A stretch of DNA of 64,000 nt from Arthrobacter pascens (GTDB lineage Bacteria > Actinomycetota > Actinomycetes > Actinomycetales > Micrococcaceae), in the NCBI RefSeq assembly GCF_030815585.1, contig NZ_JAUSWY010000001.1, positions 2,108,001 to 2,172,000 on the forward strand, written 5' to 3'. Positions within the stretch are counted from its first letter, which is position 1. Each line of letters opens with the position of its first letter. Below the pieces are notes generated by a model. It searched no databases. It worked only from the letters and a program-made list of their open reading frames with translations, and was not told where the DNA came from. Below, one piece after another: positions 1-64,000 of the stretch. The position numbers and the translations under genes were made by a program.

Positions 1-1
1 A

Positions 2-919
2 GGCATCACCCCCATCATGTCGATGGTGCGGACCATCCACTCCCTGCCCGGACAGGCCGATGTTGTGGTCCTATACCACGGAGCGGAGGCCGGAGGCTAT
101 GCCTTCCACCAGGAGCTGGCCTACATCGCCTCAGTGGACTCGCGAGTCAAGGTCTTCTACTCCCTGGGCGACCGCAGCAAACCCGAGGGGTGGGAATGGC
201 TCACCGGAAGGCTGACGGCGGCCATGCTCGACGAGGTTGCCCCCGATGCCAACGGCCGCCAGGTCTATGCCTGCGGCCCCGAGGGCTACCTGAACACCGC
301 CACCGAACTCCTGGGGAAGGTGGGCGTCGACGACACCTCCATCCACATGGAATTCTTCACGGGCGACCGCCAGACGATCCTTGAATACCAGGCGGAGCTC
401 GCGCTTGCAGCCGACATCGCAGAAGAAATCGCCGAGGAAATCGCCGATTCCGCCGAAGACTACTATGAAAGCCAGCCCACCGCGTTCGGGCTCTACGAGC
501 CAGGCTACGACGCCGAGGGAACCCTGAAGGCCGCGGGGCTGCCGCTGGAAACCGTCGACCCGGATGCGCTCGGCCCCGCAGCCCCCGACGGCAGCTCGGA
601 GGTGGGGCCGGAGGCCGGGTCACCCGATGCCTCGAGCTTCGACACAGTCGGAACGGGAAGCCTCACCCTGTCCTTCATGCGCACCGGCATCAATGTGCGC
701 ATCGACCCCGCCGAACACATCCTCGGGGTGGCCCAGCGTGCGGGCGTCAGGATCGGCGCGAACTGCAAGGAAGGCATGTGCGGCTCCTGCAAGGTCGTCA
801 AGCTTTCCGGGGAGGTCGAGATGAACCACCAGGGCGGGATCCGGGCACGGGAAATCGATGCAGGCAAGTTCCTGCCCTGCTGCTCCACCGCGCGGACCGA
901 TTTGGTGATCGATGCCTAG
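2..919 (+). CDS. Ferredoxin-NAD(P)H reductase, C-terminal part (5' end outside window)
   Basis: Electron-transfer partner of the kind that feeds Rieske-type monooxygenases or hybrid-cluster proteins: an NAD(P)H-binding FNR domain followed by a C-terminal plant-type [2Fe-2S] ferredoxin domain. The frame is open to the window edge and begins GITPIMSM, the conserved nucleotide-binding motif of the FNR family, so the gene is truncated by the window, not by mutation. Counting from the first in-frame Met (position 17), YACGPEGY lies near residue 84. The iron-sulfur ligands are C250, C255, C258 (CKEGMCGSC) and one of C288/C289. A long acidic, Ala/Glu-rich linker of about 85 residues (125-210) separates the two domains and is longer than usual for the family. 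The oxygenase partner would lie upstream, outside the window. Confidence 0.85.
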   Translation, partial: GITPIMSMVRTIHSLPGQADVVVLYHGAEAGGYAFHQELAYIASVDSRVKVFYSLGDRSKPEGWEWLTGRLTAAMLDEVAPDANGRQVYACGPEGYLNTATELLGKVGVDDTSIHMEFFTGDRQTILEYQAELALAADIAEEIAEEIADSAEDYYESQPTAFGLYEPGYDAEGTLKAAGLPLETVDPDALGPAAPDGSSEVGPEAGSPDASSFDTVGTGSLTLSFMRTGINVRIDPAEHILGVAQRAGVRIGANCKEGMCGSCKVVKLSGEVEMNHQGGIRAREIDAGKFLPCCSTARTDLVIDA

Positions 920-1267
920 CCGCTTCCAGCTGCTCTAGGCCTGACAGCATCAGGGATTGTTTTAGACGCACCACCGGCTCGAGGGCATGTGCGGTCAAGA
1001 TGCCGGCCACCAAACCCCCATCCAGCGCCTATACAAGCGGCGTTAGTCGGGAACTGCGGGTTCCGCACAGTGGCTCTCACCTGAAGACCATCCTGTTCTC
1101 TGCGACCCGGGCCGACAACGTACTGCACACGTCAAAAGTTCCTATTGGTCCCCGCATGAGCCCCAATCCTCGCAAGTTTTGTCATACGTGTCACATTCTC
1201 TTGTCACTACACATGACAAGCTTTCTAGGCTGGAGGAGTACGCCCTTCACCGAGCCAAGGACACCCG
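920..1267. other. Intergenic region upstream of the SulP gene
   Basis: About 350 bases without a convincing gene. Near the downstream gene there is a spaced inverted repeat, TTGTCAT (1179-1185) and ATGACAA (1213-1219), with further GTCAC elements between the arms (1190-1194, 1203-1207). This could be a regulator site for the SulP-carbonic anhydrase gene, but no regulator can be named. An AAGGA at about nine bases before the ATG at 1268 supports that start. Confidence 0.35.
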
Positions 1268-3568
1268 ATGCCACATTCGTCAGATTCCGCCACCGTTCCC
1301 AACGACGCCCACAGCCCGCCCGGCAAGAACGCAACCGTGCCAGCCAAGGCCAGCCTTCTCTCCAACCTCGGCGCCGACCTCCCGGCATCCCTCGTGGTCT
1401 TCCTTGTCGCGCTGCCTCTCTCGCTCGGCATTGCCGCCGCTTCGGGAGCGCCGGTCATGGCAGGCCTCATCGCGGCGGCCGTCGGAGGCATCGTCGCTGG
1501 CAGTTTGGGCGGCTCCGTATTGCAGGTGAGCGGTCCAGCTGCCGGCCTGACCGTCGTCGTTGCCGGTCTGGTGGACGAGTTCGGCTGGCAGGTGACATGC
1601 GCGATCACCGCTGCAGCCGGTCTCATGCAGCTGTTGCTGGGCATCAGCCGCGTTGGGCGGGCCGCGCTGGCCGTGTCGCCGGTGGTCGTCAAGGCCATGC
1701 TCGCCGGTATCGGCATCACAATCATCCTGCAGCAGTTGCACGTGCTGTTCGGCGGCCATGCTGCTGGTTCCGCCGTCGAGAACCTGACAGGCCTTCCAAC
1801 AGCCATCATCAACGTGGAACTGCATTCCGCCCTGCTCGGTTTGGCGGTTGTCGCCGTCCTCCTTGGCTGGAAGTACCTGCCGACCGCGGTACGTAAAATT
1901 CCGGGGCCGCTGGCGGCCGTGGTCGCGGTTACTGCGCTGTCCGTGCCAGTAGCGCCCGACGTCGAACGCATCAGCTTCAGCGGTTCGCTGTTCGAAGCAG
2001 TTGCCTTGCCCAGCTTGCCTGACGGTAACTGGCGTGCCGCTGCCATGGCAGTCATTACCATGGCCCTGATCGCGAGCATCGAATCGCTGTTGTCCGCCGT
2101 TGCCGTGGACAAGATGCATTCGGGTGCGCGCACCAACCTTAACCGCGAGCTCGTGGGACAAGGATCAGCCAACATCGTTTCCGGCATGCTCGGCGGCCTC
2201 CCGGTGACCGGAGTGATTGTCCGCAGCGCCACCAACGTCGAAGCCGGCGCTGCGAGCCGGGCGTCCGCCATAATGCACGGCGTCTGGGTCCTGGTGTTCT
2301 CGGCCCTGTTCGCCGGCCTCATCCAGCTGATTCCGATGTCAGTGCTGGCGGGCCTGTTGCTGGTCATCGGCGCGAAGCTCATCAAAATCGCCGACATCAA
2401 AACCAGCCTGCGCACCGGCGACCTCCTCGTCTACGTCGTCACCCTGGCTTGTGTCGTCGTACTCAACCTGCTCGAAGGTGTCATCATCGGCCTGGCACTC
2501 GCGGCCCTTTGCGTGCTGTGGCGCGTGCTCCGGGCACAGATCCACGCGCACGCACCCTCAACTGACTCCCTACCCTGGCGGGTCACCATCGCCGGGTCCT
2601 GCAGCTTCTTCGCCCTGCCCCGACTCAATCGCGTGCTCCATTCCGTGCCAGAAGGCCAAGACGTTGTTGTCGACCTCAATGCCGACTACCTCGATCACGC
2701 CTTCCGCGAGGCCCTGGTCGCCTGGCAGACGCAGCATCGGAATACTGGCGCCTCCGTGACTCTCGAGGAGCACGGAACTACCGCCTTCCGCGATGCCGCT
2801 GACAACACACCGCAGCGGCAGGACCCCCGCGAGTTCCCGCTGCCGCCCCGGACTTCCTGGCAACCGTCACCTCCGAACGGTGCTCACCACGCAGAGGACG
2901 ACGGCGGGCCGCCGCCTCTGCGGTCAATCCTCCTGGGCATCGACAAATACCATCGGCGGTACGCGGACAAGGTGCGACCGCTGGTGCAGGACCTCACGGA
3001 AGGTCAGAATCCAGACACACTGTTCGTCGCCTGCGTGGACTCGCGGGTCAATCCGAACCTCATCACCAGCAGTGGCCCCGGCGACCTCCTGACACTGCGG
3101 AATATCGGCAACGTGGTGTGCAGCGATGGACAGGATGCCTCGATTGATTCGGCACTGTCCTTCGCAGTCAAGGGCTTGTCCGTGGACTCGATCGTGGTCT
3201 GCGGACACTCCAACTGTGGCGCGATGAAGGCTGTTATTGCCGACGCAGAAGGTGCCTCCAATGCCGCCCTGGGCCGCGGGTTTGATGCTTGGCTGGAGCA
3301 CGCAAGGCCGAGCCATCGCGAGCTCCTTGCCGGTCACCCTGTGGCGTTGGCTGCTGAAGCCGAGGGGTACAGCCGCCTCGACCAGCTGAGCATGGTGAAT
3401 GTCGCCCTCCAGCTCCGGAAGCTGGAAGAGCACCCAGTCACTGGTCCCGCACTGGCTTCGGGTCACCTGCAGGCCATTGGTCTGTTCTACGACATCCCCA
3501 CGGCCCGGGTAGTCTTCGTGACTCCGGAGGGCATTGAGCAGCTCGATCCAAGCATGACGGTTCGCTAG
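1268..3568 (+). CDS. SulP-family anion transporter fused to beta-carbonic anhydrase
   Basis: A 766-residue membrane protein. Residues about 35-420 form the hydrophobic SulP core (roughly 10-12 segments). Residues about 435-505 look like a degenerate STAS domain, and residues about 548-766 are a complete beta-class carbonic anhydrase. The zinc and catalytic residues are visible: C589-x-D591-S-R593 (ACVDSRVN) and H647-x-x-C650 (GHSNCGAM). SulP-carbonic anhydrase fusions are known in bacteria and are thought to couple bicarbonate (or other anion) movement with CO2/HCO3- interconversion at the membrane. The gene stands alone, with AAGGA before the start. Sulfate cannot be excluded as substrate, but the fused domain favours bicarbonate. 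Confidence 0.9.
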   Translation: MPHSSDSATVPNDAHSPPGKNATVPAKASLLSNLGADLPASLVVFLVALPLSLGIAAASGAPVMAGLIAAAVGGIVAGSLGGSVLQVSGPAAGLTVVVAGLVDEFGWQVTCAITAAAGLMQLLLGISRVGRAALAVSPVVVKAMLAGIGITIILQQLHVLFGGHAAGSAVENLTGLPTAIINVELHSALLGLAVVAVLLGWKYLPTAVRKIPGPLAAVVAVTALSVPVAPDVERISFSGSLFEAVALPSLPDGNWRAAAMAVITMALIASIESLLSAVAVDKMHSGARTNLNRELVGQGSANIVSGMLGGLPVTGVIVRSATNVEAGAASRASAIMHGVWVLVFSALFAGLIQLIPMSVLAGLLLVIGAKLIKIADIKTSLRTGDLLVYVVTLACVVVLNLLEGVIIGLALAALCVLWRVLRAQIHAHAPSTDSLPWRVTIAGSCSFFALPRLNRVLHSVPEGQDVVVDLNADYLDHAFREALVAWQTQHRNTGASVTLEEHGTTAFRDAADNTPQRQDPREFPLPPRTSWQPSPPNGAHHAEDDGGPPPLRSILLGIDKYHRRYADKVRPLVQDLTEGQNPDTLFVACVDSRVNPNLITSSGPGDLLTLRNIGNVVCSDGQDASIDSALSFAVKGLSVDSIVVCGHSNCGAMKAVIADAEGASNAALGRGFDAWLEHARPSHRELLAGHPVALAAEAEGYSRLDQLSMVNVALQLRKLEEHPVTGPALASGHLQAIGLFYDIPTARVVFVTPEGIEQLDPSMTVR

Positions 3569-3685
3569 CGCTGTGCTGACACGGGACACATCAGTTACAT
3601 GAGCAGGAAACGCTGCCTAGCGGGGTGGTGCAACCCCTAACTGGGCACAGTTTGCCCTAAATCTCCAAGAAATTCCTGGATTCCG

Positions 3686-3726
3686 TTAGCTGTTGGGCGC
3701 GCCCTGGAGACGCGTCCAACAGCTAA
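3686..3726. terminator. Strong stem-loop, probable terminator after SulP gene
   Basis: Inverted repeat with 16-base arms, 3686-3701 and 3711-3726 (TTAGCTGTTGGGCGCG against CGCGTCCAACAGCTAA, one mismatch), and a 9-base loop. It lies 118 bases past the SulP stop codon. There is no T-tract, so it may be a Rho-assisted or structural terminator rather than a classical intrinsic one. Confidence 0.5.
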
Positions 3727-3815
3727 GGCAACAGACCGCACCAAGCGTCAGAGGGACGCCACCACAAGCTTTGTCCACACGTTAAACCAAAACCCCTCGG
3801 ACGAGGGATCTGCTG

Positions 3816-3835
3816 TGCCCGAGGTGGGACTCGAA
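3816..3835 (-). repeat. tRNA 3'-end fragment (tRNA-Leu-like), possible attachment-site scar
   Basis: On the minus strand these 20 bases read GTTCGAGTCCCACCTCGGGC, which fits the T-loop, 3' T-stem and acceptor 3' strand of an actinobacterial tRNA-Leu. The 5' part of the T-stem (GGCAG instead of the expected GTGGG) and everything upstream do not fit a tRNA, so this is a fragment and not a gene. Such 3'-end fragments are commonly left as att sites by tRNA-targeting integrases. No integrase is visible beside it. Confidence 0.5.
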
Positions 3836-4423
3836 CTGCCGTAGTCGGCCTGGCTAATGGCACAGTGGGTTGTGCCCGGTTGAATGCCGCTTTGCATTCG
3901 TGACCTGGGAATCGTCGCGCGCAAAGATTACGCCTCGGTCCCCCTCAAGCGCACTTTGCACAAGTGCAGTGACGTGGACCGTGACGTCACTAACTGACCC
4001 AATCCAGCCTTCTCGCAGTAGTTCGATGAACCCGGTGTTACTTAGCTCAGAACGGCGCGATCGGGCTGGCCCCGAACCCGAGATTTGGCCAGGTTATGTC
4101 CACAGACAATCAACTTTCCGTGATTGGGCGAAACGCGACTCCGCTATTGGATAATGAAAGGGCGGATGCCGCACCAATAAAGAGGGGCGCGGTCTGCGGC
4201 ATCCGCCCCTTCCCTATGCCCAGTCGCCGATTTGTTCCGCGACCGGGGGGCTATGGGCGACATTTCTTCGCAGGCGGCCCATTCAATGGCCGCAGTTACT
4301 CGTGAGGAGGCGATCATTTGCGCTGGCAAGAGCAACAGTACACTCGCCATGTGAACGTTCTCAATGGTCCGTTGTGTCTCACTGAAAAATATCAGCCGGG
4401 CATTTTTGTGAAAGCGCGCGCTC
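3836..4423. other. Gene-poor interval upstream of levansucrase
   Basis: No reading frame here has a convincing start, ribosome site or family resemblance. Apart from the perfect inverted repeat at 4160-4208 (listed separately) nothing recognisable was found. Together with the tRNA fragment it looks like degraded integrated DNA. Confidence 0.4.
4160..4208. repeat. Perfect 14-bp inverted repeat
   Basis: GGGCGGATGCCGCA (4160-4173) and its exact complement TGCGGCATCCGCCC (4195-4208), with a 21-base spacer. No T-tract follows and no gene abuts it. It could be a terminator, a structured RNA or the trace of a mobile element end. Confidence 0.45.
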
Positions 4424-4452
4424 TGGACACCAGACTCTCACGGGCCTAATAT
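4424..4452 (+). promoter_or_regulatory. Sigma-70-type promoter of levansucrase gene
   Basis: TGGACA (4424-4429) and TAATAT (4447-4452) are separated by exactly 17 bases and lie 53 bases before the levansucrase start. Transcription should begin near 4459, within the hairpin listed next. Confidence 0.6.
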
Positions 4453-4455
4453 CAG

Positions 4456-4475
4456 GACCGCGAGGGGTCGCGGTC
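4456..4475 (+). promoter_or_regulatory. 5'-leader hairpin followed by T-rich run
   Basis: GACCGCG (4456-4462) pairs with CGCGGTC (4469-4475) around AGGGGT and is followed by GTTCTTTT. It lies at or just past the predicted transcription start, between promoter and ribosome site (AAGAAGGG near 4490). It could stabilise the 5' end of the mRNA or act as an attenuator; sacB of Bacillus is controlled by antitermination, but no SacY-type gene is in this window. Confidence 0.4.
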
Positions 4476-4504
4476 GTTCTTTTCGATGAAGAAGGGCGAC
4501 AAAC

Positions 4505-6109
4505 ATGTTCAACAGATCAACAACCAAGCGCGTCAGGCTCACGTTTACGGGAGGCGCGATCACGGCTGGTGCGTTGGCCGTGACGATGGTGGTCGGCGCC
4601 GCGTCGGCGACTGCGTTGCCTGATTTGCAACCCGGTCCGGAGCCGACGATTCATACGCAGGAGGCATTCGCACCGGAGGATGACTTCACTGCGAAGTGGA
4701 CCCGGGCGGATGCTCGACAGCTTATGCGGCTGAGCGACCCGGATGCGCCGTCGCGGGAGAACTCGATGCCAGCCGAGTTGACGATGCCCACGGTGCCACA
4801 GGACTTTCCGGACATGTCGAACGGGCAGGTCTGGGTGTGGGACACCTGGCCGCTGACCGATGAGGACGGCAACCAGTACAGCGTCAATGGCCAGGAAATC
4901 ATCTTCTCGCTCGTCGCCGATCGCAGCCTCGGATTCGATGACCGGCACGTGTTCGCGAAGATCGGCTACTTCTACCGTCCCGCCGGCATCCCCGCCGAGG
5001 AGCGGCCCGAGAACGGCGGTTGGACTTACGGTGGGCTGGTGTTCAAGGAGGGTGTGACTGGTCAGATTTTCCCGGATCAATCCTATAGCCACCAGACTCA
5101 GTGGTCGGGTTCGGCGCGCATCTTCAAGGGCGGCGAGATCAAGCTCTTCTTCACCGACGTCGCGTTCTACCGCAACCCCGACGGCAGCAACCGCAAGCCG
5201 TACGACCCGCGCATCGCGCTTAGCGTCGGCAAGGTGCACGCGAACAAGGAGAAGGTGTTCTTCACCGGATTCGACACAGTGACGAGCCTGCTGCAGGCCG
5301 ACGGCACGTATTACCAGACCGGCGAGCAGAACGAGTTCTTCAACTTCCGCGACCCGTTCACCTTCGAGGACCCGGCGCACCCGGGTGAGACTTACATGGT
5401 GTTCGAGGGCAATTCGGCGATGGCGCGCAACGAGGCCCAGTGCAATGAGGCGGACCTCGGCTACCGCGAGGGCGATCCTCATGCCGAGACGGTCGAGCAA
5501 GTCAACGCCTCGGGAGCGCCCTTCATGATCGGCAACATCGGTCTTGCGAAGGCGAAGAACAAGGAGCTCACCGAGTGGGAGTTTCTACCACCCATCCTCT
5601 CGGCGAACTGCGTGACAGACCAGACCGAGCGCCCGCAGTTCGTGTTCAAGGACGGCAAGTCCTATTTGTTCACGATCAGCCACCGCAGCACCTTTGCGGC
5701 CGGCCTCGACGGGCCTGAGGGTGTCTACGGCTTCGTAGGTGACGGCATCCGCAGCGACTTCCAGCCCCTCAACGGCGGGTCGGGTCTCGCGCTCGGCAAC
5801 CCGACGAACCTCAATTTCTCGGGCGGCGAGCCGTTCGCACCTGACTTCAACCAGCACCCCGGCCACTTCCAGGCGTACTCGCACTACGTGATGCCCGGCG
5901 GCCTGGTGCAGTCATTCATCGACACGATCGGGACGCACGACAACTTCGTGCGGGGCGGCACGCTCGGGCCGACTGTGAAGATGGACATCGGCGTCGGAGG
6001 CGATCCGACCAGCACCGCCGTGGATTACACCTACGGCGACGGCGGACTCGGCGGATGGGCCGACATTCCCGCCAACCTCAACGTCAATAATGGAGGCAAG
6101 ATCAAGTAA
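4505..6109 (+). CDS. Secreted GH68 levansucrase / fructosyltransferase
   Basis: 534-residue exported enzyme that would cleave sucrose and polymerise or transfer the fructosyl unit. Residues 1-38 are a Sec-type signal peptide: basic start, hydrophobic stretch, then ASATA-LP. The three GH68 catalytic signatures are present: nucleophile D113 in VWDTWPL, transition-state stabiliser D283 in FRDPF, and acid/base E375 in QTERPQF. The five-bladed propeller length fits the family. The start is supported by AAGAAGGG. The gene is monocistronic, with its own promoter upstream and a strong terminator after the stop. Whether the product is levan, short fructo-oligosaccharides or simple hydrolysis cannot be read from sequence. 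Its position between gene-poor stretches and beside a tRNA fragment is compatible with acquisition by transfer. Confidence 0.93.
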   Translation: MFNRSTTKRVRLTFTGGAITAGALAVTMVVGAASATALPDLQPGPEPTIHTQEAFAPEDDFTAKWTRADARQLMRLSDPDAPSRENSMPAELTMPTVPQDFPDMSNGQVWVWDTWPLTDEDGNQYSVNGQEIIFSLVADRSLGFDDRHVFAKIGYFYRPAGIPAEERPENGGWTYGGLVFKEGVTGQIFPDQSYSHQTQWSGSARIFKGGEIKLFFTDVAFYRNPDGSNRKPYDPRIALSVGKVHANKEKVFFTGFDTVTSLLQADGTYYQTGEQNEFFNFRDPFTFEDPAHPGETYMVFEGNSAMARNEAQCNEADLGYREGDPHAETVEQVNASGAPFMIGNIGLAKAKNKELTEWEFLPPILSANCVTDQTERPQFVFKDGKSYLFTISHRSTFAAGLDGPEGVYGFVGDGIRSDFQPLNGGSGLALGNPTNLNFSGGEPFAPDFNQHPGHFQAYSHYVMPGGLVQSFIDTIGTHDNFVRGGTLGPTVKMDIGVGGDPTSTAVDYTYGDGGLGGWADIPANLNVNNGGKIK

Positions 6110-6174
6110 CATTCCTGGCGCGACAGTAGTCCGGAGTCGCAGCCAACTTTCAACGCCTGAACAAGACCGGCCAA

Positions 6175-6212
6175 AGAACCGGTGGCAGGGATTGTTTCCT
6201 GCCGCCGGTTCT
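6175..6212 (+). terminator. Levansucrase terminator hairpin
   Basis: Arms AGAACCGGTGGCAGG (6175-6189) and CCTGCCGCCGGTTCT (6198-6212) give a 15-bp stem (one G-U pair) with an 8-base loop, 65 bases after the stop codon. It is followed by CCTTGTAT. Its position and stability make it the best terminator in this part of the window. Confidence 0.7.
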
Positions 6213-6599
6213 CCTTGTATTCCGTCGAAGAGTGCCATGAGCCGGCTGAGTTGGTGGTTTCTGGCGGAGAGCGGCGCCTTTGCACGCATCACGCTGATCG
6301 GTGGACATGAAATTGAGGTTTCTTCCGCAGATCCGACGTGAAGTATTCGGAGACATTGCAGATCAAGACCATTGCGGACTCGATTATCAGTGTTATCGAA
6401 ATGGCCCACAATCAGTCATTGGGCTATGGCGGTGGTGGGATGGTGCCCGCGACCTCCCAATCTCAGGGTGGACTAGAAAGAACACGGCCATAAGCGAGTT
6501 GGAGAGCAACTAGCCCAGCCACCCCGGCTATGCAACGCTCTGGCTCGAGCGCGAGGCCACGGGTTGGCTACCCCTTTCCCCGTTCCGGATCCGGGAAAT
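6213..6599. other. Intergenic DNA with no identifiable feature
   Basis: Nearly 400 bases between the levansucrase terminator and the end of the leftward operon. Short open frames exist but lack ribosome sites and recognisable sequence. Confidence 0.4.
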
Positions 6600-6797
6600 C
6601 TAGGAACCTTCAGTCGTCCCGACGTGGGAATCGATTGCCGACTCTTCTGCTGAATCCTCCCACCACCACCCTTCCCAGGCTGAGGAGGTGATTTGCCAGG
6701 GCCGCAAACAATCCTCCGATGTGGGGCCTGTGAGGTTGCCGTTACCGTGCGCCGGATGGAGCGGGGTGCCTATGTCGTTTCGGATGATCCTGTTCAT
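6600..6797 (-). CDS. Small Trp-rich peptide of unknown function (65 aa)
   Basis: The start at 6797 is chosen because AGAAAGGAGGTGGC lies directly before it, an essentially perfect Shine-Dalgarno at good spacing. A longer frame from 6878 has no such site. The product begins MNRIIRNDIG and is rich in acidic residues near its end. It has a cluster of aromatic residues (SSAWEGWWWEDS) and a single Cys (TSEDCLRPW), with no membrane segment. No family is recognised. It is the last frame of the leftward LacI-linked operon. It could be a regulatory or precursor peptide, but no modifying enzyme is visible. The strong ribosome site is the main reason to believe it is translated. Confidence 0.45.
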   Translation of the reverse strand: MNRIIRNDIGTPLHPAHGNGNLTGPTSEDCLRPWQITSSAWEGWWWEDSAEESAIDSHVGTTEGS

Positions 6798-6884
6798 GCC
6801 ACCTCCTTTCTGAAGTGATTTCGGGTTTGGAAGCTGCAGACCGTCGTCTTTTTCTGAACCGTATTGATGCGTTTGCATGAGGTG

Positions 6885-7205
6885 CTAATCTCCGTGTCCG
6901 GCAGGGCGTGGCCGAAAGTGGGGCGGCGCGATCGACAGTTCGTAGCCGCCGGCCTTTTCAATCATGGTTCTGCCGTTGATTCCGTCCGCAGCTATCCACG
7001 CAATGTCCCCTAACGCGGTGGCGTTGTCCACAACGCCGATGCCCAGGAGCAGCCCGTGCCGGCGGATTTCCACCAGCACGCCGATCAGCAGCTGCCATTC
7101 CTGACAGGGAGATGTCGGGGCAGCCACGTGACCGTGTGGCCACACGACGACCGGCAAGCCATCCATTAAGAGAGGATGGCTGGAGATCTGCGGATCCTGC
7201 GTCAT
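6885..7205 (-). CDS. Hypothetical protein, distal gene of leftward operon
   Basis: 106 residues from an ATG at 7205 preceded by AAAGGA at about ten bases. A start at 7229 is possible but has no ribosome site. It lies 30 bases after the thiolase stop on the same strand. The sequence alternates hydrophobic patches (WQLLIGVLVEI, GLLLGIGVV) with charged stretches. It contains one Cys and does not resemble a family I know. Function unknown; operon position links it to the acyl-CoA pathway. Confidence 0.5.
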   Translation of the reverse strand: MTQDPQISSHPLLMDGLPVVVWPHGHVAAPTSPCQEWQLLIGVLVEIRRHGLLLGIGVVDNATALGDIAWIAADGINGRTMIEKAGGYELSIAPPHFRPRPAGHGD

Positions 7206-7235
7206 CGGATCAAGGTCCTTTCGTGGCATCCGGAG

Positions 7236-8420
7236 TCATCGTGACAGGAGCAACGCTTCGCCTTGGCCACCTCCGCCGCACAGCGCTACGGCGGCCTTGC
7301 CGGTACCGCGGCGCTGGAGCTCATGGACGGCAGCCACCACCACACGTGCTCCGGAAGCGCCAATGGGATGGCCGAGGGCGATGGCTCCGCCGTTGACGTT
7401 GACTCGGTCCATACCGATCCCCAGCTGCGCGGCTGAGTGGACGGAGACTGAGGCAAACGCCTCATTGATCTCCACGAAGTCCAGATCGCCAACGCTCCAG
7501 CCGGCCGTCCCCAGTGCCTTGCCGATGGCATGAGCCGGTTTGTCGGGCAGCGTGGTGTCCTGACCCGCCGTCTGTCCATGGGCGTGGAGCACCGCCATAA
7601 TCTCCAGGCCGTGCGCCTCCGCATAGCCGCGGGTTGTCAGGACGACGGCGGCTGCACCGTCGTTCAGGGGCGAGGCATTGCCTGCGGTAACAGTGCCGGT
7701 TGGGGAGAACGCTGGCCTGAGCTTGGCCAGGGATTCTTCGTTGCTGTCCGCCCGCACACCCTCGTCAGTGTTTGCCAGCTGGGCTGCGCCGCGGCGCCGC
7801 GGCACCTTGATGGGGACAATCTCAGCATCGAAGATCCCCCCTGCCTGCGCCGCCGCTGCCCGCCGGTGGGAGTCGGCCGCAGCTTTGTCCTGGTGGGCGC
7901 GGGTAATTCCCAACGCCTCATTGGCATGGTCCGTGGCAAGGCCCATGGCCTGGTGATCAAAGGCATCGGTGAGGCCGTCGTGCGCTGCTGAGTCGATGAG
8001 GGCAGAATCGCCATAGAGGTGCCCGGCCCGCGAGCCCGGAAGCAGGTGCGGGGCGTGGCTCATTGATTCCTGCCCTCCCGCCACCACCACGTCAGCCTCC
8101 CCCAGCCGCAAGAGCCGGCTGGCGTCAATGATCGCGCTCAATCCGGACAGGCACACCTTATTCACTGTGACGGCGTGGGCGCCCAGCGGAATGCCCCCTG
8201 CCACTGCTGCCTGCCGCGCCGGGTTCTGCCCTGCCCCGGCCTGGAGCACGTGTCCCATGATGACGGCGCCGACCGCGGCGAGGTTGATGCCAGCACGGTC
8301 AACTGCCGACGCGATGGCAGCGCCGCCGAGCTCCACGGCGGTCAACGGCGCGAGCTGTCCCATCAGTTTGCCTTGAGGCGTGCGCGCTGCCCCGACGATC
8401 ACAATGTCAGTGTGGTGCAT
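7236..8420 (-). CDS. Acetyl-CoA C-acyltransferase (thiolase)
   Basis: 394-residue cytosolic thiolase that releases acetyl-CoA from a 3-oxoacyl-CoA (or condenses two acyl-CoAs). The nucleophilic Cys is in NKVCLSGL (about residue 90). The NEAFA motif, the GHPIGASGAR motif with the active-site His and the C-terminal catalytic Cys in ALCGGGGQGEA are all present, so the enzyme looks intact. AGGAGAAGAA precedes the ATG. It is the fifth gene of the leftward operon after transporter, CoA-transferase, acyl-CoA dehydrogenase and FadB-type enzyme, which together form a complete activation and beta-oxidation route. Chain-length preference cannot be assigned. Confidence 0.93.
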   Translation of the reverse strand: MHHTDIVIVGAARTPQGKLMGQLAPLTAVELGGAAIASAVDRAGINLAAVGAVIMGHVLQAGAGQNPARQAAVAGGIPLGAHAVTVNKVCLSGLSAIIDASRLLRLGEADVVVAGGQESMSHAPHLLPGSRAGHLYGDSALIDSAAHDGLTDAFDHQAMGLATDHANEALGITRAHQDKAAADSHRRAAAAQAGGIFDAEIVPIKVPRRRGAAQLANTDEGVRADSNEESLAKLRPAFSPTGTVTAGNASPLNDGAAAVVLTTRGYAEAHGLEIMAVLHAHGQTAGQDTTLPDKPAHAIGKALGTAGWSVGDLDFVEINEAFASVSVHSAAQLGIGMDRVNVNGGAIALGHPIGASGARVVVAAVHELQRRGTGKAAVALCGGGGQGEALLLSR

Positions 8421-8492
8421 TTCTTCTCCTATAAATGGACGGGGATGGATGGCCTGGTTTTCGTCCGCCCAGGACCGGCTCCAGGGGCAGGG

Positions 8493-10610
8493 CTAACCGG
8501 CGGCAGGGACAGGTACGCGCAACTCCGGATGGAAGGCGGAGCCCACTTCCCGATCGAGCAGCGGAGTCAGGCCGCCAGTATGGAACGGAAAATTCGCGCC
8601 AAGGATCATGCACAGGTCAACCTCTTCTGGTCCCGCGACCACCGATTCGTCCAGCATCACGGTAACTTCCTCGGCCAGGGCCCCCAGGAGGGTGGCGCGG
8701 ACTTTGCCCGCATCTGTGAGGGTCGTCGGCGGCAGCAAGGCAGCGGCGGAAGGTGAGAGGCCGCCGTCGTGGTCCAAATAGCCGGGGAGCCCGGCAGCCA
8801 CCAGCATGGTCAAGCTGCGGCTGACACCGAAGCGCTGCGGGTAGGCCTGGTGCATCGTTTCGCAGATGTGCAACTGCACCGCCGGTCCGATGAATTGCAG
8901 CAGTGCCAGCGGCGTCATGGGCAGTCCGAGCGGATCCAGGGCGTGGTTGACCACCATGGGATCGCTGCCCTCGTCAATCAGGGCGAGGACCTCATCGAAC
9001 AGCCGTGTCAGGACGCGGTTCACTACGAAGCCAGCCGTATCCGTGGCCAGTACAGCCGTCTTGCGCAGCCGCTTGGCCAGTTCAAACCCGGTTGCCAGTG
9101 TGGTTTCGTCTGTCTGCGGCACAGCGATAATCTCAACCAGCGGAAGCACGGCGACTGGGTTGAAGAAGTGGAAGCCGATCAGCCGTCCAGGCCGGGCCAG
9201 GCTGGCGCCCATGGCTTCGATGGACAGCGAGGATGTATTGGTCAGCAGCAGTGTTTCCGGCGGAAGCAGCGGTTCGAGCTCCGCAAAGACTGCGCGCTTG
9301 ACCTCCAATTGCTCAAAGACCGCTTCAATGACCACGTCGCAATCAGCGAAGGCCGCTTTGTCAGTGCCTCCGGTTATCAGCACGCGAATGGCCTGGGCGT
9401 CGGTGGCCGTCAGGTGTCCGCGGTTCACGAGTTTGTCCAGCTGCCCGGCGATCCAGGCCAGCGCGATGTCGATACGGTCTGGGGACAGGTCCGTGATCCG
9501 TACAGGAACGCGGAGCTGCTGCGCGAAGACGAGGGCGAGTTGGCTGGCCATCAGTCCGGCCCCAACCACGCCTACAGACCGCACCGGCAAAGGTTGGGCA
9601 GCTGGCCTGCCCGCGGGCTTCTTCGCCAGTGACTGCGTGAGGTGGAAGGCGTAAATACTGGCGCGGGCCTCGTCGGAGAGCAACAGCTCGCCGAAGGCCT
9701 TGATTTCAGCCAGATCTCGGGCGTTGCCAGCAGTATTGACGGCTGACGCCCCCGCCTGTTTGTTGACGGCGGCCGCCGCCGCGATCAGCTCGAGGGCGCG
9801 GTAAGGAGCGGGGGCGGCGCCACGTAGGGGGACATCCAGCTGCCTCCGCACGGCGTCCAAGGCTGCGGATCCATCCATCACAGTCCGGGAAGGCCCGTGC
9901 CCTTTGCTGGTCTGTGGCGCCGCCGTCGCCTCTGTCGCCGGTGCCGACATCGCCGTTGCCGCCATCGCCGGTCGGGAGAGGAGGCCGGCAGCAAAATCGA
10001 GCGATGCGGGCAGGAACCCGTCCTCCGGCAGGATGACATCAACCAGGCCGAGTTCAGCAGCTCTCCGGGCGGAAAGGTTTTTCCCGGCAAGCGAATCGGT
10101 GATCACCAGACGTGCTGTTTCCGTCGCGCCGAGCAAGGCAACGGTGCGTGGGATGCCGCCCCAGCCCGGAACCAAACCCAGGCGGACCTCAGGAAAGCCC
10201 ATGGCCCGGACTGAGTCCGCGGCAGTGCGGTAGTTGGCGTGCAGAGCCAGTTCCAACCCGCCTCCCAGCGCGGTCCCGTTGATAAACGCGAAGGTGGGCA
10301 CCGGAAGCGCCGCCAGCCGGCCAAGCGCGTCCAGGCCCCGACGGGCAACATCCTCAGCCTGCTCCGGGCCGGCAGCGTCTGTCATCATCTTCAGGTCGGC
10401 ACCGTCACAAAAAACGGAGCCCTCTCCGGTCACGGCCACGGCGTCCACTCTGGAGACATCTATGGCGCCCACGGCGGCCTCGAACCAGGCCAGCGACGCC
10501 GGGCCCAAGGTTACGGGGCGGTGACTGTTGTTCTCCAGGGTCAGGACGGCAAAGCGGAAACCGGCGTGGTCAACGTAGGTGGTTCGGGTTTCGGTAACGG
10601 TTTCTGACAC
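8493..10610 (-). CDS. Bifunctional enoyl-CoA hydratase / 3-hydroxyacyl-CoA dehydrogenase
   Basis: 705-residue FadB/FadJ-type fusion. Residues about 10-230 are a crotonase fold with both acidic catalytic positions (GGGLELALH and FPEVRLGLVPGWGG). A linker follows, then the NAD-binding domain starting VGVVGAGLMASQ, the catalytic His in GFHFFNPV, and a C-terminal helical domain. It hydrates an enoyl-CoA and oxidises the 3-hydroxyacyl-CoA. The start is a GTG at 10610 preceded by GAAGGGAA. The linker (about 225-330) is Ala/Pro-rich and longer than in E. coli FadB. It would act between the acyl-CoA dehydrogenase and the thiolase encoded on either side. Confidence 0.92.
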   Translation of the reverse strand: MSETVTETRTTYVDHAGFRFAVLTLENNSHRPVTLGPASLAWFEAAVGAIDVSRVDAVAVTGEGSVFCDGADLKMMTDAAGPEQAEDVARRGLDALGRLAALPVPTFAFINGTALGGGLELALHANYRTAADSVRAMGFPEVRLGLVPGWGGIPRTVALLGATETARLVITDSLAGKNLSARRAAELGLVDVILPEDGFLPASLDFAAGLLSRPAMAATAMSAPATEATAAPQTSKGHGPSRTVMDGSAALDAVRRQLDVPLRGAAPAPYRALELIAAAAAVNKQAGASAVNTAGNARDLAEIKAFGELLLSDEARASIYAFHLTQSLAKKPAGRPAAQPLPVRSVGVVGAGLMASQLALVFAQQLRVPVRITDLSPDRIDIALAWIAGQLDKLVNRGHLTATDAQAIRVLITGGTDKAAFADCDVVIEAVFEQLEVKRAVFAELEPLLPPETLLLTNTSSLSIEAMGASLARPGRLIGFHFFNPVAVLPLVEIIAVPQTDETTLATGFELAKRLRKTAVLATDTAGFVVNRVLTRLFDEVLALIDEGSDPMVVNHALDPLGLPMTPLALLQFIGPAVQLHICETMHQAYPQRFGVSRSLTMLVAAGLPGYLDHDGGLSPSAAALLPPTTLTDAGKVRATLLGALAEEVTVMLDESVVAGPEEVDLCMILGANFPFHTGGLTPLLDREVGSAFHPELRVPVPAAG

Positions 10611-10686
10611 AGGGGTTCCCTTCGCGTAGACAAAACAGGACAGCAGGACCTAAGCCGGGGAGGTCAGGCCTGCGGATTCGCGGCGG

Positions 10687-11850
10687 CTACGAAAAACTCT
10701 GGATGCCAGTGATCGCGCGGCCCATGATCAGGGTGTGGATCTCGTCGGTACCCTCATAGGTCCGCACGCTTTCAAGATTGTTGGCGTGCCGCAGCGGCGA
10801 GTATTCGAGGGTGATCCCGTTTCCGCCGAGGATGGTGCGCGCGGAGCGGCAGATCTCAATTGCCTGCCGGACGTTGTTGAGCTTCCCGAAAGAAATCTGC
10901 TCGGGGCGCAGCCGTCCGGAGTCCTTCAGGCGCCCGGTCTGGAGGGCCACGAGCGTTCCCTTTTGGATCTCCAGCACCATGTCCACCAGCTTCTGCTGGG
11001 TGAGCTGGAACGAGGCGAGCGGCTTGCCGAACTGGGTCCGCTGGTTCGCATAGGCCAAGACCGTTTGGTACGCATCACGGGCGGCGCCCATGGCGCCCCA
11101 CAAGATGCCATACCTTGCTTCATTCAGGCAGGAGAAGGGGCCCCGGAGGCCGGTCACTTCGGGGAGCACGGCAGTGCCAGGCAGCTGGACGTTCTCCATG
11201 GTGATGTCGCACTGGATGGAGGCGCGCATGGACAACTTCTCCGGGATCGGGGTGGCCACGAAGCCCTCGGTGTCCGTCGGGACGACGAAGCCGCGGATGC
11301 CGTCGTCGGTTGCTGCCCAGATGATGGCAACATCTGCGATGGAGGCCAGGCCGATCCAGCGCTTGGCGCCGTTCAGCACCCAGCCCTGCCCAACCCGTTC
11401 CGCTCGGGTGAGCATGTTGGCGGGATCGCTGCCGGCAGTGGGCTCGGTGAGGCCGAAGCAGCCGATGAGCTCACCTGCCGCCATGCCGGGGAGCCACTGG
11501 CGCTTGTGCTCCTCTGACCCGAACTTCGCGATCGCGCTCATGGCCAAGGACCCCTGCACGGAGACGAAGGTGCGGATGCCGGAATCGCCGGCTTCAAGTT
11601 CCATGGCGGCGATTCCGTATTCGACAGCGCTACGGCCGCCGCAGCCGTAGCCGGTCAGGTGCATGCCCAACAGGCCCAGGATTCCCATCTCCTTGACAAG
11701 GTCCTGAGGGAAGACCGCGTCCTCGTACCAGGCATTGATGTTGGGCCGAATGCGGTCGTCGACGAACTGGCGGACCTGGCTGCGCAGGTCGAGCTCCTGA
11801 TGGCTGAGCAGGGAGTCGATGTCAAGGTAGTCGGTGGCGAGGTCGATCAC
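10687..11850 (-). CDS. Acyl-CoA dehydrogenase, glutaryl-CoA dehydrogenase-like
   Basis: 387-residue flavoprotein of the acyl-CoA dehydrogenase family, nearest in pattern to glutaryl-CoA dehydrogenase. Features are FGLTEPTAGSDP (flavin/substrate binding), the R-T-QFGKP motif and the C-terminal RTYEGTDEIHTLIMGRAITG, whose Glu is the catalytic base. It overlaps the upstream CoA-transferase gene by four bases (ATGA, 11847-11850), a sign of translational coupling. A dicarboxylic acyl-CoA such as glutaryl-CoA is a reasonable substrate given the coupled CoA-transferase, but saturated monocarboxylic or ring-derived acyl-CoAs cannot be excluded. Confidence 0.88.
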   Translation of the reverse strand: MIDLATDYLDIDSLLSHQELDLRSQVRQFVDDRIRPNINAWYEDAVFPQDLVKEMGILGLLGMHLTGYGCGGRSAVEYGIAAMELEAGDSGIRTFVSVQGSLAMSAIAKFGSEEHKRQWLPGMAAGELIGCFGLTEPTAGSDPANMLTRAERVGQGWVLNGAKRWIGLASIADVAIIWAATDDGIRGFVVPTDTEGFVATPIPEKLSMRASIQCDITMENVQLPGTAVLPEVTGLRGPFSCLNEARYGILWGAMGAARDAYQTVLAYANQRTQFGKPLASFQLTQQKLVDMVLEIQKGTLVALQTGRLKDSGRLRPEQISFGKLNNVRQAIEICRSARTILGGNGITLEYSPLRHANNLESVRTYEGTDEIHTLIMGRAITGIQSFS

Positions 11851-13115
11851 GGGTGTGCTCCCATTGGCTGGTTGTTGTTGTTGCTGTGGTGTTGCGGGGA
11901 TTCTGTGACGGGCAGGCTGTTGAGCCAGGCACGCACTTCATCGGCGTGCTGCCCAAGCCGCGGTGGCCGCCGGCGGTAAGACACCGGGGTGTCGGACAGG
12001 GTGATCGGGTTGGCGGCCAGGTCTACGCTGTCCTGATTCACGCCGTCGTGGGCGGCCTTGTCATGGCCGGTGCCGACGGTTACACGGGCATTGAGGCCAA
12101 GCTCATTTGCCATCGCGAAGGCTTCGGCGATGTTATTGACCGGTCCGCAGGGAATCCCATGCGATGACAGCACCCGGTACCAGTGGTCGGCGGTCTGGCC
12201 TGCGGTCCGGGCCATGATGGTGCGGTCGAGTTCATCGATGTGGGTCACGCGGGCCGTGTTGGTGGCGAAACGTGGATCCTTCGCTGCCTCTGGAATGCCA
12301 AGGGCGGTGCAGAGCTGCGTGAACTGCCGGTCGTTGCCAACAGCGATGACCACCGGTCTGTCCGAAGCGGGGAACAGCTGGTAGGGCGCGATCGAAGGGT
12401 GCCGGTTTCCCAGGATGCCCGGAACGGCGCCCGCGGCGGTGTAGCCCACGCTCTGGTTGACCATGCTGGACAGCAAAGTGCTGAGCAGGTTGACCTCCAC
12501 AAGCTGGCCCCGTCCGGTTGTCTCCCGCGCCCGCAGGGCGGCCAGCACACCGATCGCGGCATGCAGCCCCGTGAGCACGTCAACTAGGGCGACGCCGGCC
12601 TTGACCGGCTGACCGGGTGCCGGCCCGGTGACGCTCATCAGCCCTCCTACGGCCTGCACCAGCAGGTCGTAGCCAGGCAGGTCCGCGGCCGCATCGTCCG
12701 AGCCGAACCCCGTGATCGAGCAGTACACCAGCCGTGGGTTGATCGCGGCCATCTGGTCGTAGGACAGCCCGTGCCGTGCCATTGTTCCAGGGCGGAAGTT
12801 TTCGATCAGCACGTCAGCGCGCCGAATCAGCTCGACCAGGTGGTCATGGTCAGCCGCTGCTGACATGTCGGCAGTAAAGGAGCGCTTGTTGCGGTTGACC
12901 GACAGGAAGTACGTCGCCTCATGATCATCGGTAAACGGCGGACCCCAGTGACGGGTATCGTCACCGGAACCGGGACGCTCGATCTTGATGACGTCGGCGC
13001 CAAGGTCACCGAACAACATCGTCGCGTACGGCGCAGCCAGCACCCTGCTGAAATCTGCGACGACAATCCCCGCCAACGCGCCGGCAGGCGGACCTTGCGG
13101 ACCGGTGTCAATCAT
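11847..13115 (-). CDS. Family III CoA-transferase (CaiB/BaiF)
   Basis: 422-residue family III CoA-transferase, which moves CoA from a donor acyl-CoA to a free carboxylic acid. The N-terminal nucleotide-binding signature (LAAPYATMLFGDLGADVIKIE), RNKRS and the catalytic Asp in LPGYDLLVQAVGG are visible. AAGGAGTTCC precedes the ATG. It is translationally coupled to the acyl-CoA dehydrogenase, so the acid it activates is likely that enzyme's substrate. Succinyl-CoA:glutarate transferase chemistry would fit the pair. The transporter gene just upstream probably brings in the acid. Confidence 0.88.
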   Translation of the reverse strand: MIDTGPQGPPAGALAGIVVADFSRVLAAPYATMLFGDLGADVIKIERPGSGDDTRHWGPPFTDDHEATYFLSVNRNKRSFTADMSAAADHDHLVELIRRADVLIENFRPGTMARHGLSYDQMAAINPRLVYCSITGFGSDDAAADLPGYDLLVQAVGGLMSVTGPAPGQPVKAGVALVDVLTGLHAAIGVLAALRARETTGRGQLVEVNLLSTLLSSMVNQSVGYTAAGAVPGILGNRHPSIAPYQLFPASDRPVVIAVGNDRQFTQLCTALGIPEAAKDPRFATNTARVTHIDELDRTIMARTAGQTADHWYRVLSSHGIPCGPVNNIAEAFAMANELGLNARVTVGTGHDKAAHDGVNQDSVDLAANPITLSDTPVSYRRRPPRLGQHADEVRAWLNSLPVTESPQHHSNNNNQPMGAHP

Positions 13116-13148
13116 TGGAACTCCTTAGTTAGTGATCATCAGGGGTGA

Positions 13149-14522
13149 TCAGTGACTGGATGCGCGGACCGCGTTGTTGAAGAGTGGCGTCCGGACGATC
13201 AGCATGATGGCGGCGGCTGCCAGCGGCAACACGGTTACCTGCAGCAGGCCGGCTCCCTGCCAGCCGACGCTTGGCACCAGCGCCGCGAACAGCAGGCCGG
13301 AAAAGGCGGCCGATCCGTAGTAGCACGTGACGAAAAGACCGGCGGCCCGCCCCACCTGGTGCGGACGGACTGCCCGCTGGATGGCACTGTTCATGTTGGG
13401 GAAGAAGACGCCGGTACCGAACACACCCATGAGGCCGGCGAAGACGCACTGCCAGGCGAACGACGCCTGGACCTGGTAGATCAGCACACCGAGGACCGCC
13501 ATCACCACCAGGGAAACGATCAGCAGGGTCCTCTGGTTGATCCGGTCCCCGATCCAGCCGCCGAGCAGGCCGGCCAGGCCTCCCAGACCCACGAAGCTCA
13601 GCGCCACTGCGGACTCTCCGGTGGAAATGCCCAGTTGAGTAGTCAGGAAGGTGGGGTACAGGCCCAGGAATCCGTACAGGGCGATGGAGCCGCAGCCGGC
13701 GGCCGCGGCAATCGCCAAGGAGTTACGGTTGTAGGCCTTTTCCGGCATGTAGTCGTAGGATCCTTCGACGCCGGTCAGGCTAATCGCCCGCTCGGTGAAT
13801 TTGCGGCTGACAGCGAACGCGACCACCACTGCGAGCAGCAGCCCGAGTACTCCGAAAATCATAAAGGGGGCCCTCCAGGTTCCGAACTGGCCGGCGAACA
13901 TGATGCCAAGGGCCGGCCCGAAGGTTGCACCCAGGCCAAATGCGAAGCCTAATATGCCCAGGGCGAGGCCCCGGCGGAGGTGGAAGAAGGCACCGACCGC
14001 GGCGAACAGCGCTGCGGCCTGCATCCCCTCACCCAGGCCCGAGATGATTCGATACACGGCCATGTCGGCCCACGAGGAGGCAAGTGGCGTGGCCAGTGTG
14101 CCCAGGGAGTAGATCACAATGCTGACTATCAGGACGGCTTTGCGCGAGAAGCGCTCCACCAGGAACCCTGCAGGGATGCCTGCTATGGCCATCCCCAGGG
14201 TGAAGATTGTGGCCAGCAGCCCGCCGGCCTGCAGGCTGAACCCATACTCAGTGCTGATAGTGCCCAGCAGGGGAAAGAAGACCTGCCTGTCCATCGCATT
14301 GAGCATAAACGTGATGGCCAATACCCCGAGCGACACGGCAGCAACGACCTTGGTGGGCATGCCCTCGGGGTTGTCCTTCACCCGTGATGGTGCCGGGCTG
14401 GACGGAATCGCATCCATGGAAATGGCGTCCATGGGCTCAGGGTAGGTGGGCACGGCAGGCCCGGCGGCAGATCCAGCTGTAGCCGGGGCTTGGCCTGCGC
14501 TGGAAGGGGTCGAGTGGGACAT
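13149..14522 (-). CDS. MFS transporter, probable organic-acid uptake
   Basis: 457 residues with twelve predicted membrane helices and the MFS loop-2 signature (GIPAGFLVERFSRKAVL). The first about 55 residues are a hydrophilic Ala/Pro/Ser-rich tail containing a repeated MDAI motif. The start at 14522 is supported by TAGGAGACAAAG. It is the first gene of the leftward operon and lies downstream of a LacI-operator promoter (14750-14783), giving a predicted untranslated leader of about 225 bases. A carboxylate or aromatic acid substrate is inferred only from the downstream CoA-transferase. Confidence 0.85.
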   Translation of the reverse strand: MSHSTPSSAGQAPATAGSAAGPAVPTYPEPMDAISMDAIPSSPAPSRVKDNPEGMPTKVVAAVSLGVLAITFMLNAMDRQVFFPLLGTISTEYGFSLQAGGLLATIFTLGMAIAGIPAGFLVERFSRKAVLIVSIVIYSLGTLATPLASSWADMAVYRIISGLGEGMQAAALFAAVGAFFHLRRGLALGILGFAFGLGATFGPALGIMFAGQFGTWRAPFMIFGVLGLLLAVVVAFAVSRKFTERAISLTGVEGSYDYMPEKAYNRNSLAIAAAAGCGSIALYGFLGLYPTFLTTQLGISTGESAVALSFVGLGGLAGLLGGWIGDRINQRTLLIVSLVVMAVLGVLIYQVQASFAWQCVFAGLMGVFGTGVFFPNMNSAIQRAVRPHQVGRAAGLFVTCYYGSAAFSGLLFAALVPSVGWQGAGLLQVTVLPLAAAAIMLIVRTPLFNNAVRASSH

Positions 14523-14749
14523 CTTTGTCTCCTAGTCGAGAGGGTTTCGTTCTCATGTGGATTTGATCGGCTGTGGAATTGACCGAAGATCAGCGGAATT
14601 ACATGAAGTACGGCAGGTGGCGGATCCGGATCACACCCGGAAGTCTCCTCCCTTGCTCAGGTAGACCCACCTGGCGCGCCGCAGTGTAAGAAGCTGGCAT
14701 TCCTCCTGACGCAGTCTGTGCAGATTACATGCGACGAGATATGGAACTG

Positions 14750-14783
14750 GTGCTAACGATAGCACGCACGGTCCGCGAGTCAA
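14750..14783 (-). promoter_or_regulatory. LacI-type operator overlapping promoter of the leftward operon
   Basis: The 16-bp operator GTGCTAACGATAGCAC occupies 14750-14765. On the minus strand TTGACT (14783-14778), a 16-base spacer and TATCGT (14761-14756, inside the operator) form a promoter reading toward the MFS gene. Occupancy would occlude the -10 element, implying repression. Confidence 0.75.
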
Positions 14784-14820
14784 GGGTGGATTCGCCTCCG
14801 ACCCAGAAAACCCTTCTGCC

Positions 14821-14854
14821 TTGACTGCCAGCAGAGGAGTGCTATCGTTAGCAC
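14821..14854 (+). promoter_or_regulatory. LacI-type operator overlapping promoter of the regulator gene
   Basis: Mirror arrangement of the leftward promoter: TTGACT (14821-14826), a 16-base spacer and TATCGT (14843-14848) lying within operator GTGCTATCGTTAGCAC (14839-14854). It predicts negative autoregulation of the LacI gene. The two operators are 89 bases apart centre to centre, a distance at which looping is possible. Confidence 0.75.
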
Positions 14855-15009
14855 CAGTACTAGGCGACGCCGGCTTGTTTTGAGCCCCTGTACCAGGAAC
14901 TCATATGGACTGGCGCGATAGGGATGGCATGCAGGCCAGGCCACATCAGTACACTGATCCCAGCCCGGTTCCCGGTAGTATCCGCTTACCGGCTTGCACA
15001 GGAGGAACG

Positions 15010-16041
15010 ATGGTCACGACCAAGGATATCGCTGTACATCTGCAGCTGTCGGTCTCCACAGTGGGCCGGGCGCTGGCCGATGACGCGCGTATCAGTGACC
15101 AGACCAAGGCACGGGTCCGCCAGGCAGCTTCCGAGCTGGGATACGTAGGCAATCACGCTGCCCGAATGATGCGCGGGGCTCCCAGCAACGTCGTAGGGCT
15201 GGTCATCCCTGACATTCGGAACAGTTTCTACTTCACCATTGCCCATGAGCTGTCCGCGATCATGGCCGGTGAGGACTATCAGTTGATGCTGGCCGAGACA
15301 TTCGATGACCGCCTCATTGAGAGGCGCCACCTTCGCGAGCTGTCGGCGAGCCACGCGGCAGGTGTTGTTATTGCCCCCACCCCCAATCCACACAGCGATT
15401 CGATCAATATGCTGAGCGGAATGCCGCACGTCCAGCTGCTGCGCAAGCATTCATCACTGGGTGCCCAGTGGTTCGGCCTGGACGACCGCCGGGCGCTCAA
15501 GGATGCCACCACGCACCTGCTGGATCTCGGCCACTCCCGGATCGCCTATATCGGAGCGCCTGCCGACCTGCCCACTGGCCGGGAGCGGCTCGAAGGCTAC
15601 AGCCAGGCCTTGCGCGAAAACAACGTCCCGCTACGCGCCCATCTGATCGAACTCGGCCCGCCGGCGTCTCCCGAGCACGCCCGGGAGGCCATGCGCCGGT
15701 TACTGAACCGATCCAGCCCGCCAACCGCCGTCGTCCTTGGCTCCGTCCTTCACACTGTGGGCGTGCTGGATGGATTACTGGAGATGGACGTCGACGTTCC
15801 TACGGAACTGTCCGTGGTGGGCTTCGGTGATCAAAGCGGTTTCTCCTGGTGGGGGCCTGGCCTGACTACCGTCAGCCTGCCCATCGGCGATGTGGCCACC
15901 TCCTGCGGCCTTTGGTTCATTCGCCGGCTCAACAATCCGCCCGCCGGGAATGACCCCTACGAGTCCGCGTCGGTGGGCTGGCTGGTGCCACGGGGCAGCA
16001 CTGCTGCACCTCCCGCGGCATCGCGCGAGCGCTCCGCCTGA
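15010..16041 (+). CDS. LacI-family transcriptional regulator of the catabolic block
   Basis: 343 residues from the ATG at 15010, chosen because ACAGGAGGAACG lies directly before it and the DNA-binding helix-turn-helix (VTTKDIAVHLQLSVSTVGRAL) then begins at residue 2, as in LacI proteins. A longer frame from 14905 only adds a nonconserved tail. Residues about 60-320 are the periplasmic-binding-like ligand domain (NVVGLVIPDIRNSFY, VVGFGDQSG). Five matching operators are found in this block (14750, 14839, 16094, 19528, 19648), two flanking its own promoter region. The effector is unknown. A LacI-type repressor is unusual for an aromatic or CoA-ester pathway. Confidence 0.9.
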   Translation: MVTTKDIAVHLQLSVSTVGRALADDARISDQTKARVRQAASELGYVGNHAARMMRGAPSNVVGLVIPDIRNSFYFTIAHELSAIMAGEDYQLMLAETFDDRLIERRHLRELSASHAAGVVIAPTPNPHSDSINMLSGMPHVQLLRKHSSLGAQWFGLDDRRALKDATTHLLDLGHSRIAYIGAPADLPTGRERLEGYSQALRENNVPLRAHLIELGPPASPEHAREAMRRLLNRSSPPTAVVLGSVLHTVGVLDGLLEMDVDVPTELSVVGFGDQSGFSWWGPGLTTVSLPIGDVATSCGLWFIRRLNNPPAGNDPYESASVGWLVPRGSTAAPPAASRERSA

Positions 16042-16090
16042 AACCGCACTAACAACCAAAAAAGCCGCGCCCCCTGCGCGCACTCAAAAT

Positions 16091-16112
16091 ACGGTGCTAA
16101 CGATAGCACCGT
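16091..16112 (+). promoter_or_regulatory. LacI-type operator before extradiol dioxygenase gene
   Basis: The 16-bp core GTGCTAACGATAGCAC (16094-16109) sits inside a longer palindrome whose outer arms ACGGTGCTA and TAGCACCGT match perfectly. It ends 25 bases before the dioxygenase start. No clear -35/-10 pair was found here, so it may act as a downstream block. Confidence 0.7.
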
Positions 16113-16136
16113 GATGATCCCAGGAGATGGACAAAT

Positions 16137-17138
16137 ATGCTGCCACCGGTCGATCTACGTCCGCCGTTCAACATCACCCGAACCAGCCACCTGCGCCTGA
16201 ATGTGGCTGACCTTGCCGCGAGCCGTGATTTCTACACCACGGTCCTCGGCCTGGTGGTGACCGAGGAGGACCACTCCACGGTCTACCTGCGTGGCCTCGC
16301 GGAGGCCTGTCACCACAGCCTTGTGTTGGAGAAGAGCACCGACGGCGGCACCGCCCGCCGGATAGGATTCCGCGTCTTCTTCGAAGAGGACCTGGACGAG
16401 GCCTACCGCTACTTTCGTGACCGGGGGCTCCCGGCCGAGTGGGTGGACATGCCACATCAGGGCCGCACCCTGCATGTCGCAGACCCTGTCGGGACGCCGC
16501 TGGAGCTGTGCGCAACCATGGAGACCCGGCCCCGGCTGCACATCAACTTTGAGCAGTACAAAGGCGCCCACGCCCAGCGGCTGGACCACTTCCAGTTGCT
16601 CACGCCCGACGTCTACGAGTTGTGCGCTTTCTACAGCGAACTGGGCTTCCGCAACTCCGAGTACCTTGAGTACGGCGACGAACTTGTGGGCGCCTTCATG
16701 TACCGCAAGGGCACTTGCCTTGACTTGGCAATGGTGCCCGGCGACGGTCCAAGCCTCCATCACTTCGCTTACACCGTCTCCGAGAGCCATGACATCTTCA
16801 CCGCCTGCGATTTCGCCGGCATCCTGGGCTACGGCGACCAGGTGGAACGTGGTCCAGGCCGGCATGGCCCCGGCGGCATGCTCTTCGCTTACCTCCGTGA
16901 TCCGGACGGTCACCGGGTTGAGGTCTTCAACAGCCACTACCAGACAATCGATCTTGAGACCGAGCCGGTGCGCTGGGACGCCGCATCGGTGAGCACCAAC
17001 GCGCGCTGGGGACTGCCCGCCCTGGAGCAGTGGTACTTCGAGGCCTCGCCCTTCGTTGGCGCACCGCTGAAGTCCCCGGCTGTCCGTCCTGCCCCCATGA
17101 CACTGGAGAAGTTCCTGGCCAGCCCCCAACTCCCCTAA
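16137..17138 (+). CDS. Extradiol ring-cleavage dioxygenase (VOC, HpaD/MndD-like)
   Basis: 333-residue two-domain type I extradiol dioxygenase. It is similar in pattern to homoprotocatechuate 2,3-dioxygenase, including the Mn-dependent MndD described from Arthrobacter. The metal triad is visible in the C-terminal domain: His in RLDHFQLLTPD, His in SLHHFAYT, and Glu in DPDGHRVEVF. The family signature ERGPGRHG is present. It would open a catechol-type ring between a hydroxylated and a neighbouring carbon. AGGAG precedes the ATG. It starts a rightward three-gene run with a CMD-family protein and a dehydrogenase. The exact substrate is not determinable; no ring hydroxylase or semialdehyde dehydrogenase accompanies it. 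Confidence 0.87.
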   Translation: MLPPVDLRPPFNITRTSHLRLNVADLAASRDFYTTVLGLVVTEEDHSTVYLRGLAEACHHSLVLEKSTDGGTARRIGFRVFFEEDLDEAYRYFRDRGLPAEWVDMPHQGRTLHVADPVGTPLELCATMETRPRLHINFEQYKGAHAQRLDHFQLLTPDVYELCAFYSELGFRNSEYLEYGDELVGAFMYRKGTCLDLAMVPGDGPSLHHFAYTVSESHDIFTACDFAGILGYGDQVERGPGRHGPGGMLFAYLRDPDGHRVEVFNSHYQTIDLETEPVRWDAASVSTNARWGLPALEQWYFEASPFVGAPLKSPAVRPAPMTLEKFLASPQLP

Positions 17139-17197
17139 TTGCCAGCCCTGCTAATCACCAGCCCCGCTGACCCCCAACCCGACTGGAGCATCACATC

Positions 17198-17740
17198 ATG
17201 TCCCGAGTTCCCTCCCTGTCCCGCGATGACGCCGTCTCGGTCCACCAGCAGCCGCTGTGGGACCGCATCGAGGCGGAGCGCAAAATGCCCACCGCGAATA
17301 TCTTCCGCTCTCTGGCGAACGCCCCGGTCCTGCTCGACGCGTTCCTCTCCTATGCCAACGCCATGCGTGACAGCTCCCTGCTGAGCCCCAAGCTGCGGGA
17401 GCTGGCCATCCTGTCCGTGGGCCATGCCACCGACTCTGAATATGAGATCGCGCACCACCAGTCACATGGCCGCAAAGCCGGACTCACGGATGAGCAGCTT
17501 GCTGCAGTGGCCGACGGCACCAGCACTGAGCTGTTCAATGACGCCGAACGCGCCGTGATAGCGCTGGCACGCGAATCCACCGTCAACGTGAATGTGTCCG
17601 ATGAAAGCTGGGCGGCCGCAGCCAAGCACCTCGATGACCAGCAGATGGTGGAGCTCACGCTGACCATCGCCTGGTACAACTCAGGCGTACGGGTGATGGG
17701 CCTGCTCGGCATCGAACTCGAGGACAGCTACCGCAAGTAG
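17198..17740 (+). CDS. Carboxymuconolactone decarboxylase (CMD/AhpD-like) family protein
   Basis: 180-residue all-helical protein of the CMD family. The core SPKLRELAILSVGHATDSEYE followed by AHHQSHGRKAGL is recognisable, but the AhpD-type Cys-x-x-Cys redox pair is absent, so a thiol peroxidase role is unlikely. Acid/base chemistry on a lactone or keto acid, as for gamma-carboxymuconolactone decarboxylase relatives, is possible. GGAG lies nine bases before the ATG. It is encoded 59 bases after the dioxygenase and most likely acts on that enzyme's product line. Confidence 0.75.
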   Translation: MSRVPSLSRDDAVSVHQQPLWDRIEAERKMPTANIFRSLANAPVLLDAFLSYANAMRDSSLLSPKLRELAILSVGHATDSEYEIAHHQSHGRKAGLTDEQLAAVADGTSTELFNDAERAVIALARESTVNVNVSDESWAAAAKHLDDQQMVELTLTIAWYNSGVRVMGLLGIELEDSYRK

Positions 17741-17796
17741 CTGCCCGCCAACCCACTCCCCCAGAATCACCACCCTTTTCCCAGAAGGAGCCGTCA

Positions 17797-18906
17797 ATGG
17801 CGACGATGCGCGCAGCCAGACTGCACAAGATCGGCGATCCGATGTCGATCGACATCATCGAAGTACCCAAGCCCCGACCCACCGACGTACTGGTCAGGGT
17901 CAAGGCCGTCGGCATTGTGCCGAACATGGCCAACGTGATCAACAACTGGCCCACCTGGTTTCCGCACCAGCCCATCCCCAATTTTCCGGCGATCTTCGGG
18001 CTTGATCCCACCGGAGTGGTGGAAGAGGTCGGAGAGTCCGTCATCAACGTCAAACCCGGAGACCGGGTATACGTCAGCCCACTCCGCTCCTGCGGCAGCT
18101 GCTACGCCTGTTCGGGGGGAACCCCCAGCCGCTGCCGCTACTACACCCTCAACGGCTATTTCAGCACGTCCCGCGATGGCCAGCGGATCTTTGATCTCTA
18201 CCCTTACGGCGGGTTCAGTGAGTTCATGACAGCGCCACAGCAGGCCCTGGTCAAGATCCCCGACAACCTTCCGTTTGAGCTGGCAGCCCGTTTTGGCTAC
18301 ATTGGCACCGCTTACGGTGCGCTCCGCCTGGCAGATGCCGGACCGGGCACTGTTGGCCTCATTGACGGCATTACCGGCACCCTGGGCGTGGCTGCGACTG
18401 TGCTTTGTTTGAGCATGGGCGTTGCGAAGATCCTGGGCACGGGGCGCAACGAGGAACTGCTCCAGCGCGTGAAGGCATTGGCGCCGAACAGGATAGAGGT
18501 CATGAACCTCGGCGAGCAGTCCTCCGGAGAGTGGGCCAAGGAGCAGACACGCGGCGACGGCGCCCACTTCGTGATCAGTGCGCTCGGGGCCCGGGCGGAC
18601 GCCGCCACCATGGTGGATTCCATGCGGGGGGTCCGGCGCGGCGGTCGCGTGGTGAACGTCGGCGGAGTTGCGGATGAGGTCCCGGTGGACATGAAGTGGC
18701 TGATGGACGAGCAGGTACAGATTATCGGCTCGAACTGGTTCACAGCGGCCCAGGGCCAAGAGATGGCAGACATGATCGAGACTGGCACCTTGGACCTCAC
18801 CTACCTTGAGACCGAAGCGTTCCCGCTGTCGGACGTCAACACTGCGATCTCAGGGCGGCTGAAGGACCCGCGTGGTGGCTTCAGCAACTATGTAGTCATT
18901 CCCTAG
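17797..18906 (+). CDS. Alcohol dehydrogenase-like MDR protein lacking the catalytic zinc site
   Basis: 369-residue medium-chain dehydrogenase/reductase. The structural-zinc lobe is intact (four Cys in CGSCYACSGGTPSRC). The first catalytic-zinc Cys is missing, with VKAVGIVPNMAN in place of the usual G-x-C-G-x-D, and the following His-Glu is replaced by LDPTG. The nucleotide-binding region (LIDGITGTLGVAATV) is a modified Rossmann glycine motif. It therefore probably performs a zinc-independent reaction such as enoyl reduction. AGAAGGAG precedes the ATG. It is the last gene of the dioxygenase run and is followed by a terminator hairpin. Confidence 0.8.
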   Translation: MATMRAARLHKIGDPMSIDIIEVPKPRPTDVLVRVKAVGIVPNMANVINNWPTWFPHQPIPNFPAIFGLDPTGVVEEVGESVINVKPGDRVYVSPLRSCGSCYACSGGTPSRCRYYTLNGYFSTSRDGQRIFDLYPYGGFSEFMTAPQQALVKIPDNLPFELAARFGYIGTAYGALRLADAGPGTVGLIDGITGTLGVAATVLCLSMGVAKILGTGRNEELLQRVKALAPNRIEVMNLGEQSSGEWAKEQTRGDGAHFVISALGARADAATMVDSMRGVRRGGRVVNVGGVADEVPVDMKWLMDEQVQIIGSNWFTAAQGQEMADMIETGTLDLTYLETEAFPLSDVNTAISGRLKDPRGGFSNYVVIP

Positions 18907-18917
18907 TGAAAGTTCCG

Positions 18918-18945
18918 GCTGGCCGTCCCTCCCCGGACGGCCAGC
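18918..18945. terminator. Bidirectional terminator between convergent genes
   Basis: GCTGGCCGTCC (18918-18928) and GGACGGCCAGC (18935-18945) form a perfect 11-bp stem with a 6-base loop, in the gap between the end of the dehydrogenase gene and the end of the oppositely oriented cupin gene. Confidence 0.65.
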
Positions 18946-18975
18946 TGCGGTGTCCAGGAAACGCCCGGACAGTAC

Positions 18976-19506
18976 TCAGGCGCCGGCGCCGGTGAGCACA
19001 AACGCCACCGTCGCCGGCGCCTGCGTTTTATTCCGCCAGGCATGGCGGGCGGCGAGCTGCACAATGGTGTCACCCTGCGTCAGGAGCACCTGCGCGCCGT
19101 CGTCGAGCTCCAGCCACAGCTCCCCTTCCAGCACCACTCCGTAGTCGACGCTGCGCGTGCGGTGCATGCCGTCCGGCTCGAACACCTCGGCGAGATCGGG
19201 TGCGTAGACTGCCATCTCCTGCCCTGCGGCGCCCGGATCGAATCCCGGGCTCATCACCACGGATTCCGGTGCGTAACTCACGATCACAAAGCTTGCCCCG
19301 CCGGGCCCCGGCACCACCGGTCCATGGTTGTCGGTGGGCTCCGCCTCGGGCGGCGAGCCGGACGGCACCCCCGGCGTAAACCAGACCCGGACCTGAGCCT
19401 GTCCCGGCATACTTTCAAAGGCATGGCTGTTGGGCACCGGTCCGTCGGAGACGAAAACCGACTTCCCAGATCCGTCCATGCCGGTCACTACTCTGCGTAC
19501 AGTCAC
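18976..19506 (-). CDS. Cupin-domain protein
   Basis: 176 residues from a GTG at 19506, chosen because AGAGGAAGAGGA lies seven bases before it and the protein then begins MTVRRVVTG, a usual N-terminus for this cupin group. A longer frame from a TTG at 19533 would start inside the operator. The cupin core is in the last about 70 residues: MHRTRSVDYGVVLEGELWLEL and GDTIVQLAARHAWRN. One His of the first metal-binding motif and one of the second are visible. Proteins of this kind accompany aromatic and keto-acid pathways as isomerases, decarboxylases or dioxygenases; no specific reaction can be assigned. It is transcribed divergently from the FAH operon and shares its operator region. Confidence 0.8.
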   Translation of the reverse strand: MTVRRVVTGMDGSGKSVFVSDGPVPNSHAFESMPGQAQVRVWFTPGVPSGSPPEAEPTDNHGPVVPGPGGASFVIVSYAPESVVMSPGFDPGAAGQEMAVYAPDLAEVFEPDGMHRTRSVDYGVVLEGELWLELDDGAQVLLTQGDTIVQLAARHAWRNKTQAPATVAFVLTGAGA

Positions 19507-19527
19507 AAAAAAATCCTCTTCCTCTTT

Positions 19528-19570
19528 GTGCAATCGTTAGCACTATCTCTTGGTTGGGGTGAGGTGTCAA
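19528..19570 (-). promoter_or_regulatory. Cupin-gene promoter with LacI-type operator
   Basis: On the minus strand a consensus TTGACA (19570-19565), 17-base spacer and GATAGT (19547-19542) precede operator GTGCAATCGTTAGCAC (plus-strand 19528-19543; 15 of 16 bases match the 14839 site). Transcription should start inside the operator. Confidence 0.65.
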
Positions 19571-19629
19571 GAGCATGAAAGCCGCGGCTAACGCTTCCCT
19601 CCAAACCTCATGCTTTTATACAAAGCGTC

Positions 19630-19663
19630 TGGCATTTCGATGCATCTGTGCTATCGTTAGCAT
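19630..19663 (+). promoter_or_regulatory. FAH-operon promoter with LacI-type operator
   Basis: TGGCAT (19630-19635), 16-base spacer and TATCGT (19652-19657). The TATCGT lies inside operator GTGCTATCGTTAGCAT (19648-19663, 15 of 16 bases match). The arrangement is the same as at 14821-14854. The predicted transcription start coincides with the ATG at 19665, implying a leaderless message. Confidence 0.65.
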
Positions 19664-19664
19664 T

Positions 19665-20732
19665 ATGCTTGAAGAAGACACCATCGACGACGCCGTTGCT
19701 CCCGCGGGAATCGTTTTAGCCCAGGCAGGCCTCTGGGACGAAACGGCGGCCATCTGGCTGGTCCATAGCGGCCGGGCGCTTCCCCTGCAAGCGTGGGCCG
19801 GGCGCTGGCCCTGCGCCAGGTTCGCCTCAGTCACTGAGCTGATCGCTCAATGGGGCAGCATTCGCGCGGAGCTTCGACGGCTCGTCGAGCTCCCGCAGAC
19901 GTCGGCGACGATTAGCGAAGAGGGCGTTCCGGTGGCTTCGCTGCGGCTGGAGGCTCCCTTCCAGCCCACGCAGGTGTTCTGCACCATCGGCAACTACCGC
20001 CGGCAGGTCATCGAGGCCGCAGTGGATGCCGGCGACCCCGCTGAGGCCGGTCGGTTGGCGGCCGCCACCACCCAGGCGCTCAACCATCGACGCCGGAACG
20101 GCAGCCCCTACGTCTGCCTGACCAGCAACGACAGGGTCGCCCCCGCCGTCGGCGAGCTGGCCCTGGAGGCGGACGTGGACACCTTGGACTGGGAGGTGGA
20201 GATCGGTGCCGTCATCGGAGGTTCCGGCTCCCGCTTGACGCTGCCGGAGGCTGAGGCGGTGATCGCCGGCTACTGCGTGGTCAACGACCTGACCATCCGC
20301 TCCCGCATCGTCCGGCCCGACCTGCCTGCGCTGGGCTCGGACTGGCTGCAGTGCAAGGGCATGCGGGGATCGCTGCCGCTCGGACCATGGTTCGTGCCCG
20401 CCTGGCAGGTCCCCGACCCTTCCGCCTTGCGGCTTCAGCTTTCGCTCAACGGCTTGCCGATGCAGGACGACACGGCCGACGACATGGTGTTCACCATTCC
20501 CGAACAGCTGTCCTACCTGTCCCAACACACCCGGCTTCGCCCCGGAGACCTGCTCTGCACCGGCTCCCCCGCCGGGTTCGGTATCCACCACGGCCGGTTT
20601 CTGCGTCCCGGAGACACCGTGAGGGCTTCGATAACCGGGCTCGGCGAGCAGAACACCCGCTTCGTTGGTCCGAGATTTTTTCCCAGCCAATCCCACTCAA
20701 ACCTGGCCGTTCCAGGCCTGACCACTACCTAA
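19665..20732 (+). CDS. Fumarylacetoacetate hydrolase family protein (first copy)
   Basis: 355 residues if translation begins at the ATG at 19665. The frame extends upstream to 19575, but the predicted promoter and operator lie between the two starts, so the longer form would not be on the transcript. The FAH fold covers about residues 95-340: metal ligands E-x-E in LDWEVEIGAVIGG, Asp in VVNDLTIRSRI, and LLCTGSPAGFGI. The N-terminal about 90 residues are a separate domain. FAH proteins hydrolyse, hydrate or decarboxylate 2-oxo acids from ring cleavage. A second, distinct FAH gene lies in the same operon. It is the first gene of the second rightward operon. Confidence 0.85.
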   Translation: MLEEDTIDDAVAPAGIVLAQAGLWDETAAIWLVHSGRALPLQAWAGRWPCARFASVTELIAQWGSIRAELRRLVELPQTSATISEEGVPVASLRLEAPFQPTQVFCTIGNYRRQVIEAAVDAGDPAEAGRLAAATTQALNHRRRNGSPYVCLTSNDRVAPAVGELALEADVDTLDWEVEIGAVIGGSGSRLTLPEAEAVIAGYCVVNDLTIRSRIVRPDLPALGSDWLQCKGMRGSLPLGPWFVPAWQVPDPSALRLQLSLNGLPMQDDTADDMVFTIPEQLSYLSQHTRLRPGDLLCTGSPAGFGIHHGRFLRPGDTVRASITGLGEQNTRFVGPRFFPSQSHSNLAVPGLTTT

Positions 20733-20743
20733 GGAGCAGACTC

Positions 20744-21733
20744 ATGACGCTGCAGCAAACAGTCCTGCTGACAGACCGGGCCTGGCCCGACGACAGCATC
20801 GAACGCGGCATCATCGAAGACGCCGGCTTCCGTTTTGTCGCCGGCCCGGCCGACCCCGCACCAGTCGAGGCTATTAACGCACTGGTCGCAGAGCACCAGC
20901 CTGCCGCCATCCTCACCTGCTGGGCAACAGTATCCGCCGCAGCGATCGATTCCTCAGCCCCGTTGCGGGTTGTTGCCCGGATGGGCGTTGGCCTGGACAA
21001 CATCGCCGTGCCCGCGGCCACGGATCACGGCGTGCAGGTGACCAACGTTCCGGACTACTGCGTCGAGGAGGTCTCCGACCACGCCGTCGGCCTGGCCCTG
21101 GCCTGGACGCGCGGCCTGGTCGCCACCGACCGCGAGGTCCGCGCCGGACGATGGAACCCCGCCGGGGCCCGGCTTCGCCGCCTGTCCAACCTGACCTGCG
21201 GCGTTATCGGCTACGGCCGCATCGGCAGAGCTACTGCAGCCAAGCTCAAGGCGCTCGGAGCCCGCGTGGTGATCAGCGATCCGCACCCACCGGCCGACAC
21301 CGGCGGCATTGAGGCGATGACACTGGACGGCCTCCTGGCAGCCAGCGACATCGTGGTCCTCCACGCTCCCCTGGTCCCGCAGACACATCACCTGATCGGG
21401 GCCCGGGAACTGGCCCTGCTTCCGCAGGATGCCTTCCTGGTCAATGTCAGCCGCGGCGGGCTGGTCGATACCGCAGCCCTAATGGCCGCCCTGCAATCAG
21501 GCAAGCTCGGCGGAGCAGGACTGGATGTACTGGAGGAAGAGCCCACGGTTCCTGCCGGGCTACTGGCCCACCCTGGCGTGATTGTCACACCGCACATCGC
21601 TTTCGCCTCCGACGCTTCGGTGATCGACCTGCGGCGCAGCGCCGCCGAAGAAGTGGTCCGCGTCCTGCGCGGAGAACCGGCAAACTATCCCTGTAACACC
21701 CCGTCCGCCCTCGCCACAGGAGTGTCATCGTGA
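20744..21733 (+). CDS. D-isomer-specific 2-hydroxyacid dehydrogenase
   Basis: 329 residues from the ATG at 20744, supported by TAAGGAGCAGACTC. The NAD(P)-binding motif GVIGYGRIGRATAAKLKALG and the catalytic Arg (VNVSRGGLVD), Glu (LDVLEEEP) and His (VTPHIAF) are all present. It interconverts a 2-oxo acid and a D-2-hydroxy acid. It follows the FAH gene by 11 bases and its stop codon overlaps the enolase-paralog start (GTGA, 21730-21733). The order hydroxyacid dehydrogenase, enolase-like enzyme, kinase suggests a 2-hydroxy acid that is phosphorylated and dehydrated, analogous to glycerate to PEP, but the true substrate is unknown. Confidence 0.9.
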   Translation: MTLQQTVLLTDRAWPDDSIERGIIEDAGFRFVAGPADPAPVEAINALVAEHQPAAILTCWATVSAAAIDSSAPLRVVARMGVGLDNIAVPAATDHGVQVTNVPDYCVEEVSDHAVGLALAWTRGLVATDREVRAGRWNPAGARLRRLSNLTCGVIGYGRIGRATAAKLKALGARVVISDPHPPADTGGIEAMTLDGLLAASDIVVLHAPLVPQTHHLIGARELALLPQDAFLVNVSRGGLVDTAALMAALQSGKLGGAGLDVLEEEPTVPAGLLAHPGVIVTPHIAFASDASVIDLRRSAAEEVVRVLRGEPANYPCNTPSALATGVSS

Positions 21734-23034
21734 GCATCATCCGCACCGTCCACGGCCGCCAGATCTTCGATTCCCGCGGCCGCCCCACCGTCGAGGTGGA
21801 CATCATCCTCGAAAACGGTGCCAGCGCCCGGGCGTCGGTTCCCTCCGGCGCCTCCACCGGTACCCACGAGGCCCACGAACTGCGCGATGGAGACGCATCG
21901 GTTTTCGACGGCCTCGGCGTCACCTCCGCCGTCGAGCATGTGAACGGCGAGATCGCTGCGGCGCTCCACGGCCACGATGTTGACGACCAGCGGGCCATCG
22001 ACGAAAGGCTGCGGAACCTGGACGGAACCTCCACACTGTCGCGGCTCGGCGCCAACGCAGTGCTGGGAACCTCGCTGGCAGTCTGCCGCGCCTCCGCCGT
22101 GGCCAGCGGACTGCCGCTGTATCGCAGGATCGCCCAGCTCGCCGGCGTCGATGAGCCCGTGCTGCCGATGCCGATGGTCAACATCCTTTCCGGCGGCCTC
22201 CACGCGGGCCGCGGCATGGACGTCCAGGATTTCCTCGCAGTACCGGTTGCGGCAACGTCCGCGCTCGAGGCCATCCAGCTCACTTCCCGTGTCCGTGCAG
22301 CTGCCGCTGGCCTCTGTGCCGAACGGGGGCTGCCGACGCTGTTGGCCGACGAGGGCGGGCTGAGCCCGGGCTGCCGCACGGGCGAGGAAGCCCTCGAACT
22401 CATCACCGAGTCCATTCTGGCGGCCGGCCTGCAGCCCGGCACAGATATAGCCATTGCCATCGACGTCGCCGCGGCATCCCTGTACGACAGTGAGGCAGGT
22501 GACTACCACCTGCGCCGGCAGGAACGGCACCTCAGCACCGCCGAAATGATTGACATGGTGTCCTCATGGGTGGACCGCTTCGCTATCGTCTCGATCGAAG
22601 ATCCGCTCGACGAGGACGACTGGGCCGGCTGGCAGACCTTGACCAAGCGCCTCGGTCACCGGATCAGGCTGATCGGCGACGACCTGTTCACCACCAACAG
22701 CGAACGGCTCGCCCGGGGCATCTCCCAGGGAGTTGCCAACGGCGTCCTGGTCAAGGTGAACCAGAACGGCACGCTGACCGGCACCCTTGACGTGGTGGCC
22801 GAGGCGCGCGCCGCGGGTTACGCCCCGGTGGTATCAGCCCGCTCCGGGGAGACCGAGGATGACTTCCTGGCCGATCTGGCTGTGGGCACCGCAGCCGGGC
22901 AGATCAAGATCGGGTCCGTCCGGAATTCCGAGCGGCTCGCCAAGTACAACCAGCTGGTGCGCATCGCCGAGGACCCCACCCTGGGCTTCAGGAACCTGCC
23001 AGCGCTGGCCTTGACCGCGGACGGTGGCCGGTGA
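21730..23034 (+). CDS. Divergent enolase paralog in a catabolic operon
   Basis: 434 residues, full enolase length and fold, GTG start overlapping the previous stop. The metal ligands D245, E290 and D317 are kept, as are E208 (ADEGG), Lys342 (LVKVNQ), Arg371, Lys393 (GQIKIGS) and His158. Two active-site positions differ from canonical enolases. The Glu of the Q-E-F motif is Asp (VQDFLA, residue 167), and the His of S-H-R-S-G-E-T is Ala (SARSGETED, residue 370). The latter His helps bind and position the substrate and water in glycolytic enolase. The metal-site motif D-CAAS-EF is also altered (DVAAASLY). A housekeeping enolase would not normally sit between a hydroxyacid dehydrogenase and a kinase. 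This is probably a specialised dehydratase acting on a phosphorylated 2- or 3-hydroxy acid; glycolytic activity is doubtful. Confidence 0.85.
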   Translation: MSIIRTVHGRQIFDSRGRPTVEVDIILENGASARASVPSGASTGTHEAHELRDGDASVFDGLGVTSAVEHVNGEIAAALHGHDVDDQRAIDERLRNLDGTSTLSRLGANAVLGTSLAVCRASAVASGLPLYRRIAQLAGVDEPVLPMPMVNILSGGLHAGRGMDVQDFLAVPVAATSALEAIQLTSRVRAAAAGLCAERGLPTLLADEGGLSPGCRTGEEALELITESILAAGLQPGTDIAIAIDVAAASLYDSEAGDYHLRRQERHLSTAEMIDMVSSWVDRFAIVSIEDPLDEDDWAGWQTLTKRLGHRIRLIGDDLFTTNSERLARGISQGVANGVLVKVNQNGTLTGTLDVVAEARAAGYAPVVSARSGETEDDFLADLAVGTAAGQIKIGSVRNSERLAKYNQLVRIAEDPTLGFRNLPALALTADGGR

Positions 23035-24077
23035 AAGTCGCCGGACCCCAGGAGCGCGTGCAGGAGTTCCTGCTCCGCCACGGGCTGATGCAGCCTGGGG
23101 AAGAGGCGATACCGAGTCCCTTGACCGGCGGCGTGAGCTCGGACCTCTGGCAAGTGTCGCTGCCCGGCCGGATGCTATGCGTCAAGGGAGCATTGGCCCG
23201 GCTGAAGGTGGCTCACGAGTGGCTCGCTCCCCTCTCCCGCAACCGCGTTGAATACGACTGGCTGCAGTTTGCCGGAACCGTCGCTCCCACTCATGTCCCG
23301 CAGGTGCTCGCCTACGACGGGCAGGCCGGTCTGTTCGCTATGCAATTCCTCCCGCCCGAGGACTACCCAGTCTGGAAGGACCAGCTCCTCACCGGGCAGG
23401 TCGACCCGGCTGCCGCTCACGCAGTGGGCGACCTGGTCGGCAGGCTGCATTCAGCAAGCGCCAACGACACCTCGGCCGCAAGCACGTTTGCCACCGACAG
23501 CAACTTCGACGCCCTGCGCATCGAGCCGTACTTCCGGGTCACAGCCCGTGCTAACCCGGACCTGGCCGACCGGATCGAGGGCCTGGCCGCGAGGACCACC
23601 GGCACTCATCTGGCGGTGGTGCACGGCGACGTCAGTCCCAAAAACATCCTTCTCGGTCCGCACGGGCCCGTGCTGCTCGACGCCGAGTGCGCTTGGTTCG
23701 GTGACCCTGCGTTCGACGTCGCGTTTTGTCTGAATCACCTGCTGCTCAAGGCGATCATCCTGCCCGACTACACCGCGCAGCTGCACAGCTCCGCACGAAT
23801 GCTACTGGACGGCTATGCCCGCCATATTGACTGGGAACCGGGCCCGGACCTGATGGCGCGCACCGCGGCCCTGCTGCCGCTGCTCGCCCTGGCCCGGGTC
23901 GACGGAGCCTCCCCGGTGGAGTATCTGACACCTGAGCAACGCGGCCAGGTCCGCAACGCCGCGAGGGATCTGCTGGCTCGGCCGGCACTGACCCTCGACA
24001 CGGTCCTTAAGGAATGGATGCTGATGGCGGGCACTCCAGCGGCCGGCACCACTCACATGAAAGAGCAGACCAGGTGA
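23031..24077 (+). CDS. APH/choline-kinase-fold small-molecule kinase
   Basis: 348 residues, GTG start overlapping the enolase-paralog stop (GTGA). The phosphotransferase signature is complete: Lys52 (LCVKGAL), H198-G-D200-x4-N205 (VHGDVSPKNIL) and the metal-binding Asp217 (VLLDAE). The overall pattern resembles methylthioribose, choline and fructosamine-type kinases rather than antibiotic kinases. Tight coupling with the enolase paralog upstream and the FAH protein downstream (another GTGA overlap) argues that it phosphorylates a pathway intermediate. An antibiotic-resistance role is very unlikely in this context. Confidence 0.82.
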   Translation: MKVAGPQERVQEFLLRHGLMQPGEEAIPSPLTGGVSSDLWQVSLPGRMLCVKGALARLKVAHEWLAPLSRNRVEYDWLQFAGTVAPTHVPQVLAYDGQAGLFAMQFLPPEDYPVWKDQLLTGQVDPAAAHAVGDLVGRLHSASANDTSAASTFATDSNFDALRIEPYFRVTARANPDLADRIEGLAARTTGTHLAVVHGDVSPKNILLGPHGPVLLDAECAWFGDPAFDVAFCLNHLLLKAIILPDYTAQLHSSARMLLDGYARHIDWEPGPDLMARTAALLPLLALARVDGASPVEYLTPEQRGQVRNAARDLLARPALTLDTVLKEWMLMAGTPAAGTTHMKEQTR

Positions 24078-25012
24078 CATTTTCCCTGTCCACCGTTCGG
24101 ATCGACGGAGTGCCCACCCCGGTACTCCGGCTCCCGGACGGCCCCCTGTACAGACTCGCCGACGTAGCACCCGAGGTTCTTGACGCCCATCCGGCGGGCG
24201 GGCTAATGACCGTCTTCGCCAACTGGGAGACCTCCGAGCCTCGGCTGCTCGCCGCCGTCGAGACCCTCCCGGGCAGTGCGGCAGGTCCGATCCCTGAGCC
24301 GGCCGAGCCTGAGGACTGGCTGACGCCGCTGCAGTATCCGAACAAGGTCATCTGCGCCGGCGCCAACTATTACGACCACGTGGTCAACGATGGCGGTCAT
24401 ACCGGCTTTTCGAAGGAAGACAACATTCCGGTCTTCTTCCTTAAACCGCCCACCACCACGCTGGTCGGCCAGGGCAGGGCCGTCCGGTACCCCAGCCAGA
24501 CCGAGAAGTTCGACTACGAACTCGAACTGGCGTTTGTCATCGGCCGGCGCGGCCGGCACATCCCTGTGGACCGGGCCCGTGAGCACATCGCGGGCTACAC
24601 CATCGCCTTGGACCTGTCGGCCCGTGACTGGCAGCGCCATCCCAAGCACCTCGTTAAGTTCGATCTCTTCGGCGGCAAGGTTTTCGACGACAGCTGTCCC
24701 CTCGGTCCGGGCATCGTTCCGGCCCGCTTCGTCGACGACACGAACCTGCAGCTGCAGTTCTGGCTCAACGGCGAGCTGCGGCAGAATGCCAACACATCCG
24801 ACCTGATCTGGTCTGTGCCCGAGCTGGTCTCCCTGATCAGTGAGCACGTGACCCTCGAACCGGGCGACGTTGTGCTCACGGGAACTCCCGCCGGTGTGGG
24901 CCTCAGCACCGGAACCTGGATGCACTCTGGTGACCAGCTCGCGGGGCAGATCACCGGCCTTGGATCCATCAGCGTGCAGATCATTCCCGCCGACACCGAC
25001 CAACTGACCTGA
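24074..25012 (+). CDS. Fumarylacetoacetate hydrolase family protein (second copy)
   Basis: 312 residues from the GTG at 24074, which overlaps the kinase stop codon in the same GTGA arrangement used by the two preceding genes. A start at 24014 inside the kinase gene is less likely. The FAH core shows the metal site E-x-E in FDYELELAFVIGR and Asp in IALDLSARDWQ, plus VVLTGTPAGVGLSTG. It is not closely similar to the first FAH protein of this operon, so the two probably act on successive intermediates, for example hydrolysis and hydration or decarboxylation of 2-oxo acids. Confidence 0.88.
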   Translation: MTFSLSTVRIDGVPTPVLRLPDGPLYRLADVAPEVLDAHPAGGLMTVFANWETSEPRLLAAVETLPGSAAGPIPEPAEPEDWLTPLQYPNKVICAGANYYDHVVNDGGHTGFSKEDNIPVFFLKPPTTTLVGQGRAVRYPSQTEKFDYELELAFVIGRRGRHIPVDRAREHIAGYTIALDLSARDWQRHPKHLVKFDLFGGKVFDDSCPLGPGIVPARFVDDTNLQLQFWLNGELRQNANTSDLIWSVPELVSLISEHVTLEPGDVVLTGTPAGVGLSTGTWMHSGDQLAGQITGLGSISVQIIPADTDQLT

Positions 25013-25081
25013 CCACTCCCGCCGGCACACATCCCCGATGGCAGCCAGTTCAGGCCCCGCAAAGAGACCTAGGAGAAAACC

Positions 25082-26020
25082 ATGAAAGTAGCCATTCTGG
25101 CCCAGACCGGAACCATACCCACCTACGCAGATTTCCCTGACCCCCAGCCCCGCAGCGGCCACGTCGTCGTCGACGTCGCAGCGGCCGGGGTCCATCACCT
25201 CGACCTGGCCAAGGCATCGGGGGCGTTCGGGGAGCCCGGCACCATGCCGTACGTGATTGGGGCCGACGGTGTGGGCAAGACCGCCACTGGACGTCGCGTC
25301 TTTTTCACGTCACCGGTTTCGCCTCACGGTTCCTGGGCCGAGCGTACACTCGTCGCCGAGGAGGACCTGCTGGACCTCGCAGACGAGGTCGACGACGTTA
25401 CCGCGGCCGCGCTCGGCAACACTGGACTTGCCGCCTGGCTCGCCCTCACGTGGCGGGCCAAGCTGCAGCCCGGCCAGAACGTGCTGGTGCTGGGCGCGAC
25501 CGGTGCACTCGGATCGATCGCCGTCCAACTCGCCAAGTCCCTCGGAGCGGCAACGGTGGTCGCTGCCGACCGGGACCCCGGCCGCCTGGCCCTCTCCAGG
25601 GAGCGCGGCGCCGATGCCACCGTGAGGATCAGCCCCGACACCGACCTTGTAGCCGCCTTCCGCAACACGGTCGGTGAGCGCGGCTTCGACGTCATTATTG
25701 ACCCGGTTTGGGGAGAACCCGCCCTTGCCGCCATGCACGTAGCTGCCCGAGGCGCCCGTCATATCCAGATCGGCCAGACCGCCGGGTCAACCATCGAACT
25801 GCCTGCCGGCCTCGTCCGCGCAGCCCGCCTGGAGCTCCTCGGGTTCGCCCATATGGACCCGCCGGCACAGGTCCGCCGCGACGCCTACCTGCAGCTGACG
25901 GGGCTCGCAGCGACCGGAGCGTTGGCCGTCGATACGATGGCACTCCCGCTCGCCGACTGCCGGCGGGCTTGGGACCTGCAGCAGCAGGGCGCCCCCCGCA
26001 AGCTCGTCCTAACGCCCTAG
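25082..26020 (+). CDS. Zinc-free MDR oxidoreductase (quinone-oxidoreductase-like)
   Basis: 312 residues of the quinone oxidoreductase/enoyl reductase branch of the MDR superfamily. There are no structural-zinc cysteines, and the NADPH motif is VLVLGATGALGSIAVQLAKSLGA. CTAGGAGAAAACC precedes the ATG. It is the last intact gene of the LacI-linked block, 69 bases after the second FAH gene. It probably reduces a conjugated C=C bond in an unsaturated keto acid or ester; the actual substrate is unknown. Confidence 0.85.
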   Translation: MKVAILAQTGTIPTYADFPDPQPRSGHVVVDVAAAGVHHLDLAKASGAFGEPGTMPYVIGADGVGKTATGRRVFFTSPVSPHGSWAERTLVAEEDLLDLADEVDDVTAAALGNTGLAAWLALTWRAKLQPGQNVLVLGATGALGSIAVQLAKSLGAATVVAADRDPGRLALSRERGADATVRISPDTDLVAAFRNTVGERGFDVIIDPVWGEPALAAMHVAARGARHIQIGQTAGSTIELPAGLVRAARLELLGFAHMDPPAQVRRDAYLQLTGLAATGALAVDTMALPLADCRRAWDLQQQGAPRKLVLTP

Positions 26021-26086
26021 TGCAAGTCAGCAGCAACGTCCACCGGACCGCGCCCTGAGCCACATCAAGGCTACGGAAGGAGCGCC

Positions 26087-26113
26087 ATGATTAACCAAGC
26101 GGCGTGCTGGTGA
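26087..26113 (+). pseudogene. Fossil gene start at operon end
   Basis: A good ribosome site (GGAAGGAG) and ATG at 26087 open a frame of only eight codons (MINQAACW) before a stop. It sits exactly where the next operon gene would be expected. The likeliest reading is the leftover start of a gene whose body was lost by recombination. The alternative is a deliberately short peptide. Confidence 0.4.
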
Positions 26114-26202
26114 CGCGGCATGACTACAAAACATTCACCGTTGAACTTTCCCACGAGGTTCCACACGGGACTATTATCGGCTGGCTCATGAAGCCTGATT
26201 CC

Positions 26203-26490
26203 TTACATCCCAGGGACCCTGAAGAAGGCCTTCGGGTCGTCAGCGCCCAGCAGGTCGTGGTGGAAGACGATGGCGTCCACTGGCCGGGTGTCAACGAACA
26301 GGACGGCGACCTCCCGGGAGTGGACCACCGTGTAGCGGGTGAGGTCTTCCACCCAGGAATGGATCCCGGTGTACTCCTCGACGAACAACCCGTCCCCGAG
26401 CAGGCCCCGCTCCTCGAGCAGGTCGTAGACAAGATTCCAGGCCAGATCCATCAGTTCATGGATCGCTGCCTCGACCGTTGGAGCCGTCAT
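26203..26490 (-). CDS. Hypothetical acidic protein (95 aa)
   Basis: Frame from an ATG at 26490 (MTAPTVEAAIHELMDL). It encodes a soluble acidic protein with regular amphipathic patterning (DLAWNLVYDLLEERGL, SREVAVLFVDTRPVDAIVF), which looks more protein-like than the overlapping opposite-strand frame. Ribosome-site support is weak. No family is recognised. It is divergent from the AAA ATPase gene, separated by about 130 bases. Confidence 0.5.
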   Translation of the reverse strand: MTAPTVEAAIHELMDLAWNLVYDLLEERGLLGDGLFVEEYTGIHSWVEDLTRYTVVHSREVAVLFVDTRPVDAIVFHHDLLGADDPKAFFRVPGM

Positions 26491-26621
26491 ACTTCCATGG
26501 TGCTCCCCGGCGCTGACAGGATCGCGGACGAGGGCGGGCGTGTCCTGGACTACGACCAAAAGGAGTTGATACTGGTGAGCCAACCCCACCCCGATCGGGA
26601 ATCGAGTACTACAGTGGATGC

Positions 26622-27656
26622 ATGGCTCCCAACCGCCATCCGCTCGACGACCTGCGCGAAACCATCGGCCATCTGGCCGATCAGCTCAAGCTGCCCGGTG
26701 CAGAGCGCGTCGACGACCTGGTCGGCGATCTCATCGGTGCGAGGCCCGGGCCGGCCCGGCCGCTGTCCGAGGTGCAGGCCGAGCTCGACGCGCTGGTCGG
26801 ACTGGAGACCGTGAAGGAACAGGTGCGGGCCCTCGTCGCACTGCTCCAGGTCCAGGCCCGCCGTAAGGCGCACGGCCTGCCGGAGGTGGCCACATCACAG
26901 CATCTGGTGTTCCTGGGAAACCCGGGTACGGGCAAGACCACCGTGGCGCGGCTCCTGGCCGAGATGTACCGCGCGGTCGGTCTGCTGCAGAAAGGCCACC
27001 TGGTCGAGGTCGACCGTTCGGGCCTGGTGGGGCAGTACGTCGGCGCGACCGCCATCAAGACGGACCGGGTGATCCGGCGTGCGCTGGACGGCGTCCTGTT
27101 CATCGACGAGGCCTACGCGCTGGCCCCGGAGGACGGCCGGATGGACTTCGGCCCCGAGGCGATCGAGATCCTGCTCAAGCGGATGGAGGACCACCGCCAC
27201 CGCCTGGTCGTGATCGTGGCCGGGTACCCGCGGCTGATGGAGTCCTTCTTGCTCTCGAACCCCGGACTGCGCTCCCGGTTCGCCCGCGAGATCACGTTCC
27301 CCGACTACTCCGTCGACGCACTCCAGACGATCTTCCACCAGATGCTGGCCCAGCACGAGTACACGCTGGAGCCGGGTGCGGACCAGATGCTGCGCCGCAT
27401 CCTCACCGGGCTCCACGCGGGCGAGGACTCCGGCAATGCACGGTTCGCCCGCACGCTGTTCGAGCAGGCGCTCAACCGCCAGGCGCTGCGGCTGTCGCTC
27501 GACGAGGAACAAAGTCTCGACGCCCTCGATCGTGAGGCCGTCATGACGCTCACCGCGGACGACATCGTGGAGGCCGCGCTGGCCTTGGGCGAGGAGCCAG
27601 AGCCGGAACCGACGCCGGAACCGGTCCAGTCACGTTGGTGGCGCTGGCTGGTCTGA
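26622..27656 (+). CDS. CbbX/EccA-type AAA+ ATPase
   Basis: 344 residues: a short N-terminal helical region, then one AAA+ module. Walker A is GNPGTGKT (about 105-112), Walker B is VLFIDEAY, and LVGQYVGATAIKT plus the arginine-finger region NPGLRSRF are typical of the CbbX/CfxQ/EccA subfamily. Such ATPases remodel protein complexes, for example Rubisco activase CbbX and ESX-associated EccA. Neither Rubisco nor ESX genes are in this window, so the partner is unknown. The C-terminus ends in a Glu/Pro repeat and WWRWLV. Confidence 0.85.
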   Translation: MAPNRHPLDDLRETIGHLADQLKLPGAERVDDLVGDLIGARPGPARPLSEVQAELDALVGLETVKEQVRALVALLQVQARRKAHGLPEVATSQHLVFLGNPGTGKTTVARLLAEMYRAVGLLQKGHLVEVDRSGLVGQYVGATAIKTDRVIRRALDGVLFIDEAYALAPEDGRMDFGPEAIEILLKRMEDHRHRLVVIVAGYPRLMESFLLSNPGLRSRFAREITFPDYSVDALQTIFHQMLAQHEYTLEPGADQMLRRILTGLHAGEDSGNARFARTLFEQALNRQALRLSLDEEQSLDALDREAVMTLTADDIVEAALALGEEPEPEPTPEPVQSRWWRWLV

Positions 27657-27702
27657 GTACAGCTTTCGTTCGCGGTGCGAACTTGGATGGTTGAGCACCA
27701 CC

Positions 27703-28578
27703 CTATCTTTCGAGCCTGATCTCCTCCGGGGCGCGCGCTGCCAGGCTTCCGAGGAGGCGGAGGGCGTGGTCCGAGGCGGATCCTGGTTCGGCTGTGAAAC
27801 CAATGAATTGGAGCCCTGGGTCGGTCGTGAGCTGCATGGCCTCGTAGCTGAGATCGAGGTCGCCCACGTCGGGGTGATGGATGAGCTTGCTGCCGGCAAG
27901 GTGTATCCGCACGTCGTGGGCTTCCCAGAGCGCTGCGAACTCGCTGCTGCCGTTGGAGAGCTCGCTGATGAGGCTGCGGAGGGCATGATCGGAGGGCAGG
28001 CGCCCTGATTCCGCGCGGAGCAGGGCAACGATTTGTTCGGCGGAGTCGTTCCAGTCGCGGTAGGTGGCCCTGGCCCGGGGATCGAGGAAAAGGAAACGGG
28101 CGAAGTTCACCGGCTCTTGAGGGTGCACATACATCTCGGAGAAGAGCGCACGCCCGAGGGTGTTGGTGGCAATGACGTCCATCCGACCGTTCTGGATGAG
28201 CGCCGGGAAAGTCATCGCGTCGAGGAGCCGCTGGGTGCCGGGCCGGATCTGCTGGGTGCGGGAGGCCGGCTTTCGACGCGGTGTCCTCGCTCCCTGGTTT
28301 GCTGCGCGGACCAGGTCGTACAAGTGGGCGTGCTCAGCGTCGTTGAGCTTGAGCGCGCGGCTGATGCCGTCGAGGATGGCATCCGAGATCCCTGATGCGT
28401 TGCCCCGCTCAAGGCGCACGTAGTACTCAACACTCATCCCGGCGAGCAGCGCGACTTCTTCGCGGCGGAGCCCAGGGACCCGACGGCGGCCTCCAAAGTC
28501 GGGCAGCCCGGCATCGGCAGGGCTCAGCCGCGACCGGCGCGTAATAAGAAACTCGCGGATGTTGGCGGCGGTGGTCAT
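27703..28578 (-). CDS. XRE-family regulator with MmyB-like ligand domain
   Basis: 291 residues. The N-terminal helix-turn-helix spans about residues 30-80 (LRREEVALLAGMSVEYYVRLE), followed by a MmyB-type sensor domain (FLFLDPRARATYRDW, LRSLISELSNGSSEF, LTTDPGLQFIGF). It is encoded divergently from the SDR gene at 28734, the usual arrangement in which this regulator class controls an adjacent short-chain dehydrogenase. The ligand is probably a small hydrophobic compound. Confidence 0.88.
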   Translation of the reverse strand: MTTAANIREFLITRRSRLSPADAGLPDFGGRRRVPGLRREEVALLAGMSVEYYVRLERGNASGISDAILDGISRALKLNDAEHAHLYDLVRAANQGARTPRRKPASRTQQIRPGTQRLLDAMTFPALIQNGRMDVIATNTLGRALFSEMYVHPQEPVNFARFLFLDPRARATYRDWNDSAEQIVALLRAESGRLPSDHALRSLISELSNGSSEFAALWEAHDVRIHLAGSKLIHHPDVGDLDLSYEAMQLTTDPGLQFIGFTAEPGSASDHALRLLGSLAARAPEEIRLER

Positions 28579-28733
28579 GCTTCAAATCTACGCCGGGGGC
28601 TGGCTCCGAGGGGGGTCCTCCTATTAACCCTATAGAGCGGGTCTGCCTCCGGCGGGCGGGTTCTCCTTTACTGGATCTGTCAGGTCAATGGATAGGCAAA
28701 GTGCCGATCTGCATAACAGGAGGACACGTAGTC

Positions 28734-29576
28734 ATGGCAGAAAAGAACGTTTGGTTCATCACCGGAGCGGGCCGCGGTATGGGCACCGATATCGCCCAGT
28801 CCGCCCTCGCCGCCGGACATTCGGTCGTAGCCACGGGCCGCAACGCCTCCCGGGTACAGGACGCGATCGGGGAGCACGAGAACCTCCTCGCCCTAGCTCT
28901 CGACGTCACTGACGAAGCCGCCGCGGCTGCCGCAGCGGAGGCCGCCGTCGCTCGTTTCGGCCGTATCGACGTGCTGGTCAACAATGCCGGCAATTTCTAC
29001 GCCGGGTTTTTCGAAACCCTCAGCGACACGCAGGTCCGAGCACAGTTGGACACGAATTTCTTCGGCCAGCTGAATGTGACCCGCGCGATTCTGCCGATCC
29101 TGCGCCAGCAGCGCTCGGGCTCGATCGTCACCATCACCTCGACTGCCGCCTTCGTCGGCGGCGGGTTCACGTCCGCATATGCGGCGTCGAAGTTCGCTCT
29201 TGAAGGCTGGATGGAGTCACTGCAGGCCGAAGTCGAGCCGTTTGGGATCACCACAACAACTGTCGTGCCCGGGTTCTTCCGCACCGAACTCCTCGTGGAA
29301 GGTTCGTCGACGATCTGGCCGGAGCTGCAGATCGAAGACTACGCCGAGGGCACCGCGCAGACGATCGCCGGTTTCAAGGCAATGAACGGGCAGCAGGGGG
29401 GCGACCCGAAGAAGCTCGCCAACGCGCTTGTCTCTTTGTCCGACTCGGGAACTCTCCCGCTCCGGTTCGTCGCCGGCGCCGACGCTATGGCAGCTATCGA
29501 GCAGAAGCTCACCACCGTCCAAGACCAGATCGAGACCAACCGGACCCTGTCCGCATCGTTGGCCTTCGACGCCTAA
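28734..29576 (+). CDS. Short-chain dehydrogenase/reductase
   Basis: 280 residues from the ATG at 28734, preceded by AGGAGG at about ten bases; an upstream start at 28701 lacks a ribosome site. Classical SDR motifs: TGAGRGMG for NAD(P), NNAG, catalytic Ser in ITSTAAF and YAASK. It probably reduces a carbonyl and is likely under control of the divergent XRE regulator. It is followed at about 115 bases by a truncated F420-type reductase gene, which was probably its operon partner. Confidence 0.9.
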   Translation: MAEKNVWFITGAGRGMGTDIAQSALAAGHSVVATGRNASRVQDAIGEHENLLALALDVTDEAAAAAAAEAAVARFGRIDVLVNNAGNFYAGFFETLSDTQVRAQLDTNFFGQLNVTRAILPILRQQRSGSIVTITSTAAFVGGGFTSAYAASKFALEGWMESLQAEVEPFGITTTTVVPGFFRTELLVEGSSTIWPELQIEDYAEGTAQTIAGFKAMNGQQGGDPKKLANALVSLSDSGTLPLRFVAGADAMAAIEQKLTTVQDQIETNRTLSASLAFDA

Positions 29577-29692
29577 GACGGCGTCAGCCCGGCACATTGC
29601 TCCGAGTCCAGTCACCTCACCAGAACCCCACGCTCAGGCTGACCATTCGGCACCTCAGCTTCCATCTCCACCACTAGAAAAGGACACTCATC

Positions 29693-29866
29693 ATGGCAGC
29701 TCCCCTCGGCATTATCGGCTCCGGCGCGATCGGTGGCACGCTTGCCCGCCTTGCCGTCGCAGCCGGCCTCGACGTCATCCTCAGCAACTCCCGTGGCCCT
29801 GAGGCTCTGACCGACCTGGTCCAGGAACTCGGACCTCGCGCCCGAGCAGCAACGGTCGCCGAGGTA
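29693..29866 (+). pseudogene. Truncated NADPH/F420-dependent oxidoreductase gene
   Basis: The first about 58 codons encode a clear N-terminal Rossmann segment of the F420/NADP oxidoreductase family (LGIIGSGAIGGTLARLAVAAGLD, ILSNSRGPEAL). After about 29866 the frame continues but the protein becomes low-complexity Arg/Pro/Gly-rich sequence without family resemblance and runs into the opposite-strand ROK gene. A normal member is about 200 residues, so most of the gene has been lost at a recombination junction. Confidence 0.75.
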
Positions 29867-30023
29867 CTTCCCCGAAGTGCAGTAACAACACATCAACTGT
29901 CCTGCACGTCTCCGGCCGCCCTTCGCCTGGTCGGCGTCGAGCGGTCGGAGACTAGGCATCCGCGGCACTTCCAGCTCGTAGGAAGGCGTCCAGCTCCACG
30001 CTCTGAAGGCCAGGTGTTGCCTG

Positions 30024-31175
30024 CTACGGGCTTTGGCCCTCGCTGCGGGCCTCGAGCATGGATTCCCGGAGCCGGGACTGGGCCAGGGCCAGTCCGGCAT
30101 GCGCCGCTCCCCGGGCCACTGATAGTCCGATCACTTGCGGCACGACCCTGAGCTCCGGAAGGACGGGAAGGCTTTGCGCCAGTCGCCTGCCCGCCTCGGG
30201 GAGGACTTCGTCCACGAGCGGACTCAAGCGACCCACAAAATACACGGACTCGGGGTCCAGCGTTACGGCAACGGCACCGACAGCGGTTACGATCGCCGTC
30301 GTGAACGCCTCCACGACTTCAGCGCGGGACGCCATTTCCTGCGGCTGGGACCAGAGCGCTTCGATGCCCTCCAGGTGCAGTCCGCGCCCTCTGGCGAATT
30401 GGAGGAGACCCTTTGCGCTCATCAGCCCGTCGAGGGTCTCGTTGCCGACGCCGGAGAAGAGAACACCACCCAGATCACCGAAAGCAGGGGTCCGCCCCTG
30501 GGCGATCTCATGATCAGTACAGCTAGCAAAGGTCAGCACCGTACTGAGCATGAACAAAGCAGCGTGCCCTATGCTCGCATCATCCTTCAGGATCCCCCGT
30601 AGGGACGCACTGGCGTCGCTCTCAAGGATCATGGGAGCCTGCACTCGATCTTCAATAGCATTCTGGAGAAGAGAACCCCTGAAAATCTTCCTTGATTCTG
30701 GTATCCCGGACCACTCAGTGCCGTACCGGACACGGCCGGGCACCGCGGTGACGATTTGGCGCAATGGCCCCTCTGCGGAGTCACTGGTCTCCACGATCAA
30801 GTCCACCAGCCACTCGGCAGTGGTTCCGACGTCGCCCTCGTCGAGGCTGGGAACAATGACGTGCCTGACCTCGCGACCTCTCAGGTCCGTTACCAGAACG
30901 CACGTGGTTTGCGCCCCGAAAGAGATACCGACAATGTGCCCCGCCGTGCCGGGGACATCCAGATACGTGGAGCGTCGACCGCGTCCGGGAACCGCATTGA
31001 CCCCCTGCTCGACAACGAAACCGTCAACAAGAAGCTCATCCACCTTCCGAGACACCGTCGGCTGGCTCAAACGCGTCAATTCGATCAGCCTGTTACGCGT
31101 CAAAGGCGCCTCTGCAAGGACCGCATCAAGGACAGAAGCCTTAGTGTGGTCACGTGCTGTGGGATAGCTACTCAT
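30024..31175 (-). CDS. ROK-family transcriptional regulator
   Basis: 383 residues: an N-terminal MarR-like winged helix (LTRNRLIELTRLSQPTVSRKVDELL) and a ROK/actin-like sugar-kinase-fold domain (HIVGISFGAQTTCVLVTDL, GDLGGVLFSG). The usual ROK zinc-binding Cys cluster is not apparent, and the ATP-site glycines are partly degenerate, consistent with a regulator and not a kinase. Its targets are unknown. It stands between a truncated gene and the end of the leftward amino-acid operon, separated from the latter by a strong hairpin. Confidence 0.85.
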   Translation of the reverse strand: MSSYPTARDHTKASVLDAVLAEAPLTRNRLIELTRLSQPTVSRKVDELLVDGFVVEQGVNAVPGRGRRSTYLDVPGTAGHIVGISFGAQTTCVLVTDLRGREVRHVIVPSLDEGDVGTTAEWLVDLIVETSDSAEGPLRQIVTAVPGRVRYGTEWSGIPESRKIFRGSLLQNAIEDRVQAPMILESDASASLRGILKDDASIGHAALFMLSTVLTFASCTDHEIAQGRTPAFGDLGGVLFSGVGNETLDGLMSAKGLLQFARGRGLHLEGIEALWSQPQEMASRAEVVEAFTTAIVTAVGAVAVTLDPESVYFVGRLSPLVDEVLPEAGRRLAQSLPVLPELRVVPQVIGLSVARGAAHAGLALAQSRLRESMLEARSEGQSP

Positions 31176-31305
31176 AGCAACAACCTTAATGAGATATCAG
31201 ACCAAAACCGGGACGTGATGGGGCTGCCCGGTTTTCGTTGATTTAGGGGTTGATGGTTTTCTTCCGTTGCGCGTTCGACGGCGATCCCTGGTTCCGGCCA
31301 ACGGA

Positions 31306-31346
31306 CAGTACGCCCCGGCAGGGCAACAAACTGCCGGGGCGTACTG
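31306..31346 (-). terminator. Perfect 16-bp stem-loop ending the leftward amino-acid operon
   Basis: CAGTACGCCCCGGCAG (31306-31321) and CTGCCGGGGCGTACTG (31331-31346) pair perfectly with a 9-base loop, 31 bases after the stop of the binding-protein gene. There is no T-tract. Its stability and position make it the probable operon terminator. Confidence 0.65.
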
Positions 31347-31376
31347 GTCAGTTGGGGCATTGGCGCACCCCTGGTA

Positions 31377-32303
31377 CTAGCGGATCGTGGCTTCGGTGAT
31401 GGCTGATTCGCCCAGGCCCCAGTACTCCAGGGACTCCTTGTATTCCGGGGTTTCCAGGACGGATTGGATGGCTTTTTGCAGGGCCGGTGTCAAAGGTGAT
31501 CCCTTCTTCAGACCCATGGCGACGCTGGTGTTCGTCCGGGTATCCATCCTGGGCTCCAGGATGTTGAAGTGGTCCGGCTGCTGTTCGTTGGCCCAGGCCA
31601 GGGCGCTGGCGTCGTAGAAGACGCCGTCGATCCGCTTGGAGTCCAGCTGCGTCAGGGCCTCCTGGACGTTGGGCAGCGTGATGGCGTTGATGGCCGGCTG
31701 GCCCTTTTCCTCACAGGTCCACTTCGAGACGTTCGGCAGGTGCTTCAGTTGCTGTGTGGAGCCCTTGGTCACGCCAATGTTCTTCCCGCACAGGGTCTCG
31801 TTGGTCAGCTTGAGCGGGTTGCCCTTGGCGACCGCCACGGCCGAGCCGCCCTTAAGGTAGTTGATCATGTCCAGGACCTTCAGCCGCTCTTCCGTGGCGG
31901 ACATCGTGGTGGCAGTGAAGTCGTAGCGGCCGCCGTCAATGCCGGGAATGATCGTGTCGAACGCAGTATTTTCGAACTTCAGCTTCAGCCCCAGCTTTTT
32001 GGCCACCAGGCGGGCGAGGTCCGGGTTCACGCCAATGGGGGTGGTGTTGTCCTCAGCGAGGAACGTCATCGGCGGGGAGCTCAGATCCATCGCCACCGTG
32101 ATTTCGCCTTTGGCCTTGAAGGTCTCGGGCAGCAGCGCAACGGCTGCCGCGTCCGGCTGGACACCTTCTGAGACGTCACGGGTGTTCTGCGTCTTCCGGA
32201 GTTCCGTGGCCTGAGTGCCCGCTGCAGTGCCGCCACAGGCGGTGAGGGCCAGCAGGACAGCAAGCCCCGCAGCGGCAGTCTGGATCTTATTGATGGTCTT
32301 CAT
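31377..32303 (-). CDS. Amino-acid ABC transporter substrate-binding lipoprotein (copy A)
   Basis: 308-residue family 3 solute-binding protein with a lipoprotein signal (LAVLLALTAC, lipidated Cys23). Core motifs include SSPPMTFLAEDN and GVNPDLARLVAKKLG. The second copy at 41850-42776 in inverted orientation differs at only about 14 residues, and residues 103-297 are identical. No permease or ATPase genes accompany this copy, so it probably delivers substrate to the permease encoded beside the other copy. GAAGGGAAGCACC precedes the ATG and is also shared with copy B. It is the last gene of the leftward operon. Confidence 0.92.
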   Translation of the reverse strand: MKTINKIQTAAAGLAVLLALTACGGTAAGTQATELRKTQNTRDVSEGVQPDAAAVALLPETFKAKGEITVAMDLSSPPMTFLAEDNTTPIGVNPDLARLVAKKLGLKLKFENTAFDTIIPGIDGGRYDFTATTMSATEERLKVLDMINYLKGGSAVAVAKGNPLKLTNETLCGKNIGVTKGSTQQLKHLPNVSKWTCEEKGQPAINAITLPNVQEALTQLDSKRIDGVFYDASALAWANEQQPDHFNILEPRMDTRTNTSVAMGLKKGSPLTPALQKAIQSVLETPEYKESLEYWGLGESAITEATIR

Positions 32304-32337
32304 GGTGCTTCCCTTCGAAGGGGTTCAGGTGGTGAAG

Positions 32338-32361
32338 TTCCAGTGTGCTTTCACACTGGAA
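32338..32361 (-). promoter_or_regulatory. Intercistronic hairpin before binding-protein gene
   Basis: TTCCAGTGTG (32338-32347) and CACACTGGAA (32352-32361), 10-bp perfect stem with a tetraloop, between the aminotransferase-family gene and the binding-protein gene. Hairpins at this place often set unequal expression within transporter operons. Confidence 0.5.
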
Positions 32362-32420
32362 GGCGCTCCCCAAGGCTGTTGGTGTCGACATTTACGCCGC
32401 CGACGTGTTTGATTTGGGTT

Positions 32421-33782
32421 CTAGCGCAGTGTTTTGAAGGCGCGGCCCATTCCTTCGAGCAGGCGATCGGCGTCGTTGCTGGAGAAGGGCATTGGGGGGC
32501 GGAGTTTCAGGACGTTGCCTTGGGCGCCGCAGGCGGAGATGAGGATCCGGTCCTGTCGGAGGGCGTTCACGATGCCGGCGGCGGCTTCCCCGTTGGGTGT
32601 GAGTGTGGCTCGGTCGGTGACGAGGTCGACGCCGATGAAGAAGCCGCTTCCGCGGACTTCTGCGACCTCGTCCAGGCCCTGGGTGAGGTCTTTGAGTCCT
32701 GTGATGATCTTTTCGCCGACCTTGTGGGCGTTTTCTATGAGTGATTCCTCGCGGATCACGTCCAGGACGGCCTGGGCTGCGGCGATGGCTACTGAGTTTC
32801 CGCCGAAGGTGTTGAAGTAGCGGATGTTCTTCCCGAACTCCACGAGCAGTTCGGGTTTGAAGATTGCTGCCGCGACGGGAATTCCGTTACCCATGGGTTT
32901 GCCGATGGTCACGATGTCCGGGACGATTCCGTGCCGTTGGAAGCCCCACCATTCCTCACCGGTACGGCCAAAGCCGGGCTGGACTTCATCGGCGATGTAG
33001 AGGCCGCCAACGGCGTGGATTTCTTCGATGATGGGGCGGAGGAAGCCTGCCGGGCCGGCGAACACACCGTCGGAGGAGAAGATGCTGTCGGCGATGAAGG
33101 CCGCCACTCCAATGCCGTGCCGGTGCAGGTCGGCGATGGCGGCACGCACCTGGTTCCGCAGGTGATCCTCCAGGGATCCCTGGTCTGATGAGTAGCGGAG
33201 GGCGTCGGGTGCGTCAATGACCCGCACGTTGGCGCCCAGGGGCACGCCGGCGCCCAGGGATGGGGAGAAGGACGCTACTTCGGTTGTCAGGCCGTGGTAC
33301 GCGCCGGAGGTGACGATGACGCCTTGGTTTCCGGTGGCGTACTTTGCCACGCGCATGGCGAGATCGTTGGCTTCGGACCCGGTGCAGGTGAACATGACAT
33401 GGCCCAGCTCGGCCGGGAACGTGGAAAGGAGCTGCTCGGAGTAATCGAGGATGGATTCCTGGACGTAGCGGGTATTGGTATTCAGCGTCTGCATCTGTTC
33501 GTGGACAGCGGCGATGACACGCGGGTGGGCGTGACCGACAGAGGGAACGTTGTTGTAAACGTCGAGATAGTCATTTCCGTCGCGGTCGAACAAGGTCACG
33601 CCCTTGCCGCGGACGATTTCAAGGGGTGTGTCGTAGAAGAGCCGGTATCCGGGCCCGAGACTCTGGTCCCGGCGCCGGATGTTCTTCTGCATCTGATCCG
33701 GGAGCTCACCGAGGCGGTTGGGATCAAAGCCATTGATCATGGCTCTGGACGGCTTGCGGATGGTTTGGGGAGTGGTGCTCAT
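32421..33782 (-). CDS. Class III PLP enzyme, AGXT2L-like (aminotransferase or phospho-lyase)
   Basis: 453 residues with a complete class III aminotransferase fold. The PLP Lys is K295 in TIGKPMGNG and the cofactor Asp is D265 in IADEVQPGFGRTG. The KPMGNG signature and overall pattern fit the AGXT2L subgroup. Its characterised members are lyases acting on phosphoethanolamine or 5-phosphohydroxylysine rather than transaminases. The adjacent gene, 31 bases upstream, encodes a hydroxylysine-kinase-like phosphotransferase, which strengthens the phospho-lyase reading. An ordinary omega-transaminase remains possible. It is the fourth gene of the leftward operon. Confidence 0.85.
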   Translation of the reverse strand: MSTTPQTIRKPSRAMINGFDPNRLGELPDQMQKNIRRRDQSLGPGYRLFYDTPLEIVRGKGVTLFDRDGNDYLDVYNNVPSVGHAHPRVIAAVHEQMQTLNTNTRYVQESILDYSEQLLSTFPAELGHVMFTCTGSEANDLAMRVAKYATGNQGVIVTSGAYHGLTTEVASFSPSLGAGVPLGANVRVIDAPDALRYSSDQGSLEDHLRNQVRAAIADLHRHGIGVAAFIADSIFSSDGVFAGPAGFLRPIIEEIHAVGGLYIADEVQPGFGRTGEEWWGFQRHGIVPDIVTIGKPMGNGIPVAAAIFKPELLVEFGKNIRYFNTFGGNSVAIAAAQAVLDVIREESLIENAHKVGEKIITGLKDLTQGLDEVAEVRGSGFFIGVDLVTDRATLTPNGEAAAGIVNALRQDRILISACGAQGNVLKLRPPMPFSSNDADRLLEGMGRAFKTLR

Positions 33783-33813
33783 GGTTTTTTCCTTGATGGC
33801 TAGTGAGTCTGGT

Positions 33814-34950
33814 TCAGGGTGTGAGAGGCAGTTTTGGTGCGGGGGCTGCGGCTGTAGCGGCGAGCCGGTCCCAGTCCGGTTTTGAGTGGGAGAGGAGGTA
33901 ATCGCGCCGTTGCGGCAATTGGCTTGCCCGCCACTGTGTGATCAGGGCCCGCAGGAGGAGCCGGGCCTGGGCTGAGACGATCAAGGCCTCCAGCTCCTCA
34001 ACCGGCAGCGGGCGGATGCTCCGATAGCCGTCCATGACCTGCAGTGCGTGTTCCCAGGGGTTGGCCTGGTCTGTTCCGAGAAGGTTGGCCATGGTGACGC
34101 TGATGTCGAAGATCACGGGGGTTCGCACGACGTCGCCGAAGTCGATGATCCCGGTCACGTAGTCCGGCCTGTCCGGGTTGACAATGACGTTGAACGGACT
34201 GAAATCCCCGTGGACAACCTGGGAGGTCAGGGTGTCCAGAAGCGGAACCACTTTCTCGTCGAACCGGTCGAAAATGTTCTCGGCCAGGGATCGTTTCTGC
34301 TCATCGTCGACATAGTCAAGAAGCGGCCGCATCCGGTGGAAGTGCTTGAGGTCCCACAGGAGCAGCCGGTCGGCACGGGGATGATCGAAGTCCTGCAAAG
34401 CAAGGCCCAGACGGGCAAGGCTTGAACCGACCAGCTGAAGCTGACCGGCGGACGCCTCGTGGGTGGCTAGCAGATCTCCAGGCATGAAGCGCATCACCCG
34501 AAGTACCCGGTCAAAGGGTCCACCAGGGGCCGGGATGAGGACTTGCGGGTCTCCGGCAAGGCTCCTGAGAACACGCTGGACCGGAAGTTCAGGGGCAGTC
34601 CGTTCCAAGTGCTCCATGCATGCCGTCTGAAGGTGCACGATCACCGGATCCTCATCCGGTGGCGACACCTTCACCAGATAGGCTTCTTCTCCGTCTTGGA
34701 GGCGGAAAGTCTCGTCCTTCTCGGTGGGAATCCGGACAAGCGTCCCCTTCAGGCCGTAGGACTGTTCCAGGAGCTCCAAGACAGCCGGGTCAGCGAGCCG
34801 GGACTGCTCTGCCAGCAGTCCACTCTCCGATGCGACGGCGTCGATAAAAGCAAAGTCGCTATTGCCCCGGGTGGCCTCGGCGCTGTCGGCGGCCCCGATG
34901 GCCGGGGCCGGGCCGGTACCAAGTGCGGTGGGATCAAAAGAGGGGCTCAT
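33814..34950 (-). CDS. APH-fold kinase resembling hydroxylysine kinase
   Basis: 378 residues. Phosphotransferase motifs: Lys94 (YLVKVSPP), H247-G-D249-x4-N254 (VHGDFSPFNVIVN), Asp270 (GIIDFGDVV), plus a WDLKHF segment (199-204) typical of AGPHD1/HYKK-type kinases. It would phosphorylate a hydroxyl-bearing amino acid or amine for elimination by the neighbouring PLP enzyme. The first about 12 residues (MSPSFDPTALGT) resemble the N-terminus of the aldehyde dehydrogenase that follows the duplicated FAD oxidase in the other arm (MSTSFDPTSLHT), so this N-terminus seems to have been acquired by recombination. Confidence 0.85.
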   Translation of the reverse strand: MSPSFDPTALGTGPAPAIGAADSAEATRGNSDFAFIDAVASESGLLAEQSRLADPAVLELLEQSYGLKGTLVRIPTEKDETFRLQDGEEAYLVKVSPPDEDPVIVHLQTACMEHLERTAPELPVQRVLRSLAGDPQVLIPAPGGPFDRVLRVMRFMPGDLLATHEASAGQLQLVGSSLARLGLALQDFDHPRADRLLLWDLKHFHRMRPLLDYVDDEQKRSLAENIFDRFDEKVVPLLDTLTSQVVHGDFSPFNVIVNPDRPDYVTGIIDFGDVVRTPVIFDISVTMANLLGTDQANPWEHALQVMDGYRSIRPLPVEELEALIVSAQARLLLRALITQWRASQLPQRRDYLLSHSKPDWDRLAATAAAPAPKLPLTP

Positions 34951-34978
34951 CTCACCCTTTCAAAGTCGAAGGAGAAAA

Positions 34979-36127
34979 TCAGGACGTCGGCTGTCGTGAG
35001 CTGAACCGTAGCGGCCGGATGAAGTCCAAGCCGTCGAAGGTGCGCTTGCCGAGGACTTCGTTCGCGGCGATTTCGCCGAATCCCGTGGCATTTTTGAAGC
35101 CGCCGCCGGAGAAGCCCGTGGCAACATAGATTCTGCTGCCTTCGTTGAACCGGCCAAGGATGGGGTTGCCGTCCTTGGTATAGAGGTCCGGGAAGGTGTC
35201 AGAGCGGACGATGTTGGGGATGAGGCCGGGGAGGAAATCGGTGACGGTTTCGGTGGTCTCGGCGATTTCAGCTGTTGAGAGTTCCCTGGGCACGGTGTCG
35301 GGGTTGGGGGTTGGTCTGCCGCGGCCGTCAAGGGTGGCCTTGACTGTGGCGCCGTCGACGGCGGGCGCCCCATACATGGAGCGGCCGTCGTGGACCCGGC
35401 TGAAGACGGGGAACTTCTCGGGTATGAACTCTGATGCGTTTTTGGCGACGAACCAGGTCAGGAAGAGCCGTTTGGTTTGGGTTGCTGCCTTGAGGTAATC
35501 GGGCATCAGGCGCTGGGACCAGCCGCCTGAGGAGACGATGACGTTCTCGAAGGTCCAGGACTTCTCCCCGGAGGTGATGACGACACCATCGGCGGTCTCG
35601 GTGATGCTCTCGATCGGGGTGTTGCTGTGGACTGTCGCACCGTTGGCCTCCGCGGCGGCGACCGCCGCCGTGACCGCACGGTCGGTGCGCAGGGCGCCGG
35701 CGTGGGGGTCGTAGACGGCGATGTCGTCCGGGCGGAGGTTGTGCTGCGGGTAGCGTTCGGCCATCTCCTCGCGGCTGAGGATTTCGTGTTCGGCGCCGTT
35801 GGTCCTGGTGGTTTCCAGGAGCGGGGGGATGTAGGGCCCATCTTTGGTTCCGATGGACAGTCCGCCGGTACGGGTTAGGATGTTCTGGCCGGTTTCGGCT
35901 TCGAGTTCGGCCCAGAGATCCCGTGAGCGTTCCAGGATGGGGTAGAGGTCAGGCACTCCGCGGTAGAGCATGCGGAAGAGCCGGGTGTCCCCGCCCACGG
36001 CGCTACGGGCGTGGGCGGGTGCGTGGGCTTCGAATCCGGTGACGGAGTCGGTCAGGCGGGAGGCCTGCCAGAGGGCCATGGATCCGATGCTGCCCAGGCC
36101 GATAACGGCGAGTTTGCCATCGGTCAT
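34979..36127 (-). CDS. FAD-dependent amine/amino-acid oxidase, SoxA-like (copy A)
   Basis: 382-residue DAO-family flavoenzyme of the monomeric sarcosine oxidase/SolA type. The FAD motif is VIGLGSIGSMALWQASR and the C-terminal flavin contact is ATGFSGGGFKNATGFGEI. The Cys that covalently holds FAD in sarcosine oxidase is absent (DLYTKDGNPILG), so FAD is probably noncovalent. It should oxidise a secondary or primary amine to an imine with H2O2. An inverted copy at 44490-45647 differs at only about 21 internal residues. It lies between the HAD and kinase genes of the leftward operon. Confidence 0.9.
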   Translation of the reverse strand: MTDGKLAVIGLGSIGSMALWQASRLTDSVTGFEAHAPAHARSAVGGDTRLFRMLYRGVPDLYPILERSRDLWAELEAETGQNILTRTGGLSIGTKDGPYIPPLLETTRTNGAEHEILSREEMAERYPQHNLRPDDIAVYDPHAGALRTDRAVTAAVAAAEANGATVHSNTPIESITETADGVVITSGEKSWTFENVIVSSGGWSQRLMPDYLKAATQTKRLFLTWFVAKNASEFIPEKFPVFSRVHDGRSMYGAPAVDGATVKATLDGRGRPTPNPDTVPRELSTAEIAETTETVTDFLPGLIPNIVRSDTFPDLYTKDGNPILGRFNEGSRIYVATGFSGGGFKNATGFGEIAANEVLGKRTFDGLDFIRPLRFSSRQPTS

Positions 36128-36174
36128 TCAGATCACCTTTCCATGTTCAAAGACGCTTCGCCTCTGGAACCGGG

Positions 36175-36849
36175 TTAGAGACCGAGGTGCTTGTTGATCT
36201 CGTCCAGGGACTTAGCGGTGGTGTAGTCGTAGCCCCAGGTAATGGGGTCGTAGCCACGGTCCAGCACCCACAGGTTGCGGAAGCCCATGTCGTGCATCGG
36301 ATGCATGTCGTACCGTGTGTGCGAGGCGATGTGCAGGAAGTCCTCCGGCTTGGCGTTCAGGGTGTCCAGCATGTACTCGAAGGCCTGGTAGCGCGGCTTG
36401 TAGGCCTGGGCCTGTTCAGCGGTAAGCACGGCGTGGAAGTCTGCGCCGAGCTTGGGAATGCTGATGTCCAGGAAGCTGTCGTCGGCGTTGGACAGGGCCA
36501 CCAGCTTGTAGTTGTCGCCCATGAGCTTCAGCGGAGCCGGCACGTCATCGTGGGCACCGAAGCCCCGTACAGCCTCAGCGAAGTCTGCGCCCGCACCGGG
36601 AGTCGGCCCAATGCCAAAAAACTTGCATACGCGGTCAAAGGAATCCTGAAGGATCTGCTCGTAGGGCTTGTAGTCGCCGCATACCTCGTCAAACCGGTAC
36701 CCGCGGAAGACCTTCTTGAAGGCCGGCCACTGCTCCTCAGGCAACCGGCCCGCGAGCAGCCGGCGGGTAGTGGAGTCTGTATCCCAGTTGATGAGAGTGC
36801 CGTAGATATCAAAGGAGATGTACTTCGGCCGGGAGTTAGTCGGAGCCAT
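36175..36849 (-). CDS. HAD hydrolase, haloacid dehalogenase type II-like (first gene of leftward arm)
   Basis: 224 residues from the ATG at 36849, supported by GAAGGGA at nine bases; a TTG start at 36864 is less likely. Motif I is SFDIYGTLINW, with nucleophile Asp and the Tyr typical of L-2-haloacid dehalogenases. Motif II is ALSNADD and the Lys-containing motif is YKPRYQAF. Hydrolysis of a phosphate ester or of a C-X bond are both possible; the context of kinases suggests a phosphatase or related role. Its paralog begins the opposite arm at 37133. Confidence 0.85.
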   Translation of the reverse strand: MAPTNSRPKYISFDIYGTLINWDTDSTTRRLLAGRLPEEQWPAFKKVFRGYRFDEVCGDYKPYEQILQDSFDRVCKFFGIGPTPGAGADFAEAVRGFGAHDDVPAPLKLMGDNYKLVALSNADDSFLDISIPKLGADFHAVLTAEQAQAYKPRYQAFEYMLDTLNAKPEDFLHIASHTRYDMHPMHDMGFRNLWVLDRGYDPITWGYDYTTAKSLDEINKHLGL

Positions 36850-36945
36850 GATGAGTCCCTTCAAGGATGTATTAGGAGAGTGGGGCCATGGAGTTCAGCC
36901 ATCTGTTGTCAGGTGCGACGGGCTGAAGCTTTTTGATTCACTATG

Positions 36946-36974
36946 AATCTAAATGGCCAGATGTCAATTGTCAA
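36946..36974 (-). promoter_or_regulatory. Promoter of leftward amino-acid operon
   Basis: On the minus strand a consensus TTGACA (36974-36969), a 17-base spacer and TAGATT (36951-36946), about 100 bases before the HAD start. It diverges from the rightward promoter at 37024-37053. Confidence 0.6.
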
Positions 36975-37023
36975 CAACTTCTGCGGTCTTTCGCTGTCTC
37001 AGGGGGTCGATTTCCAAAAATCG

Positions 37024-37097
37024 TTGACTATCTACAACTCAAGCGAGTATCGTCGACAATCGACGACACCATAAGGTGGCTCGTCGACAATCGACAA
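37024..37097 (+). promoter_or_regulatory. Rightward promoter with two GntR-type palindromes
   Basis: TTGACT (37024-37029), 18-base spacer and TATCGT (37048-37053) precede the rightward HAD operon. The -10 overlaps a perfect palindrome TCGTCGA-CAA-TCGACGA (37050-37066). A second copy with one changed base in the right arm (TCGTCGA-CAA-TCGACAA) lies at 37081-37097. The same element is found at the promoter of the GntR gene at 47979. The short arms with GTCGAC resemble FadR-subfamily operators. Confidence 0.7.
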
Positions 37098-37132
37098 CCA
37101 CCCGATCCGACAACGAGGAACCAGAGGAAACA

Positions 37133-37828
37133 ATGGCATTCGAATTCGAAACCAAGCCGAAGTTCGTGACGTTCGACATGAACGGAACGCTGATCAAGTT
37201 CGCTATCAGCGACGCGCTGAGGCAGGTCCTGGGCGACCGGCTGCCAGCCGAGCTCGCCGATGAGTACTTGCAGGCCTGCAAGGCATACCGCATCGACGAG
37301 TGCATGGGCGACTACAAGCCGTTCCGCGAGATCGTCGCCAACTCCATGGAACGCGCCTCGCGCCGGCTGGGCATTGAGTACCGTGAGGCCGATGCCCAGG
37401 CGGTCTACGAGATTGTCCCCACCTGGGGCCCGTACCCGGGTGTCACCGAGGCACTGAACCGCCTGGCTGAGGAAGTCCCGCTGGTCATCATCACCAACAG
37501 CGACACCGCTGATGCTGCGCGCCTCGCAGCAAACCTCCAGGCCCCCTTCGAACTCATCATCAGCGCCGAGGAGATGGGCACCTACAAGCCGCGGCTCGGT
37601 GCCTTTGAGTACATGTTCGAGAAGCTTGGCGTGACACCGGATGAGATCGTGCACGTCTCCGCGAGCCCGATGTACGACCTGCGCTCTGCGGCCATCCTGG
37701 GTATCAAGAACAAGGTATATGTCGACCGCGGCTTCGAGCAGGACGAGCACTGGCTCGGCTACGAGCGGATCACCGACATCGCCGACCTTCCCGTCCTCTT
37801 TGGCCTGCCGCGTCCCGCTGCCTCCTAA
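37133..37828 (+). CDS. HAD hydrolase paralog with altered motif I (first gene of rightward arm)
   Basis: 231 residues from the ATG at 37133, preceded by AGAGGAAACA; a frame start at 37076 lies inside the operators. It is a paralog of the leftward-arm HAD protein, with motif I FDMNGTLIK, motif II IITNSDT and Lys motif YKPRLGAF. The residue after the nucleophile pair is Asn instead of the dehalogenase Tyr, a change expected to affect leaving-group chemistry. The pairing of two diverged HAD enzymes at the heads of opposite arms suggests related substrates. Function beyond hydrolase is not assignable. Confidence 0.82.
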   Translation: MAFEFETKPKFVTFDMNGTLIKFAISDALRQVLGDRLPAELADEYLQACKAYRIDECMGDYKPFREIVANSMERASRRLGIEYREADAQAVYEIVPTWGPYPGVTEALNRLAEEVPLVIITNSDTADAARLAANLQAPFELIISAEEMGTYKPRLGAFEYMFEKLGVTPDEIVHVSASPMYDLRSAAILGIKNKVYVDRGFEQDEHWLGYERITDIADLPVLFGLPRPAAS

Positions 37829-37845
37829 GAGGGACCTGAGTACAG

Positions 37846-38331
37846 ATGAGTCTGCCACTACCTCAAACCGTAAAGGGCGACTCGGCTTTGGACCGGCTCG
37901 AGGCTCTCGGCCTGGAGCTACCCGTCCTCGCGGATAACCCTTACTACGTTGACCACAGGGCGGTGGACTCCAGCATCCACATCGCTGGCCAACTGCCTTT
38001 CAAGGACGGTGCGCTGCTGGGCCAGGGCGTCGTCGGTCGGGACGTCGAGCTGGAGACGGCGCAGGAACTCGCACGCCATTGCGCGCTGAACTGCCTCGCC
38101 GCCGCTGTACAGGCGGTGGGAGATCTGGATCGGGTCCGGATCGTGCAGATGCTGGTCTTCGTGGCCAGTGGGCCGGACTTCGGTCTGCAGTCACGGGTTG
38201 CCAACGCGGCGAGTGAATTGCTCATCGAGGTGTTGGGCGAGAACGGGCGGCACGCCCGCACCGCGATCGGTGTCGCCGGGCTGCCGCTGAACACTCCGGT
38301 GGAGATCCAGATGGTCTGCACCGCCGTTTAA
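37846..38331 (+). CDS. RidA-family protein (enamine/imine deaminase)
   Basis: 161 residues, trimeric Rid fold of the longer YjgF branch. The substrate-binding Arg is in ARTAIGVAGLPLNTPVEIQMV. Rid proteins hydrolyse reactive enamines and imines released by PLP enzymes and amine oxidases, both of which are encoded around it. It begins 17 bases after the HAD stop. A 14-bp hairpin follows the gene. Confidence 0.88.
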   Translation: MSLPLPQTVKGDSALDRLEALGLELPVLADNPYYVDHRAVDSSIHIAGQLPFKDGALLGQGVVGRDVELETAQELARHCALNCLAAAVQAVGDLDRVRIVQMLVFVASGPDFGLQSRVANAASELLIEVLGENGRHARTAIGVAGLPLNTPVEIQMVCTAV

Positions 38332-38352
38332 AAATGGGCACGACGGCGGTAG

Positions 38353-38384
38353 TGTGCGGGACCCGCTGATGCGGGTCCCGCACA
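38353..38384 (+). promoter_or_regulatory. Strong intercistronic hairpin after ridA-like gene
   Basis: TGTGCGGGACCCGC (38353-38366) and GCGGGTCCCGCACA (38371-38384) pair perfectly around TGAT. There is no T-tract, and the next gene of the same strand starts 68 bases later, so it is more likely a partial terminator or mRNA-processing element than an operon end. Confidence 0.55.
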
Positions 38385-38452
38385 TCCAGCACTCGAGGAA
38401 GCCAGCACCGCAGGCCTCGATCATTTATAGACAGAATCATGAGGAGTACAGC

Positions 38453-39559
38453 GTGAACCGCATTCAGCGAGCACTCGAGGCTCTCGTCGAGCGAGTTGAT
38501 ACCCCCGCGCCGATCGTGCTGGTCGACGTGATGCAGGACAACATCGACCGCATGCAGGCCTTCGCCACCCAGCACAACCTGGACGTCAGACCGCACGTCA
38601 AGACGCACAAGTGCGTGGAAATCGGTCGGCGCCAGCTTAAAGCGGGGGCGGTCGGAATCACCGCAGGCAATGTGGGTGAGGCCGAGGTCTTCGCCGCGGC
38701 CGGATTCGACGACATCTTTCTCGCGTACCCGATCTGGCCCTCGGGAACGAAAGGGCCGCGGATCCGCAAACTGGCTGAAACCATCCGGCTGCGCATCGGC
38801 GTCGACAACGTCGCGGCAATCAATGCCCTCGCCGACGCGATGGGCGCAGAACCTGAGCGGCTGCAGGTCGTGATTGAGGTTGACTGTGGCGCCCGTCGTT
38901 CCGGGGCTCCTCCCGAGGCAGCGGGCGACCTTGCTCTCGCCGCCCACAAGCGCGGCCTAGTTCCGGTAGGCGTCTTTACCTATCCGGGCCATGGCAGCGC
39001 CGGACCGGACGCCCGCAAGCGGGCTGCGGATGACCAGGATGCCGCTCTCACCGTCGCGGTGCGCAGCCTCAGCGCAGCCGGGATCACTGCGGAGGTGGTC
39101 AGCGCCGGTTCCACACCCACAGTGGAATTCGCCACCAGCAGCGTGATCACCGAGATCAGGCCCGGCGAGTATGTCTTCAACGACCTGAACAACACCAGGC
39201 TCGGCGCCTGCACCGAGGATCAGATCGCGCTGTTCGTCGCCGGCACTGTGGTCAGCGACTGGGTCCCCGATCAGGTCATCCTCGATATCGGCACCAAGGC
39301 CCTCGGCCGCGAAGGCAGCCCCGAGATCGGCTACGGCGCCGTTGCCGGCACCAACGCCATCCTGTCCAAGCTCAACGAGTACCACGGATTCCTTCCCCTG
39401 CCCGCGGGCGGGTTCCGCCCGGGTGTCGGGACCGTGCTTCCGGTGGTCCCCAACCACGTCTGCCCGGTCGTGGTCAATTTCGAGGAATACATCGTCACCG
39501 ACAGCACTGGCACAACGCTGGAGCGGTGGCCGGTGGATGCCCGCGGATTCCTTAACTGA
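38453..39559 (+). CDS. D-threonine aldolase / D-serine dehydratase-like PLP enzyme
   Basis: 368 residues from a GTG at 38453, preceded by GAGGAGTACA at good spacing. An open frame from 38354 runs through the hairpin and is rejected. The alanine-racemase-type barrel carries the PLP Lys at residue 50 (RPHVKTHKC). The C-terminal domain has the metal-binding His and Cys (PNHVCPVVV) typical of D-threonine aldolase and D-serine dehydratase (DSD1). It would cleave or dehydrate a beta-hydroxy-D-amino acid. This fits a cluster with RidA, which scavenges dehydratase enamines. Confidence 0.87.
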   Translation: MNRIQRALEALVERVDTPAPIVLVDVMQDNIDRMQAFATQHNLDVRPHVKTHKCVEIGRRQLKAGAVGITAGNVGEAEVFAAAGFDDIFLAYPIWPSGTKGPRIRKLAETIRLRIGVDNVAAINALADAMGAEPERLQVVIEVDCGARRSGAPPEAAGDLALAAHKRGLVPVGVFTYPGHGSAGPDARKRAADDQDAALTVAVRSLSAAGITAEVVSAGSTPTVEFATSSVITEIRPGEYVFNDLNNTRLGACTEDQIALFVAGTVVSDWVPDQVILDIGTKALGREGSPEIGYGAVAGTNAILSKLNEYHGFLPLPAGGFRPGVGTVLPVVPNHVCPVVVNFEEYIVTDSTGTTLERWPVDARGFLN

Positions 39560-39626
39560 CAGCCCCGGCGGGACTTCCGTTCCCTCCCCGCAACCCAAGC
39601 AAACTTACCCCTAAGGAATGTCTGAC

Positions 39627-40361
39627 ATGAGACTTGATAAGACCACCGCCCTGGTCACCGGCGCCAACAGCGGAATCGGGGAGGCAGTATGTTCCCAGTT
39701 CCGCAATGAAGGCGCCCGGTTGCTGCTCACCGGCCGCAGGGAACAACTCGATAGCGCGCAGCCCGAGGACCTGTATGTCCCGGGGGACCTTAACGACGAG
39801 GCGTTCGTCGAAAGCCTGGCCCGGCAGGCCGCCGAGTCCTTCGGCACGGTAGACGTCGTCGTCCTCAACCACGGCCTGCAGGTCAGCGGCCCGCTGACGG
39901 AGATGGCCTACGAGGACGCGAAGAACGTGCTCCACAGCAACCTGCTTAGCTCTTTCCTGGTGATGAAGCACTTCGCGCCGTTGATGCCCGCTACGGGCGG
40001 CTCATTCGTGCTCGTCAGTTCCCGGCTCGGTATGGTCGGCAAGCCCGATGAAGTCCTGTACTCCGCAGCCAAAGGCGGGCTGATCATGCTCGCCAAGGGC
40101 GCCGCGATCGAATGGGCCTCACGCAACATCCGCGTCAACGTCGTCGCACCGGGCCTGACCGCCACCCCGATCATCGAAGCATCGTTCCAGCGCAGGGACG
40201 ACCCCCAGGCCTACCGCGCCCAGCGCGAAGGCCAGATCCCGCTCCAGCGCCTCGCCACCCCCGAAGAAATCGCCGACGCCATTCTCTTCATGGCGTCAAA
40301 GGAATCGTCCTACATCACCGGAGCGGTCCTGCCCGTCGACGGCGGATACACCGCCGCCTGA
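39627..40361 (+). CDS. Short-chain dehydrogenase/reductase (FabG-like)
   Basis: 244 residues from the ATG at 39627, nine bases after CTAAGGA; an ATG at 39618 is too close to that site. SDR motifs: TGANSGIG, NHG in place of NNAG, SSRLG, catalytic YSAAK, and the FabG-like C-terminus ITGAVLPVDGGYTAA. It probably oxidises a hydroxyl produced in the pathway. It is followed 35 bases later by the FAD oxidase gene. Confidence 0.88.
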   Translation: MRLDKTTALVTGANSGIGEAVCSQFRNEGARLLLTGRREQLDSAQPEDLYVPGDLNDEAFVESLARQAAESFGTVDVVVLNHGLQVSGPLTEMAYEDAKNVLHSNLLSSFLVMKHFAPLMPATGGSFVLVSSRLGMVGKPDEVLYSAAKGGLIMLAKGAAIEWASRNIRVNVVAPGLTATPIIEASFQRRDDPQAYRAQREGQIPLQRLATPEEIADAILFMASKESSYITGAVLPVDGGYTAA

Positions 40362-40396
40362 ACACCTCAACGGTTCCCAGACAAAAGAAGGACACT

Positions 40397-41803
40397 ATGA
40401 CAGCCCTTGCGGCAACACCCCGAAACGGAGAGCTCGGCTTCTGGATGGCCGGACTCGCGGACAGCAGGCCCACCTATCCCCGCTTCACCGGCCAGGACTC
40501 TGTAGACCTGGCCATCATCGGTGGCGGTTACACAGGCCTGTGGGCCGCGTACTTCGCCAAGAAACTCGAACCATCACTCAACGTCGCTGTGTTTGAGGCA
40601 GAACAGATCGGCTACGGCGCTTCCGGACGCAACGGCGGCTGGCTCTCAGCAATGCCCCCAGGAAACCGCGCCACCTTCGCTCGCGCCTCCGGCGGCGGGC
40701 TGGATGCGAGCCGGGCCTTGCAGCAGGAGTTTGTCGCCGGCGTCGATTCAGTCCTGGACATTCTCCAGGCCGAGGGCATCAACGCGGATCAGAACAAAGG
40801 CGGCGCGCTCGTCGCCGCCCACACCAGGGCAGGGCTGGGCCGGCTGGTAGCAAGGCGTGACGCCGACTGGAAGTATGGGCTGACCGAAGACGACGTCCAT
40901 TTGCTTGACCGGGACGAGTTTCAGAGCCGTATCAACATATCCACCGTCCACGGTGGACTCGTTTACAAGCACTGCGCGCGGATGCATCCGGCGAAACTTG
41001 TCTACGGCCTCGCCGAAACCCTGACCTCCATGGGGGTCAGCATCTACGAAGGCAGCCGGGTAGGCAGCATCGAGGGCAGGACCCTCACCCTGGACAACGG
41101 GCGGGTAACCGCGGCCAAAACGTTCGTCTGCACCGAAGGCTATTCGGGACAGCTGCTTGGCAGCAGGACCCTGATACCGATCAATTCCTCGATGATCGTG
41201 ACCAAGCCGCTCTCGGAGGAGGCGTGGCAGCAGATCGGATGGAACGGGCTGCAGTGCCTTAGCGACTCCGCACACACGTTCATCTACGCCCAGCGGACAG
41301 CGGACGGCCGTATCACCATGGGCGGCCGCGGCATGCCCTACCGCTACGGCTCCGGCACAGGAGGCGCCGGTTCAACACCCCAGTCCACGATTGACCTGAT
41401 CTCCACAAAACTCCGCTCCTTCTTCCCCGGTATCCCCTTCGAAGTCGACCACGCCTGGTCCGGAGTCCTCGGCGTTACGCGTGACTGGAACGGCGGCGTC
41501 CACTGGGACCAGTCGTCGGGGATCGGATCGTCCACCGGCTACGCAGGACACGGCGTCACGGCAGCCTACGTCGGCGGCAGAACCCTCGCGGAACTCGCCT
41601 TCGAACACAAAACGGAACGCACCACACTCCCCTGGGTCGGCTACCGGGCACGGAAGTGGGAACCTGAACCCATCCGCTGGCTTGGTGTCCACGGCATGTA
41701 CCGGCTCTTCGGCATTGCCGACCAATGGGAAGAACGCCGGGATTCCACCAAGACCTCACTCCTGGCCAAATTCGGCAGCAGACTCGCCGGACTCCACGAA
41801 TAG
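40397..41803 (+). CDS. FAD-dependent oxidase, PuuB-like DAO family
   Basis: 468 residues from the ATG at 40397, preceded by AGAAGGAC; an open frame from 40112 overlaps the SDR gene and is rejected. The FAD Rossmann motif is LAIIGGGYTGLWAAY and the second signature is GYGASGRNGGWLS, both typical of gamma-glutamylputrescine oxidase and related amine oxidases. It is not the same subgroup as the duplicated SoxA-like oxidase. It would produce an aldehyde, a possible substrate for the aldehyde dehydrogenase encoded at 45649. Confidence 0.87.
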   Translation: MTALAATPRNGELGFWMAGLADSRPTYPRFTGQDSVDLAIIGGGYTGLWAAYFAKKLEPSLNVAVFEAEQIGYGASGRNGGWLSAMPPGNRATFARASGGGLDASRALQQEFVAGVDSVLDILQAEGINADQNKGGALVAAHTRAGLGRLVARRDADWKYGLTEDDVHLLDRDEFQSRINISTVHGGLVYKHCARMHPAKLVYGLAETLTSMGVSIYEGSRVGSIEGRTLTLDNGRVTAAKTFVCTEGYSGQLLGSRTLIPINSSMIVTKPLSEEAWQQIGWNGLQCLSDSAHTFIYAQRTADGRITMGGRGMPYRYGSGTGGAGSTPQSTIDLISTKLRSFFPGIPFEVDHAWSGVLGVTRDWNGGVHWDQSSGIGSSTGYAGHGVTAAYVGGRTLAELAFEHKTERTTLPWVGYRARKWEPEPIRWLGVHGMYRLFGIADQWEERRDSTKTSLLAKFGSRLAGLHE

Positions 41804-41849
41804 TCCACCAACCAAAACTTCCATCTGAAACTCCTTGAAGGGAAGCACC

Positions 41850-42776
41850 ATGAAGACCATAAATAAAGTCCAGACTGCCGCTGCGGGGCTTGCCGTCCTG
41901 TTGGCCTTGAGCGCCTGTGGCGGCGCGGCTACGGGCACTGAACAGACGGACATCCCTAAGACGCAGAACACTCGAGACGTCTCTGAGGGTGTCCAGCCGG
42001 ATGCGGCAGCCGTTGCGCTGCTGCCCGAGTCGTTCAAGGCCAAGGGTGAACTGACGGTGGCGATGGATCTGAGCTCCCCGCCGATGACGTTCCTCGCTGA
42101 GGACAACACCACCCCCATTGGCGTGAACCCGGACCTCGCCCGCCTGGTGGCCACAAAGCTGGGGCTGAAGCTGAAGTTCGAGAACACGGCGTTCGACACG
42201 ATCATTCCCGGCATTGACGGCGGCCGCTACGACTTCACTGCCACCACGATGTCCGCCACGGAAGAGCGGCTAAAGGTCCTGGACATGATCAATTACCTTA
42301 AGGGCGGCTCGGCCGTGGCGGTCGCCAAGGGCAACCCGCTCAAGCTGACCAACGAGACCCTGTGCGGGAAGAACATTGGCGTGACCAAGGGCTCCACACA
42401 GCAACTGAAGCACCTGCCGAACGTCTCGAAGTGGACCTGTGAGGAAAAGGGCCAGCCGGCCATCAACGCCATCACGCTGCCCAACGTCCAGGAGGCCCTG
42501 ACGCAGCTGGATTCCAAGCGGATCGACGGGGTCTTCTACGACGCCAGCGCCCTGGCCTGGGCCAACGAGCAGCAGCCGGACCACTTCAACATCCTGGAGC
42601 CCAGGATGGATACCCGGACGAACACCAGCGTCGCCATGGGTCTGAAGAAGGGATCACCTTTGACACCGGCCCTGCAAAAAGCCATCCAATCCGTCCTGGA
42701 AACCCCGGAATACAAGGAATCCCTGGAGTACTGGGGCCTGGCAGAATCAACCATCACCGAAGCCACGATCCGCTAG
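41850..42776 (+). CDS. Amino-acid ABC transporter substrate-binding lipoprotein (copy B)
   Basis: 308 residues from the ATG at 41850 (GAAGGGAAGCACC before it); a TTG at 41835 is less likely. The lipoprotein signal is LAVLLALSAC and the domain is family 3. It is the near-identical inverted partner of 31377-32303. Differences cluster in residues 7-70 and at the very end, while residues 103-297 are identical, a pattern suggesting recent duplication or gene conversion. This copy is followed immediately by its permease and ATPase genes. Confidence 0.93.
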   Translation: MKTINKVQTAAAGLAVLLALSACGGAATGTEQTDIPKTQNTRDVSEGVQPDAAAVALLPESFKAKGELTVAMDLSSPPMTFLAEDNTTPIGVNPDLARLVATKLGLKLKFENTAFDTIIPGIDGGRYDFTATTMSATEERLKVLDMINYLKGGSAVAVAKGNPLKLTNETLCGKNIGVTKGSTQQLKHLPNVSKWTCEEKGQPAINAITLPNVQEALTQLDSKRIDGVFYDASALAWANEQQPDHFNILEPRMDTRTNTSVAMGLKKGSPLTPALQKAIQSVLETPEYKESLEYWGLAESTITEATIR

Positions 42777-42787
42777 GGGGTGCCACG

Positions 42788-43723
42788 ATGTTGCAAACGT
42801 TTCCCCAAGGAAGTGAAACCACAACGACAGGGAAGGACTCAGCGCTCAAGCCACGGCTCAAGCGGCGGAGCACCTTTGAGTATGTCGCCTGGGTGGTGTG
42901 CAGCCTGATCGGCTTGGGCATACTGGCCTCCGTGTCGACCAACCCCAACTTCAGGTGGGGCGTTGTCGTCCAGTATTTCACGCATGAATCCATCCTCCGT
43001 GGCCTGCTGCTGACGCTCTTCCTGACCTTTGCCAGCATGGCCCTGGGAACGCTGCTGGGGCTGGGTCTGGCGATCATGAGGGCCTCCAGCATCAAACCGA
43101 TCGCCGCCACGGCGGGTGTATACATCACCTTGTTCCGCGGGACCCCGGTGCTGGTGCAGCTGATCTTCTGGTTCAACATCTCCGCGTTGTACCCGGACCT
43201 GTTCATCGGGATCCCGTTCACGGACATCGGCACCGCCGTGGACATGAATGCGATCATGGGCCCGATCACAGCGGCCCTGGTCGGCCTGACGCTGAACGAG
43301 GCCGCCTACATGGCCGAGATCATTCGCGGCGGGTTCTCCTCAGTGGGCAAGGGCCAGCTCGAGGCCGCCGACTCCCTGGGGATGAGCGCCGGCATGAGGA
43401 TGCGCAAGGTCATCATCCCCCAGGCGATGCCTTCCATCATCCCCGCGACCGGTAACCAGGTCATCGGCATGTTCAAGGGAACCTCCCTGATCAGTGTGCT
43501 CGGTGTGGCGGAGCTGCTCCAAAGCGCGCAGCTCATTTATGCCCGGACCTACGAGACCATCCCGCTGCTGTTGGTTGCCAGCCTCTGGTACCTCGTGATG
43601 ACCCTGTTGCTGAGCTACCCGCAGTCCAAGCTCGAGCAGAAATACTCCCGTTCAACTTCCCGGCTTCCCCGGAAGGCGAAAAAAGTTGTGCTGACTGAAC
43701 CGGAAGAAGGTAACCTCCGATGA
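42788..43723 (+). CDS. Polar amino-acid ABC transporter permease
   Basis: 311 residues with five to six membrane helices and the HisM/GlnP-type EAA loop ([20 protein letters not shown]), which contacts the ATPase. A hydrophilic about 30-residue N-terminal extension precedes the first helix. It ends with a four-base ATGA overlap into the ATPase gene (43720-43723). Only one permease gene is present, so it probably forms a homodimer. Confidence 0.92.
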
Positions 43724-44487
43724 GCGCCGACGGCACCATTCTTGCCCAGAAAATCCGAAAGTCCTTCGGACCCAAAACAGTCCTCAAAGACATCAACCTG
43801 GAGATCGCCAGCGGAGAGATCTGCTGCATCATCGGCCCCAGCGGCTCCGGCAAATCCACCATCCTGCGCTGCATCAACGGCCTGGAAACCGTGGACTCAG
43901 GAGTCCTGAAAGTCAACGGCGAAGACTTCGGCTACTACGAAACCGACACCGCCTACCACGCCCTGCCACCCAAAAAACTCGCTGAGCAGCGCACCAGGGT
44001 GGGCATGGTGTTCCAGTCCTTCAACCTCTTCCCCAACATGACCGCCCAGGAAAACATCATGTCCGGACCCGTCCTGGTCAAAGGCCAGGACAAGAAACAG
44101 GCCGGCAAGCGGGCGCACGAACTGCTCGCCAGCGTCGGACTGGCCGGGTTCGGGGACTACTACCCCGCCCAGCTCTCCGGCGGGCAGCAGCAGCGCGTGG
44201 CGATCGCACGGTCCCTGGCCATGGATCCGGAGATCATGCTCTTCGATGAACCGACCTCAGCACTGGACCCCGAAAAAGTCGGCGAAGTCCTGGCGGTCAT
44301 GAAGCAGCTCGCCAAAAAGGGCATGACCATGGTCGTCGTCACCCACGAAATGGGCTTCGCCCGCGAAGTGGCCGACTCGCTGATCTTCATGGACGACGGC
44401 TACGTCGTTGAACGCGGAGATGCCCGCGAGGTTCTTTCCAACCCGCAGGAAGCCCGCACCCAGGCCTTCCTGGAACAGGTGCTCTAA
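43720..44487 (+). CDS. Polar amino-acid ABC transporter ATPase
   Basis: 255 residues, GlnQ/HisP type. Walker A is GPSGSGKST, the signature is [16 protein letters not shown], Walker B is [13 protein letters not shown] and the switch His is in [10 protein letters not shown]. The start overlaps the permease stop. It energises uptake of the substrate bound by copy A or B of the lipoprotein. It is followed two bases after the stop by the duplicated FAD oxidase gene. Confidence 0.95.
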
Positions 44488-44489
44488 CC

Positions 44490-45647
44490 ATGGACGGAAA
44501 GCTCGCCGTCATCGGCCTGGGCAGCATCGGATCCATGGCCCTCTGGCAGGCCTCCCGCCTGTCCGATTCCGTCACCGGCTTCGAGGCCCAGGCACCCGCC
44601 CATGCCCGCAGTGCCGTGGGCGGGGACACCCGGCTCTTCCGCATGCTCTACCGCGGAGTGCCTGACTTCTACCCCATCCTGGAGCGTTCACGGGATCTCT
44701 GGGCCGAGCTCGAAGCCGAAACCGGCCAGAACATCCTGACCCGCTGCGGCGGACTCTCCATCGGCACCAAAGATGGGCCCTACATCCCCCCGCTCCTGGA
44801 AACCACCAGGACCAACGGCGCCGAACACGAAATCCTCAGCCGCGAGGAGATGGCCCAACGCTACCCGCAGCACAACCTCCGCCCGGACGACGTCGCCGTC
44901 TACGACCCCCACGGCGGCGCCCTGCGCACCGACCGTGCGGTCACGGCGGCGGTTGCAGCCGCCCAGTCGAACGGCGCAACGATCCACACCAACACACCGA
45001 TCGACAGCATCACCGAAACCGGCGATGGCGTGGTCATCACCTCCGGCGGGAAGTCCTGGACCTTCGAGAACGTCATCGTCTCCTCAGGCGGCTGGTCCCA
45101 GCGCCTGATGCCCGACTACCTCAAGGCAGCAACCCAAACCAAACGGCTCTTCCTGACCTGGTTCGTCGCCAAAAACGCATCAGAGTTCATACCCGAGAAG
45201 TTCCCCGTCTTCAGCCGGGTCCACGACGGCCGCTCCATGTATGGGGCGCCCGCGGTGGATGGGGTCACCGTCAAGGCAACCCTGGACGGCCGCGGCAGAC
45301 CAACACCGGACCCGGGCGCCGTGCCCAGGGAACTCTCAACAGCTGAAATCGCCGAGACCACCGAAACCGTCACCGATTTCCTCCCCGGCCTCATCCCCAA
45401 CATCGTCCGCTCTGACACCTTCCCTGATCTGTACACCAAGGACGGCAACCCCATCCTTGGCCCGTTCAGCGAAGGCAGCAGGATCTACTGCGCAACCGGC
45501 TTCTCCGGCGGCGGCTTCAAAAATGCCACGGGATTCGGCGAAATCGCCGCGAACGAAGTCCTCGGCAAGCGCACCTTCGACGGCTTGGACTTCATCCGGC
45601 CGCTTCGGTTCAAGACAAATTCCCTTCCCCAACCACTGAAAGCGTGA
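44490..45647 (+). CDS. FAD-dependent amine/amino-acid oxidase, SoxA-like (copy B)
   Basis: 385 residues, inverted near-duplicate of 34979-36127. Internal substitutions number about 21 and include T-to-C in LTRCGGL and V-to-C in IYCATGFSG. The last about ten residues differ completely (KTNSLPQPLKA against SSRQPTS). FAD motif and C-terminal flavin contacts are intact and, as in copy A, the covalent-flavin Cys of sarcosine oxidase is absent. The two copies may be isozymes or may simply reflect dosage. It lies between the ATPase and aldehyde dehydrogenase genes. Confidence 0.92.
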   Translation: MDGKLAVIGLGSIGSMALWQASRLSDSVTGFEAQAPAHARSAVGGDTRLFRMLYRGVPDFYPILERSRDLWAELEAETGQNILTRCGGLSIGTKDGPYIPPLLETTRTNGAEHEILSREEMAQRYPQHNLRPDDVAVYDPHGGALRTDRAVTAAVAAAQSNGATIHTNTPIDSITETGDGVVITSGGKSWTFENVIVSSGGWSQRLMPDYLKAATQTKRLFLTWFVAKNASEFIPEKFPVFSRVHDGRSMYGAPAVDGVTVKATLDGRGRPTPDPGAVPRELSTAEIAETTETVTDFLPGLIPNIVRSDTFPDLYTKDGNPILGPFSEGSRIYCATGFSGGGFKNATGFGEIAANEVLGKRTFDGLDFIRPLRFKTNSLPQPLKA

Positions 45648-45648
45648 T

Positions 45649-47103
45649 ATGAGCACTTCATTTGACCCCACCTCTCTTCACACCGAGCTGTTCATCGACG
45701 GCGCATGGCAACAGGCAACCAGTTCTGCCGCCTTCCCGGTGGAGAACCCGGCCACGAACGAAATCATTGCTCACGTTGCCGACGGCGGTCCCGCAGATGC
45801 TGCCCTGGCCATCGAGGCAGCCGGCCGTGCGCAGACGGAGTGGAGCAAATCCACTCCCCGCGAACGGGCGGACATTCTTCGCCGCGCCTTTGAACTGGTG
45901 ATCGCCAACACCGACAGGCTCGCCGCAATCATGACCGCGGAGATGGGCAAGCCCCTTGCAGAAGCAAGGGGCGAGGTGGCCTACGGCGCTGACATGCTTC
46001 GCTGGTTCTCCGAGGAAGCTGTCCGCATCGGAGGTGACTGCGCCACCTCCGTGGACGGTAACACCCGGATCATGATCACCAAGGAACCGATCGGTCCATG
46101 CGTGTTGGTGACCCCGTGGAACTTCCCACTCGCCATGGGCGCCCGCAAGATCGCGCCGGCAGTCGCTGCCGGATGCACCATGGTCTTCAAGCCGGCGGCT
46201 TTGACCCCACTGACGTCGCTCGCCCTTGTAGAGATTTTCCGGGAGGCCGGCCTTCCCGACGGCGTCTTGAACGTCGTCACCACCTCCAAGGCCTCCAGTG
46301 TTGTAGATCCCTGGATGAGCAAAGGCATCGCACGCAAGGTCAGCTTTACCGGCTCCACCGAGGTGGGCAAGACATTGCTGCGCCAGGCAGCCGACAACGT
46401 GATGCGCTCCTCCATGGAGCTTGGCGGAAACGCCCCATTCATCGTGCTCGCTGACGCCAACATCGAAAAGGCCGTCGAAGGCGCCCTGAAAGCCAAGATG
46501 CGCAATATGGGCGAAGCCTGCACGGCCGCTAACCGTTTCTTCGTCCACCGCTCCGTCGTCGAGGAATTCAGCGAGAAGTTCGCTAAGACGATTTCCGAAC
46601 TGCAGGTAGGCAACGGCGTACTGGCGGGCACCGACGTCGGGCCTCTCATCGACCGGAAGGGCCTCGAAAAGGTCGAAAGCCTGGTTGCCGATGCTGTGTC
46701 AAAGGGCGCACGTGTACTGACGGGCGGAAGCCGTCCGGAAGGTCCCGGCTACTTCTACTCCCCCACCGTCCTGGTTGATGTGGCGTTGGATTCCGAACTG
46801 ATGAGCACGGAAATCTTCGGTCCGGTAGCGGCGATCACGCCGTTCGATAGCGAGGATGAAGTGCTTCGCCTGGCCAACGATACCGAGTGGGGCCTGGTGG
46901 GGTACCTGTTCACCGAAAGCCTGGACAAAGGCATGCAGTTCTCCGCGGAACTGGAGGTCGGAATGGTCGGTCTCAACACCGGGCTGGTTTCCAACCCGGC
47001 GGCACCCTTTGGCGGCGTCAAGCAGTCCGGCCTGGGACGCGAAGGCGGGAAAGTAGGCATCGAAGAATTCCTGGAGTACAAGTACACCGCGCTGGCTGTC
47101 TAA
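45649..47103 (+). CDS. Aldehyde dehydrogenase, succinate-semialdehyde type
   Basis: 484 residues, GabD-like. Catalytic Glu is in MELGGNAPFIV, nucleophilic Cys in GEACTAANRF, the cofactor region is TPWNFPLAMGARKIAPAV, and FGGVKQSGLGREGG lies near the C-terminus. It oxidises an aldehyde, such as a semialdehyde released by an amine oxidase or transaminase, to the acid with NAD(P)+. The start follows the FAD oxidase stop by one base. Its N-terminal MSTSFDPTSLHT is echoed in the kinase of the leftward arm. Confidence 0.92.
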   Translation: MSTSFDPTSLHTELFIDGAWQQATSSAAFPVENPATNEIIAHVADGGPADAALAIEAAGRAQTEWSKSTPRERADILRRAFELVIANTDRLAAIMTAEMGKPLAEARGEVAYGADMLRWFSEEAVRIGGDCATSVDGNTRIMITKEPIGPCVLVTPWNFPLAMGARKIAPAVAAGCTMVFKPAALTPLTSLALVEIFREAGLPDGVLNVVTTSKASSVVDPWMSKGIARKVSFTGSTEVGKTLLRQAADNVMRSSMELGGNAPFIVLADANIEKAVEGALKAKMRNMGEACTAANRFFVHRSVVEEFSEKFAKTISELQVGNGVLAGTDVGPLIDRKGLEKVESLVADAVSKGARVLTGGSRPEGPGYFYSPTVLVDVALDSELMSTEIFGPVAAITPFDSEDEVLRLANDTEWGLVGYLFTESLDKGMQFSAELEVGMVGLNTGLVSNPAAPFGGVKQSGLGREGGKVGIEEFLEYKYTALAV

Positions 47104-47106
47104 CGA

Positions 47107-47772
47107 ATGGAAGGAAGGCCTACATCCCAGCTGATCGCTGATCACCTGCGCGAACAGATCGTCCTTGGGCATATCCGCCCCGGACAACAGATCAAAGAGT
47201 CCCGCCTGGCGAGCCAGCTCAACAGGTCCAGAGGTCCCCTGCGGGAGGCACTACAACGCTTGTGCCAGGAAGGTATCCTCATCAGCCGGCGCAACCGGGG
47301 AGTCTTCGTCACGGAGATTACGACGCATGACCTTAAAGAGATCTACGAGGTTCGTGAATCCCTAGAATCCGCTGCCGCCAGCAGGTTGTTGGCGGGAAGC
47401 CCGAAGCAGATCCAAGACACCTGCGAAGTGCTGAAGGAAATAGTGGCTGACCTGGAGGAGCAAGTGACGGCTTCCAAGTGGCAGACCATTGCACGGCTCG
47501 ACATGCAGTTCCATTCATCCCTCGTTGCTGGCATGGGAAATTCTCGATTTATCCGTATATACGAGACACTCGCGGCTGAATCAAGAATGTGCATCCTCAA
47601 CCTGGAAGTCTCCTACCCCAGGGTGGACGATCTGGTGAAGGAACACCAAAACATCCTTGATCTATTGGAGGCGGGCGACAGGAATGGACTCCTTAAGTCC
47701 ATTAAGCGGCACATGCAAAAAGCCGTTGAGGACCTCACCGCAACCGAGCAGGACAAGCGAATCATTGCCTGA
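47107..47772 (+). CDS. GntR-family (FadR/FCD) regulator, end of rightward operon
   Basis: 221 residues: winged helix in residues about 5-70 (IRPGQQIKESRLASQLNRSRGPLREALQRLCQEG) and FCD ligand domain with metal-site His residues (FHSSL, HQNIL, KRHMQKA). It starts four bases after the aldehyde dehydrogenase stop, so it is cotranscribed with the pathway. With the GntR gene at 47979 it is a candidate to bind the TCGTCGA-CAA-TCGACGA elements. Confidence 0.88.
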   Translation: MEGRPTSQLIADHLREQIVLGHIRPGQQIKESRLASQLNRSRGPLREALQRLCQEGILISRRNRGVFVTEITTHDLKEIYEVRESLESAAASRLLAGSPKQIQDTCEVLKEIVADLEEQVTASKWQTIARLDMQFHSSLVAGMGNSRFIRIYETLAAESRMCILNLEVSYPRVDDLVKEHQNILDLLEAGDRNGLLKSIKRHMQKAVEDLTATEQDKRIIA

Positions 47773-47792
47773 AGCGCACCCCTGACTGCATC

Positions 47793-47837
47793 TCCAACCA
47801 CCGTCACCCGGCCCCCTCTTGGCTGACGGTGGTTGGA
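47793..47837 (+). terminator. Terminator hairpin of rightward amino-acid operon
   Basis: TCCAACCACCGTCA (47793-47806) and TGACGGTGGTTGGA (47824-47837), perfect 14-bp stem with a 17-base loop, 20 bases after the GntR stop. Confidence 0.65.
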
Positions 47838-47887
47838 ATCACACATAGTGATGGTTCCCAACGGAGACCTGGCGCAGGTATGACTTT

Positions 47888-47930
47888 TTGACAACAGGTG
47901 ACCGCCGTAGTATCGTCGACAATCGACAAC
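47888..47930 (+). promoter_or_regulatory. Promoter and GntR-type operator before second GntR gene
   Basis: Consensus TTGACA (47888-47893), 17-base spacer and TATCGT (47911-47916). The -10 overlaps the 17-bp element TCGTCGA-CAA-TCGACAA (47913-47929), identical to the site at 37081. A further half-site TGTCGACAAC lies at 47960-47969. This predicts autoregulation. Confidence 0.72.
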
Positions 47931-47978
47931 TAATCCGAGATCGTCCACACACTGTCTCTGTCGACAACTGGAGGAGTC

Positions 47979-48638
47979 ATGGCCATTGAAGCCACACAGT
48001 TCAAGTGGCAAGAACGGCGGACGACCACTCCGGACGGCGTCTACCGCGTGCTGCGCACCGCCATCCTTGACGGAACCGTGCCTCCAGGGGGACAGCTGCG
48101 CGAGACGCACATTGCTGCCGATCTCGGGATCAGCCGGTCCCCGCTGCGTGAGGCCCTGACCAAGCTGGAGGAAGAGGGTCTGGTCGTCAAGATCCCCTTC
48201 CGCGGATCGTTCGTTGTGGAAGTAAATGCTCGCGACGTCGCCGAGATCGCATCAATCCGTTTACTCGTCGAGCCCTACGCTGCCGAGCTCTCGGCCCCAA
48301 CACTGCGCGGTCCTGAACGGCTGCGGTTGAAGCAAACCATCGAGGAACTTTATCGGGCCACGGACACCCACGATATACCGGCCAGCATTGACGCTCACCT
48401 CCGCTTCCACAGGCTCTTCTATGAGTTTTCGGGGAACTCCGCGCTGCAGGCTCTTTGGAACGGTTGGGAGAACAAGCTGCGTCTCTACTTCGCTGTTGAC
48501 CATCCCACTTACAGCGACCTCCATGAAATCGCCGTTGAGCATGACAAATTGGCTGCGATTGCTTTGGAGGGTGACTTCGACGGCTTCCGCCAGGAGATGG
48601 CCAGTCAGTTCAAAAATGCGCTGCGGGCCCAGCAGTAA
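47979..48638 (+). CDS. GntR-family (FadR/FCD) regulator with operator-linked promoter
   Basis: 219 residues, winged helix in about 15-80 (LRETHIAADLGISRSPLREALTKLEEEGL) followed by an FCD domain (Asp/His ligands around DAHLRFHRLFYEFSG and VEHDKLAAIALEG). TGGAGGAG precedes the ATG. It is monocistronic. Its promoter carries the same palindrome as the divergent HAD promoters, making it the stronger candidate for the cluster's regulator. Confidence 0.88.
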   Translation: MAIEATQFKWQERRTTTPDGVYRVLRTAILDGTVPPGGQLRETHIAADLGISRSPLREALTKLEEEGLVVKIPFRGSFVVEVNARDVAEIASIRLLVEPYAAELSAPTLRGPERLRLKQTIEELYRATDTHDIPASIDAHLRFHRLFYEFSGNSALQALWNGWENKLRLYFAVDHPTYSDLHEIAVEHDKLAAIALEGDFDGFRQEMASQFKNALRAQQ

Positions 48639-48748
48639 ACCAGGCGGATGCAGGCCCGGTGAGCATAAGGCCAAGCGGGGTTTGCCTGGCCTGCCGAGAC
48701 CCAGAGCTCGCAATGGCTGTTGCATTATCGAGACACCGTGGTCGTCCA

Positions 48749-49015
48749 AGCATGGACCGGCTCGCCCGCAACCTCGATGACCGGCGTGCCCACGTCCAGA
48801 GCCTCACCCGCAAAGGCGTGCAGGTGGAGTTCGTTAAGGAGAGCCTGGCCTTCACCGGGGAGGACTCCCCCATGGCCAACCTCATGCTCTCCGTGATGGG
48901 GGCCTTCGCCGAATTCGAACGCTCCTTCATCAGGGAACGCCGATGGGAAGGCATCGCCTTGGCCAAGCAACGCGGGGCCTACAGAGGACGGAAAAAGACC
49001 CTCACACCCGACCGG
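48749..49015 (+). pseudogene. Serine recombinase (Tn3-type resolvase) remnant
   Basis: An internal segment typical of resolvases and invertases: SMDRLARNLDD, GVQVEFVKESLAFTGEDSPM, LMLSVMGAFAEFERSFIRER, and AKQRGAYRGRKK leading to the linker. The N-terminal part with the catalytic Ser and the C-terminal DNA-binding helix-turn-helix are both missing, and the frame runs on into unrelated sequence. It marks a former transposon or integrated element at the boundary between the amino-acid cluster and the tricarboxylate genes. Confidence 0.8.
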
Positions 49016-49070
49016 CCGCCGGGCTGGCCCAGCGGCCCGGCGACGGTTCCCTTCGTTTCAGATGCTGGGC

Positions 49071-50285
49071 CTAGGATCTGGGCCTTCTTGGCCATCTTAT
49101 GGACGCGGCGCAGAGAACTGCTGACGACATCCATAAGGCTCCCCCCGGTCCGGCTGGCGCTGCCAGCAACCCGGCCCCGATCGGCAGCGCAACCTGTCCG
49201 AGGCGGTTGCCTAGCAGCCTCAGCGCCAGCGCGGCGCCTCGCGCGTTCGGAGGGACCGCCTGAGTGATGAGTGTCATCGTGATCGGTTGTCCAAGTCCGA
49301 GGAAGAAGCCCGTGACGGCGAGGAGGATTCCAGCGAGCAAGGGATTCCCGAACAGCCACGGCAGGATGGCCAAAGTGGTACCTGCCCCCGCGAGGCTGGC
49401 GGTGATTAGTCCGGTTCTGCTCCATCGGGACAGCATTACGGGCAGGAGCAGTCGGGACGTGATCGAGGCGGCCGCCCGGATGGCCAGAAGGACGCCGATT
49501 CCGATGGGGGCAATTCCGTTTTCCTCTCCCAGTAAGGGGAGGAACGCAACGATAATGTCGGTCGTGGCCAGCAATGCGAGGCTGGCCAGCATATTGGTCT
49601 TCACGGTGGGGATACCCAGAAGGTGGGCCACAGACTTCGATGTGGGAGCCTTCGCTGGAGCTGGCTCTGAGGTTTCCCGGGCACTTGCGTGTTCCTTCGT
49701 CGATGCCCCGAGAGCGACCGGAATAGCCAGCACCGATATTGCCCCCGCGAGAATCAATGCTGCGTTCGCGTCCATGAGCCGGGCTTCGGCGGGCGCGTTT
49801 CCTGCAGATCCCATGGCCAGACCCGCAACAAGGGGACCCACGAGCTGGCCCAGGGAAAACGCCGCGGTGAACCAGCCGAAGGCTGCGTCCATGCGGCTGA
49901 GCGGGACGAATCGGGCGATGGCGGACTGCCCGGCAATGGTGAAGCACAGGTGTCCAATACCCAGTACTGCGCTGGACACAGCAACGAGCAGAAGGGATGG
50001 GGCGGCCGAGAGCAGGAACGGACCGGCTGCAAGCAAGAGCGTCCCTGCCACGGTGATGCCCTTCATCGAGGTTCGGCGGTCTGACATTCGCCCGAGCCAG
50101 AGGGCGAATGCCACAGGAAGGAGGGCGAAAGAGGCAGAGATCAGGCCGACTGCAACCGAGTCACCGCCGAGGGCCAGCACCTTATAGGAGATGAGTGGCC
50201 GCGCCAGGTTAAGTGCGATCTGACAAAGCACCGCGGATGCGATCAGCATCCATAACCACCGTGTGGGATTCCTCTCGCTCACCAC
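49071..50285 (-). CDS. MFS transporter
   Basis: 404 residues, about twelve helices, with the loop-2 signature LWLGRMSDRRTSMKG. A GTG start at 50285 follows AAAGGGGAC. A hydrophilic central loop (STKEHASARETSEPAPAKAPT) separates the two six-helix halves. It is encoded downstream of the LysR gene on the same strand. The substrate is unknown; an organic-acid or drug-efflux role are equally possible. Confidence 0.8.
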   Translation of the reverse strand: MVSERNPTRWLWMLIASAVLCQIALNLARPLISYKVLALGGDSVAVGLISASFALLPVAFALWLGRMSDRRTSMKGITVAGTLLLAAGPFLLSAAPSLLLVAVSSAVLGIGHLCFTIAGQSAIARFVPLSRMDAAFGWFTAAFSLGQLVGPLVAGLAMGSAGNAPAEARLMDANAALILAGAISVLAIPVALGASTKEHASARETSEPAPAKAPTSKSVAHLLGIPTVKTNMLASLALLATTDIIVAFLPLLGEENGIAPIGIGVLLAIRAAASITSRLLLPVMLSRWSRTGLITASLAGAGTTLAILPWLFGNPLLAGILLAVTGFFLGLGQPITMTLITQAVPPNARGAALALRLLGNRLGQVALPIGAGLLAAPAGPGGALWMSSAVLCAASIRWPRRPRS

Positions 50286-50381
50286 GTCCCCTTTGGTTCT
50301 GCCAGGTCAGTAGATGCCAGGCGAGGCGATTCGGATGAGGGGTGAATCACTGCCGGTACGGGGCTTCTCGAATGCATTCCT

Positions 50382-51296
50382 TTACCGGAAATCCGCGGCC
50401 GTGTCTTTAGCGACGTCCAGGAGCGTTGCCTGGAAGGCCATCTCCGCGGCGGCGCGAACCCTGTCATGGCGGTGCGCCAGAAGCACCCTTCGGGACGGGG
50501 CGCTGGCGCCGAGCGAAACGATGCTGACGCCGGGGTGCTTGTTCACGACGGCGGTTCGAGGTGCCAGTGCAATGCCCAGACCTACGCTGACCATGGCCTG
50601 GGCTTCCTGGTAGTCGTTGGCGTGGAATGCGATCCGGGGCGCGAATCCTGCGGCGCTGGCGCTCCTGTGCAGTACTTCGACCACGGGGTGTGCCTCTTCG
50701 CGAACAATCCACTCCTCAGCGGCCAGGTCTGCTATGTCCACCTGCTTGCGGCGTGCGAGACGGTGGTCCTTGCCGACAATGAGTGCCGTGGCGTCTTCAA
50801 AGACGGTGGTCAGGGCGAAGTCTTCGGGATTGATCCGGTTCCATTCGTAATCCCAGAGGAGTGACATTCCAACCTGGCCGTTTTCCAGCATTTCAACCAG
50901 GTCCTCAAAACGGCTGCTGCGGACGTGCAGCTCGATCGCCGGGTATTCCTTCTTAAACCTGCTGATGACCACGGGGAGGAACGAGCCGCCCAAAGTGGGG
51001 AAAGTTCCCATCGTGAGGCTGCCTCGATTAAGCCCGGCGATTTCTGCCAGGTCCGCTTCTGCCGCGGCCATTTGCCGCAGGATGCGGCGTGTGTGTGATG
51101 CGAGGACATGCCCTGCATCGGTGGGTACCATTCCGCGGGTCTGTCGCTGCAGAAGCGGCTGGCCGATTTCAGCTTCGAGCCGTCGGAGCTGCTGGGAAAC
51201 CCCCGATGGGGAGTACACGTGCTTTTCCGCGGCAGCAGTAATGGATCCAAGCTCCACCACATCCAACAACAATTCGAGCCTTCGAACATTAAGCAC
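50382..51296 (-). CDS. LysR-family transcriptional regulator
   Basis: 304 residues: N-terminal helix-turn-helix (LELLLDVVELGSITAAAEKHVYSPSGVSQQLRRLEAEIGQ) and a periplasmic-binding-like effector domain. It is divergent from the PrpF-like gene and tripartite transporter, the standard geometry for LysR control of the neighbouring operon. The effector is probably a di- or tricarboxylate. Confidence 0.9.
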   Translation of the reverse strand: MLNVRRLELLLDVVELGSITAAAEKHVYSPSGVSQQLRRLEAEIGQPLLQRQTRGMVPTDAGHVLASHTRRILRQMAAAEADLAEIAGLNRGSLTMGTFPTLGGSFLPVVISRFKKEYPAIELHVRSSRFEDLVEMLENGQVGMSLLWDYEWNRINPEDFALTTVFEDATALIVGKDHRLARRKQVDIADLAAEEWIVREEAHPVVEVLHRSASAAGFAPRIAFHANDYQEAQAMVSVGLGIALAPRTAVVNKHPGVSIVSLGASAPSRRVLLAHRHDRVRAAAEMAFQATLLDVAKDTAADFR

Positions 51297-51493
51297 GGCC
51301 TCTTCTTCCCTTTGAAGTATTGCTTACTCCCCCCTCAAGATTCTAGATGCATGCTTCATCAGAAGCCCAATTTCGCCACACACAGACCGCCCTGTCACAT
51401 GCTTCACCCAAGAATGACACTCCCATCGAACAAAAGACGGCATTTGATTGAAGTATTAGTGCACGCACCTGCATATTTTGGCGCTTGTAATTC

Positions 51494-51508
51494 ATGTGCG
51501 GTGCGCAT
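51494..51508 (+). promoter_or_regulatory. Candidate LysR box
   Basis: ATGTGCGGTGCGCAT is a 15-base imperfect palindrome containing a T-N11-A core, in the LysR/PrpF intergenic region about 65 bases before the PrpF-like start. Assigned from position and symmetry only. Confidence 0.35.
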
Positions 51509-51574
51509 CACACTTAGACCAGCCGGCAGGGCTTGCAGGCCCAACGAGGGGCCCAGGAAGGTGTGAAAGCAATC

Positions 51575-52654
51575 ATGTATAAGATCCCAGCAGCGTGGAT
51601 GCGGGGCGGAACCAGCAAGTGCTGGGTGTTCGAGTGGGACAACCTACAGGTCCCCGGGAAAAGCGTGGACGAAGTTCTTCTGCGTCTCTTCGGCAGCCCC
51701 GACTACCGTCAGATCGACGGCGTCGGAGGCGGAACGTCCACCACAAGCAAGGCCGTCATCCTGTCCCGCTCCCTTAGTGACCGGGCCGATGTCGACTACA
51801 CGTTCGCACAGGTGGCCATCGACGAGCAGAGGGTGGACTGGGGCAGTAACTGTGGCAACTGCTCGGCCGTTGTCGCACCGTATGCAATCCAGCGAGGCTG
51901 GGTGGCTCCCGGCCAGGAGGTCACGTCAGTCCGGACACTGAACACCAACACCGATCAGCTCATTCTGCAGAAGGTTTCGACGCCGGACGGCAAGCTTCAG
52001 GATCCAGGTACCCAGATGATTCCCGGCGTTCCGTTCCCCGGCCTGTCGGTCGGCATGGGATTCCTGGATCCCGCCGGGAGGAGTACCGGGAAACTGTTCC
52101 CCACCGGCGAACCGGTGGAGAAGGTGACCTTCGACGGGCGTGAGGTCTCGGCCACGCTCATTGATGCCGGGGCTCCCCTGATTATTTTGGACGCTGAGTC
52201 TATCGGCCTCACCGGCAACGAGACGGCGGAGGACATCGACGGCCAGCCTTCACTCCTGGTGCACTTGGACGACGTTCGCAGAGATGCCGCCGTGCGCATG
52301 GGCCTTGCGGCCACACGCGCTGAAGCCGCGAGGGCGATACCGAAGCTCGCGCTGGTCGGCAAAGCGGGGCGGGACGACGAAGCCGACCTCAACGTGAGAA
52401 TGCTGTCCATGGGCAGGCTCCATCCGGCCTTGGCTATTACGGGAAGCGTGGCGCTCACCATGGCTGCGCAGCACGAAGGCACCGTGGTCCGGGACCTCCT
52501 TACAACTGATCCATCGTCCGGGCTGATCATGCGCACGCCCGCCGGTCTCGTCCAGACATGGGCGGAAATCAGCGACGGCGTGCCCGTCGTCGGAACCATT
52601 CGAAGCGCCCGCCTCATCGCGGACGCTGAACTGCTGCTTCCAGAGTCCTGGTAA
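51575..52654 (+). CDS. PrpF-family isomerase (aconitate / oxalomesaconate type)
   Basis: 359 residues from the ATG at 51575; a GTG at 51563 is an alternative. PrpF signatures: WMRGGTSKCWVF near the N-terminus, DGVGGGTSTTSKAVI, and the Cys-containing WGSNCGNCSAVVAPYA. These proteins shift the double bond of methylaconitate or 4-oxalomesaconate. It is encoded just before a tricarboxylate importer and divergent from a LysR gene, which fits uptake and isomerisation of an unsaturated tricarboxylate such as aconitate. Confidence 0.88.
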   Translation: MYKIPAAWMRGGTSKCWVFEWDNLQVPGKSVDEVLLRLFGSPDYRQIDGVGGGTSTTSKAVILSRSLSDRADVDYTFAQVAIDEQRVDWGSNCGNCSAVVAPYAIQRGWVAPGQEVTSVRTLNTNTDQLILQKVSTPDGKLQDPGTQMIPGVPFPGLSVGMGFLDPAGRSTGKLFPTGEPVEKVTFDGREVSATLIDAGAPLIILDAESIGLTGNETAEDIDGQPSLLVHLDDVRRDAAVRMGLAATRAEAARAIPKLALVGKAGRDDEADLNVRMLSMGRLHPALAITGSVALTMAAQHEGTVVRDLLTTDPSSGLIMRTPAGLVQTWAEISDGVPVVGTIRSARLIADAELLLPESW

Positions 52655-52737
52655 GCGGAACACTAAACAACAGCCTGTCCTCTCATTAACGCCGGAGTGG
52701 TGTTGCATTGAGGTAGGCCCAACCAAAGGATTCCTCA

Positions 52738-53946
52738 ATGACGAGCAATAAGTCATCCTTGGAGCCGCCCGGACTCTCCCCGGAAGGCACCGACGGGCAG
52801 ACCGAGCCTAGCGAGCAGCCCGATCCGCCCAAGCACTCCCGGCGCACCATCCTTACAGCTGTAGGCGCCTTCGCACTGCTGGGCACCGCAACCACCGTCC
52901 TGGGTGGAAGCTTGCTGAACCCGCCTTCCAGCACCGAAGACGGCGATTTCAGTGGCGAAACCCTCGAGTTCCTGATTCCCCTGGCCTCCGGCGGTGGTAC
53001 AGATACCTGGGCGCGCTTCATCGGCACCGAACTGACTAACTATGTTCCAGGCCGCCCCGGTTTTGCGCCCGTGAACGAAGCAGGCGGTGAAGGCATCCTG
53101 GGCACCAACAGGTTCGCCCGCTCAGCCAAGACCGACGGCACCGAAATCCTCGTCGGGACAGCATCGACAGTCGTTCCCTGGGTCCTGGGACGCTCGGCCG
53201 TGAAGTACTCCTTCGAAGACCTCAAGCCCGTCGTCGTCAACGGCACCGGCGGAGTCATTTATGCCCGGGCCGAAGCCGGGGTAGCCGGTGTGCAGGACCT
53301 GATCAACCGGGACACCCCGCTGGAGTTCGGCGGGATCAGCGCCACAGGCCTGGACATCACCACGCTGGTCGCCTTCGACCTGCTCGAGGCCGACGTGACA
53401 AGTACGTTCGGCTTCGAAGGCCGAGGACCGGTCAACCTGGCCCTGCAGCGCGGCGAAATCGACCTGGACTACCAGACGACCTCCGCCTACGGCTCAGCCG
53501 TCGCCGGCATCGTCAAGGAAGGCAAAGCCGTCGTCCTGATGTCCTTCGGCCAGTTGAACGAAGCCGGGGACGTCATCCGTGACCCCAACTTCCCTGAGGT
53601 GCCCACGGTCGCAGAAGCGTACGAAACGCTTTACGGCAAGAAACCCTCCGGCGAAAAGTACGAGGCCTACAAGACCCTGCTCGGCCTGACCTACACCTAC
53701 CAAAAGGGCCTCTGGGTTCCACAGGAGACCCCGGAGAAGGCCTACGAGCTGCTGCGCCAGTCCAGCGAAAAACTTGGCACCGACACTGGTTTCCAGGAAA
53801 AGGCTTCCAAAGTACTTGGCGGCTACCCCCTCGCCGCGGACACCGGCATGGCCGACCGCGTCCGGGACGCCTACAAAGTCAGCGCCTCCGTCCGGTCCTA
53901 CGTCACAGGGCTGCTCGGGGACAAATACAACATCCACGTTGAATAA
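52738..53946 (+). CDS. Tripartite tricarboxylate transporter binding protein (TctC/Bug)
   Basis: 402 residues. The N-terminus has a hydrophilic stretch and then a Tat-like motif (KHSRRTILTAVGAFALLG, Arg35-Arg36), so export in folded form is likely. The Bug domain begins LEFLIPLASGGGTDTWAR, containing the conserved ligand-binding loop. It captures a carboxylate and hands it to the TctA-TctB membrane part encoded eight bases downstream. Confidence 0.88.
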   Translation: MTSNKSSLEPPGLSPEGTDGQTEPSEQPDPPKHSRRTILTAVGAFALLGTATTVLGGSLLNPPSSTEDGDFSGETLEFLIPLASGGGTDTWARFIGTELTNYVPGRPGFAPVNEAGGEGILGTNRFARSAKTDGTEILVGTASTVVPWVLGRSAVKYSFEDLKPVVVNGTGGVIYARAEAGVAGVQDLINRDTPLEFGGISATGLDITTLVAFDLLEADVTSTFGFEGRGPVNLALQRGEIDLDYQTTSAYGSAVAGIVKEGKAVVLMSFGQLNEAGDVIRDPNFPEVPTVAEAYETLYGKKPSGEKYEAYKTLLGLTYTYQKGLWVPQETPEKAYELLRQSSEKLGTDTGFQEKASKVLGGYPLAADTGMADRVRDAYKVSASVRSYVTGLLGDKYNIHVE

Positions 53947-53954
53947 GGACAATC

Positions 53955-55985
53955 ATGCTTGACTCCGCAATGGCAGCGCTGGCATCCCTCGCTGACCCCT
54001 CCCTCCTCATCATGCTCCTGATCGGCACGGTCGCCGGTCTCATCATGGGCCTCATCCCCGGACTGGGCGGCACAGGCGCCGTTGCAATCCTGCTGCCCAT
54101 CACCTTCGGCATGGAACCGCCCCAGGCGCTGGCGCTCCTTATCGGAGCCCTCGCCGTCGTGCACACCTCAGATACCGTCTCCGCAGTACTGCTCGGCGCC
54201 CCAGGCTCGGCATCCGCCAGCGTCACCATGCTCGACGGATACTCCATGGCAAAGAAGGGGCAGGCAGCCCGCGCGCTGACCCTTGCGTTCCTCTCATCCA
54301 TGGCCGGAGGCATCATCGGCGCGGTCGGCCTGACCCTGGCGATCCCGCTGGCCCGCCCCTTGGTCCTTTCCTTCGCAAGCCCCGAGCTGTTCATGTTGAC
54401 CGTCCTCGGTGTATCTTTGGCGGCAGTCTTGTCACGGGGAAACATCATCAAGGGAGTCTCGGCAGGCCTCCTTGGCCTGATCCTGGGCATGGTTGGAACC
54501 TCGCCGACCACAGCTGAGGAACGCTTCACCTTCGGCAGTCTGTTCCTCGGCGACGGCCTGTCACTCGTCGCCGTTGCCTTGGGCATCTTCGGTCTGGCCG
54601 AAATCGCATCTCGCGCCAGCCAGCGCCGCGGACAAAAGCAAACCATCAGCCTTGGTGGCGGATGGGGCCAGGGCATCCGGGAATGGCTTACCCACTGGAC
54701 CCAGGTCATCCGCGGAGCGCTCATCGGTATCTGGGCAGGCGTCCTGCCTGGCGTTGGCGCCACCGCCGGAACCTGGATGGCCTACGGCCAGGCCGTCGCA
54801 ACCGCCAAAGACAAGCGCCAGTTCGGCAAGGGCGACCCCCGCGGCATTGTCGGCCCCGAAAGCGCCAACAACTCCGTGGAAGCCGGCGACCTGATCCCCA
54901 CACTCCTCTTCGGCATCCCCGGCGGCGTGCCCTCAGCGATGCTCCTGGGAATGCTCCTCACCTACGGCATCCAGCCCGGACCCTCCATCATCACCGAACA
55001 CCTCGACCTGATGTACCTGATCGTCTGGTCCTTCGCGATTGCCTCGATCCTTGGCGCGCTGCTCTGCTTCCTCAGCGTCAAACAGCTTGCAAAACTGACC
55101 AAGGTCCCCTTCGCCGTCTTGGCAGCAGGCCTCGTAGCCATCATGCTCCTGGGCTCATTTCAGGAAGGCGGCCAGCTCGGCGACCTCTGGATCATGATCG
55201 TCCTCGGCGCCTTCGGCTGGCTGCTGAAATCGACAGGGTTCCCCCGGGCGCCTTTCCTGATCGGTTTCGTCCTGGCCATTCCGCTGGAACGCTATTACTT
55301 CCTCACCGACAGCCTCTACGAAGGCTTCGACTGGATGGCCCGCCCCGGCGTCATGGTCTTCCTGGCAATCCTGATCCTGCCGATGATCTGGGCGTTCATC
55401 AAGTTCATCCGCGCCCGCCGGCACACAAACCTTGACGATGGTCACCGGGACGAACAGCCCGAGGACGACGAAGCTCCGCTGAAGAATTCAACCTGGTCCC
55501 TCACAGCATCAAGCATCTTCTTCGTCGCGTTCGCCGCCGCCTTAATCTCGTCCGCTTCATTCTCACCGGAAGCCAGACTGGTCCCCCAGCTGGTGAGCAC
55601 CGGGGGCCTGATCTTCTCCGGTATCCTGCTCTTCATTGAGATCCGGAGAAGGCTTCACGACGGAACCCCGAAGGCAGATGAGACCCTTGCTGAGAAGGCA
55701 GAGGAGGGGATCCTTGGTACACAGACCGCGAAGGCAGGTTGGACGCTTGACGCAAAGTTCGCGTTGAAGACCTTCCTATGGATGACAGGCTTCCTGGCTC
55801 TCACGGCCGCCTTCGGATACCTAATTGCAGTCACGATCTTCATCCCGGCCTTCCTCCTGATTGTCGCAAGGGCCCGGCTCAAGGTCGCCATCATCTACAC
55901 CGGCGTCCTGTACATAGTGCTCCTGGCACTCCCCTCGCTGCTGCCGATTGACCTGCCCCAGGGCTGGCTCAACACCCTCGTCTAG
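53955..55985 (+). CDS. Fused TctA-TctB tripartite tricarboxylate transporter membrane protein
   Basis: 676 residues. Residues 1 to about 500 are TctA, the large multi-helix subunit (GLIMGLIPGLGGTGAVAIL, GVLPGVGATAGTWMAYGQA, FGIPGGVPSAMLLGMLL). After a charged linker (DDGHRDEQPEDDEAPLK), residues about 515-676 are a four-helix TctB domain. TctA and TctB are separate genes in the classical system; here they are one frame without a break. Transport is expected to be driven by the ion gradient with the TctC protein as receptor. Confidence 0.9.
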   Translation: MLDSAMAALASLADPSLLIMLLIGTVAGLIMGLIPGLGGTGAVAILLPITFGMEPPQALALLIGALAVVHTSDTVSAVLLGAPGSASASVTMLDGYSMAKKGQAARALTLAFLSSMAGGIIGAVGLTLAIPLARPLVLSFASPELFMLTVLGVSLAAVLSRGNIIKGVSAGLLGLILGMVGTSPTTAEERFTFGSLFLGDGLSLVAVALGIFGLAEIASRASQRRGQKQTISLGGGWGQGIREWLTHWTQVIRGALIGIWAGVLPGVGATAGTWMAYGQAVATAKDKRQFGKGDPRGIVGPESANNSVEAGDLIPTLLFGIPGGVPSAMLLGMLLTYGIQPGPSIITEHLDLMYLIVWSFAIASILGALLCFLSVKQLAKLTKVPFAVLAAGLVAIMLLGSFQEGGQLGDLWIMIVLGAFGWLLKSTGFPRAPFLIGFVLAIPLERYYFLTDSLYEGFDWMARPGVMVFLAILILPMIWAFIKFIRARRHTNLDDGHRDEQPEDDEAPLKNSTWSLTASSIFFVAFAAALISSASFSPEARLVPQLVSTGGLIFSGILLFIEIRRRLHDGTPKADETLAEKAEEGILGTQTAKAGWTLDAKFALKTFLWMTGFLALTAAFGYLIAVTIFIPAFLLIVARARLKVAIIYTGVLYIVLLALPSLLPIDLPQGWLNTLV

Positions 55986-56029
55986 CACCCGGACACCCCA
56001 CAAATAGAACGCCATTGGAGAATCAAAAA

Positions 56030-56410
56030 ATGACGGTACTCGTAGCCTACGCATCCGCTCCCGAAGGCAGGGAGGCGCTGACTGAGGGGATTAAGGAAGC
56101 TCATCGGCGGAAGTCAGACCTACTCATCGTGAATATCGGCCGAGGCCACCACGACCTGGATGCAGCGGAATTGAAGGAGCTGGAAGGCCAACTGACCGAG
56201 GCCGGATTGGCTCTGACCATCGAATCCTCGATCCTGGCAGATCCAGGGGACGCGGTCATCCAAACCGCACAGGACCGCGGCGTCGAAGTGATCGTCATTG
56301 GACTGAGGCACCGCTCCATGGTGGGCAAGCTCATCCTAGGCAGCACGGTTCAGCGCATCCTGCTGGACGCCACCTGCCCCGTCCTCGCAGTCCGGCCCGA
56401 CAAACTTTGA
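56030..56410 (+). CDS. Universal stress protein (UspA family)
   Basis: 126 residues from the ATG at 56030, preceded by TTGGAG; a TTG at 56015 lies on that ribosome site. Single Usp domain with the ATP-binding C-terminal motif GLRHRSMVGKLILGSTVQRILLD and CPVLAVRP. It lies 44 bases after the transporter gene, probably in the same operon. Usp proteins attached to tripartite transporters such as TeaD can modulate their activity, so a regulatory link to the transporter is plausible. Confidence 0.88.
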   Translation: MTVLVAYASAPEGREALTEGIKEAHRRKSDLLIVNIGRGHHDLDAAELKELEGQLTEAGLALTIESSILADPGDAVIQTAQDRGVEVIVIGLRHRSMVGKLILGSTVQRILLDATCPVLAVRPDKL

Positions 56411-56522
56411 CCCGGCCCTACTGACCGCCGGACGCATTGTCCGGCGCGTGTGCTGCCGTTCCCGCACTCCATCGCAACAGGTAGCCCGACGGACGGGCGC
56501 GAGGACAGCGCAGCATACAAAC

Positions 56523-56558
56523 GGAGGCAGGGTGATCAAAAACGGTTACCCTGCCTCC
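56523..56558 (+). terminator. Terminator-like hairpin after uspA
   Basis: GGAGGCAGGGT (56523-56533) and ACCCTGCCTCC (56548-56558), perfect 11-bp stem, 14-base loop, 112 bases after the UspA stop and 49 bases before the next small gene. Confidence 0.55.
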
Positions 56559-56607
56559 TCCCATAAGAACCATCCGCCCGAACCGCCCTTGAACAAGGAC
56601 AACTGAG

Positions 56608-56865
56608 ATGAACACCCGCTCTCGCATAGCCAAGCGCCCCACCGGATCCCCGACGCCCGAACCCATTCCCAACTGGTCCACACTCTCCCGCACCGACCAA
56701 GTAGAGATCCACAATCACGGGCAAGTCATAACCTCAGGCCGCATCGACATGCTAGCCATGGACGGCAGCGTCCTCTGGCTCCAGCAGGACCAAGGAAAGG
56801 GCCGGGCACTGTTCCTGCACAGCGATGGACTACGTGTGTACCGGCGACCAGTCAAGCGAACCTGA
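56608..56865 (+). CDS. Small hypothetical protein (85 aa)
   Basis: AAGGACAACTGAG precedes the ATG. The N-terminus is basic and Pro/Ser-rich (RSRIAKRPTGSPTPEPIP), and the rest looks like a compact beta-rich fold (VEIHNHGQVITSGRIDMLAMD, GSVLWLQQDQGKGRALFLHSDGLRVY). Coding quality is good, but no function is recognised. It stands alone after the UspA hairpin. Confidence 0.6.
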   Translation: MNTRSRIAKRPTGSPTPEPIPNWSTLSRTDQVEIHNHGQVITSGRIDMLAMDGSVLWLQQDQGKGRALFLHSDGLRVYRRPVKRT

Positions 56866-57507
56866 GCTGACGACGTCCCAAAGAAAATGGAATTGCACGC
56901 CCCTGATCTTTGCACCGGGTCGTCGCGGCGGCTTCGGATCCACCCCTTGGTGTGACCGGACTCATCAGGCCCGACAACGTGGATCACGGGCGGGGTGATC
57001 ATCCGGTTAGGCACACCCCAACCTGGGGCCAGGTAGCCACACAAATACCGTCAGAATAGGGTCCGGAAGGCATTTCTGCATTCCCTTAGCAGGAGTCTCA
57101 GGTCCCGCCTGACAGACGGTCGCCCGGGCGGCCGGCCTTTGCTGGCAGGCCGACCGCATAGTCAAGGAAACATCGGGTGCAGGCTGCCTTGGACCGTGTG
57201 AAAGCCCGCTTTTTTGCTCGTCTTTCCTGGACACACGGCTGTGCTGCCCGGTCCCGGCTTGCATGTTGACAGTTCGCACTACGTATATGGACTCGAATTC
57301 CTCATGCGGCAATCCCTCCCTTCAGCCCTCTCATGGGCTGAGGCACGGAAAATCTCATGACCGATCACCGGCAGCCAACCGGCCGAAAGGGCGATGGCGG
57401 TACGAGGAGTCAAGAAAGCCGGCAAAGACGACTCCCATACCCAACGCAGACGGATCGAGCCGAAAATCCGGCGGTTGATAGGGGCGATCGCACGCGGGGG
57501 TCAAGGG
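56866..57507. other. Intergenic region between small gene and GH1 gene
   Basis: About 640 bases without a supported gene. It contains one GC-rich hairpin, GGCCGGCCT (57130-57138) against AGGCCGACC (57147-57155) with one mismatch, possibly terminating the leftward beta-glucoside operon or the rightward small gene. Confidence 0.4.
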
Positions 57508-58833
57508 TCAGATGTGCAGTGGCCTCGGACTTCTTTCCTGGTCGGATACGAATGCGGCTTCTTCCGTGATGTCGACGCCGGAAGGAGCAACGTCATTGGT
57601 GGCATGGTGCAGGAACCTGTCGGCCACGGGATTCTTGACCCGGTGCAGTGTGCCGGTCTCGTCCGGCACCAGGTCCCAGAGGCCCATGGTCAGCCGGTAG
57701 TGTTCCAGCGGTTCGGTGCCGTAGCGGTAGGTCCATTCGTACATGTCGGTTACCGGCCACCAGGTGTAGCCCACGATGTTCTGCCCCTCGGCACGCAGCT
57801 GCTGCACGCATGCCACGGAAGCGTCCAGCCACTGGAGGCGCTGGTGGTAGGAGCCGGTCAGGCAGGTTTCGGTCAGTGCCACCGGAGCGCCGTACCGCTG
57901 TCCGTAGGTGGCGAGAACGTCGGCCAAACCTTCGGTCCAGTCGTTCCGGACAGCGCGGGGGTCAGCGATGTCTCCACGTACAGCCTTGCCAGTCTCAAGC
58001 AGTTCGGTGGAATGCAGCGGGTAGTAGTTCACACCCATGACATCGGGCAGCACGATGTTTTCCAGGTGCCAGCTCAGGTCGTAGTCGCTCATGCCATGAC
58101 GGCTGAGCCAATGCGTGAGTTCGTGGTCCGCGTCAACCTTGCCTGTGACGAGGTCCTCGACAAGATATGAACGTGCCTTGAGGTGACGGATTTCCTCATC
58201 ATGTTCGCCGGTGGTGGAGTCGCTGACGAACCGGAACCCGGCGTCCACATGGGTGAAGACGGCACGCTCACCCAGGACCTCGGACATGTTCTGCTGCGCC
58301 AGGACGAAGCCTTTGGACAGGTTGCGCACGAGGGCGACCAGACCGTCGTCGCCGGACAGGTATGGCGGCCAGTGTCCGAACTTTCCCGAGAACAGGGTAT
58401 GGATCATGGGCTCATTGACCGGGGTGTAGTCCACCACCGTGTCGGCGTAGCGGGCGGCGACTCGTGCTGAGTAGTCGGCGACGCGTTCTGGGTAGCTGGA
58501 GTTCAAGAACTGGTTGTCCAGCCAGGTGGGGGTGCCGTAGTGCATGAGGTCCACCAGGGGGCGGAGTTCGAGTTCAGCGAAGCGGTCCATGACCTGATCC
58601 AGCCAGTCCCACTTCCATACACCCGGCTCGGGGTTGATCCGGTACCAGGGGATGCCCCAGCGGAGAAATTCACCGCCGGCTTCCTTGGCGAGTCCTAGGT
58701 CCTGGTGCCAGAACCTGTAGTGCTGTGTCAGCTCGTATTCATCGAGGGACCGTTCACCGGCGCGTTCCTGCGGGATGAAGGTATCTTCGATGCCCAGGCC
58801 GAAGTGCAGGCGCCCGTCTTCAAACCAGTTCAA
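57508..58833 (-). CDS. Family GH1 beta-glycosidase
   Basis: 441 residues. Acid/base Glu is in DYTPVNEPMIH (T-x-NEP signature) and nucleophile Glu in VALTETCLTG. The barrel also shows EFLRWGIPWYRINPE and GYTWWPVTDMYEW. It hydrolyses beta-glucosides or related disaccharides in the cytosol, since no signal peptide is present. The start is TTG at 58833 with GAGGAAAG before it, seven bases after the permease stop. It is the last gene of the sugar operon, so it acts on the imported substrate. Confidence 0.88.
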   Translation of the reverse strand: MNWFEDGRLHFGLGIEDTFIPQERAGERSLDEYELTQHYRFWHQDLGLAKEAGGEFLRWGIPWYRINPEPGVWKWDWLDQVMDRFAELELRPLVDLMHYGTPTWLDNQFLNSSYPERVADYSARVAARYADTVVDYTPVNEPMIHTLFSGKFGHWPPYLSGDDGLVALVRNLSKGFVLAQQNMSEVLGERAVFTHVDAGFRFVSDSTTGEHDEEIRHLKARSYLVEDLVTGKVDADHELTHWLSRHGMSDYDLSWHLENIVLPDVMGVNYYPLHSTELLETGKAVRGDIADPRAVRNDWTEGLADVLATYGQRYGAPVALTETCLTGSYHQRLQWLDASVACVQQLRAEGQNIVGYTWWPVTDMYEWTYRYGTEPLEHYRLTMGLWDLVPDETGTLHRVKNPVADRFLHHATNDVAPSGVDITEEAAFVSDQERSPRPLHI

Positions 58834-58840
58834 TCTTTCC

Positions 58841-59731
58841 TCATTTCAATCCGGTGGTGGCGACGCTTTCGATGAAGCGTCGCTGGACAAACATAAAGAT
58901 GGCGGCGAGGGGCAGGATGGCCACGAGGGCGCCTGCCATCATGACGCCATAGGGGACGATGCCGCCGGGTCCGGTCAGGAGGGTCAGCCCGGATGTCAGG
59001 GTGCCCATGTTCTTGTCCGTGGTGAATATCAGCGGCCAGAGCAGGTCGTTCCAGTTGTTCACGAACACGAACACGCCCAGGGTCAGGATGGCGGGCATGG
59101 CATTAGGAAGGATGATGTTCCAGTAGACCCGCCACTCGGAGGCGCCGTCGATCCGGGCCGCGTTATCCAGATCCCTGGGCAGGGACAGGAAGAACTGGCG
59201 CAGAAAGAATATGCCGAAGGCGTCCGCAGCCCGGGGGACGATCAGCGCGGCGAAAGTATTGACCCAGCCAAGGTCGCTGGCGAGTTGGTAGACCGGTACC
59301 AGGGTGGCTTGGAATGGGATCATCAGGCTGGCGATGATCGCGATCAACAGAAATTTCTTGCCTGTGAAGTCGATCCGGGCAAGTGCGTACGCGGCCAGTG
59401 AATCGAACAGCAGGGCGAGAAGCGTGACGCCGCCAGCGAAGATGAAGCTGTTGGCGATCAGCCGGACGAAGGGCAATTCCTGGAAAATTCGGGCAAAGTT
59501 ATCCAGCGTCCACTGTCCTGGGACCAGGGTCGGTGGGAAGGCATTGACCTCGGTTGCGGGCTTAAACGCGGTGAAAACAATGATTGCGATGGGCAGCAGG
59601 ATTACTGCGGTCGCCAGGGCCAGCAGGGCGACCACCAGTGCCCGGTTCAGGCCCGACCGCTTGGCGGAATGCGTGGCGGCCTCGGTCCTGAAAAGCCGGG
59701 AGGCGAGCCGTGGGCGGAGTGTCGTGGACAT
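58841..59731 (-). CDS. Sugar ABC transporter permease, MalG type
   Basis: 296 residues, six helices, with the EAA motif RIDGASEWRVYWNIILPNAMPAI. The start overlaps the stop of the partner permease by one base (TGATG at 59731). It pairs with the MalF-type subunit. The ATPase gene is not in this locus, so a shared MsiK-type ATPase encoded elsewhere is likely, as is common in actinobacteria. Confidence 0.93.
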   Translation of the reverse strand: MSTTLRPRLASRLFRTEAATHSAKRSGLNRALVVALLALATAVILLPIAIIVFTAFKPATEVNAFPPTLVPGQWTLDNFARIFQELPFVRLIANSFIFAGGVTLLALLFDSLAAYALARIDFTGKKFLLIAIIASLMIPFQATLVPVYQLASDLGWVNTFAALIVPRAADAFGIFFLRQFFLSLPRDLDNAARIDGASEWRVYWNIILPNAMPAILTLGVFVFVNNWNDLLWPLIFTTDKNMGTLTSGLTLLTGPGGIVPYGVMMAGALVAILPLAAIFMFVQRRFIESVATTGLK

Positions 59732-60696
59732 CAGTCACCTTCCCGTTCACGTTTTCCGAAGAAAACGAACTGGATAACGCTCAGCAGCAGCGTGGCAGCG
59801 AGCAATACGTAGGACAGCGCCGAGGCGAAGCCGACGTCGAGTTTGCGGAAACCGGAGGTGTAGATCTGCATGACCACCGTCTCCGTGTGCCCGTAGGGTC
59901 CACCGCCGGTCATCACATAGATCTGGTCGAAGGCCTGCAGCGCCGCGATGAGCGCAAAGATGAGGACGAACGCCGTCGTGTTCGAAAGCATCGGCATGGT
60001 GACATGCCGGAAGCGGCTGAACGGGCCTGCCCCGTCGACCTTCGCTGCCTCATAAAGGGATCCGGGGATTTCCTGGAGACCGGCGAGAAAGATGACCATG
60101 TAAAAGCCGAAGCTCTTCCAGACCGCAACGAACGCGACGGCGGGCATAGCCAGGACTGGGTCCTGCAGCACATTCCCGATCCGGATCCCGGCCGAGCCGA
60201 GCCAGTAGTTCAGCAACCCGACATGCGGGTCGATCAGGTACGCCCAGGCGATAGCCGCCACAGCGAGGCTGATGATGAACGGCAGGAACAGCGCCGTGCG
60301 GAAGAAACCCCGGAACGGCAGCCGCGGATCGTTCAGCAGCAGTGCCAGGGCAAGCGCCAGGGCTACAGCCGTCGGGGTGAACAACACCGCGTAGAGGGCA
60401 GTGTTGACCACGGCGTTGATGATGACAGGGTCCGTGAAGATACGGGCATAGTTCTCGAAGCCGACCCACTTTTCCTTACCGAAACCGCTGGCGTCGGTAA
60501 AGGACAGGCGAAGGGCAGAGATCATTGGCCAGGCGGTGAACGCGGCGAGGACCACGAGGGCGGGGAGAAGGAATCCCAGGGCCTGGAAGTTTTTGCGGCG
60601 CTGACCAATGGCGGGATTCCGGCGGCCGCCGAGGGGTGCCGGAGCCCGGTACCGCGGTGTCTTCAGCGACGTCTTTTTGTGCATGGTGGTGCTCAT
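59731..60696 (-). CDS. Sugar ABC transporter permease, MalF type
   Basis: 321 residues. A basic N-terminal tail of about 40 residues precedes six helices, with EAA motif KVDGAGPFSRFRHVTMPML. It is encoded between the binding-protein gene and the MalG-type permease in the standard order for carbohydrate importers. Confidence 0.93.
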   Translation of the reverse strand: MSTTMHKKTSLKTPRYRAPAPLGGRRNPAIGQRRKNFQALGFLLPALVVLAAFTAWPMISALRLSFTDASGFGKEKWVGFENYARIFTDPVIINAVVNTALYAVLFTPTAVALALALALLLNDPRLPFRGFFRTALFLPFIISLAVAAIAWAYLIDPHVGLLNYWLGSAGIRIGNVLQDPVLAMPAVAFVAVWKSFGFYMVIFLAGLQEIPGSLYEAAKVDGAGPFSRFRHVTMPMLSNTTAFVLIFALIAALQAFDQIYVMTGGGPYGHTETVVMQIYTSGFRKLDVGFASALSYVLLAATLLLSVIQFVFFGKREREGD

Positions 60697-60752
60697 GGGA
60701 GCTTCTTTCCTGGGGATGCGGCACCCGTGGGCGCCGCATCCGTAGGTCTCAG

Positions 60753-62024
60753 TTATTTGGTATCGAGGATCTTTTGAACGGAGGTCTGCGTCTCGCGCAG
60801 CAGGTCCTGGATGTTTTCTCCGGCCACCGCACGCTGGGTGAGCTTGTCGACGGCGGTCAGGACGTCGGTGCTGTTCACGACACCTGGCAGCAGGGGCCGG
60901 CCGAACTCGGACTGCTTGGTCAGGGCTTCAACCACGGGGTTCGCTGCAACGTCGGCGGCGGGGATGTCGGACCGCAGCGGGGGCCACCCGGACCCGAGGG
61001 ACCAGGCAGTGGCCGTCTCCTTCTGAAGGAAGTAGGTAAAGAACTTTTGGGCAGCAGCGGTTTTGGCTTCATCCTTCTGTGAGGTAATGCCCATGGAGAT
61101 GCCGATGGCGGATGCAGCCTGGGCCTCCGGACCTGCCGGAACAGCCGCGATACCGTAGTCGATCTTGCTTTCCGCGGCGATGGAGGACATCCACGGTCCG
61201 CCCAGGTACATAGCGGCCTTCCCGCTGCTGAACAGCTTGTCACCGGCTATGCCATCAAGGCCGGACGGGGAAATCTTGTCGTTGCGGATGGCCTCAACCC
61301 AGGTCTGCAGGGTCTCGGCATTCTCCGGCGAATCCACCACAGCCTTCCCATCCCTGACGATGTCTCCGCCGTTGCCGTAGAAGAGTGAGGGCCAGACGCC
61401 GTTGGCGACCGTGGCGTGATCAGGAAGGCCAAGGCCGAACTGCTCCGGAGTGCCGTCGTTGTTTTCGTCAACGGTGAGCTTTTTGGCCGCTGCAATCCAT
61501 TCCTCCCAGGTGGCGGGAGGGGCGGTCATGCCGGCCTTGGCGAACAGGGCCTTGTTGTAGAACATGGCCAGTGGCACGAATCCGGACGGGACGCCATACT
61601 TGTGGCCGTTGACTGTTTCCATGTCGGCGGCCGCCGGGATCAGCTTGTCCAGGTTGCTGGCCGGATCCTTGTAAAAATCGTCGAGTTCAACAAAAGCGCC
61701 CTTGTCCGCGTATACGGGAAGCCGCTCCGCCGGCATGGCCACGATGTCGGGCCCGTTCCCGGAGGACAACGCCGGAAGGAGCGTGTCATCAATGACCGAC
61801 CAAGGGTTGGTCTGGACCTTGATGCTGACATCGCCCTGGGAGGCGTTGAAGTCCTCCACGATCTTGTTCAGGACTTTGCCGTCGGCCTCGGTATAGCCGT
61901 GCCAGAATGTCAGCTCCGCCTTGGAGCCTTCCTTGTTTGCCTGGCCCGCACCTGTGCCGGAGCAGGAGGTGAGGGCCAGCGATGCGGCCGCAACCGCGGT
62001 GAGAATTGTGAGCGACCTGTTCAT
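60753..62024 (-). CDS. Sugar ABC transporter substrate-binding lipoprotein
   Basis: 423 residues, family 1 solute-binding protein with lipoprotein signal (AAASLALTSCSG, lipidated Cys21). The ligand cleft region includes ELTFWHGYTEADGKVLNKIVEDFNAS. TGGAAGGGCC precedes the ATG. It is the first gene of the operon after the LacI regulator. The ligand is probably a beta-linked oligosaccharide or glucoside given the downstream GH1 gene. Confidence 0.92.
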   Translation of the reverse strand: MNRSLTILTAVAAASLALTSCSGTGAGQANKEGSKAELTFWHGYTEADGKVLNKIVEDFNASQGDVSIKVQTNPWSVIDDTLLPALSSGNGPDIVAMPAERLPVYADKGAFVELDDFYKDPASNLDKLIPAAADMETVNGHKYGVPSGFVPLAMFYNKALFAKAGMTAPPATWEEWIAAAKKLTVDENNDGTPEQFGLGLPDHATVANGVWPSLFYGNGGDIVRDGKAVVDSPENAETLQTWVEAIRNDKISPSGLDGIAGDKLFSSGKAAMYLGGPWMSSIAAESKIDYGIAAVPAGPEAQAASAIGISMGITSQKDEAKTAAAQKFFTYFLQKETATAWSLGSGWPPLRSDIPAADVAANPVVEALTKQSEFGRPLLPGVVNSTDVLTAVDKLTQRAVAGENIQDLLRETQTSVQKILDTK

Positions 62025-62075
62025 GTCGGCCCTTCCAGAGAAGTGGGACTTCCGTGTCCCTGAAGCTGGTATGTC

Positions 62076-62107
62076 CGTTTAGGTAAACGTTGTACGTAAA
62101 CGTTGTA
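62076..62107 (-). promoter_or_regulatory. LacI-type operator region of the beta-glucoside operon
   Basis: CGTTTAGGTAAACG (62076-62089) is an inverted repeat overlapping two direct copies of GTAAACGTTGTA (62083-62094 and 62096-62107, 13-base period). It lies about 55 bases before the binding-protein start. The AACGTT cores fit LacI-family operators. Confidence 0.6.
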
Positions 62108-62160
62108 TCAAGCATGCGATGTCATTCGCTGACGGTCAAGAGCTTCCCGGAAAATTTCTT

Positions 62161-63207
62161 TCAGGCAGCGCTGTTGGCGCCAGATACGCCTTTCAGGGCC
62201 CCTCCGGAGGACTCGCGGACCTGGAGCAGGAAGTCTGTCTCTATCTCCCGCGCGTCCAGTTCAGCACCGCCTTCAATGCGGCGAAGCAGCGTCTCCACTG
62301 CAGCCTTGGCGATCTTGTCCCTGCGGGGGTTCACGGTCGAAAGCGCCGGCAGGGAGTACCGCGTTTCATCCAGGTCATCGAACCCGACGATCGCTACATC
62401 CTCCGGGATACGCACGCCGGCCTCCTGCAGAACACGCATCGCACCAAGGGCCAGGGTGTCGTTGAACGCGAAGACCGCGTTGAACGACAGGCCGTCCTTG
62501 AGGAGCTTCGTCATTGCCGCCGCTCCGCCGCGCCGATGCCAGGAGTCGGCATAGCACACCAGATTCGGGTCAAAGGACAGTCCGGCGGCCTCGAGGGCCT
62601 CCCGGTATCCGGCCAGGCGGAGTTCAGCGGAAGCGACGATATCACCCTCATGGGCAGCCAAGGCCAGGACACGGCGACGGCCTGCTGCGAGCAAATGTTC
62701 CGTTGCGGCGCGGGCGCCTGATGTGTTTGCCATGGTGATGCGGTCCACCTGGCCGTCGAAGGACGTGTCGCCAAGGACGACCAGCGGCGTGTCAACACCC
62801 TTCAGGAGTTCGGCGTCCGAGGCACCCAGCGTCAGGGAACTGTAGATGACGCCGTCCACCATGTGCCGGTGTTGGCCACGAAGGGCGGCCAGTTCGTTTT
62901 CGCGGCCGCTGCCGATCGGCTCAATGAGCACCGCGAGCCCCCGTTCTGCGGCGGCGCGCATCACCGCATCGGCGAGTTCGGCAAAGTAGGCAGTGGTGAG
63001 GTCAGGAATGATCAGGCCGATGACGCCCGAACGCCCGGACCTCAGATTCCGCGCCGACAGGTTTGGGCGGTAACCCAGCTGCTCAATTGCGTCCTCAACA
63101 CGCTTCCGGGTCTCCGGCCTCAGCTGCGGATGCCCATTGATCACATTGGACACCGTCTTAATGGAAAAACCACTGACTCGTGCAACATCCCGGATCGTGA
63201 CAGACAC
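62161..63207 (-). CDS. LacI-family regulator of beta-glucoside locus
   Basis: 348 residues from a GTG at 63207 preceded by AAGGAGTGGC. The helix-turn-helix VTIRDVARVSGFSIKTVSNVINGH is followed by the hinge helix and a sugar-binding-type effector domain. It is encoded directly upstream of the importer operon on the same strand. Repeated GTACAACGT elements occur before this gene and, in complement, before the importer operon, pointing to control of both by this protein. Confidence 0.92.
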   Translation of the reverse strand: MSVTIRDVARVSGFSIKTVSNVINGHPQLRPETRKRVEDAIEQLGYRPNLSARNLRSGRSGVIGLIIPDLTTAYFAELADAVMRAAAERGLAVLIEPIGSGRENELAALRGQHRHMVDGVIYSSLTLGASDAELLKGVDTPLVVLGDTSFDGQVDRITMANTSGARAATEHLLAAGRRRVLALAAHEGDIVASAELRLAGYREALEAAGLSFDPNLVCYADSWHRRGGAAAMTKLLKDGLSFNAVFAFNDTLALGAMRVLQEAGVRIPEDVAIVGFDDLDETRYSLPALSTVNPRRDKIAKAAVETLLRRIEGGAELDAREIETDFLLQVRESSGGALKGVSGANSAA

Positions 63208-63256
63208 GCCACTCCTTCCCCCGCCTCATGGCCTGAATATACGGGCCTGTCCTTAG

Positions 63257-63289
63257 GGTACAACGTGGGAAGTGATCCGGTACAACGTG
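63257..63289 (-). promoter_or_regulatory. Repeated GTACAACGT elements upstream of LacI gene
   Basis: GGTACAACGTG occurs at 63257-63267 and again at 63279-63289 (22-base period). The core GTACAACGT is the complement of the ACGTTGTAC found before the binding-protein gene, suggesting autoregulation by the LacI protein. Confidence 0.5.
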
Positions 63290-63519
63290 AGTAGCGGGGG
63301 GTTATGAGGCGTTTTCAAACGGACGTCTTCTCGAAGCCGCTGAAGAAGGAAACGTTCCGCAGAAGTCCTCCAGTTGAGGAGTCGGCGGTATCGGGTTCGA
63401 GGCGATCGAGCTCCCAAAGCAGCGTATGAGGCAGCCGTTGAGCATCGATCCCACCTGCCGGGCCGGACTGTGCTGCTCGCAGCACAGTCCGCCAAAGCCT
63501 CACTGCTTGGCTACTACCG

Positions 63520-63798
63520 GAACAGCCGCTGGCCGGAGAGCATAAATCCGCCACCGCCCGGACAGAGGCAGTCCGCTTCGCTAAGCGCATCACCGTGCTC
63601 GATGCCGAGCTCAAGGACAACAACACCCGCACCACCGAACTCCTCGAGGCAAGCCCCGCGGCTCCCCTATTGGAGGAGACCGGCATCGGCGGCCCCGTCA
63701 CCGCCGCCGTGGTCTACACGGCCTGGTCGCATCTAGGCCGGGTTCGTTCCGAGGCCGTGTTCGCCACCATCGCCGGCGTGAACCCTATCCAGGTATAG
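63520..63798 (+). pseudogene. IS110-family transposase fragment
   Basis: The frame contains the characteristic C-terminal region of IS110 transposases: HKSATARTEAVRFAKRITVLDAEL, ETGIGGPVTAAVVYTAW, SEAVFATIAGVNPI. The N-terminal catalytic DEDD domain is missing and the frame stops just after GVNPIQV, so it is a remnant without function. It lies between the beta-glucoside locus and the sulfurtransferase gene. Confidence 0.75.
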
Positions 63799-63928
63799 AA
63801 GATTCGGATCATGAACGACTGGCACCAGGCTACTTAGTCAGTTACGGCGCCGAGGCTGGAGGTGCGGTGTAGACCGGCCATCTATGGCTCCGGAGACGGT
63901 AGCCGAACTACTCGCCCAAACAGGAACT

Positions 63929-64000
63929 TCAATTACCTACTGCTATGGGAGCCCGTACAGCGTTGCCCCATTCGGTCCATGAGCCGTCGTAGTTTCTCAC
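63929..64000 (-). CDS. Thiosulfate sulfurtransferase (rhodanese) C-terminus, partial
   Basis: The minus-strand frame entering from the window edge reads VRNYDGSWTEWGNAVRAPIAV and stops at 63929. This is the characteristic end of SseA-type two-domain rhodaneses, in which the YDGSW-EWG segment follows the catalytic loop. The rest of the gene lies outside the window. Confidence 0.75.
   Translation of the reverse strand: MRNYDGSWTEWGNAVRAPIAVGN

Follow-up and report, generated by a model that had tools for sequence, protein, structure and literature searches.

Enolase is a textbook single-function enzyme. Its glycolytic form (EC 4.2.1.11, TIGR01060) resembles the protein studied here in fold, full length, metals, catalytic base and most of the active site, whereas the latter differs by Asp168 and Ala373 (yeast numbering), by belonging to a separate clade, by being an extra copy, and by its tie to a kinase and a catabolic regulator. 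Among enolases known to be specialised, the closest is the carboxyphosphonoenolpyruvate (CPEP) synthase type, likewise a paralogue that has taken on a dedicated function, with quite different substitutions. The enolase of locus L115 in OK074, which we take to be a CPEP synthase, lies near a CPEP phosphonomutase gene; unlike the enolase described below, it carries changes of its own (S39A, E168Q, E211S), keeps His373 and belongs to a biosynthetic cluster. No APH kinase relative was detected by tblastn in the 12 kb around it, and no phosphonate biosynthesis gene such as CPEP phosphonomutase was found among the ten genes scanned in the cluster reported here.

A second kind of kinase-enolase gene pair, represented by Pandoraea (L119) and an Agrobacterium plasmid (L153), joins a homologue of the MOFRL/DUF4147 glycerate-2-kinases to a divergent enolase (H159Y, E211S and H373G, with Glu168 kept); its kinase belongs to a family unrelated to ours. 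According to the available text of PMC2063504, the glycerate kinases of classes I, II and III differ in making 2- or 3-phosphoglycerate; the chemistry proposed here, the 2-phosphorylation of a hydroxyacid, is common ground with them, although none of the classes treated there has the APH fold. Our search of the open-access literature, subscription papers being outside its scope, retrieved no description of an APH kinase-enolase pair.

In this work, we analysed a 64,000-nucleotide stretch of the Arthrobacter pascens genome (hereafter the window), in which a first-pass annotation had singled out an enolase paralogue. With the integration of domain, phylogenetic and gene-neighbourhood analyses, we consider it rather probable that this enolase is the dedicated, non-glycolytic partner of an APH-fold kinase, the kinase phosphorylating the 2-hydroxyl of a hydroxyacid and the enolase eliminating the product to phosphoenolpyruvate (PEP) or an analogue.

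Results

A full-length enolase with two substituted active-site residues

The open reading frame of the variant enolase starts with GTG, is intact and encodes 434 amino acids. Both Enolase_N and Enolase_C were matched at full length in the domain scan, the TIGR01060 (eno) score was 507 bits against a cut-off of 300, and strong matches to solved enolases were obtained, the best with 435 bits. The MR_MLE_C domain scored below its cut-off (27.8 vs 29.4 bits), which sets the protein apart from the sugar-acid dehydratases of the mandelate racemase/muconate lactonizing type. Alignment of the active site (window/yeast) paired S42/S39, H158/H159, D167/E168, E208/E211, D245/D246, E290/E295, D317/D320, K342/K345, A370/H373, R371/R374, S372/S375 and K393/K396. 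Thus, S39, H159, E211, D246, E295, D320, K345, R374, S375 and K396 are retained, including the metal ligands (D246, E295 and D320) together with K345, K396 and E211 by which a glycolytic enolase is recognised, while the Glu168 and His373 equally expected of such an enzyme are replaced by D167 and A370. In the available text of PMC4922564, E168 is one of the four Catalytic Site Atlas residues of yeast enolase.

The first-pass annotation had described a full-length enolase that keeps its metal ligands and its Lys/Glu pair, with which the domain matches and the active-site map agree, and the map bears out both the Glu to Asp (D167) and the His to Ala (A370) replacements it had listed. A change reported in the DCAASEF metal-site motif is real, 'ASEF' being 'AASL' in this protein, but it has no diagnostic value, since the metal ligand D245 remains in place and many clade-B members of the variant subfamily have ASEF-like text. 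A role of the loop residues Arg161/Arg162 in binding the substrate carboxylate was considered and dropped, as these residues are not universal.

The partner kinase and the distribution of the pair

The gene that follows encodes a predicted small-molecule kinase whose catalytic motifs are invariant in an alignment of 17 homologues. Its predicted model was confident (pLDDT 91.6), and the nearest solved folds were 5-methylthioribose kinases (TM 0.80 on the query), yet at about 16% identity and with a score of 53.6 bits for the corresponding family, TIGR01767, far under the cut-off of 275. The domain scan recovered APH and a weak TCAD9 match, and neither PF02595 nor PF13660 (glycerate kinase classes I and II); nor does the kinase have the phosphoribulokinase/uridine-kinase-type fold of class III, given its APH domain and APH-type predicted fold. 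A known D-glycerate kinase class was present in 12/12 genomes tested, class I in three of them, including the A. pascens genome, and class II in nine.

A scan of genome contigs from 84,980 species for this kinase yielded 131 relatives, and the best 80 of these 131 loci were kept. An enolase was found in 77 of the 80 (L050, L085 and L091 being without one); in 59 of the 77 it is directly adjacent to the kinase on the same strand, and in the other 18, which are Rhizobium, Burkholderia-type and Bradyrhizobium clusters, it stands up to 8 kb away. We also searched the loci for eight other genes of the window cluster (LacI, VOC, CMD, ADH, cupin, FAH1, FAH2 and dehydrogenase; threshold over 60 bits). 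None of them was detected in 35 of the 77 loci, 17 of which are 15 kb or longer and 8 under 8 kb, so that some of these absences may reflect contig ends. Within the same 77 loci, the dehydrogenase was found in 33, FAH, VOC and cupin in 23 each, and LacI in 17, and every one of the 23 VOC-bearing loci also holds the dehydrogenase.

Furthermore, a kinase homologue was identified in 32 plasmid records, with an enolase homologue in the cluster in 15/15 of those examined; in one record (L167) kinase and enolase were each matched in two frames. The signature could be read in 13 of the 15, and 12 of these have Asp/Ala, including Haladaptatus, Halomarina and Persicobacter. The exception is an Enterobacter plasmid (L148), whose kinase-linked, enolase-like protein has Asp168 but carries E211K and H373G. 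The kinase is rare among Actinomycetota (3 of 396 genomes at E 1e-30), and an adjacent variant enolase accompanies it in both of the genomes other than that of A. pascens. The recurrence of the pair in several phyla and in both Bacteria and Archaea strengthens the kinase-plus-enolase strategy suggested by the first-pass annotation, and so does the shared operator described below.

Conservation of the signature and phylogeny

Asp168 and Ala373 occur together in 71 of the 72 full-length enolases from the kinase-homologue loci (best 80 of 131 relatives; five short or unreadable enolases were left out), the single exception being locus L086 (Asn and Ala). All metal ligands, Lys345, Lys396 and Glu211 are retained in 72/72. 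Conversely, Glu168 and His373 are present in 29/29 housekeeping enolases read from the A. pascens genome and its relatives, copies that were picked independently of residues 168 and 373. Since each pair of residues is fixed on its own side in this manner, the D167 and A370 changes cannot be attributed to chance. Asp/Ala was also found in 14 of 15 further kinase-linked enolases, haloarchaea and a Bacteroidota plasmid among them (10/11 plasmid-borne and 4/4 more divergent copies).

A second, ordinary enolase with Glu168 and His373 was located in the A. pascens genome (G000:C1:3116947-3118170); it is 51% identical to the window protein, which is consequently not the sole enolase of its host. Ordinary enolases were likewise present in 19/19 further variant-bearing genomes searched, in one case split between two frames. 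When 59 genomes (A. pascens and 58 relatives) were searched, matches at E 1e-100 or better came from 57 of them; the second, near-identical copy was seen only in A. pascens and one other genome of the genus.

A quick tree was built from 105 rows, comprising 75 variants, 28 ordinary enolases and two long-branched paralogues (L115 and L119) whose positions are unreliable. All 75 variants fall into a single group (SH-aLRT 92), which places the window protein outside the housekeeping actinobacterial enolases, with which the ordinary A. pascens enolase clusters; the 28 ordinary enolases also require a single label change, on a branch with a support of only 35. The second enolase and the separate clade support the specialised, non-glycolytic role that had been proposed for the paralogue. 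A housekeeping enolase of horizontal origin was ruled out by the tree and the residues, and a degenerate or misread gene by the intact frame, by residues fixed across two domains, and by the presence of another enolase in the genome. To judge from sequence evidence, the window protein is an enolase by descent and, by the two tested residues, clade and context, not a glycolytic enolase. The eight annotated Asp/Ala copies whose residues were read are all named simply phosphopyruvate hydratase or enolase.

Gene cluster and predicted LacI regulon

The features of the locus are listed in Table 1. The enolase was found, as had been claimed, between a 2-hydroxyacid dehydrogenase and a kinase in a cluster with a LacI-family regulator, and 4-base overlaps join dehydrogenase to enolase, enolase to kinase and kinase to FAH2. 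The position of His200 in the dioxygenase-like VOC protein is Leu in 24/24 homologues read, and because of this an aromatic substrate arising from that protein was neither adopted nor rejected. The quinone-oxidoreductase-like gene downstream continues the same run in four Arthrobacter-type loci.

Table 1. Coordinates of genes and operator sites of the enolase-kinase cluster within the window.
Feature	Coordinates	Strand	Remarks
MFS transporter	13149..14522	-	Weak, below-cut-off resemblance to aromatic acid/H+ and D-galactonate symporters
Operator palindrome TGCTAACGATAGCA	14751..14764		Between MFS and LacI
Operator palindrome	14840..14853		Between MFS and LacI
LacI-family regulator	14905..16041	+	HTH starts around residue 36, which makes an internal true start probable
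Operator palindrome	16095..16108		Upstream of the VOC-CMD-ADH run
Homoprotocatechuate-2,3-dioxygenase-like VOC protein	16137..17138	+	Fe ligands kept; His200 position is Leu195
Carboxymuconolactone decarboxylase-family protein (CMD)	17198..17740	+	Domain scan
Zinc-type alcohol dehydrogenase (ADH)	17797..18906	+	Family scans
Cupin protein	18976..19533	-	Pfam score 26.1, just under the cut-off of 27.2
Operator, one change from palindrome	19529..19542		Between cupin and FAH1
Operator palindrome	19649..19662		Upstream of FAH1-HADH-ENO-APH-FAH2
FAH-family protein (FAH1)	19665..20732	+	Exact start uncertain; longest frame 19575-20732
D-isomer-type 2-hydroxyacid dehydrogenase (PGDH/glyoxylate reductase-like)	20744..21733	+	Family scans
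Enolase paralogue D167/A370 (yeast E168D/H373A)	21730..23034	+	Start shares 4 nt with the end of the dehydrogenase gene
APH-fold small-molecule kinase	23031..24077	+	HGD-x3-KN and LDAE catalytic motifs kept; 4-nt overlap with enolase
FAH-family hydrolase/isomerase (FAH2)	24074..25012	+	4-nt overlap with kinase
Quinone-oxidoreductase-like gene, downstream	25082..26020	+	Cluster membership uncertain

The operator TGCTAACGATAGCA gave ten strand-matches at five sites of the window against 0.93 expected. With up to one mismatch allowed, it occurs in the whole 4.73 Mb genome at exactly those five places, all inside the cluster, and its reversed control had zero matches in the same 4.73 Mb. From where the five sites stand, MFS, LacI, VOC, CMD, ADH, cupin, FAH1, dehydrogenase, enolase, kinase and FAH2 are predicted to form one 11-gene LacI regulon.

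The same operator was found in clusters of Parafrankia, Rhodococcus, Rhizobium, Burkholderia, Pandoraea, Bradyrhizobium and Sphingobium, among others, with an exact match in 26 of 168 loci (duplicates included). Among eight Rhizobium contigs, seven carry it about 45 bases upstream of a PEP carboxylase gene, which is followed by the dehydrogenase and the kinase; the eighth (L046) has a shortened carboxylase match without such an operator, and in Microvirga (L050) the carboxylase is inside the cluster with no operator beside it. The Rhizobium carboxylase was the only one found in 4/4 genomes, so its position in the cluster may serve general anaplerosis.

Neighbours of the pair in other genomes

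In unannotated contigs, genes were called by a simple script and several neighbours were named by eye, one member of each being family-tested; the identities given for such contigs are therefore approximate. Ketopantoate-reductase-like genes occur near the pair in ten loci, mostly of Comamonadaceae (one family-tested), and three haloarchaeal records have an IlvC-like reductoisomerase just past the enolase and a cupin, encoded on the opposite strand (one family-tested). These two families and the 2-hydroxyacid dehydrogenases form D-2-hydroxyacids.

Two loci are of a sugar type. The Persicobacter locus has the order ALDH-kinase-enolase, together with a class II aldolase, a PfkB-type kinase and an isomerase weakly similar to L-fucose and sulfoquinovose isomerases, both matches being below cut-off (159 of 700 bits for sulfoquinovose isomerase). 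In Sinorhizobium, the pair is accompanied by lactonase-like, mannonate-dehydratase-like and FAH genes; the mannonate-dehydratase-like gene scores below its family cut-off, and the FAH protein reaches 368 bits to 2,4-didehydro-3-deoxy-L-rhamnonate hydrolase, whose cut-off is 500. The idea that kinase and enolase replace a sugar-acid dehydratase everywhere is weakened by this mannonate-dehydratase-like gene, itself below cut-off.

Discussion

The function that we infer for the variant enolase is that of a phospho-hydroxyacid dehydratase, and it probably makes PEP or a close relative from an unusual acid, outside glycolysis. In the proposed reaction, the APH kinase would phosphorylate a hydroxyacid bearing a leaving group at C3, presumably on the 2-hydroxyl; the enolase, equipped with the ordinary metals, the Lys base and the Glu211 acid, would take the C2 proton and expel the C3 group, and PEP or a C3-substituted PEP would result. 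The residues kept in the enolase are the ones that bind both metals, the carboxylate and the phosphate and that abstract the proton at C2. The two changed residues, which we take from yeast structures to face the C3-hydroxyl side, lead us to expect, as the substrate, a 2-phospho acid altered on its C3 side. It would be a compound other than D-2-phosphoglycerate, since the latter is already handled by housekeeping enzymes, and its parent hydroxyacid would be one that the D-glycerate route cannot use.

Our preferred substrate, a choice we put somewhat short of an even chance, is a D-configured 2-phospho acid altered at C3, either by an extra substituent or by a different leaving group. As regards the product, the pair standing alone in 35 of 77 loci suits a central metabolite such as PEP, and the lone pair and the PEP carboxylase link together point to PEP or a near relative. 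PEP itself fits poorly with an extra C3 substituent on the substrate, and the sugar-type loci of Persicobacter and Sinorhizobium would naturally deliver plain glycerate, which counts against a C3-altered substrate. The proposed reaction also has to contend with 2-ketoacid reductases occurring near the pair in a minority of loci, with a PEP carboxylase link that may reflect general anaplerosis in Rhizobium and has no operator beside it in Microvirga, and with the differently changed enolase-like protein of L148.

Ranked next, and unlikely in our estimation, is L-2-phosphoglycerate as the substrate. In this special case of the reaction, L-glycerate would be salvaged: the kinase would convert it to L-2-phosphoglycerate, and a rebuilt enolase, acting on the reverse configuration at C2, would carry out the elimination to PEP. 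Such a route would account for the need of a special enolase even with PEP as the product, and L-sugars are hinted at by the aldolase, isomerase, PfkB and ALDH set of Persicobacter and by the below-cut-off likeness of the Sinorhizobium FAH to an L-rhamnonate-type hydrolase. However, the recurrent reductases belong to D-forming families, and the unchanged Lys345 and Glu211 argue for ordinary stereochemistry at C2.

Slightly less probable still is a dedicated D-glycerate route, in which the APH kinase would be a D-glycerate 2-kinase of a fourth kind, and the enolase an extra 2-phosphoglycerate enolase tolerating both changes, with hydroxypyruvate, glyceraldehyde or diketo acids entering and PEP leaving. 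A lone kinase-enolase pair would suffice for it; the dehydrogenase resembles PGDH and glyoxylate/hydroxypyruvate reductases, the ALDH, FAH and reductase neighbours are all possible sources of glycerate, and the Rhizobium PEP carboxylase stands under the same operator. Against it, the genomes concerned already have a known D-glycerate kinase class (12/12) and an ordinary enolase (19/19), and two residues invariant in the housekeeping enolases read are changed alike across both domains, a pattern for which simple duplication gives no reason. The loss of two active-site groups might point to an enolase that is regulatory, moonlighting or degenerate and catalyses little or nothing, but this is very improbable in view of the metal ligands, Lys345, Lys396 and Glu211 kept in 72/72 full-length copies, the kept kinase motifs and the strict linkage to the kinase.

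Extending the reading of the enolase as a non-glycolytic partner of the kinase, we tentatively propose, at a little under even odds, a two-enzyme, ATP-driven dehydration or elimination of hydroxyacids, in which an APH kinase and an enolase with an opened C3 pocket would form a portable module across Bacteria and Archaea, through which odd three-carbon or C3-substituted acids would enter metabolism at PEP. If true, a second enolase activity, widespread and equipped with a kinase of its own, would exist, and a wrong reaction would be present in the metabolic models for haloarchaea and for many bacteria from soil and sea, as automatic annotation names the variant family phosphopyruvate hydratase. 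With Asp168 and Ala373 as a two-residue signature, members of the family are readily recognised and the claim can be put directly to the test.

Sulfolactate and other 3-X-lactates, with X as the leaving group, were considered in light of the weak match of the Persicobacter isomerase to sulfoquinovose isomerase, and were neither favoured nor dismissed. Separately, a Paracoccus record carries, at a distance of about 15 kb, genes annotated as a putative sulfate exporter, a hydroxyacid dehydrogenase and an Ldh-family oxidoreductase on the same record as the pair.

Other kinase and enolase pairs, and an enolase near a phosphonate cluster gene

A glycerate-2-kinase homologue of the MOFRL/DUF4147 type and its adjoining divergent enolase, found in Pandoraea and Agrobacterium, constitute a second kinase-plus-enolase pair, in which the enolase displays the changes H159Y, E211S and H373G (yeast numbering). 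On an Enterobacter plasmid, an enolase-like protein with changes E168D, E211K and H373G adjoins an APH-type kinase, within a gene run that also holds a U32 peptidase, an aminotransferase and an M14 peptidase. A divergent enolase was also identified near the CPEP phosphonomutase (672.6 bits vs. a cut-off of 420) of an actinobacterial phosphonate cluster, which recalls phosphinothricin biosynthesis.

Gene context in haloarchaea, plasmids and Rhizobium

In the haloarchaeal clusters L149, L158 and L159, the APH-fold kinase and enolase paralogue are accompanied by a cupin and an IlvC-like gene, as well as by numerous mandelate-racemase-type and thermosome (TCP-1/cpn60) genes. Downstream of the dehydrogenase-kinase-enolase run of the Rhodococcus opacus plasmid come genes for acyl-CoA dehydrogenase, THF dehydrogenase/cyclohydrolase and formyl transferase, together with ones for GCV_T folate-binding domain proteins; this combination is reminiscent of tetrahydrofolate-dependent demethylation. 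Kinase and enolase each match in two frames on a Rhizobium plasmid (L167), and therefore this pair looks broken or poorly sequenced; in the assembly of one Ramlibacter genome, the ordinary enolase is also split between two frames. Regarding the PEP carboxylase of the Rhizobium clusters, the cluster copy was the only one found per genome (4 of 4), its match being shortened in one of them (L046).

Features of the window and of loci from other genomes and plasmids
Feature	Locus	Coordinates	Source
MOFRL/DUF4147 kinase homologue, divergent enolase	L119	5575-8261	Pandoraea
MOFRL/DUF4147 kinase homologue, divergent enolase	L153	7986-10680	Agrobacterium plasmid
APH-type kinase, enolase-like protein	L148	6193-8918	Enterobacter plasmid
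Phosphonate cluster	L115	1146-10510	Actinobacteria bacterium OK074
Dehydrogenase-kinase-enolase run, then acyl-CoA dehydrogenase and folate-type genes	L162	11520-16545	Rhodococcus opacus plasmid
Kinase and enolase, two frames each	L167	10001-12228	Rhizobium plasmid
Ordinary enolase, two frames	L146	5548-6827	Ramlibacter
PEP carboxylase in cluster	L040 and homologues	6149-8899 (L040)	Rhizobium
Homoprotocatechuate-dioxygenase-like protein	window	16137-17138	Arthrobacter pascens

Dioxygenase-like VOC protein

The homoprotocatechuate-dioxygenase-like protein of the window retains the Fe ligands and carries Leu at the His200 position, a change present in all homologues read (24/24); the protein is unlikely to be an ordinary catechol dioxygenase.

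What the first reader, a model, noticed from the sequence alone, without database searches (positions are those of the whole stretch)
21730..23034. Enolase paralog with two altered active-site residues inside a catabolic operon
The protein is full-length enolase by pattern and keeps its metal ligands and the Lys/Glu acid-base pair. The Glu of Q-E-F is Asp (D167), the His of S-H-R-S-G-E-T is Ala (A370), and the DCAASEF metal-site motif is changed. It is sandwiched between a 2-hydroxyacid dehydrogenase and a kinase under LacI control. This points to a specialised phospho-hydroxyacid dehydratase, not glycolysis, and possibly a kinase-plus-enolase strategy in catabolism that I do not know as described.
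Basis: partly seen in the sequence, partly recalled or inferred. Interest (0 to 1): 0.85.

Follow-up and report, generated by a model that had tools for sequence, protein, structure and literature searches.

The report
Re-tooled enolase with partner kinase
A soil bacterium carries, besides its normal sugar-burning enolase, a second enolase changed at the same two active-site places as its relatives in many bacterial groups, nearly always beside one type of kinase, which hints at an undescribed way of using ATP to remove water from unusual hydroxy-acids.

Summary
ORF 21730-23034 is a full-length enolase paralogue that keeps the metal ligands and the Lys342/Glu208 pair but has E167D and H370A. 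The genome has a separate housekeeping enolase (50% identical). D167 and A370 are in 120 of the 120 best homologues. Of 80 loci fetched, 65 are D/A, 15 E/H, none mixed. The D/A enolases, from ten phyla, form one side of a branch (SH-aLRT 99) against 40 canonical ones. An APH-family kinase lies within 500 bp, same strand, in 61 of the 65 D/A loci, in either gene order, and in 0 of 65 canonical control loci (many with short flanks). In 19 of 33 members of the window's subclade a D-2-hydroxyacid dehydrogenase is next to it; in four loci it is fused to the kinase. A palindromic operator occurs five times in the genome, all in this cluster. Best reading: dehydrogenase makes a D-2-hydroxyacid, kinase phosphorylates its 2-OH, and the re-tooled enolase dehydrates this C3-substituted 2-phosphoglycerate analogue. 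Reactions and substrate are inferred, not shown. Ten searches of open-access papers listed nothing describing the module. NCBI's model names it phosphopyruvate hydratase, probably wrongly.

The parts
21730..23034 (+). Enolase paralogue with E167D and H370A (the finding)
23031..24077 (+). APH-family kinase, MTR-kinase-like fold; partner of the paralogue
   Evidence: Pfam APH; HGD....N motif invariant in 25 aligned kinases; fold match to MTR kinases; adjacent in 61 of 65 fetched D/A loci
20744..21733 (+). D-isomer-specific 2-hydroxyacid dehydrogenase; start ATG 20744 inferred
   Evidence: fused to the kinase in L057, L059, L060, L061
24074..25012 (+). Fumarylacetoacetate-hydrolase-family protein 2 (GTG 24074 inferred, 4-nt overlap with kinase)
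19665..20732 (+). Fumarylacetoacetate-hydrolase-family protein 1 (start 19665 inferred, just downstream of an operator)
25082..26020 (+). Quinone-oxidoreductase-type dehydrogenase, last gene of the unit as read
15010..16041 (+). LacI-family regulator (start 15010 inferred; the ORF opens at 14905)
16137..17138 (+). Extradiol dioxygenase, homologue of homoprotocatechuate 2,3-dioxygenase
   Evidence: TIGR02295 301 bits, cut-off 321; PDB 1f1r E 1.2e-64
17198..17740 (+). Carboxymuconolactone-decarboxylase-family protein
17797..18906 (+). Zinc alcohol dehydrogenase family protein
18976..19533 (-). Cupin-like protein, divergent gene (name taken from annotated relatives at the corresponding place; no Pfam match here)
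   Evidence: annotated cupin in L113, L115, L116; no Pfam match at 1e-8
13149..14522 (-). MFS-type transporter (name read from the sequence, not from a family scan; no NCBIfam match at 1e-30)
   Evidence: an MFS transporter is annotated in the related plasmid locus L113
11847..13115 (-). CaiB-type CoA-transferase, best model succinate-glutarate CoA-transferase (385 bits, cut-off 750)
10687..11850 (-). Acyl-CoA dehydrogenase (best model FadE 254 bits; glutaryl-CoA dehydrogenase model 187 bits; both below cut-off)
8493..10610 (-). FadB/FadJ-type hydratase/dehydrogenase (below cut-offs)
7236..8420 (-). Acetyl-CoA acyltransferase (passes TIGR01930)
14751..14764 (.). Operator TGCTAACGATAGCA
14840..14853 (.). 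Operator
16095..16108 (.). Operator, upstream of the dioxygenase
19529..19542 (.). Operator, one mismatch
19649..19662 (.). Operator, upstream of FAH1-2HADH-enolase-kinase-FAH2

Best explanation
A kinase-activated dehydration module. The D-2-hydroxyacid dehydrogenase reduces a 3-hydroxy-2-oxo acid R-CHOH-CO-COOH to the D-2,3-dihydroxy acid. The kinase phosphorylates its 2-OH. The D167/A370 enolase removes the C2 proton (Lys342) and the C3 hydroxyl (Glu208) to give R-CH=C(OPO3)-COOH, a substituted phosphoenolpyruvate. E167D and H370A open the pocket around C3 so that R can be larger than H. In the window this serves a LacI-regulated pathway, probably for a ring compound (extradiol dioxygenase, two FAH-family proteins, CoA genes resembling glutarate use); in other lineages the kinase-enolase pair sits with transporters or sugar-acid genes. 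Shown by sequence: the two swaps in every D/A member, retained catalytic residues, the near-constant kinase neighbour, dehydrogenase-kinase fusions, shared operators, a separate housekeeping enolase. Inferred: every reaction, R, and the order dehydrogenase, kinase, enolase.
For: D/A in 120 of 120 listed homologues; of 80 fetched loci 65 D/A, 15 E/H, none mixed. D/A and canonical rows on opposite sides of one branch, SH-aLRT 99, D/A rows from ten phyla. Kinase within 500 bp on the same strand in 61 of 65 D/A loci, downstream in 23 and upstream in 38; 0 of 65 canonical control loci. L044 has it 4.4 kb away; the genomes of L071, L095 and L099 have it elsewhere in the assembly. Reciprocal: 4 of 396 actinobacterial genomes hold the kinase at E<=1e-25 and 3 of those 4 have a D/A enolase beside it. 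Dehydrogenase-kinase fusion in 4 loci; dehydrogenase within 1.2 kb in 19 of 33 window-subclade members. Six positions separate the classes (at least 85% each): N154S, E167D, M169L, G206A, H370A, T394I; five of the six lie within two residues of a catalytic residue. In Chloroflexus enolase Glu165, which by order and spacing corresponds to residue 167, contacts 2-PGA (PMC4450660 passage). 30 of 30 carrier genomes tested, of 65, hold at least two enolase-domain matches. The genome has its own glycerate kinase family member. Operator: 5 sites in 4.73 Mb, all here; exact degenerate motif in 10 of 138 loci, all with the module.
Against: No biochemistry. The paralogue passes the curated enolase cut-off, so 2PG activity is not excluded. 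The dehydrogenase is next to only 1 of 33 enolases outside the window's subclade and is missing within 1.2 kb in 14 of 33 inside it (some contigs are short). The clustering of changes at the active site is only moderately significant once conservation is allowed for (P = 0.022). Some contexts (Paenibacillus galactonate dehydratase plus FAH, Spirochaete GntP permease) could equally deliver plain glycerate. Among the neighbour families I scanned, none is an obvious user of a substituted enol phosphate. One kinase homologue (L149, the weakest hit) has no enolase within 1.5 kb. Most control loci have short flanks.
Confidence: 0.6

Rival explanations
1. The module is simply glycerate to PEP: hydroxypyruvate reductase, glycerate 2-kinase and an isoenzyme of ordinary enolase acting on 2-phosphoglycerate, co-regulated with a pathway that yields hydroxypyruvate or glycerate.
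For: The order of reactions equals the lower arm of the serine cycle (recalled). The dehydrogenase is nearest to phosphoglycerate dehydrogenases and glyoxylate/hydroxypyruvate reductases. FAH with galactonate dehydratase, or a GntP permease, in other loci could supply glycerate. TIGR01060 cut-off is passed.
Against: Residues that are E and H in all 65 canonical copies checked are replaced in all 65 D/A loci; 30 of 30 carriers tested have another enolase-domain match; this genome has a glycerate kinase of the known family.
Confidence: 0.22
2. The leaving group differs: the substrate is X-CH2-CH(OPO3)-COOH with X other than hydroxyl (aryloxy, sulfite, thiol, amine), and the product is PEP itself plus XH.
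For: By recall the altered residues border the leaving group at C3; the 2-hydroxyacid dehydrogenase would make 3-X-lactate from 3-X-pyruvate; PEP needs no further special enzyme. The dehydrogenase-kinase fusion fits this as well.
Against: Glu208, the acid for hydroxide loss, is kept in 66 of 66; among the neighbours scanned no gene that would make or use a common X recurs across lineages.
Confidence: 0.1
3. The enolase acts on the other hand of the molecule, 2-phospho-L-glycerate, made from L-glycerate by the kinase.
For: Would explain why an ordinary enolase does not serve; a 3-carbon substrate would fit sugar-acid contexts.
Against: The dehydrogenase belongs to the D-specific family and is fused to the kinase in 4 loci; Lys342 and Asn344, Gln345 beside it are unchanged.
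Confidence: 0.05
4. A catalytically idle or moonlighting enolase copy.
For: Two active-site residues are replaced.
Against: The eleven other catalytic and ligand positions tallied are invariant in 66 of 66, and the class is kept in ten phyla with a steady partner.
Confidence: 0.03

Closest known systems
Housekeeping enolase (phosphopyruvate hydratase, TIGR01060)
   Same: Fold, length, three metal ligands, Lys/Glu pair, Arg-Ser, Ser39 loop
   Different: E167D, H370A and four more class-separating positions; kinase partner; rare (in a sample of 396 actinobacterial genomes one match at E<=1e-145, and two diverged D/A copies found through the kinase)
Serine-cycle segment hydroxypyruvate reductase - glycerate 2-kinase - enolase (pathway recalled; one search gave a listing only)
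   Same: Same three reaction types in the same order, if the module is read rightly
   Different: APH-family kinase; dedicated enolase with altered active site; other serine-cycle genes not noticed beside it, though not searched for
5-Methylthioribose kinase (MTRK)
   Same: Closest fold of the kinase model (TM by query 0.68-0.82 for MTRK chains)
   Different: 54 bits against an MTRK cut-off of 275; 14-16% identity in the fold match
Carboxyphosphonoenolpyruvate synthase, the enolase homologue of phosphinothricin biosynthesis (recalled)
   Same: A precedent for an enolase relative with a specialised substrate
   Different: Biosynthetic, phosphonate substrate; its residues were not compared here (one search listed one review, not read)
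LvaA-type phosphorylation-elimination in levulinate catabolism (recalled)
   Same: APH-family kinase activates a hydroxyl in catabolism
   Different: There the phosphate itself leaves from a CoA ester and no enolase is involved (recalled)

Membership tests
Canonical enolase (EC 4.2.1.11) | Enolase N and C domains over the full length, TIGR01060 cut-off | tested here: met
   507 bits versus 300; Pfam
Canonical enolase (EC 4.2.1.11) | Metal ligands Asp, Glu, Asp and catalytic Lys and Glu | tested here: met
   D245, E290, D317, K342, E208 in 66 of 66
Canonical enolase (EC 4.2.1.11) | Glu at 167 and His at 370 | tested here: not met
   D and A in 66 of 66; E and H in 40 of 40 canonical rows and 65 of 65 controls
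Canonical enolase (EC 4.2.1.11) | Groups with housekeeping enolases in a tree | tested here: not met
   Other side of a branch, SH-aLRT 99, quick unrooted tree
Canonical enolase (EC 4.2.1.11) | 2-phosphoglycerate to PEP activity | not testable with these tools
   Needs purified protein
5-methylthioribose kinase | TIGR01767 cut-off 275 bits | tested here: not met
   53.6 bits
5-methylthioribose kinase | APH/MTRK fold with HGD....N catalytic motif | tested here: met
Serine-cycle segment | Glycerate 2-kinase of the known GckA/MOFRL family | tested here: not met
   The kinase matches APH (and TCAD9 weakly) in Pfam, nothing else at 1e-3
Serine-cycle segment | Hydroxypyruvate as entry substrate | not testable with these tools
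   Needs assay
LacI-regulated catabolic cluster | LacI gene plus palindromic operators confined to the cluster | tested here: met
   5 sites in the genome with up to one mismatch, all in this locus; binding itself not shown

The most novel reading that the evidence does not exclude
Bacteria of at least ten phyla hold a second enolase class that is not glycolytic. With a dedicated kinase it forms a general 'phosphorylate, then dehydrate' route for substituted 2,3-dihydroxy acids, an ATP-driven alternative to the metal or iron-sulphur sugar-acid dehydratases, yielding substituted phosphoenolpyruvates with high phosphoryl potential. Many database 'phosphopyruvate hydratases' may belong to it.
Probability: 0.45. 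Interest if true: 0.85.

Novelty: new variant of a known kind. Interest (0 to 1): 0.72.

Why it matters
Enolase is a textbook example of an invariant enzyme with one job. A class with the same two active-site swaps in ten phyla and a near-constant kinase neighbour would show that it has been re-used for other substrates, give a natural experiment on what Glu168 and His373 (yeast numbering, recalled) do, and correct annotations that now place these proteins in glycolysis. It may also open a route to substituted phosphoenolpyruvates.

Tried and rejected
Literature: ten paper searches. Their listings (titles, starts of abstracts) showed nothing that describes the module; no whole paper was read. 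Passages of PMC4450660 and PMC12965863 were seen. The library is open-access PMC only, so absence from print is not shown.

Substrate from context: one or a few representatives of neighbouring families were scanned, not every neighbour. They point to ring cleavage (VOC-family proteins, FAH, an FAD monooxygenase), sugar acids (galactonate-dehydratase family, SDR, FAH), or transport (GntP, SSF, TctC), and no single substrate fits them all. Kojic acid, alkylresorcinols, aryl-glycerates, tartrate and erythronate were considered from recall and are supported by no call.

Kinase as an MTR kinase: rejected on score. Recent insertion judged by composition: 4-kb bins over 8-28 kb are 63-68% GC against 61-64% in the others, uninformative. 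The Azospirillum plasmid enolase turned out to be E/H and is not counted. The answers for the predicted structures of kinase and enolase held no coordinates, so no pocket analysis was made; the enolase model was not sent to a fold search.

Loci were sorted into D/A and E/H by those residues, so 'D/A in 65' is a count of states without mixtures, not an independent test. Controls have unequal flanks: 15 up to 10 kb, 30 about 1.5 kb, 20 about 0.5 kb. The tree is the quick method with several long branches and no root, so which class is older is open. The enolase-kinase distance correlation (Spearman 0.62, 0 of 1000 permutations as high, 63 loci) may reflect shared descent. Exact degenerate operators were absent from the other 128 of 138 loci; near matches with up to two mismatches occur among others in L044 and L052.
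Full report
Observation. The ORF at 21730-23034 is a full-length enolase (TIGR01060 507 bits; Enolase_N and Enolase_C). The genome, 4.73 Mb in one contig, holds one other enolase-domain match, at 3116911-3117753 on the minus strand. From the ORFs around it it has mazG-like and ftsB-like neighbours (names recalled). The two enolases are 50% identical over 415 residues. In the paralogue Glu is Asp at 167 and His is Ala at 370; the metal ligands D245, E290, D317, the pair K342/E208, and H158, R371, S372, K393, S39 are kept. The named nearest relatives of the paralogue are Arthrobacter and Paenarthrobacter, and the housekeeping copy groups with copies from the same family, so the host is probably of that kind.

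The swaps define a class. In the 120 listed homologues, the best of 7,998 scored, D167 and A370 are present in 120 of 120. A scan of genome contigs kept 80 loci: 65 enolases are D/A, 15 are E/H, none is mixed. A tree of 66 D/A enolases (window included) and 40 canonical ones, 21 of them from genomes that also carry a D/A copy (the window's own included), puts all D/A rows on one side of a branch with SH-aLRT 99. The D/A rows come from Actinomycetota, Pseudomonadota, Bacillota, Bacteroidota, Rhodothermota, Acidobacteriota, Chloroflexota, Planctomycetota, Spirochaetota and Verrucomicrobiota. The tree is a quick search with some long branches and is unrooted. Of 65 carrier genomes, 30 were examined, and 30 of 30 have at least two matches to the enolase domain; in one (G703) the strongest is a broken one. 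Of these, 20 second copies were read and are E/H. Six positions separate the classes at 85% or more in each: N154S (62 of 66), E167D (66), M169L (64), G206A (64), H370A (66), T394I (58). Five of the six lie within two residues of a catalytic residue; given that 43 of 120 columns conserved in both classes are that close, P = 0.022. In a Chloroflexus enolase structure 2-PGA is contacted by Glu165, Glu206, Lys338, Arg367 and Ser368 (PMC4450660, passages seen); by order and spacing these are window residues 167, 208, 342, 371 and 372. So residue 167 should touch the substrate and 370 adjoins the phosphate-binding Arg-Ser. That yeast Glu168 and His373 surround the C3 hydroxyl is recalled.

The kinase partner. 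The gene downstream, overlapping by 4 nt, is an APH-family kinase with an invariant HGD....N motif in 25 aligned rows. Its model (mean pLDDT 83) is nearest to 5-methylthioribose kinases, though it fails the MTRK model by far. With a profile built from these loci, the kinase is on the same strand within 500 bp of the D/A enolase in 61 of the 65 fetched loci, and in the window: downstream in 23 of the 61 and upstream in 38. In L044 it is 4.4 kb away; in L071, L095 and L099 it is not in the locus, but each of those assemblies has it elsewhere (L071 begins only 168 bp before its enolase). In L054 the kinase frame is broken. In 65 canonical enolase loci it was found 0 times; 20 of these had only about 0.5 kb of flank and 30 about 1.5 kb. 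From the other side, 4 of 396 actinobacterial genomes hold the kinase at E<=1e-25, and 3 of the 4 have a D/A enolase directly beside it (the window's own, and for the other two); the fourth is the weakest hit. Two gene orders with one partnership argue for function, not mere shared descent.

The dehydrogenase and hydrolases. In the window's subclade (N346/G351; 33 members with the window, a starred clade) a D-2-hydroxyacid dehydrogenase lies within 1.2 kb on the same strand in 19, and an FAH-family gene within 5 kb on either strand in 20; in the 33 others the numbers are 1 and 2. In L057, L059, L060 and L061 dehydrogenase and kinase are one ORF. A fusion of this kind usually links consecutive steps, so the dehydrogenase product is probably the kinase substrate; that is an inference.

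The regulon. The palindrome TGCTAACGATAGCA occurs in the window at 14751, 14840, 16095, 19649 and, with one mismatch, 19529 (with up to two mismatches 9 matches on both strands, 0.13 expected by shuffling). In the whole genome these are the only five sites with up to one mismatch. They stand between the divergent MFS-type and LacI genes, before the dioxygenase, and at the cupin-like gene and FAH1. The last precedes the unit FAH1-dehydrogenase-enolase-kinase-FAH2-oxidoreductase. The degenerate motif is found exactly in 10 of 138 loci: L033-L038, Sphingomonas L082 and plasmid loci L113, L115 and L116. So the enolase probably belongs to one regulon with an extradiol dioxygenase related to homoprotocatechuate 2,3-dioxygenase, two FAH-family proteins, and a CoA-transferase, acyl-CoA dehydrogenase, FadB and thiolase set; the glutarate-enzyme models among their matches are below curated cut-offs, while the thiolase passes TIGR01930. 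LacI binding is not shown.

Distribution. Among 295 genomes of the window's family, only the window's genome has a second match at E<=1e-100. Among 396 actinobacterial genomes it alone has a match at E<=1e-145; two more carry diverged D/A enolases found through the kinase. Five plasmid loci, from two Rhodococcus, Gordonia, Methylobacterium and Sphingobium, hold D/A enolases; four have the kinase beside it, while the Gordonia one has a split enolase frame at the start of its record and no kinase in the stretch read. The module is thus rare and patchy, and horizontal movement is likely.

Other contexts, from representatives only. Bacteroidota: sodium:solute symporter and asparaginase before, xylose-isomerase-like protein after. 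Spirochaete L096: GntP permease, kinase, enolase. Paenibacillaceae: a protein passing the galactonate-dehydratase model plus FAH and a sulfatase (L069); SDR, FAH and an MR/MLE enzyme (L070). Unnamed actinobacterial L153: MR/MLE enzyme, kinase, enolase, SDR. Chloroflexi L065: 2-hydroxyacid dehydrogenase, DhnA-type aldolase, FGGY kinase. In Acidobacteria the neighbours scanned (ParA/NifH-like ATPase, sulfatase, LuxR-type regulator) suggest no pathway. These suit hydroxy-acid catabolism in part but name no single substrate.

Mechanism. Retained Lys342, Glu208, metal ligands and phosphate-binding residues imply the same first step, proton removal from C2 of a 2-phospho acid. The two swaps shorten one side chain and remove another near C3. 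The simplest reading is a bulkier group at C3. With the dehydrogenase-kinase fusion this gives: 3-hydroxy-2-oxo acid, D-2,3-dihydroxy acid, 2-phospho acid, substituted PEP. It is the serine-cycle arm from hydroxypyruvate to PEP (recalled), rebuilt with another kinase and a re-tooled enolase. The main rival is that the substrate is glycerate after all; the swaps, the second enolase and the separate glycerate kinase speak against it without excluding it.

Verdict. The chemistry is unproven. It is a new variant of a known kind: an enolase by descent that departs from canonical enolase at two active-site positions otherwise constant in the canonical copies examined.

Noticed in passing
L145 (genome G700 of the Streptomyces locus L044), frame 2-760 minus: A further enolase variant (GGGAHADRRVDVQDF) near a copy of the kinase; that genome has four enolase-domain matches.
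   Followed up: no
L096, L098, L100, L108: A starred subgroup of D/A enolases from Spirochaetota and Verrucomicrobiota with a GGGAHA-type instead of SGGLHA-type loop.
   Followed up: partly
L054, about 9981-11043: Kinase gene in two overlapping frames next to a D/A enolase, with a gamma-glutamyltranspeptidase further downstream.
   Followed up: no
L117 (Gordonia plasmid p174), about 183-1488 minus: D/A enolase in two overlapping frames, possibly broken, next to a 2-hydroxyacid dehydrogenase.
   Followed up: no
window 1268-3568 +: Sulfate-permease domain fused to a carbonic-anhydrase domain.
   Followed up: no
window 4505-6109 +: GH68 levansucrase/invertase family protein.
   Followed up: no
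window 26622-27656 +: AAA ATPase with AAA_lid_6 (CbbX/SpoVK-like, name recalled) directly after the cluster.
   Followed up: no
G692:C1:30268-31065 (genome of L036): Very diverged enolase-domain match (165 bits) in an actinobacterial carrier.
   Followed up: no
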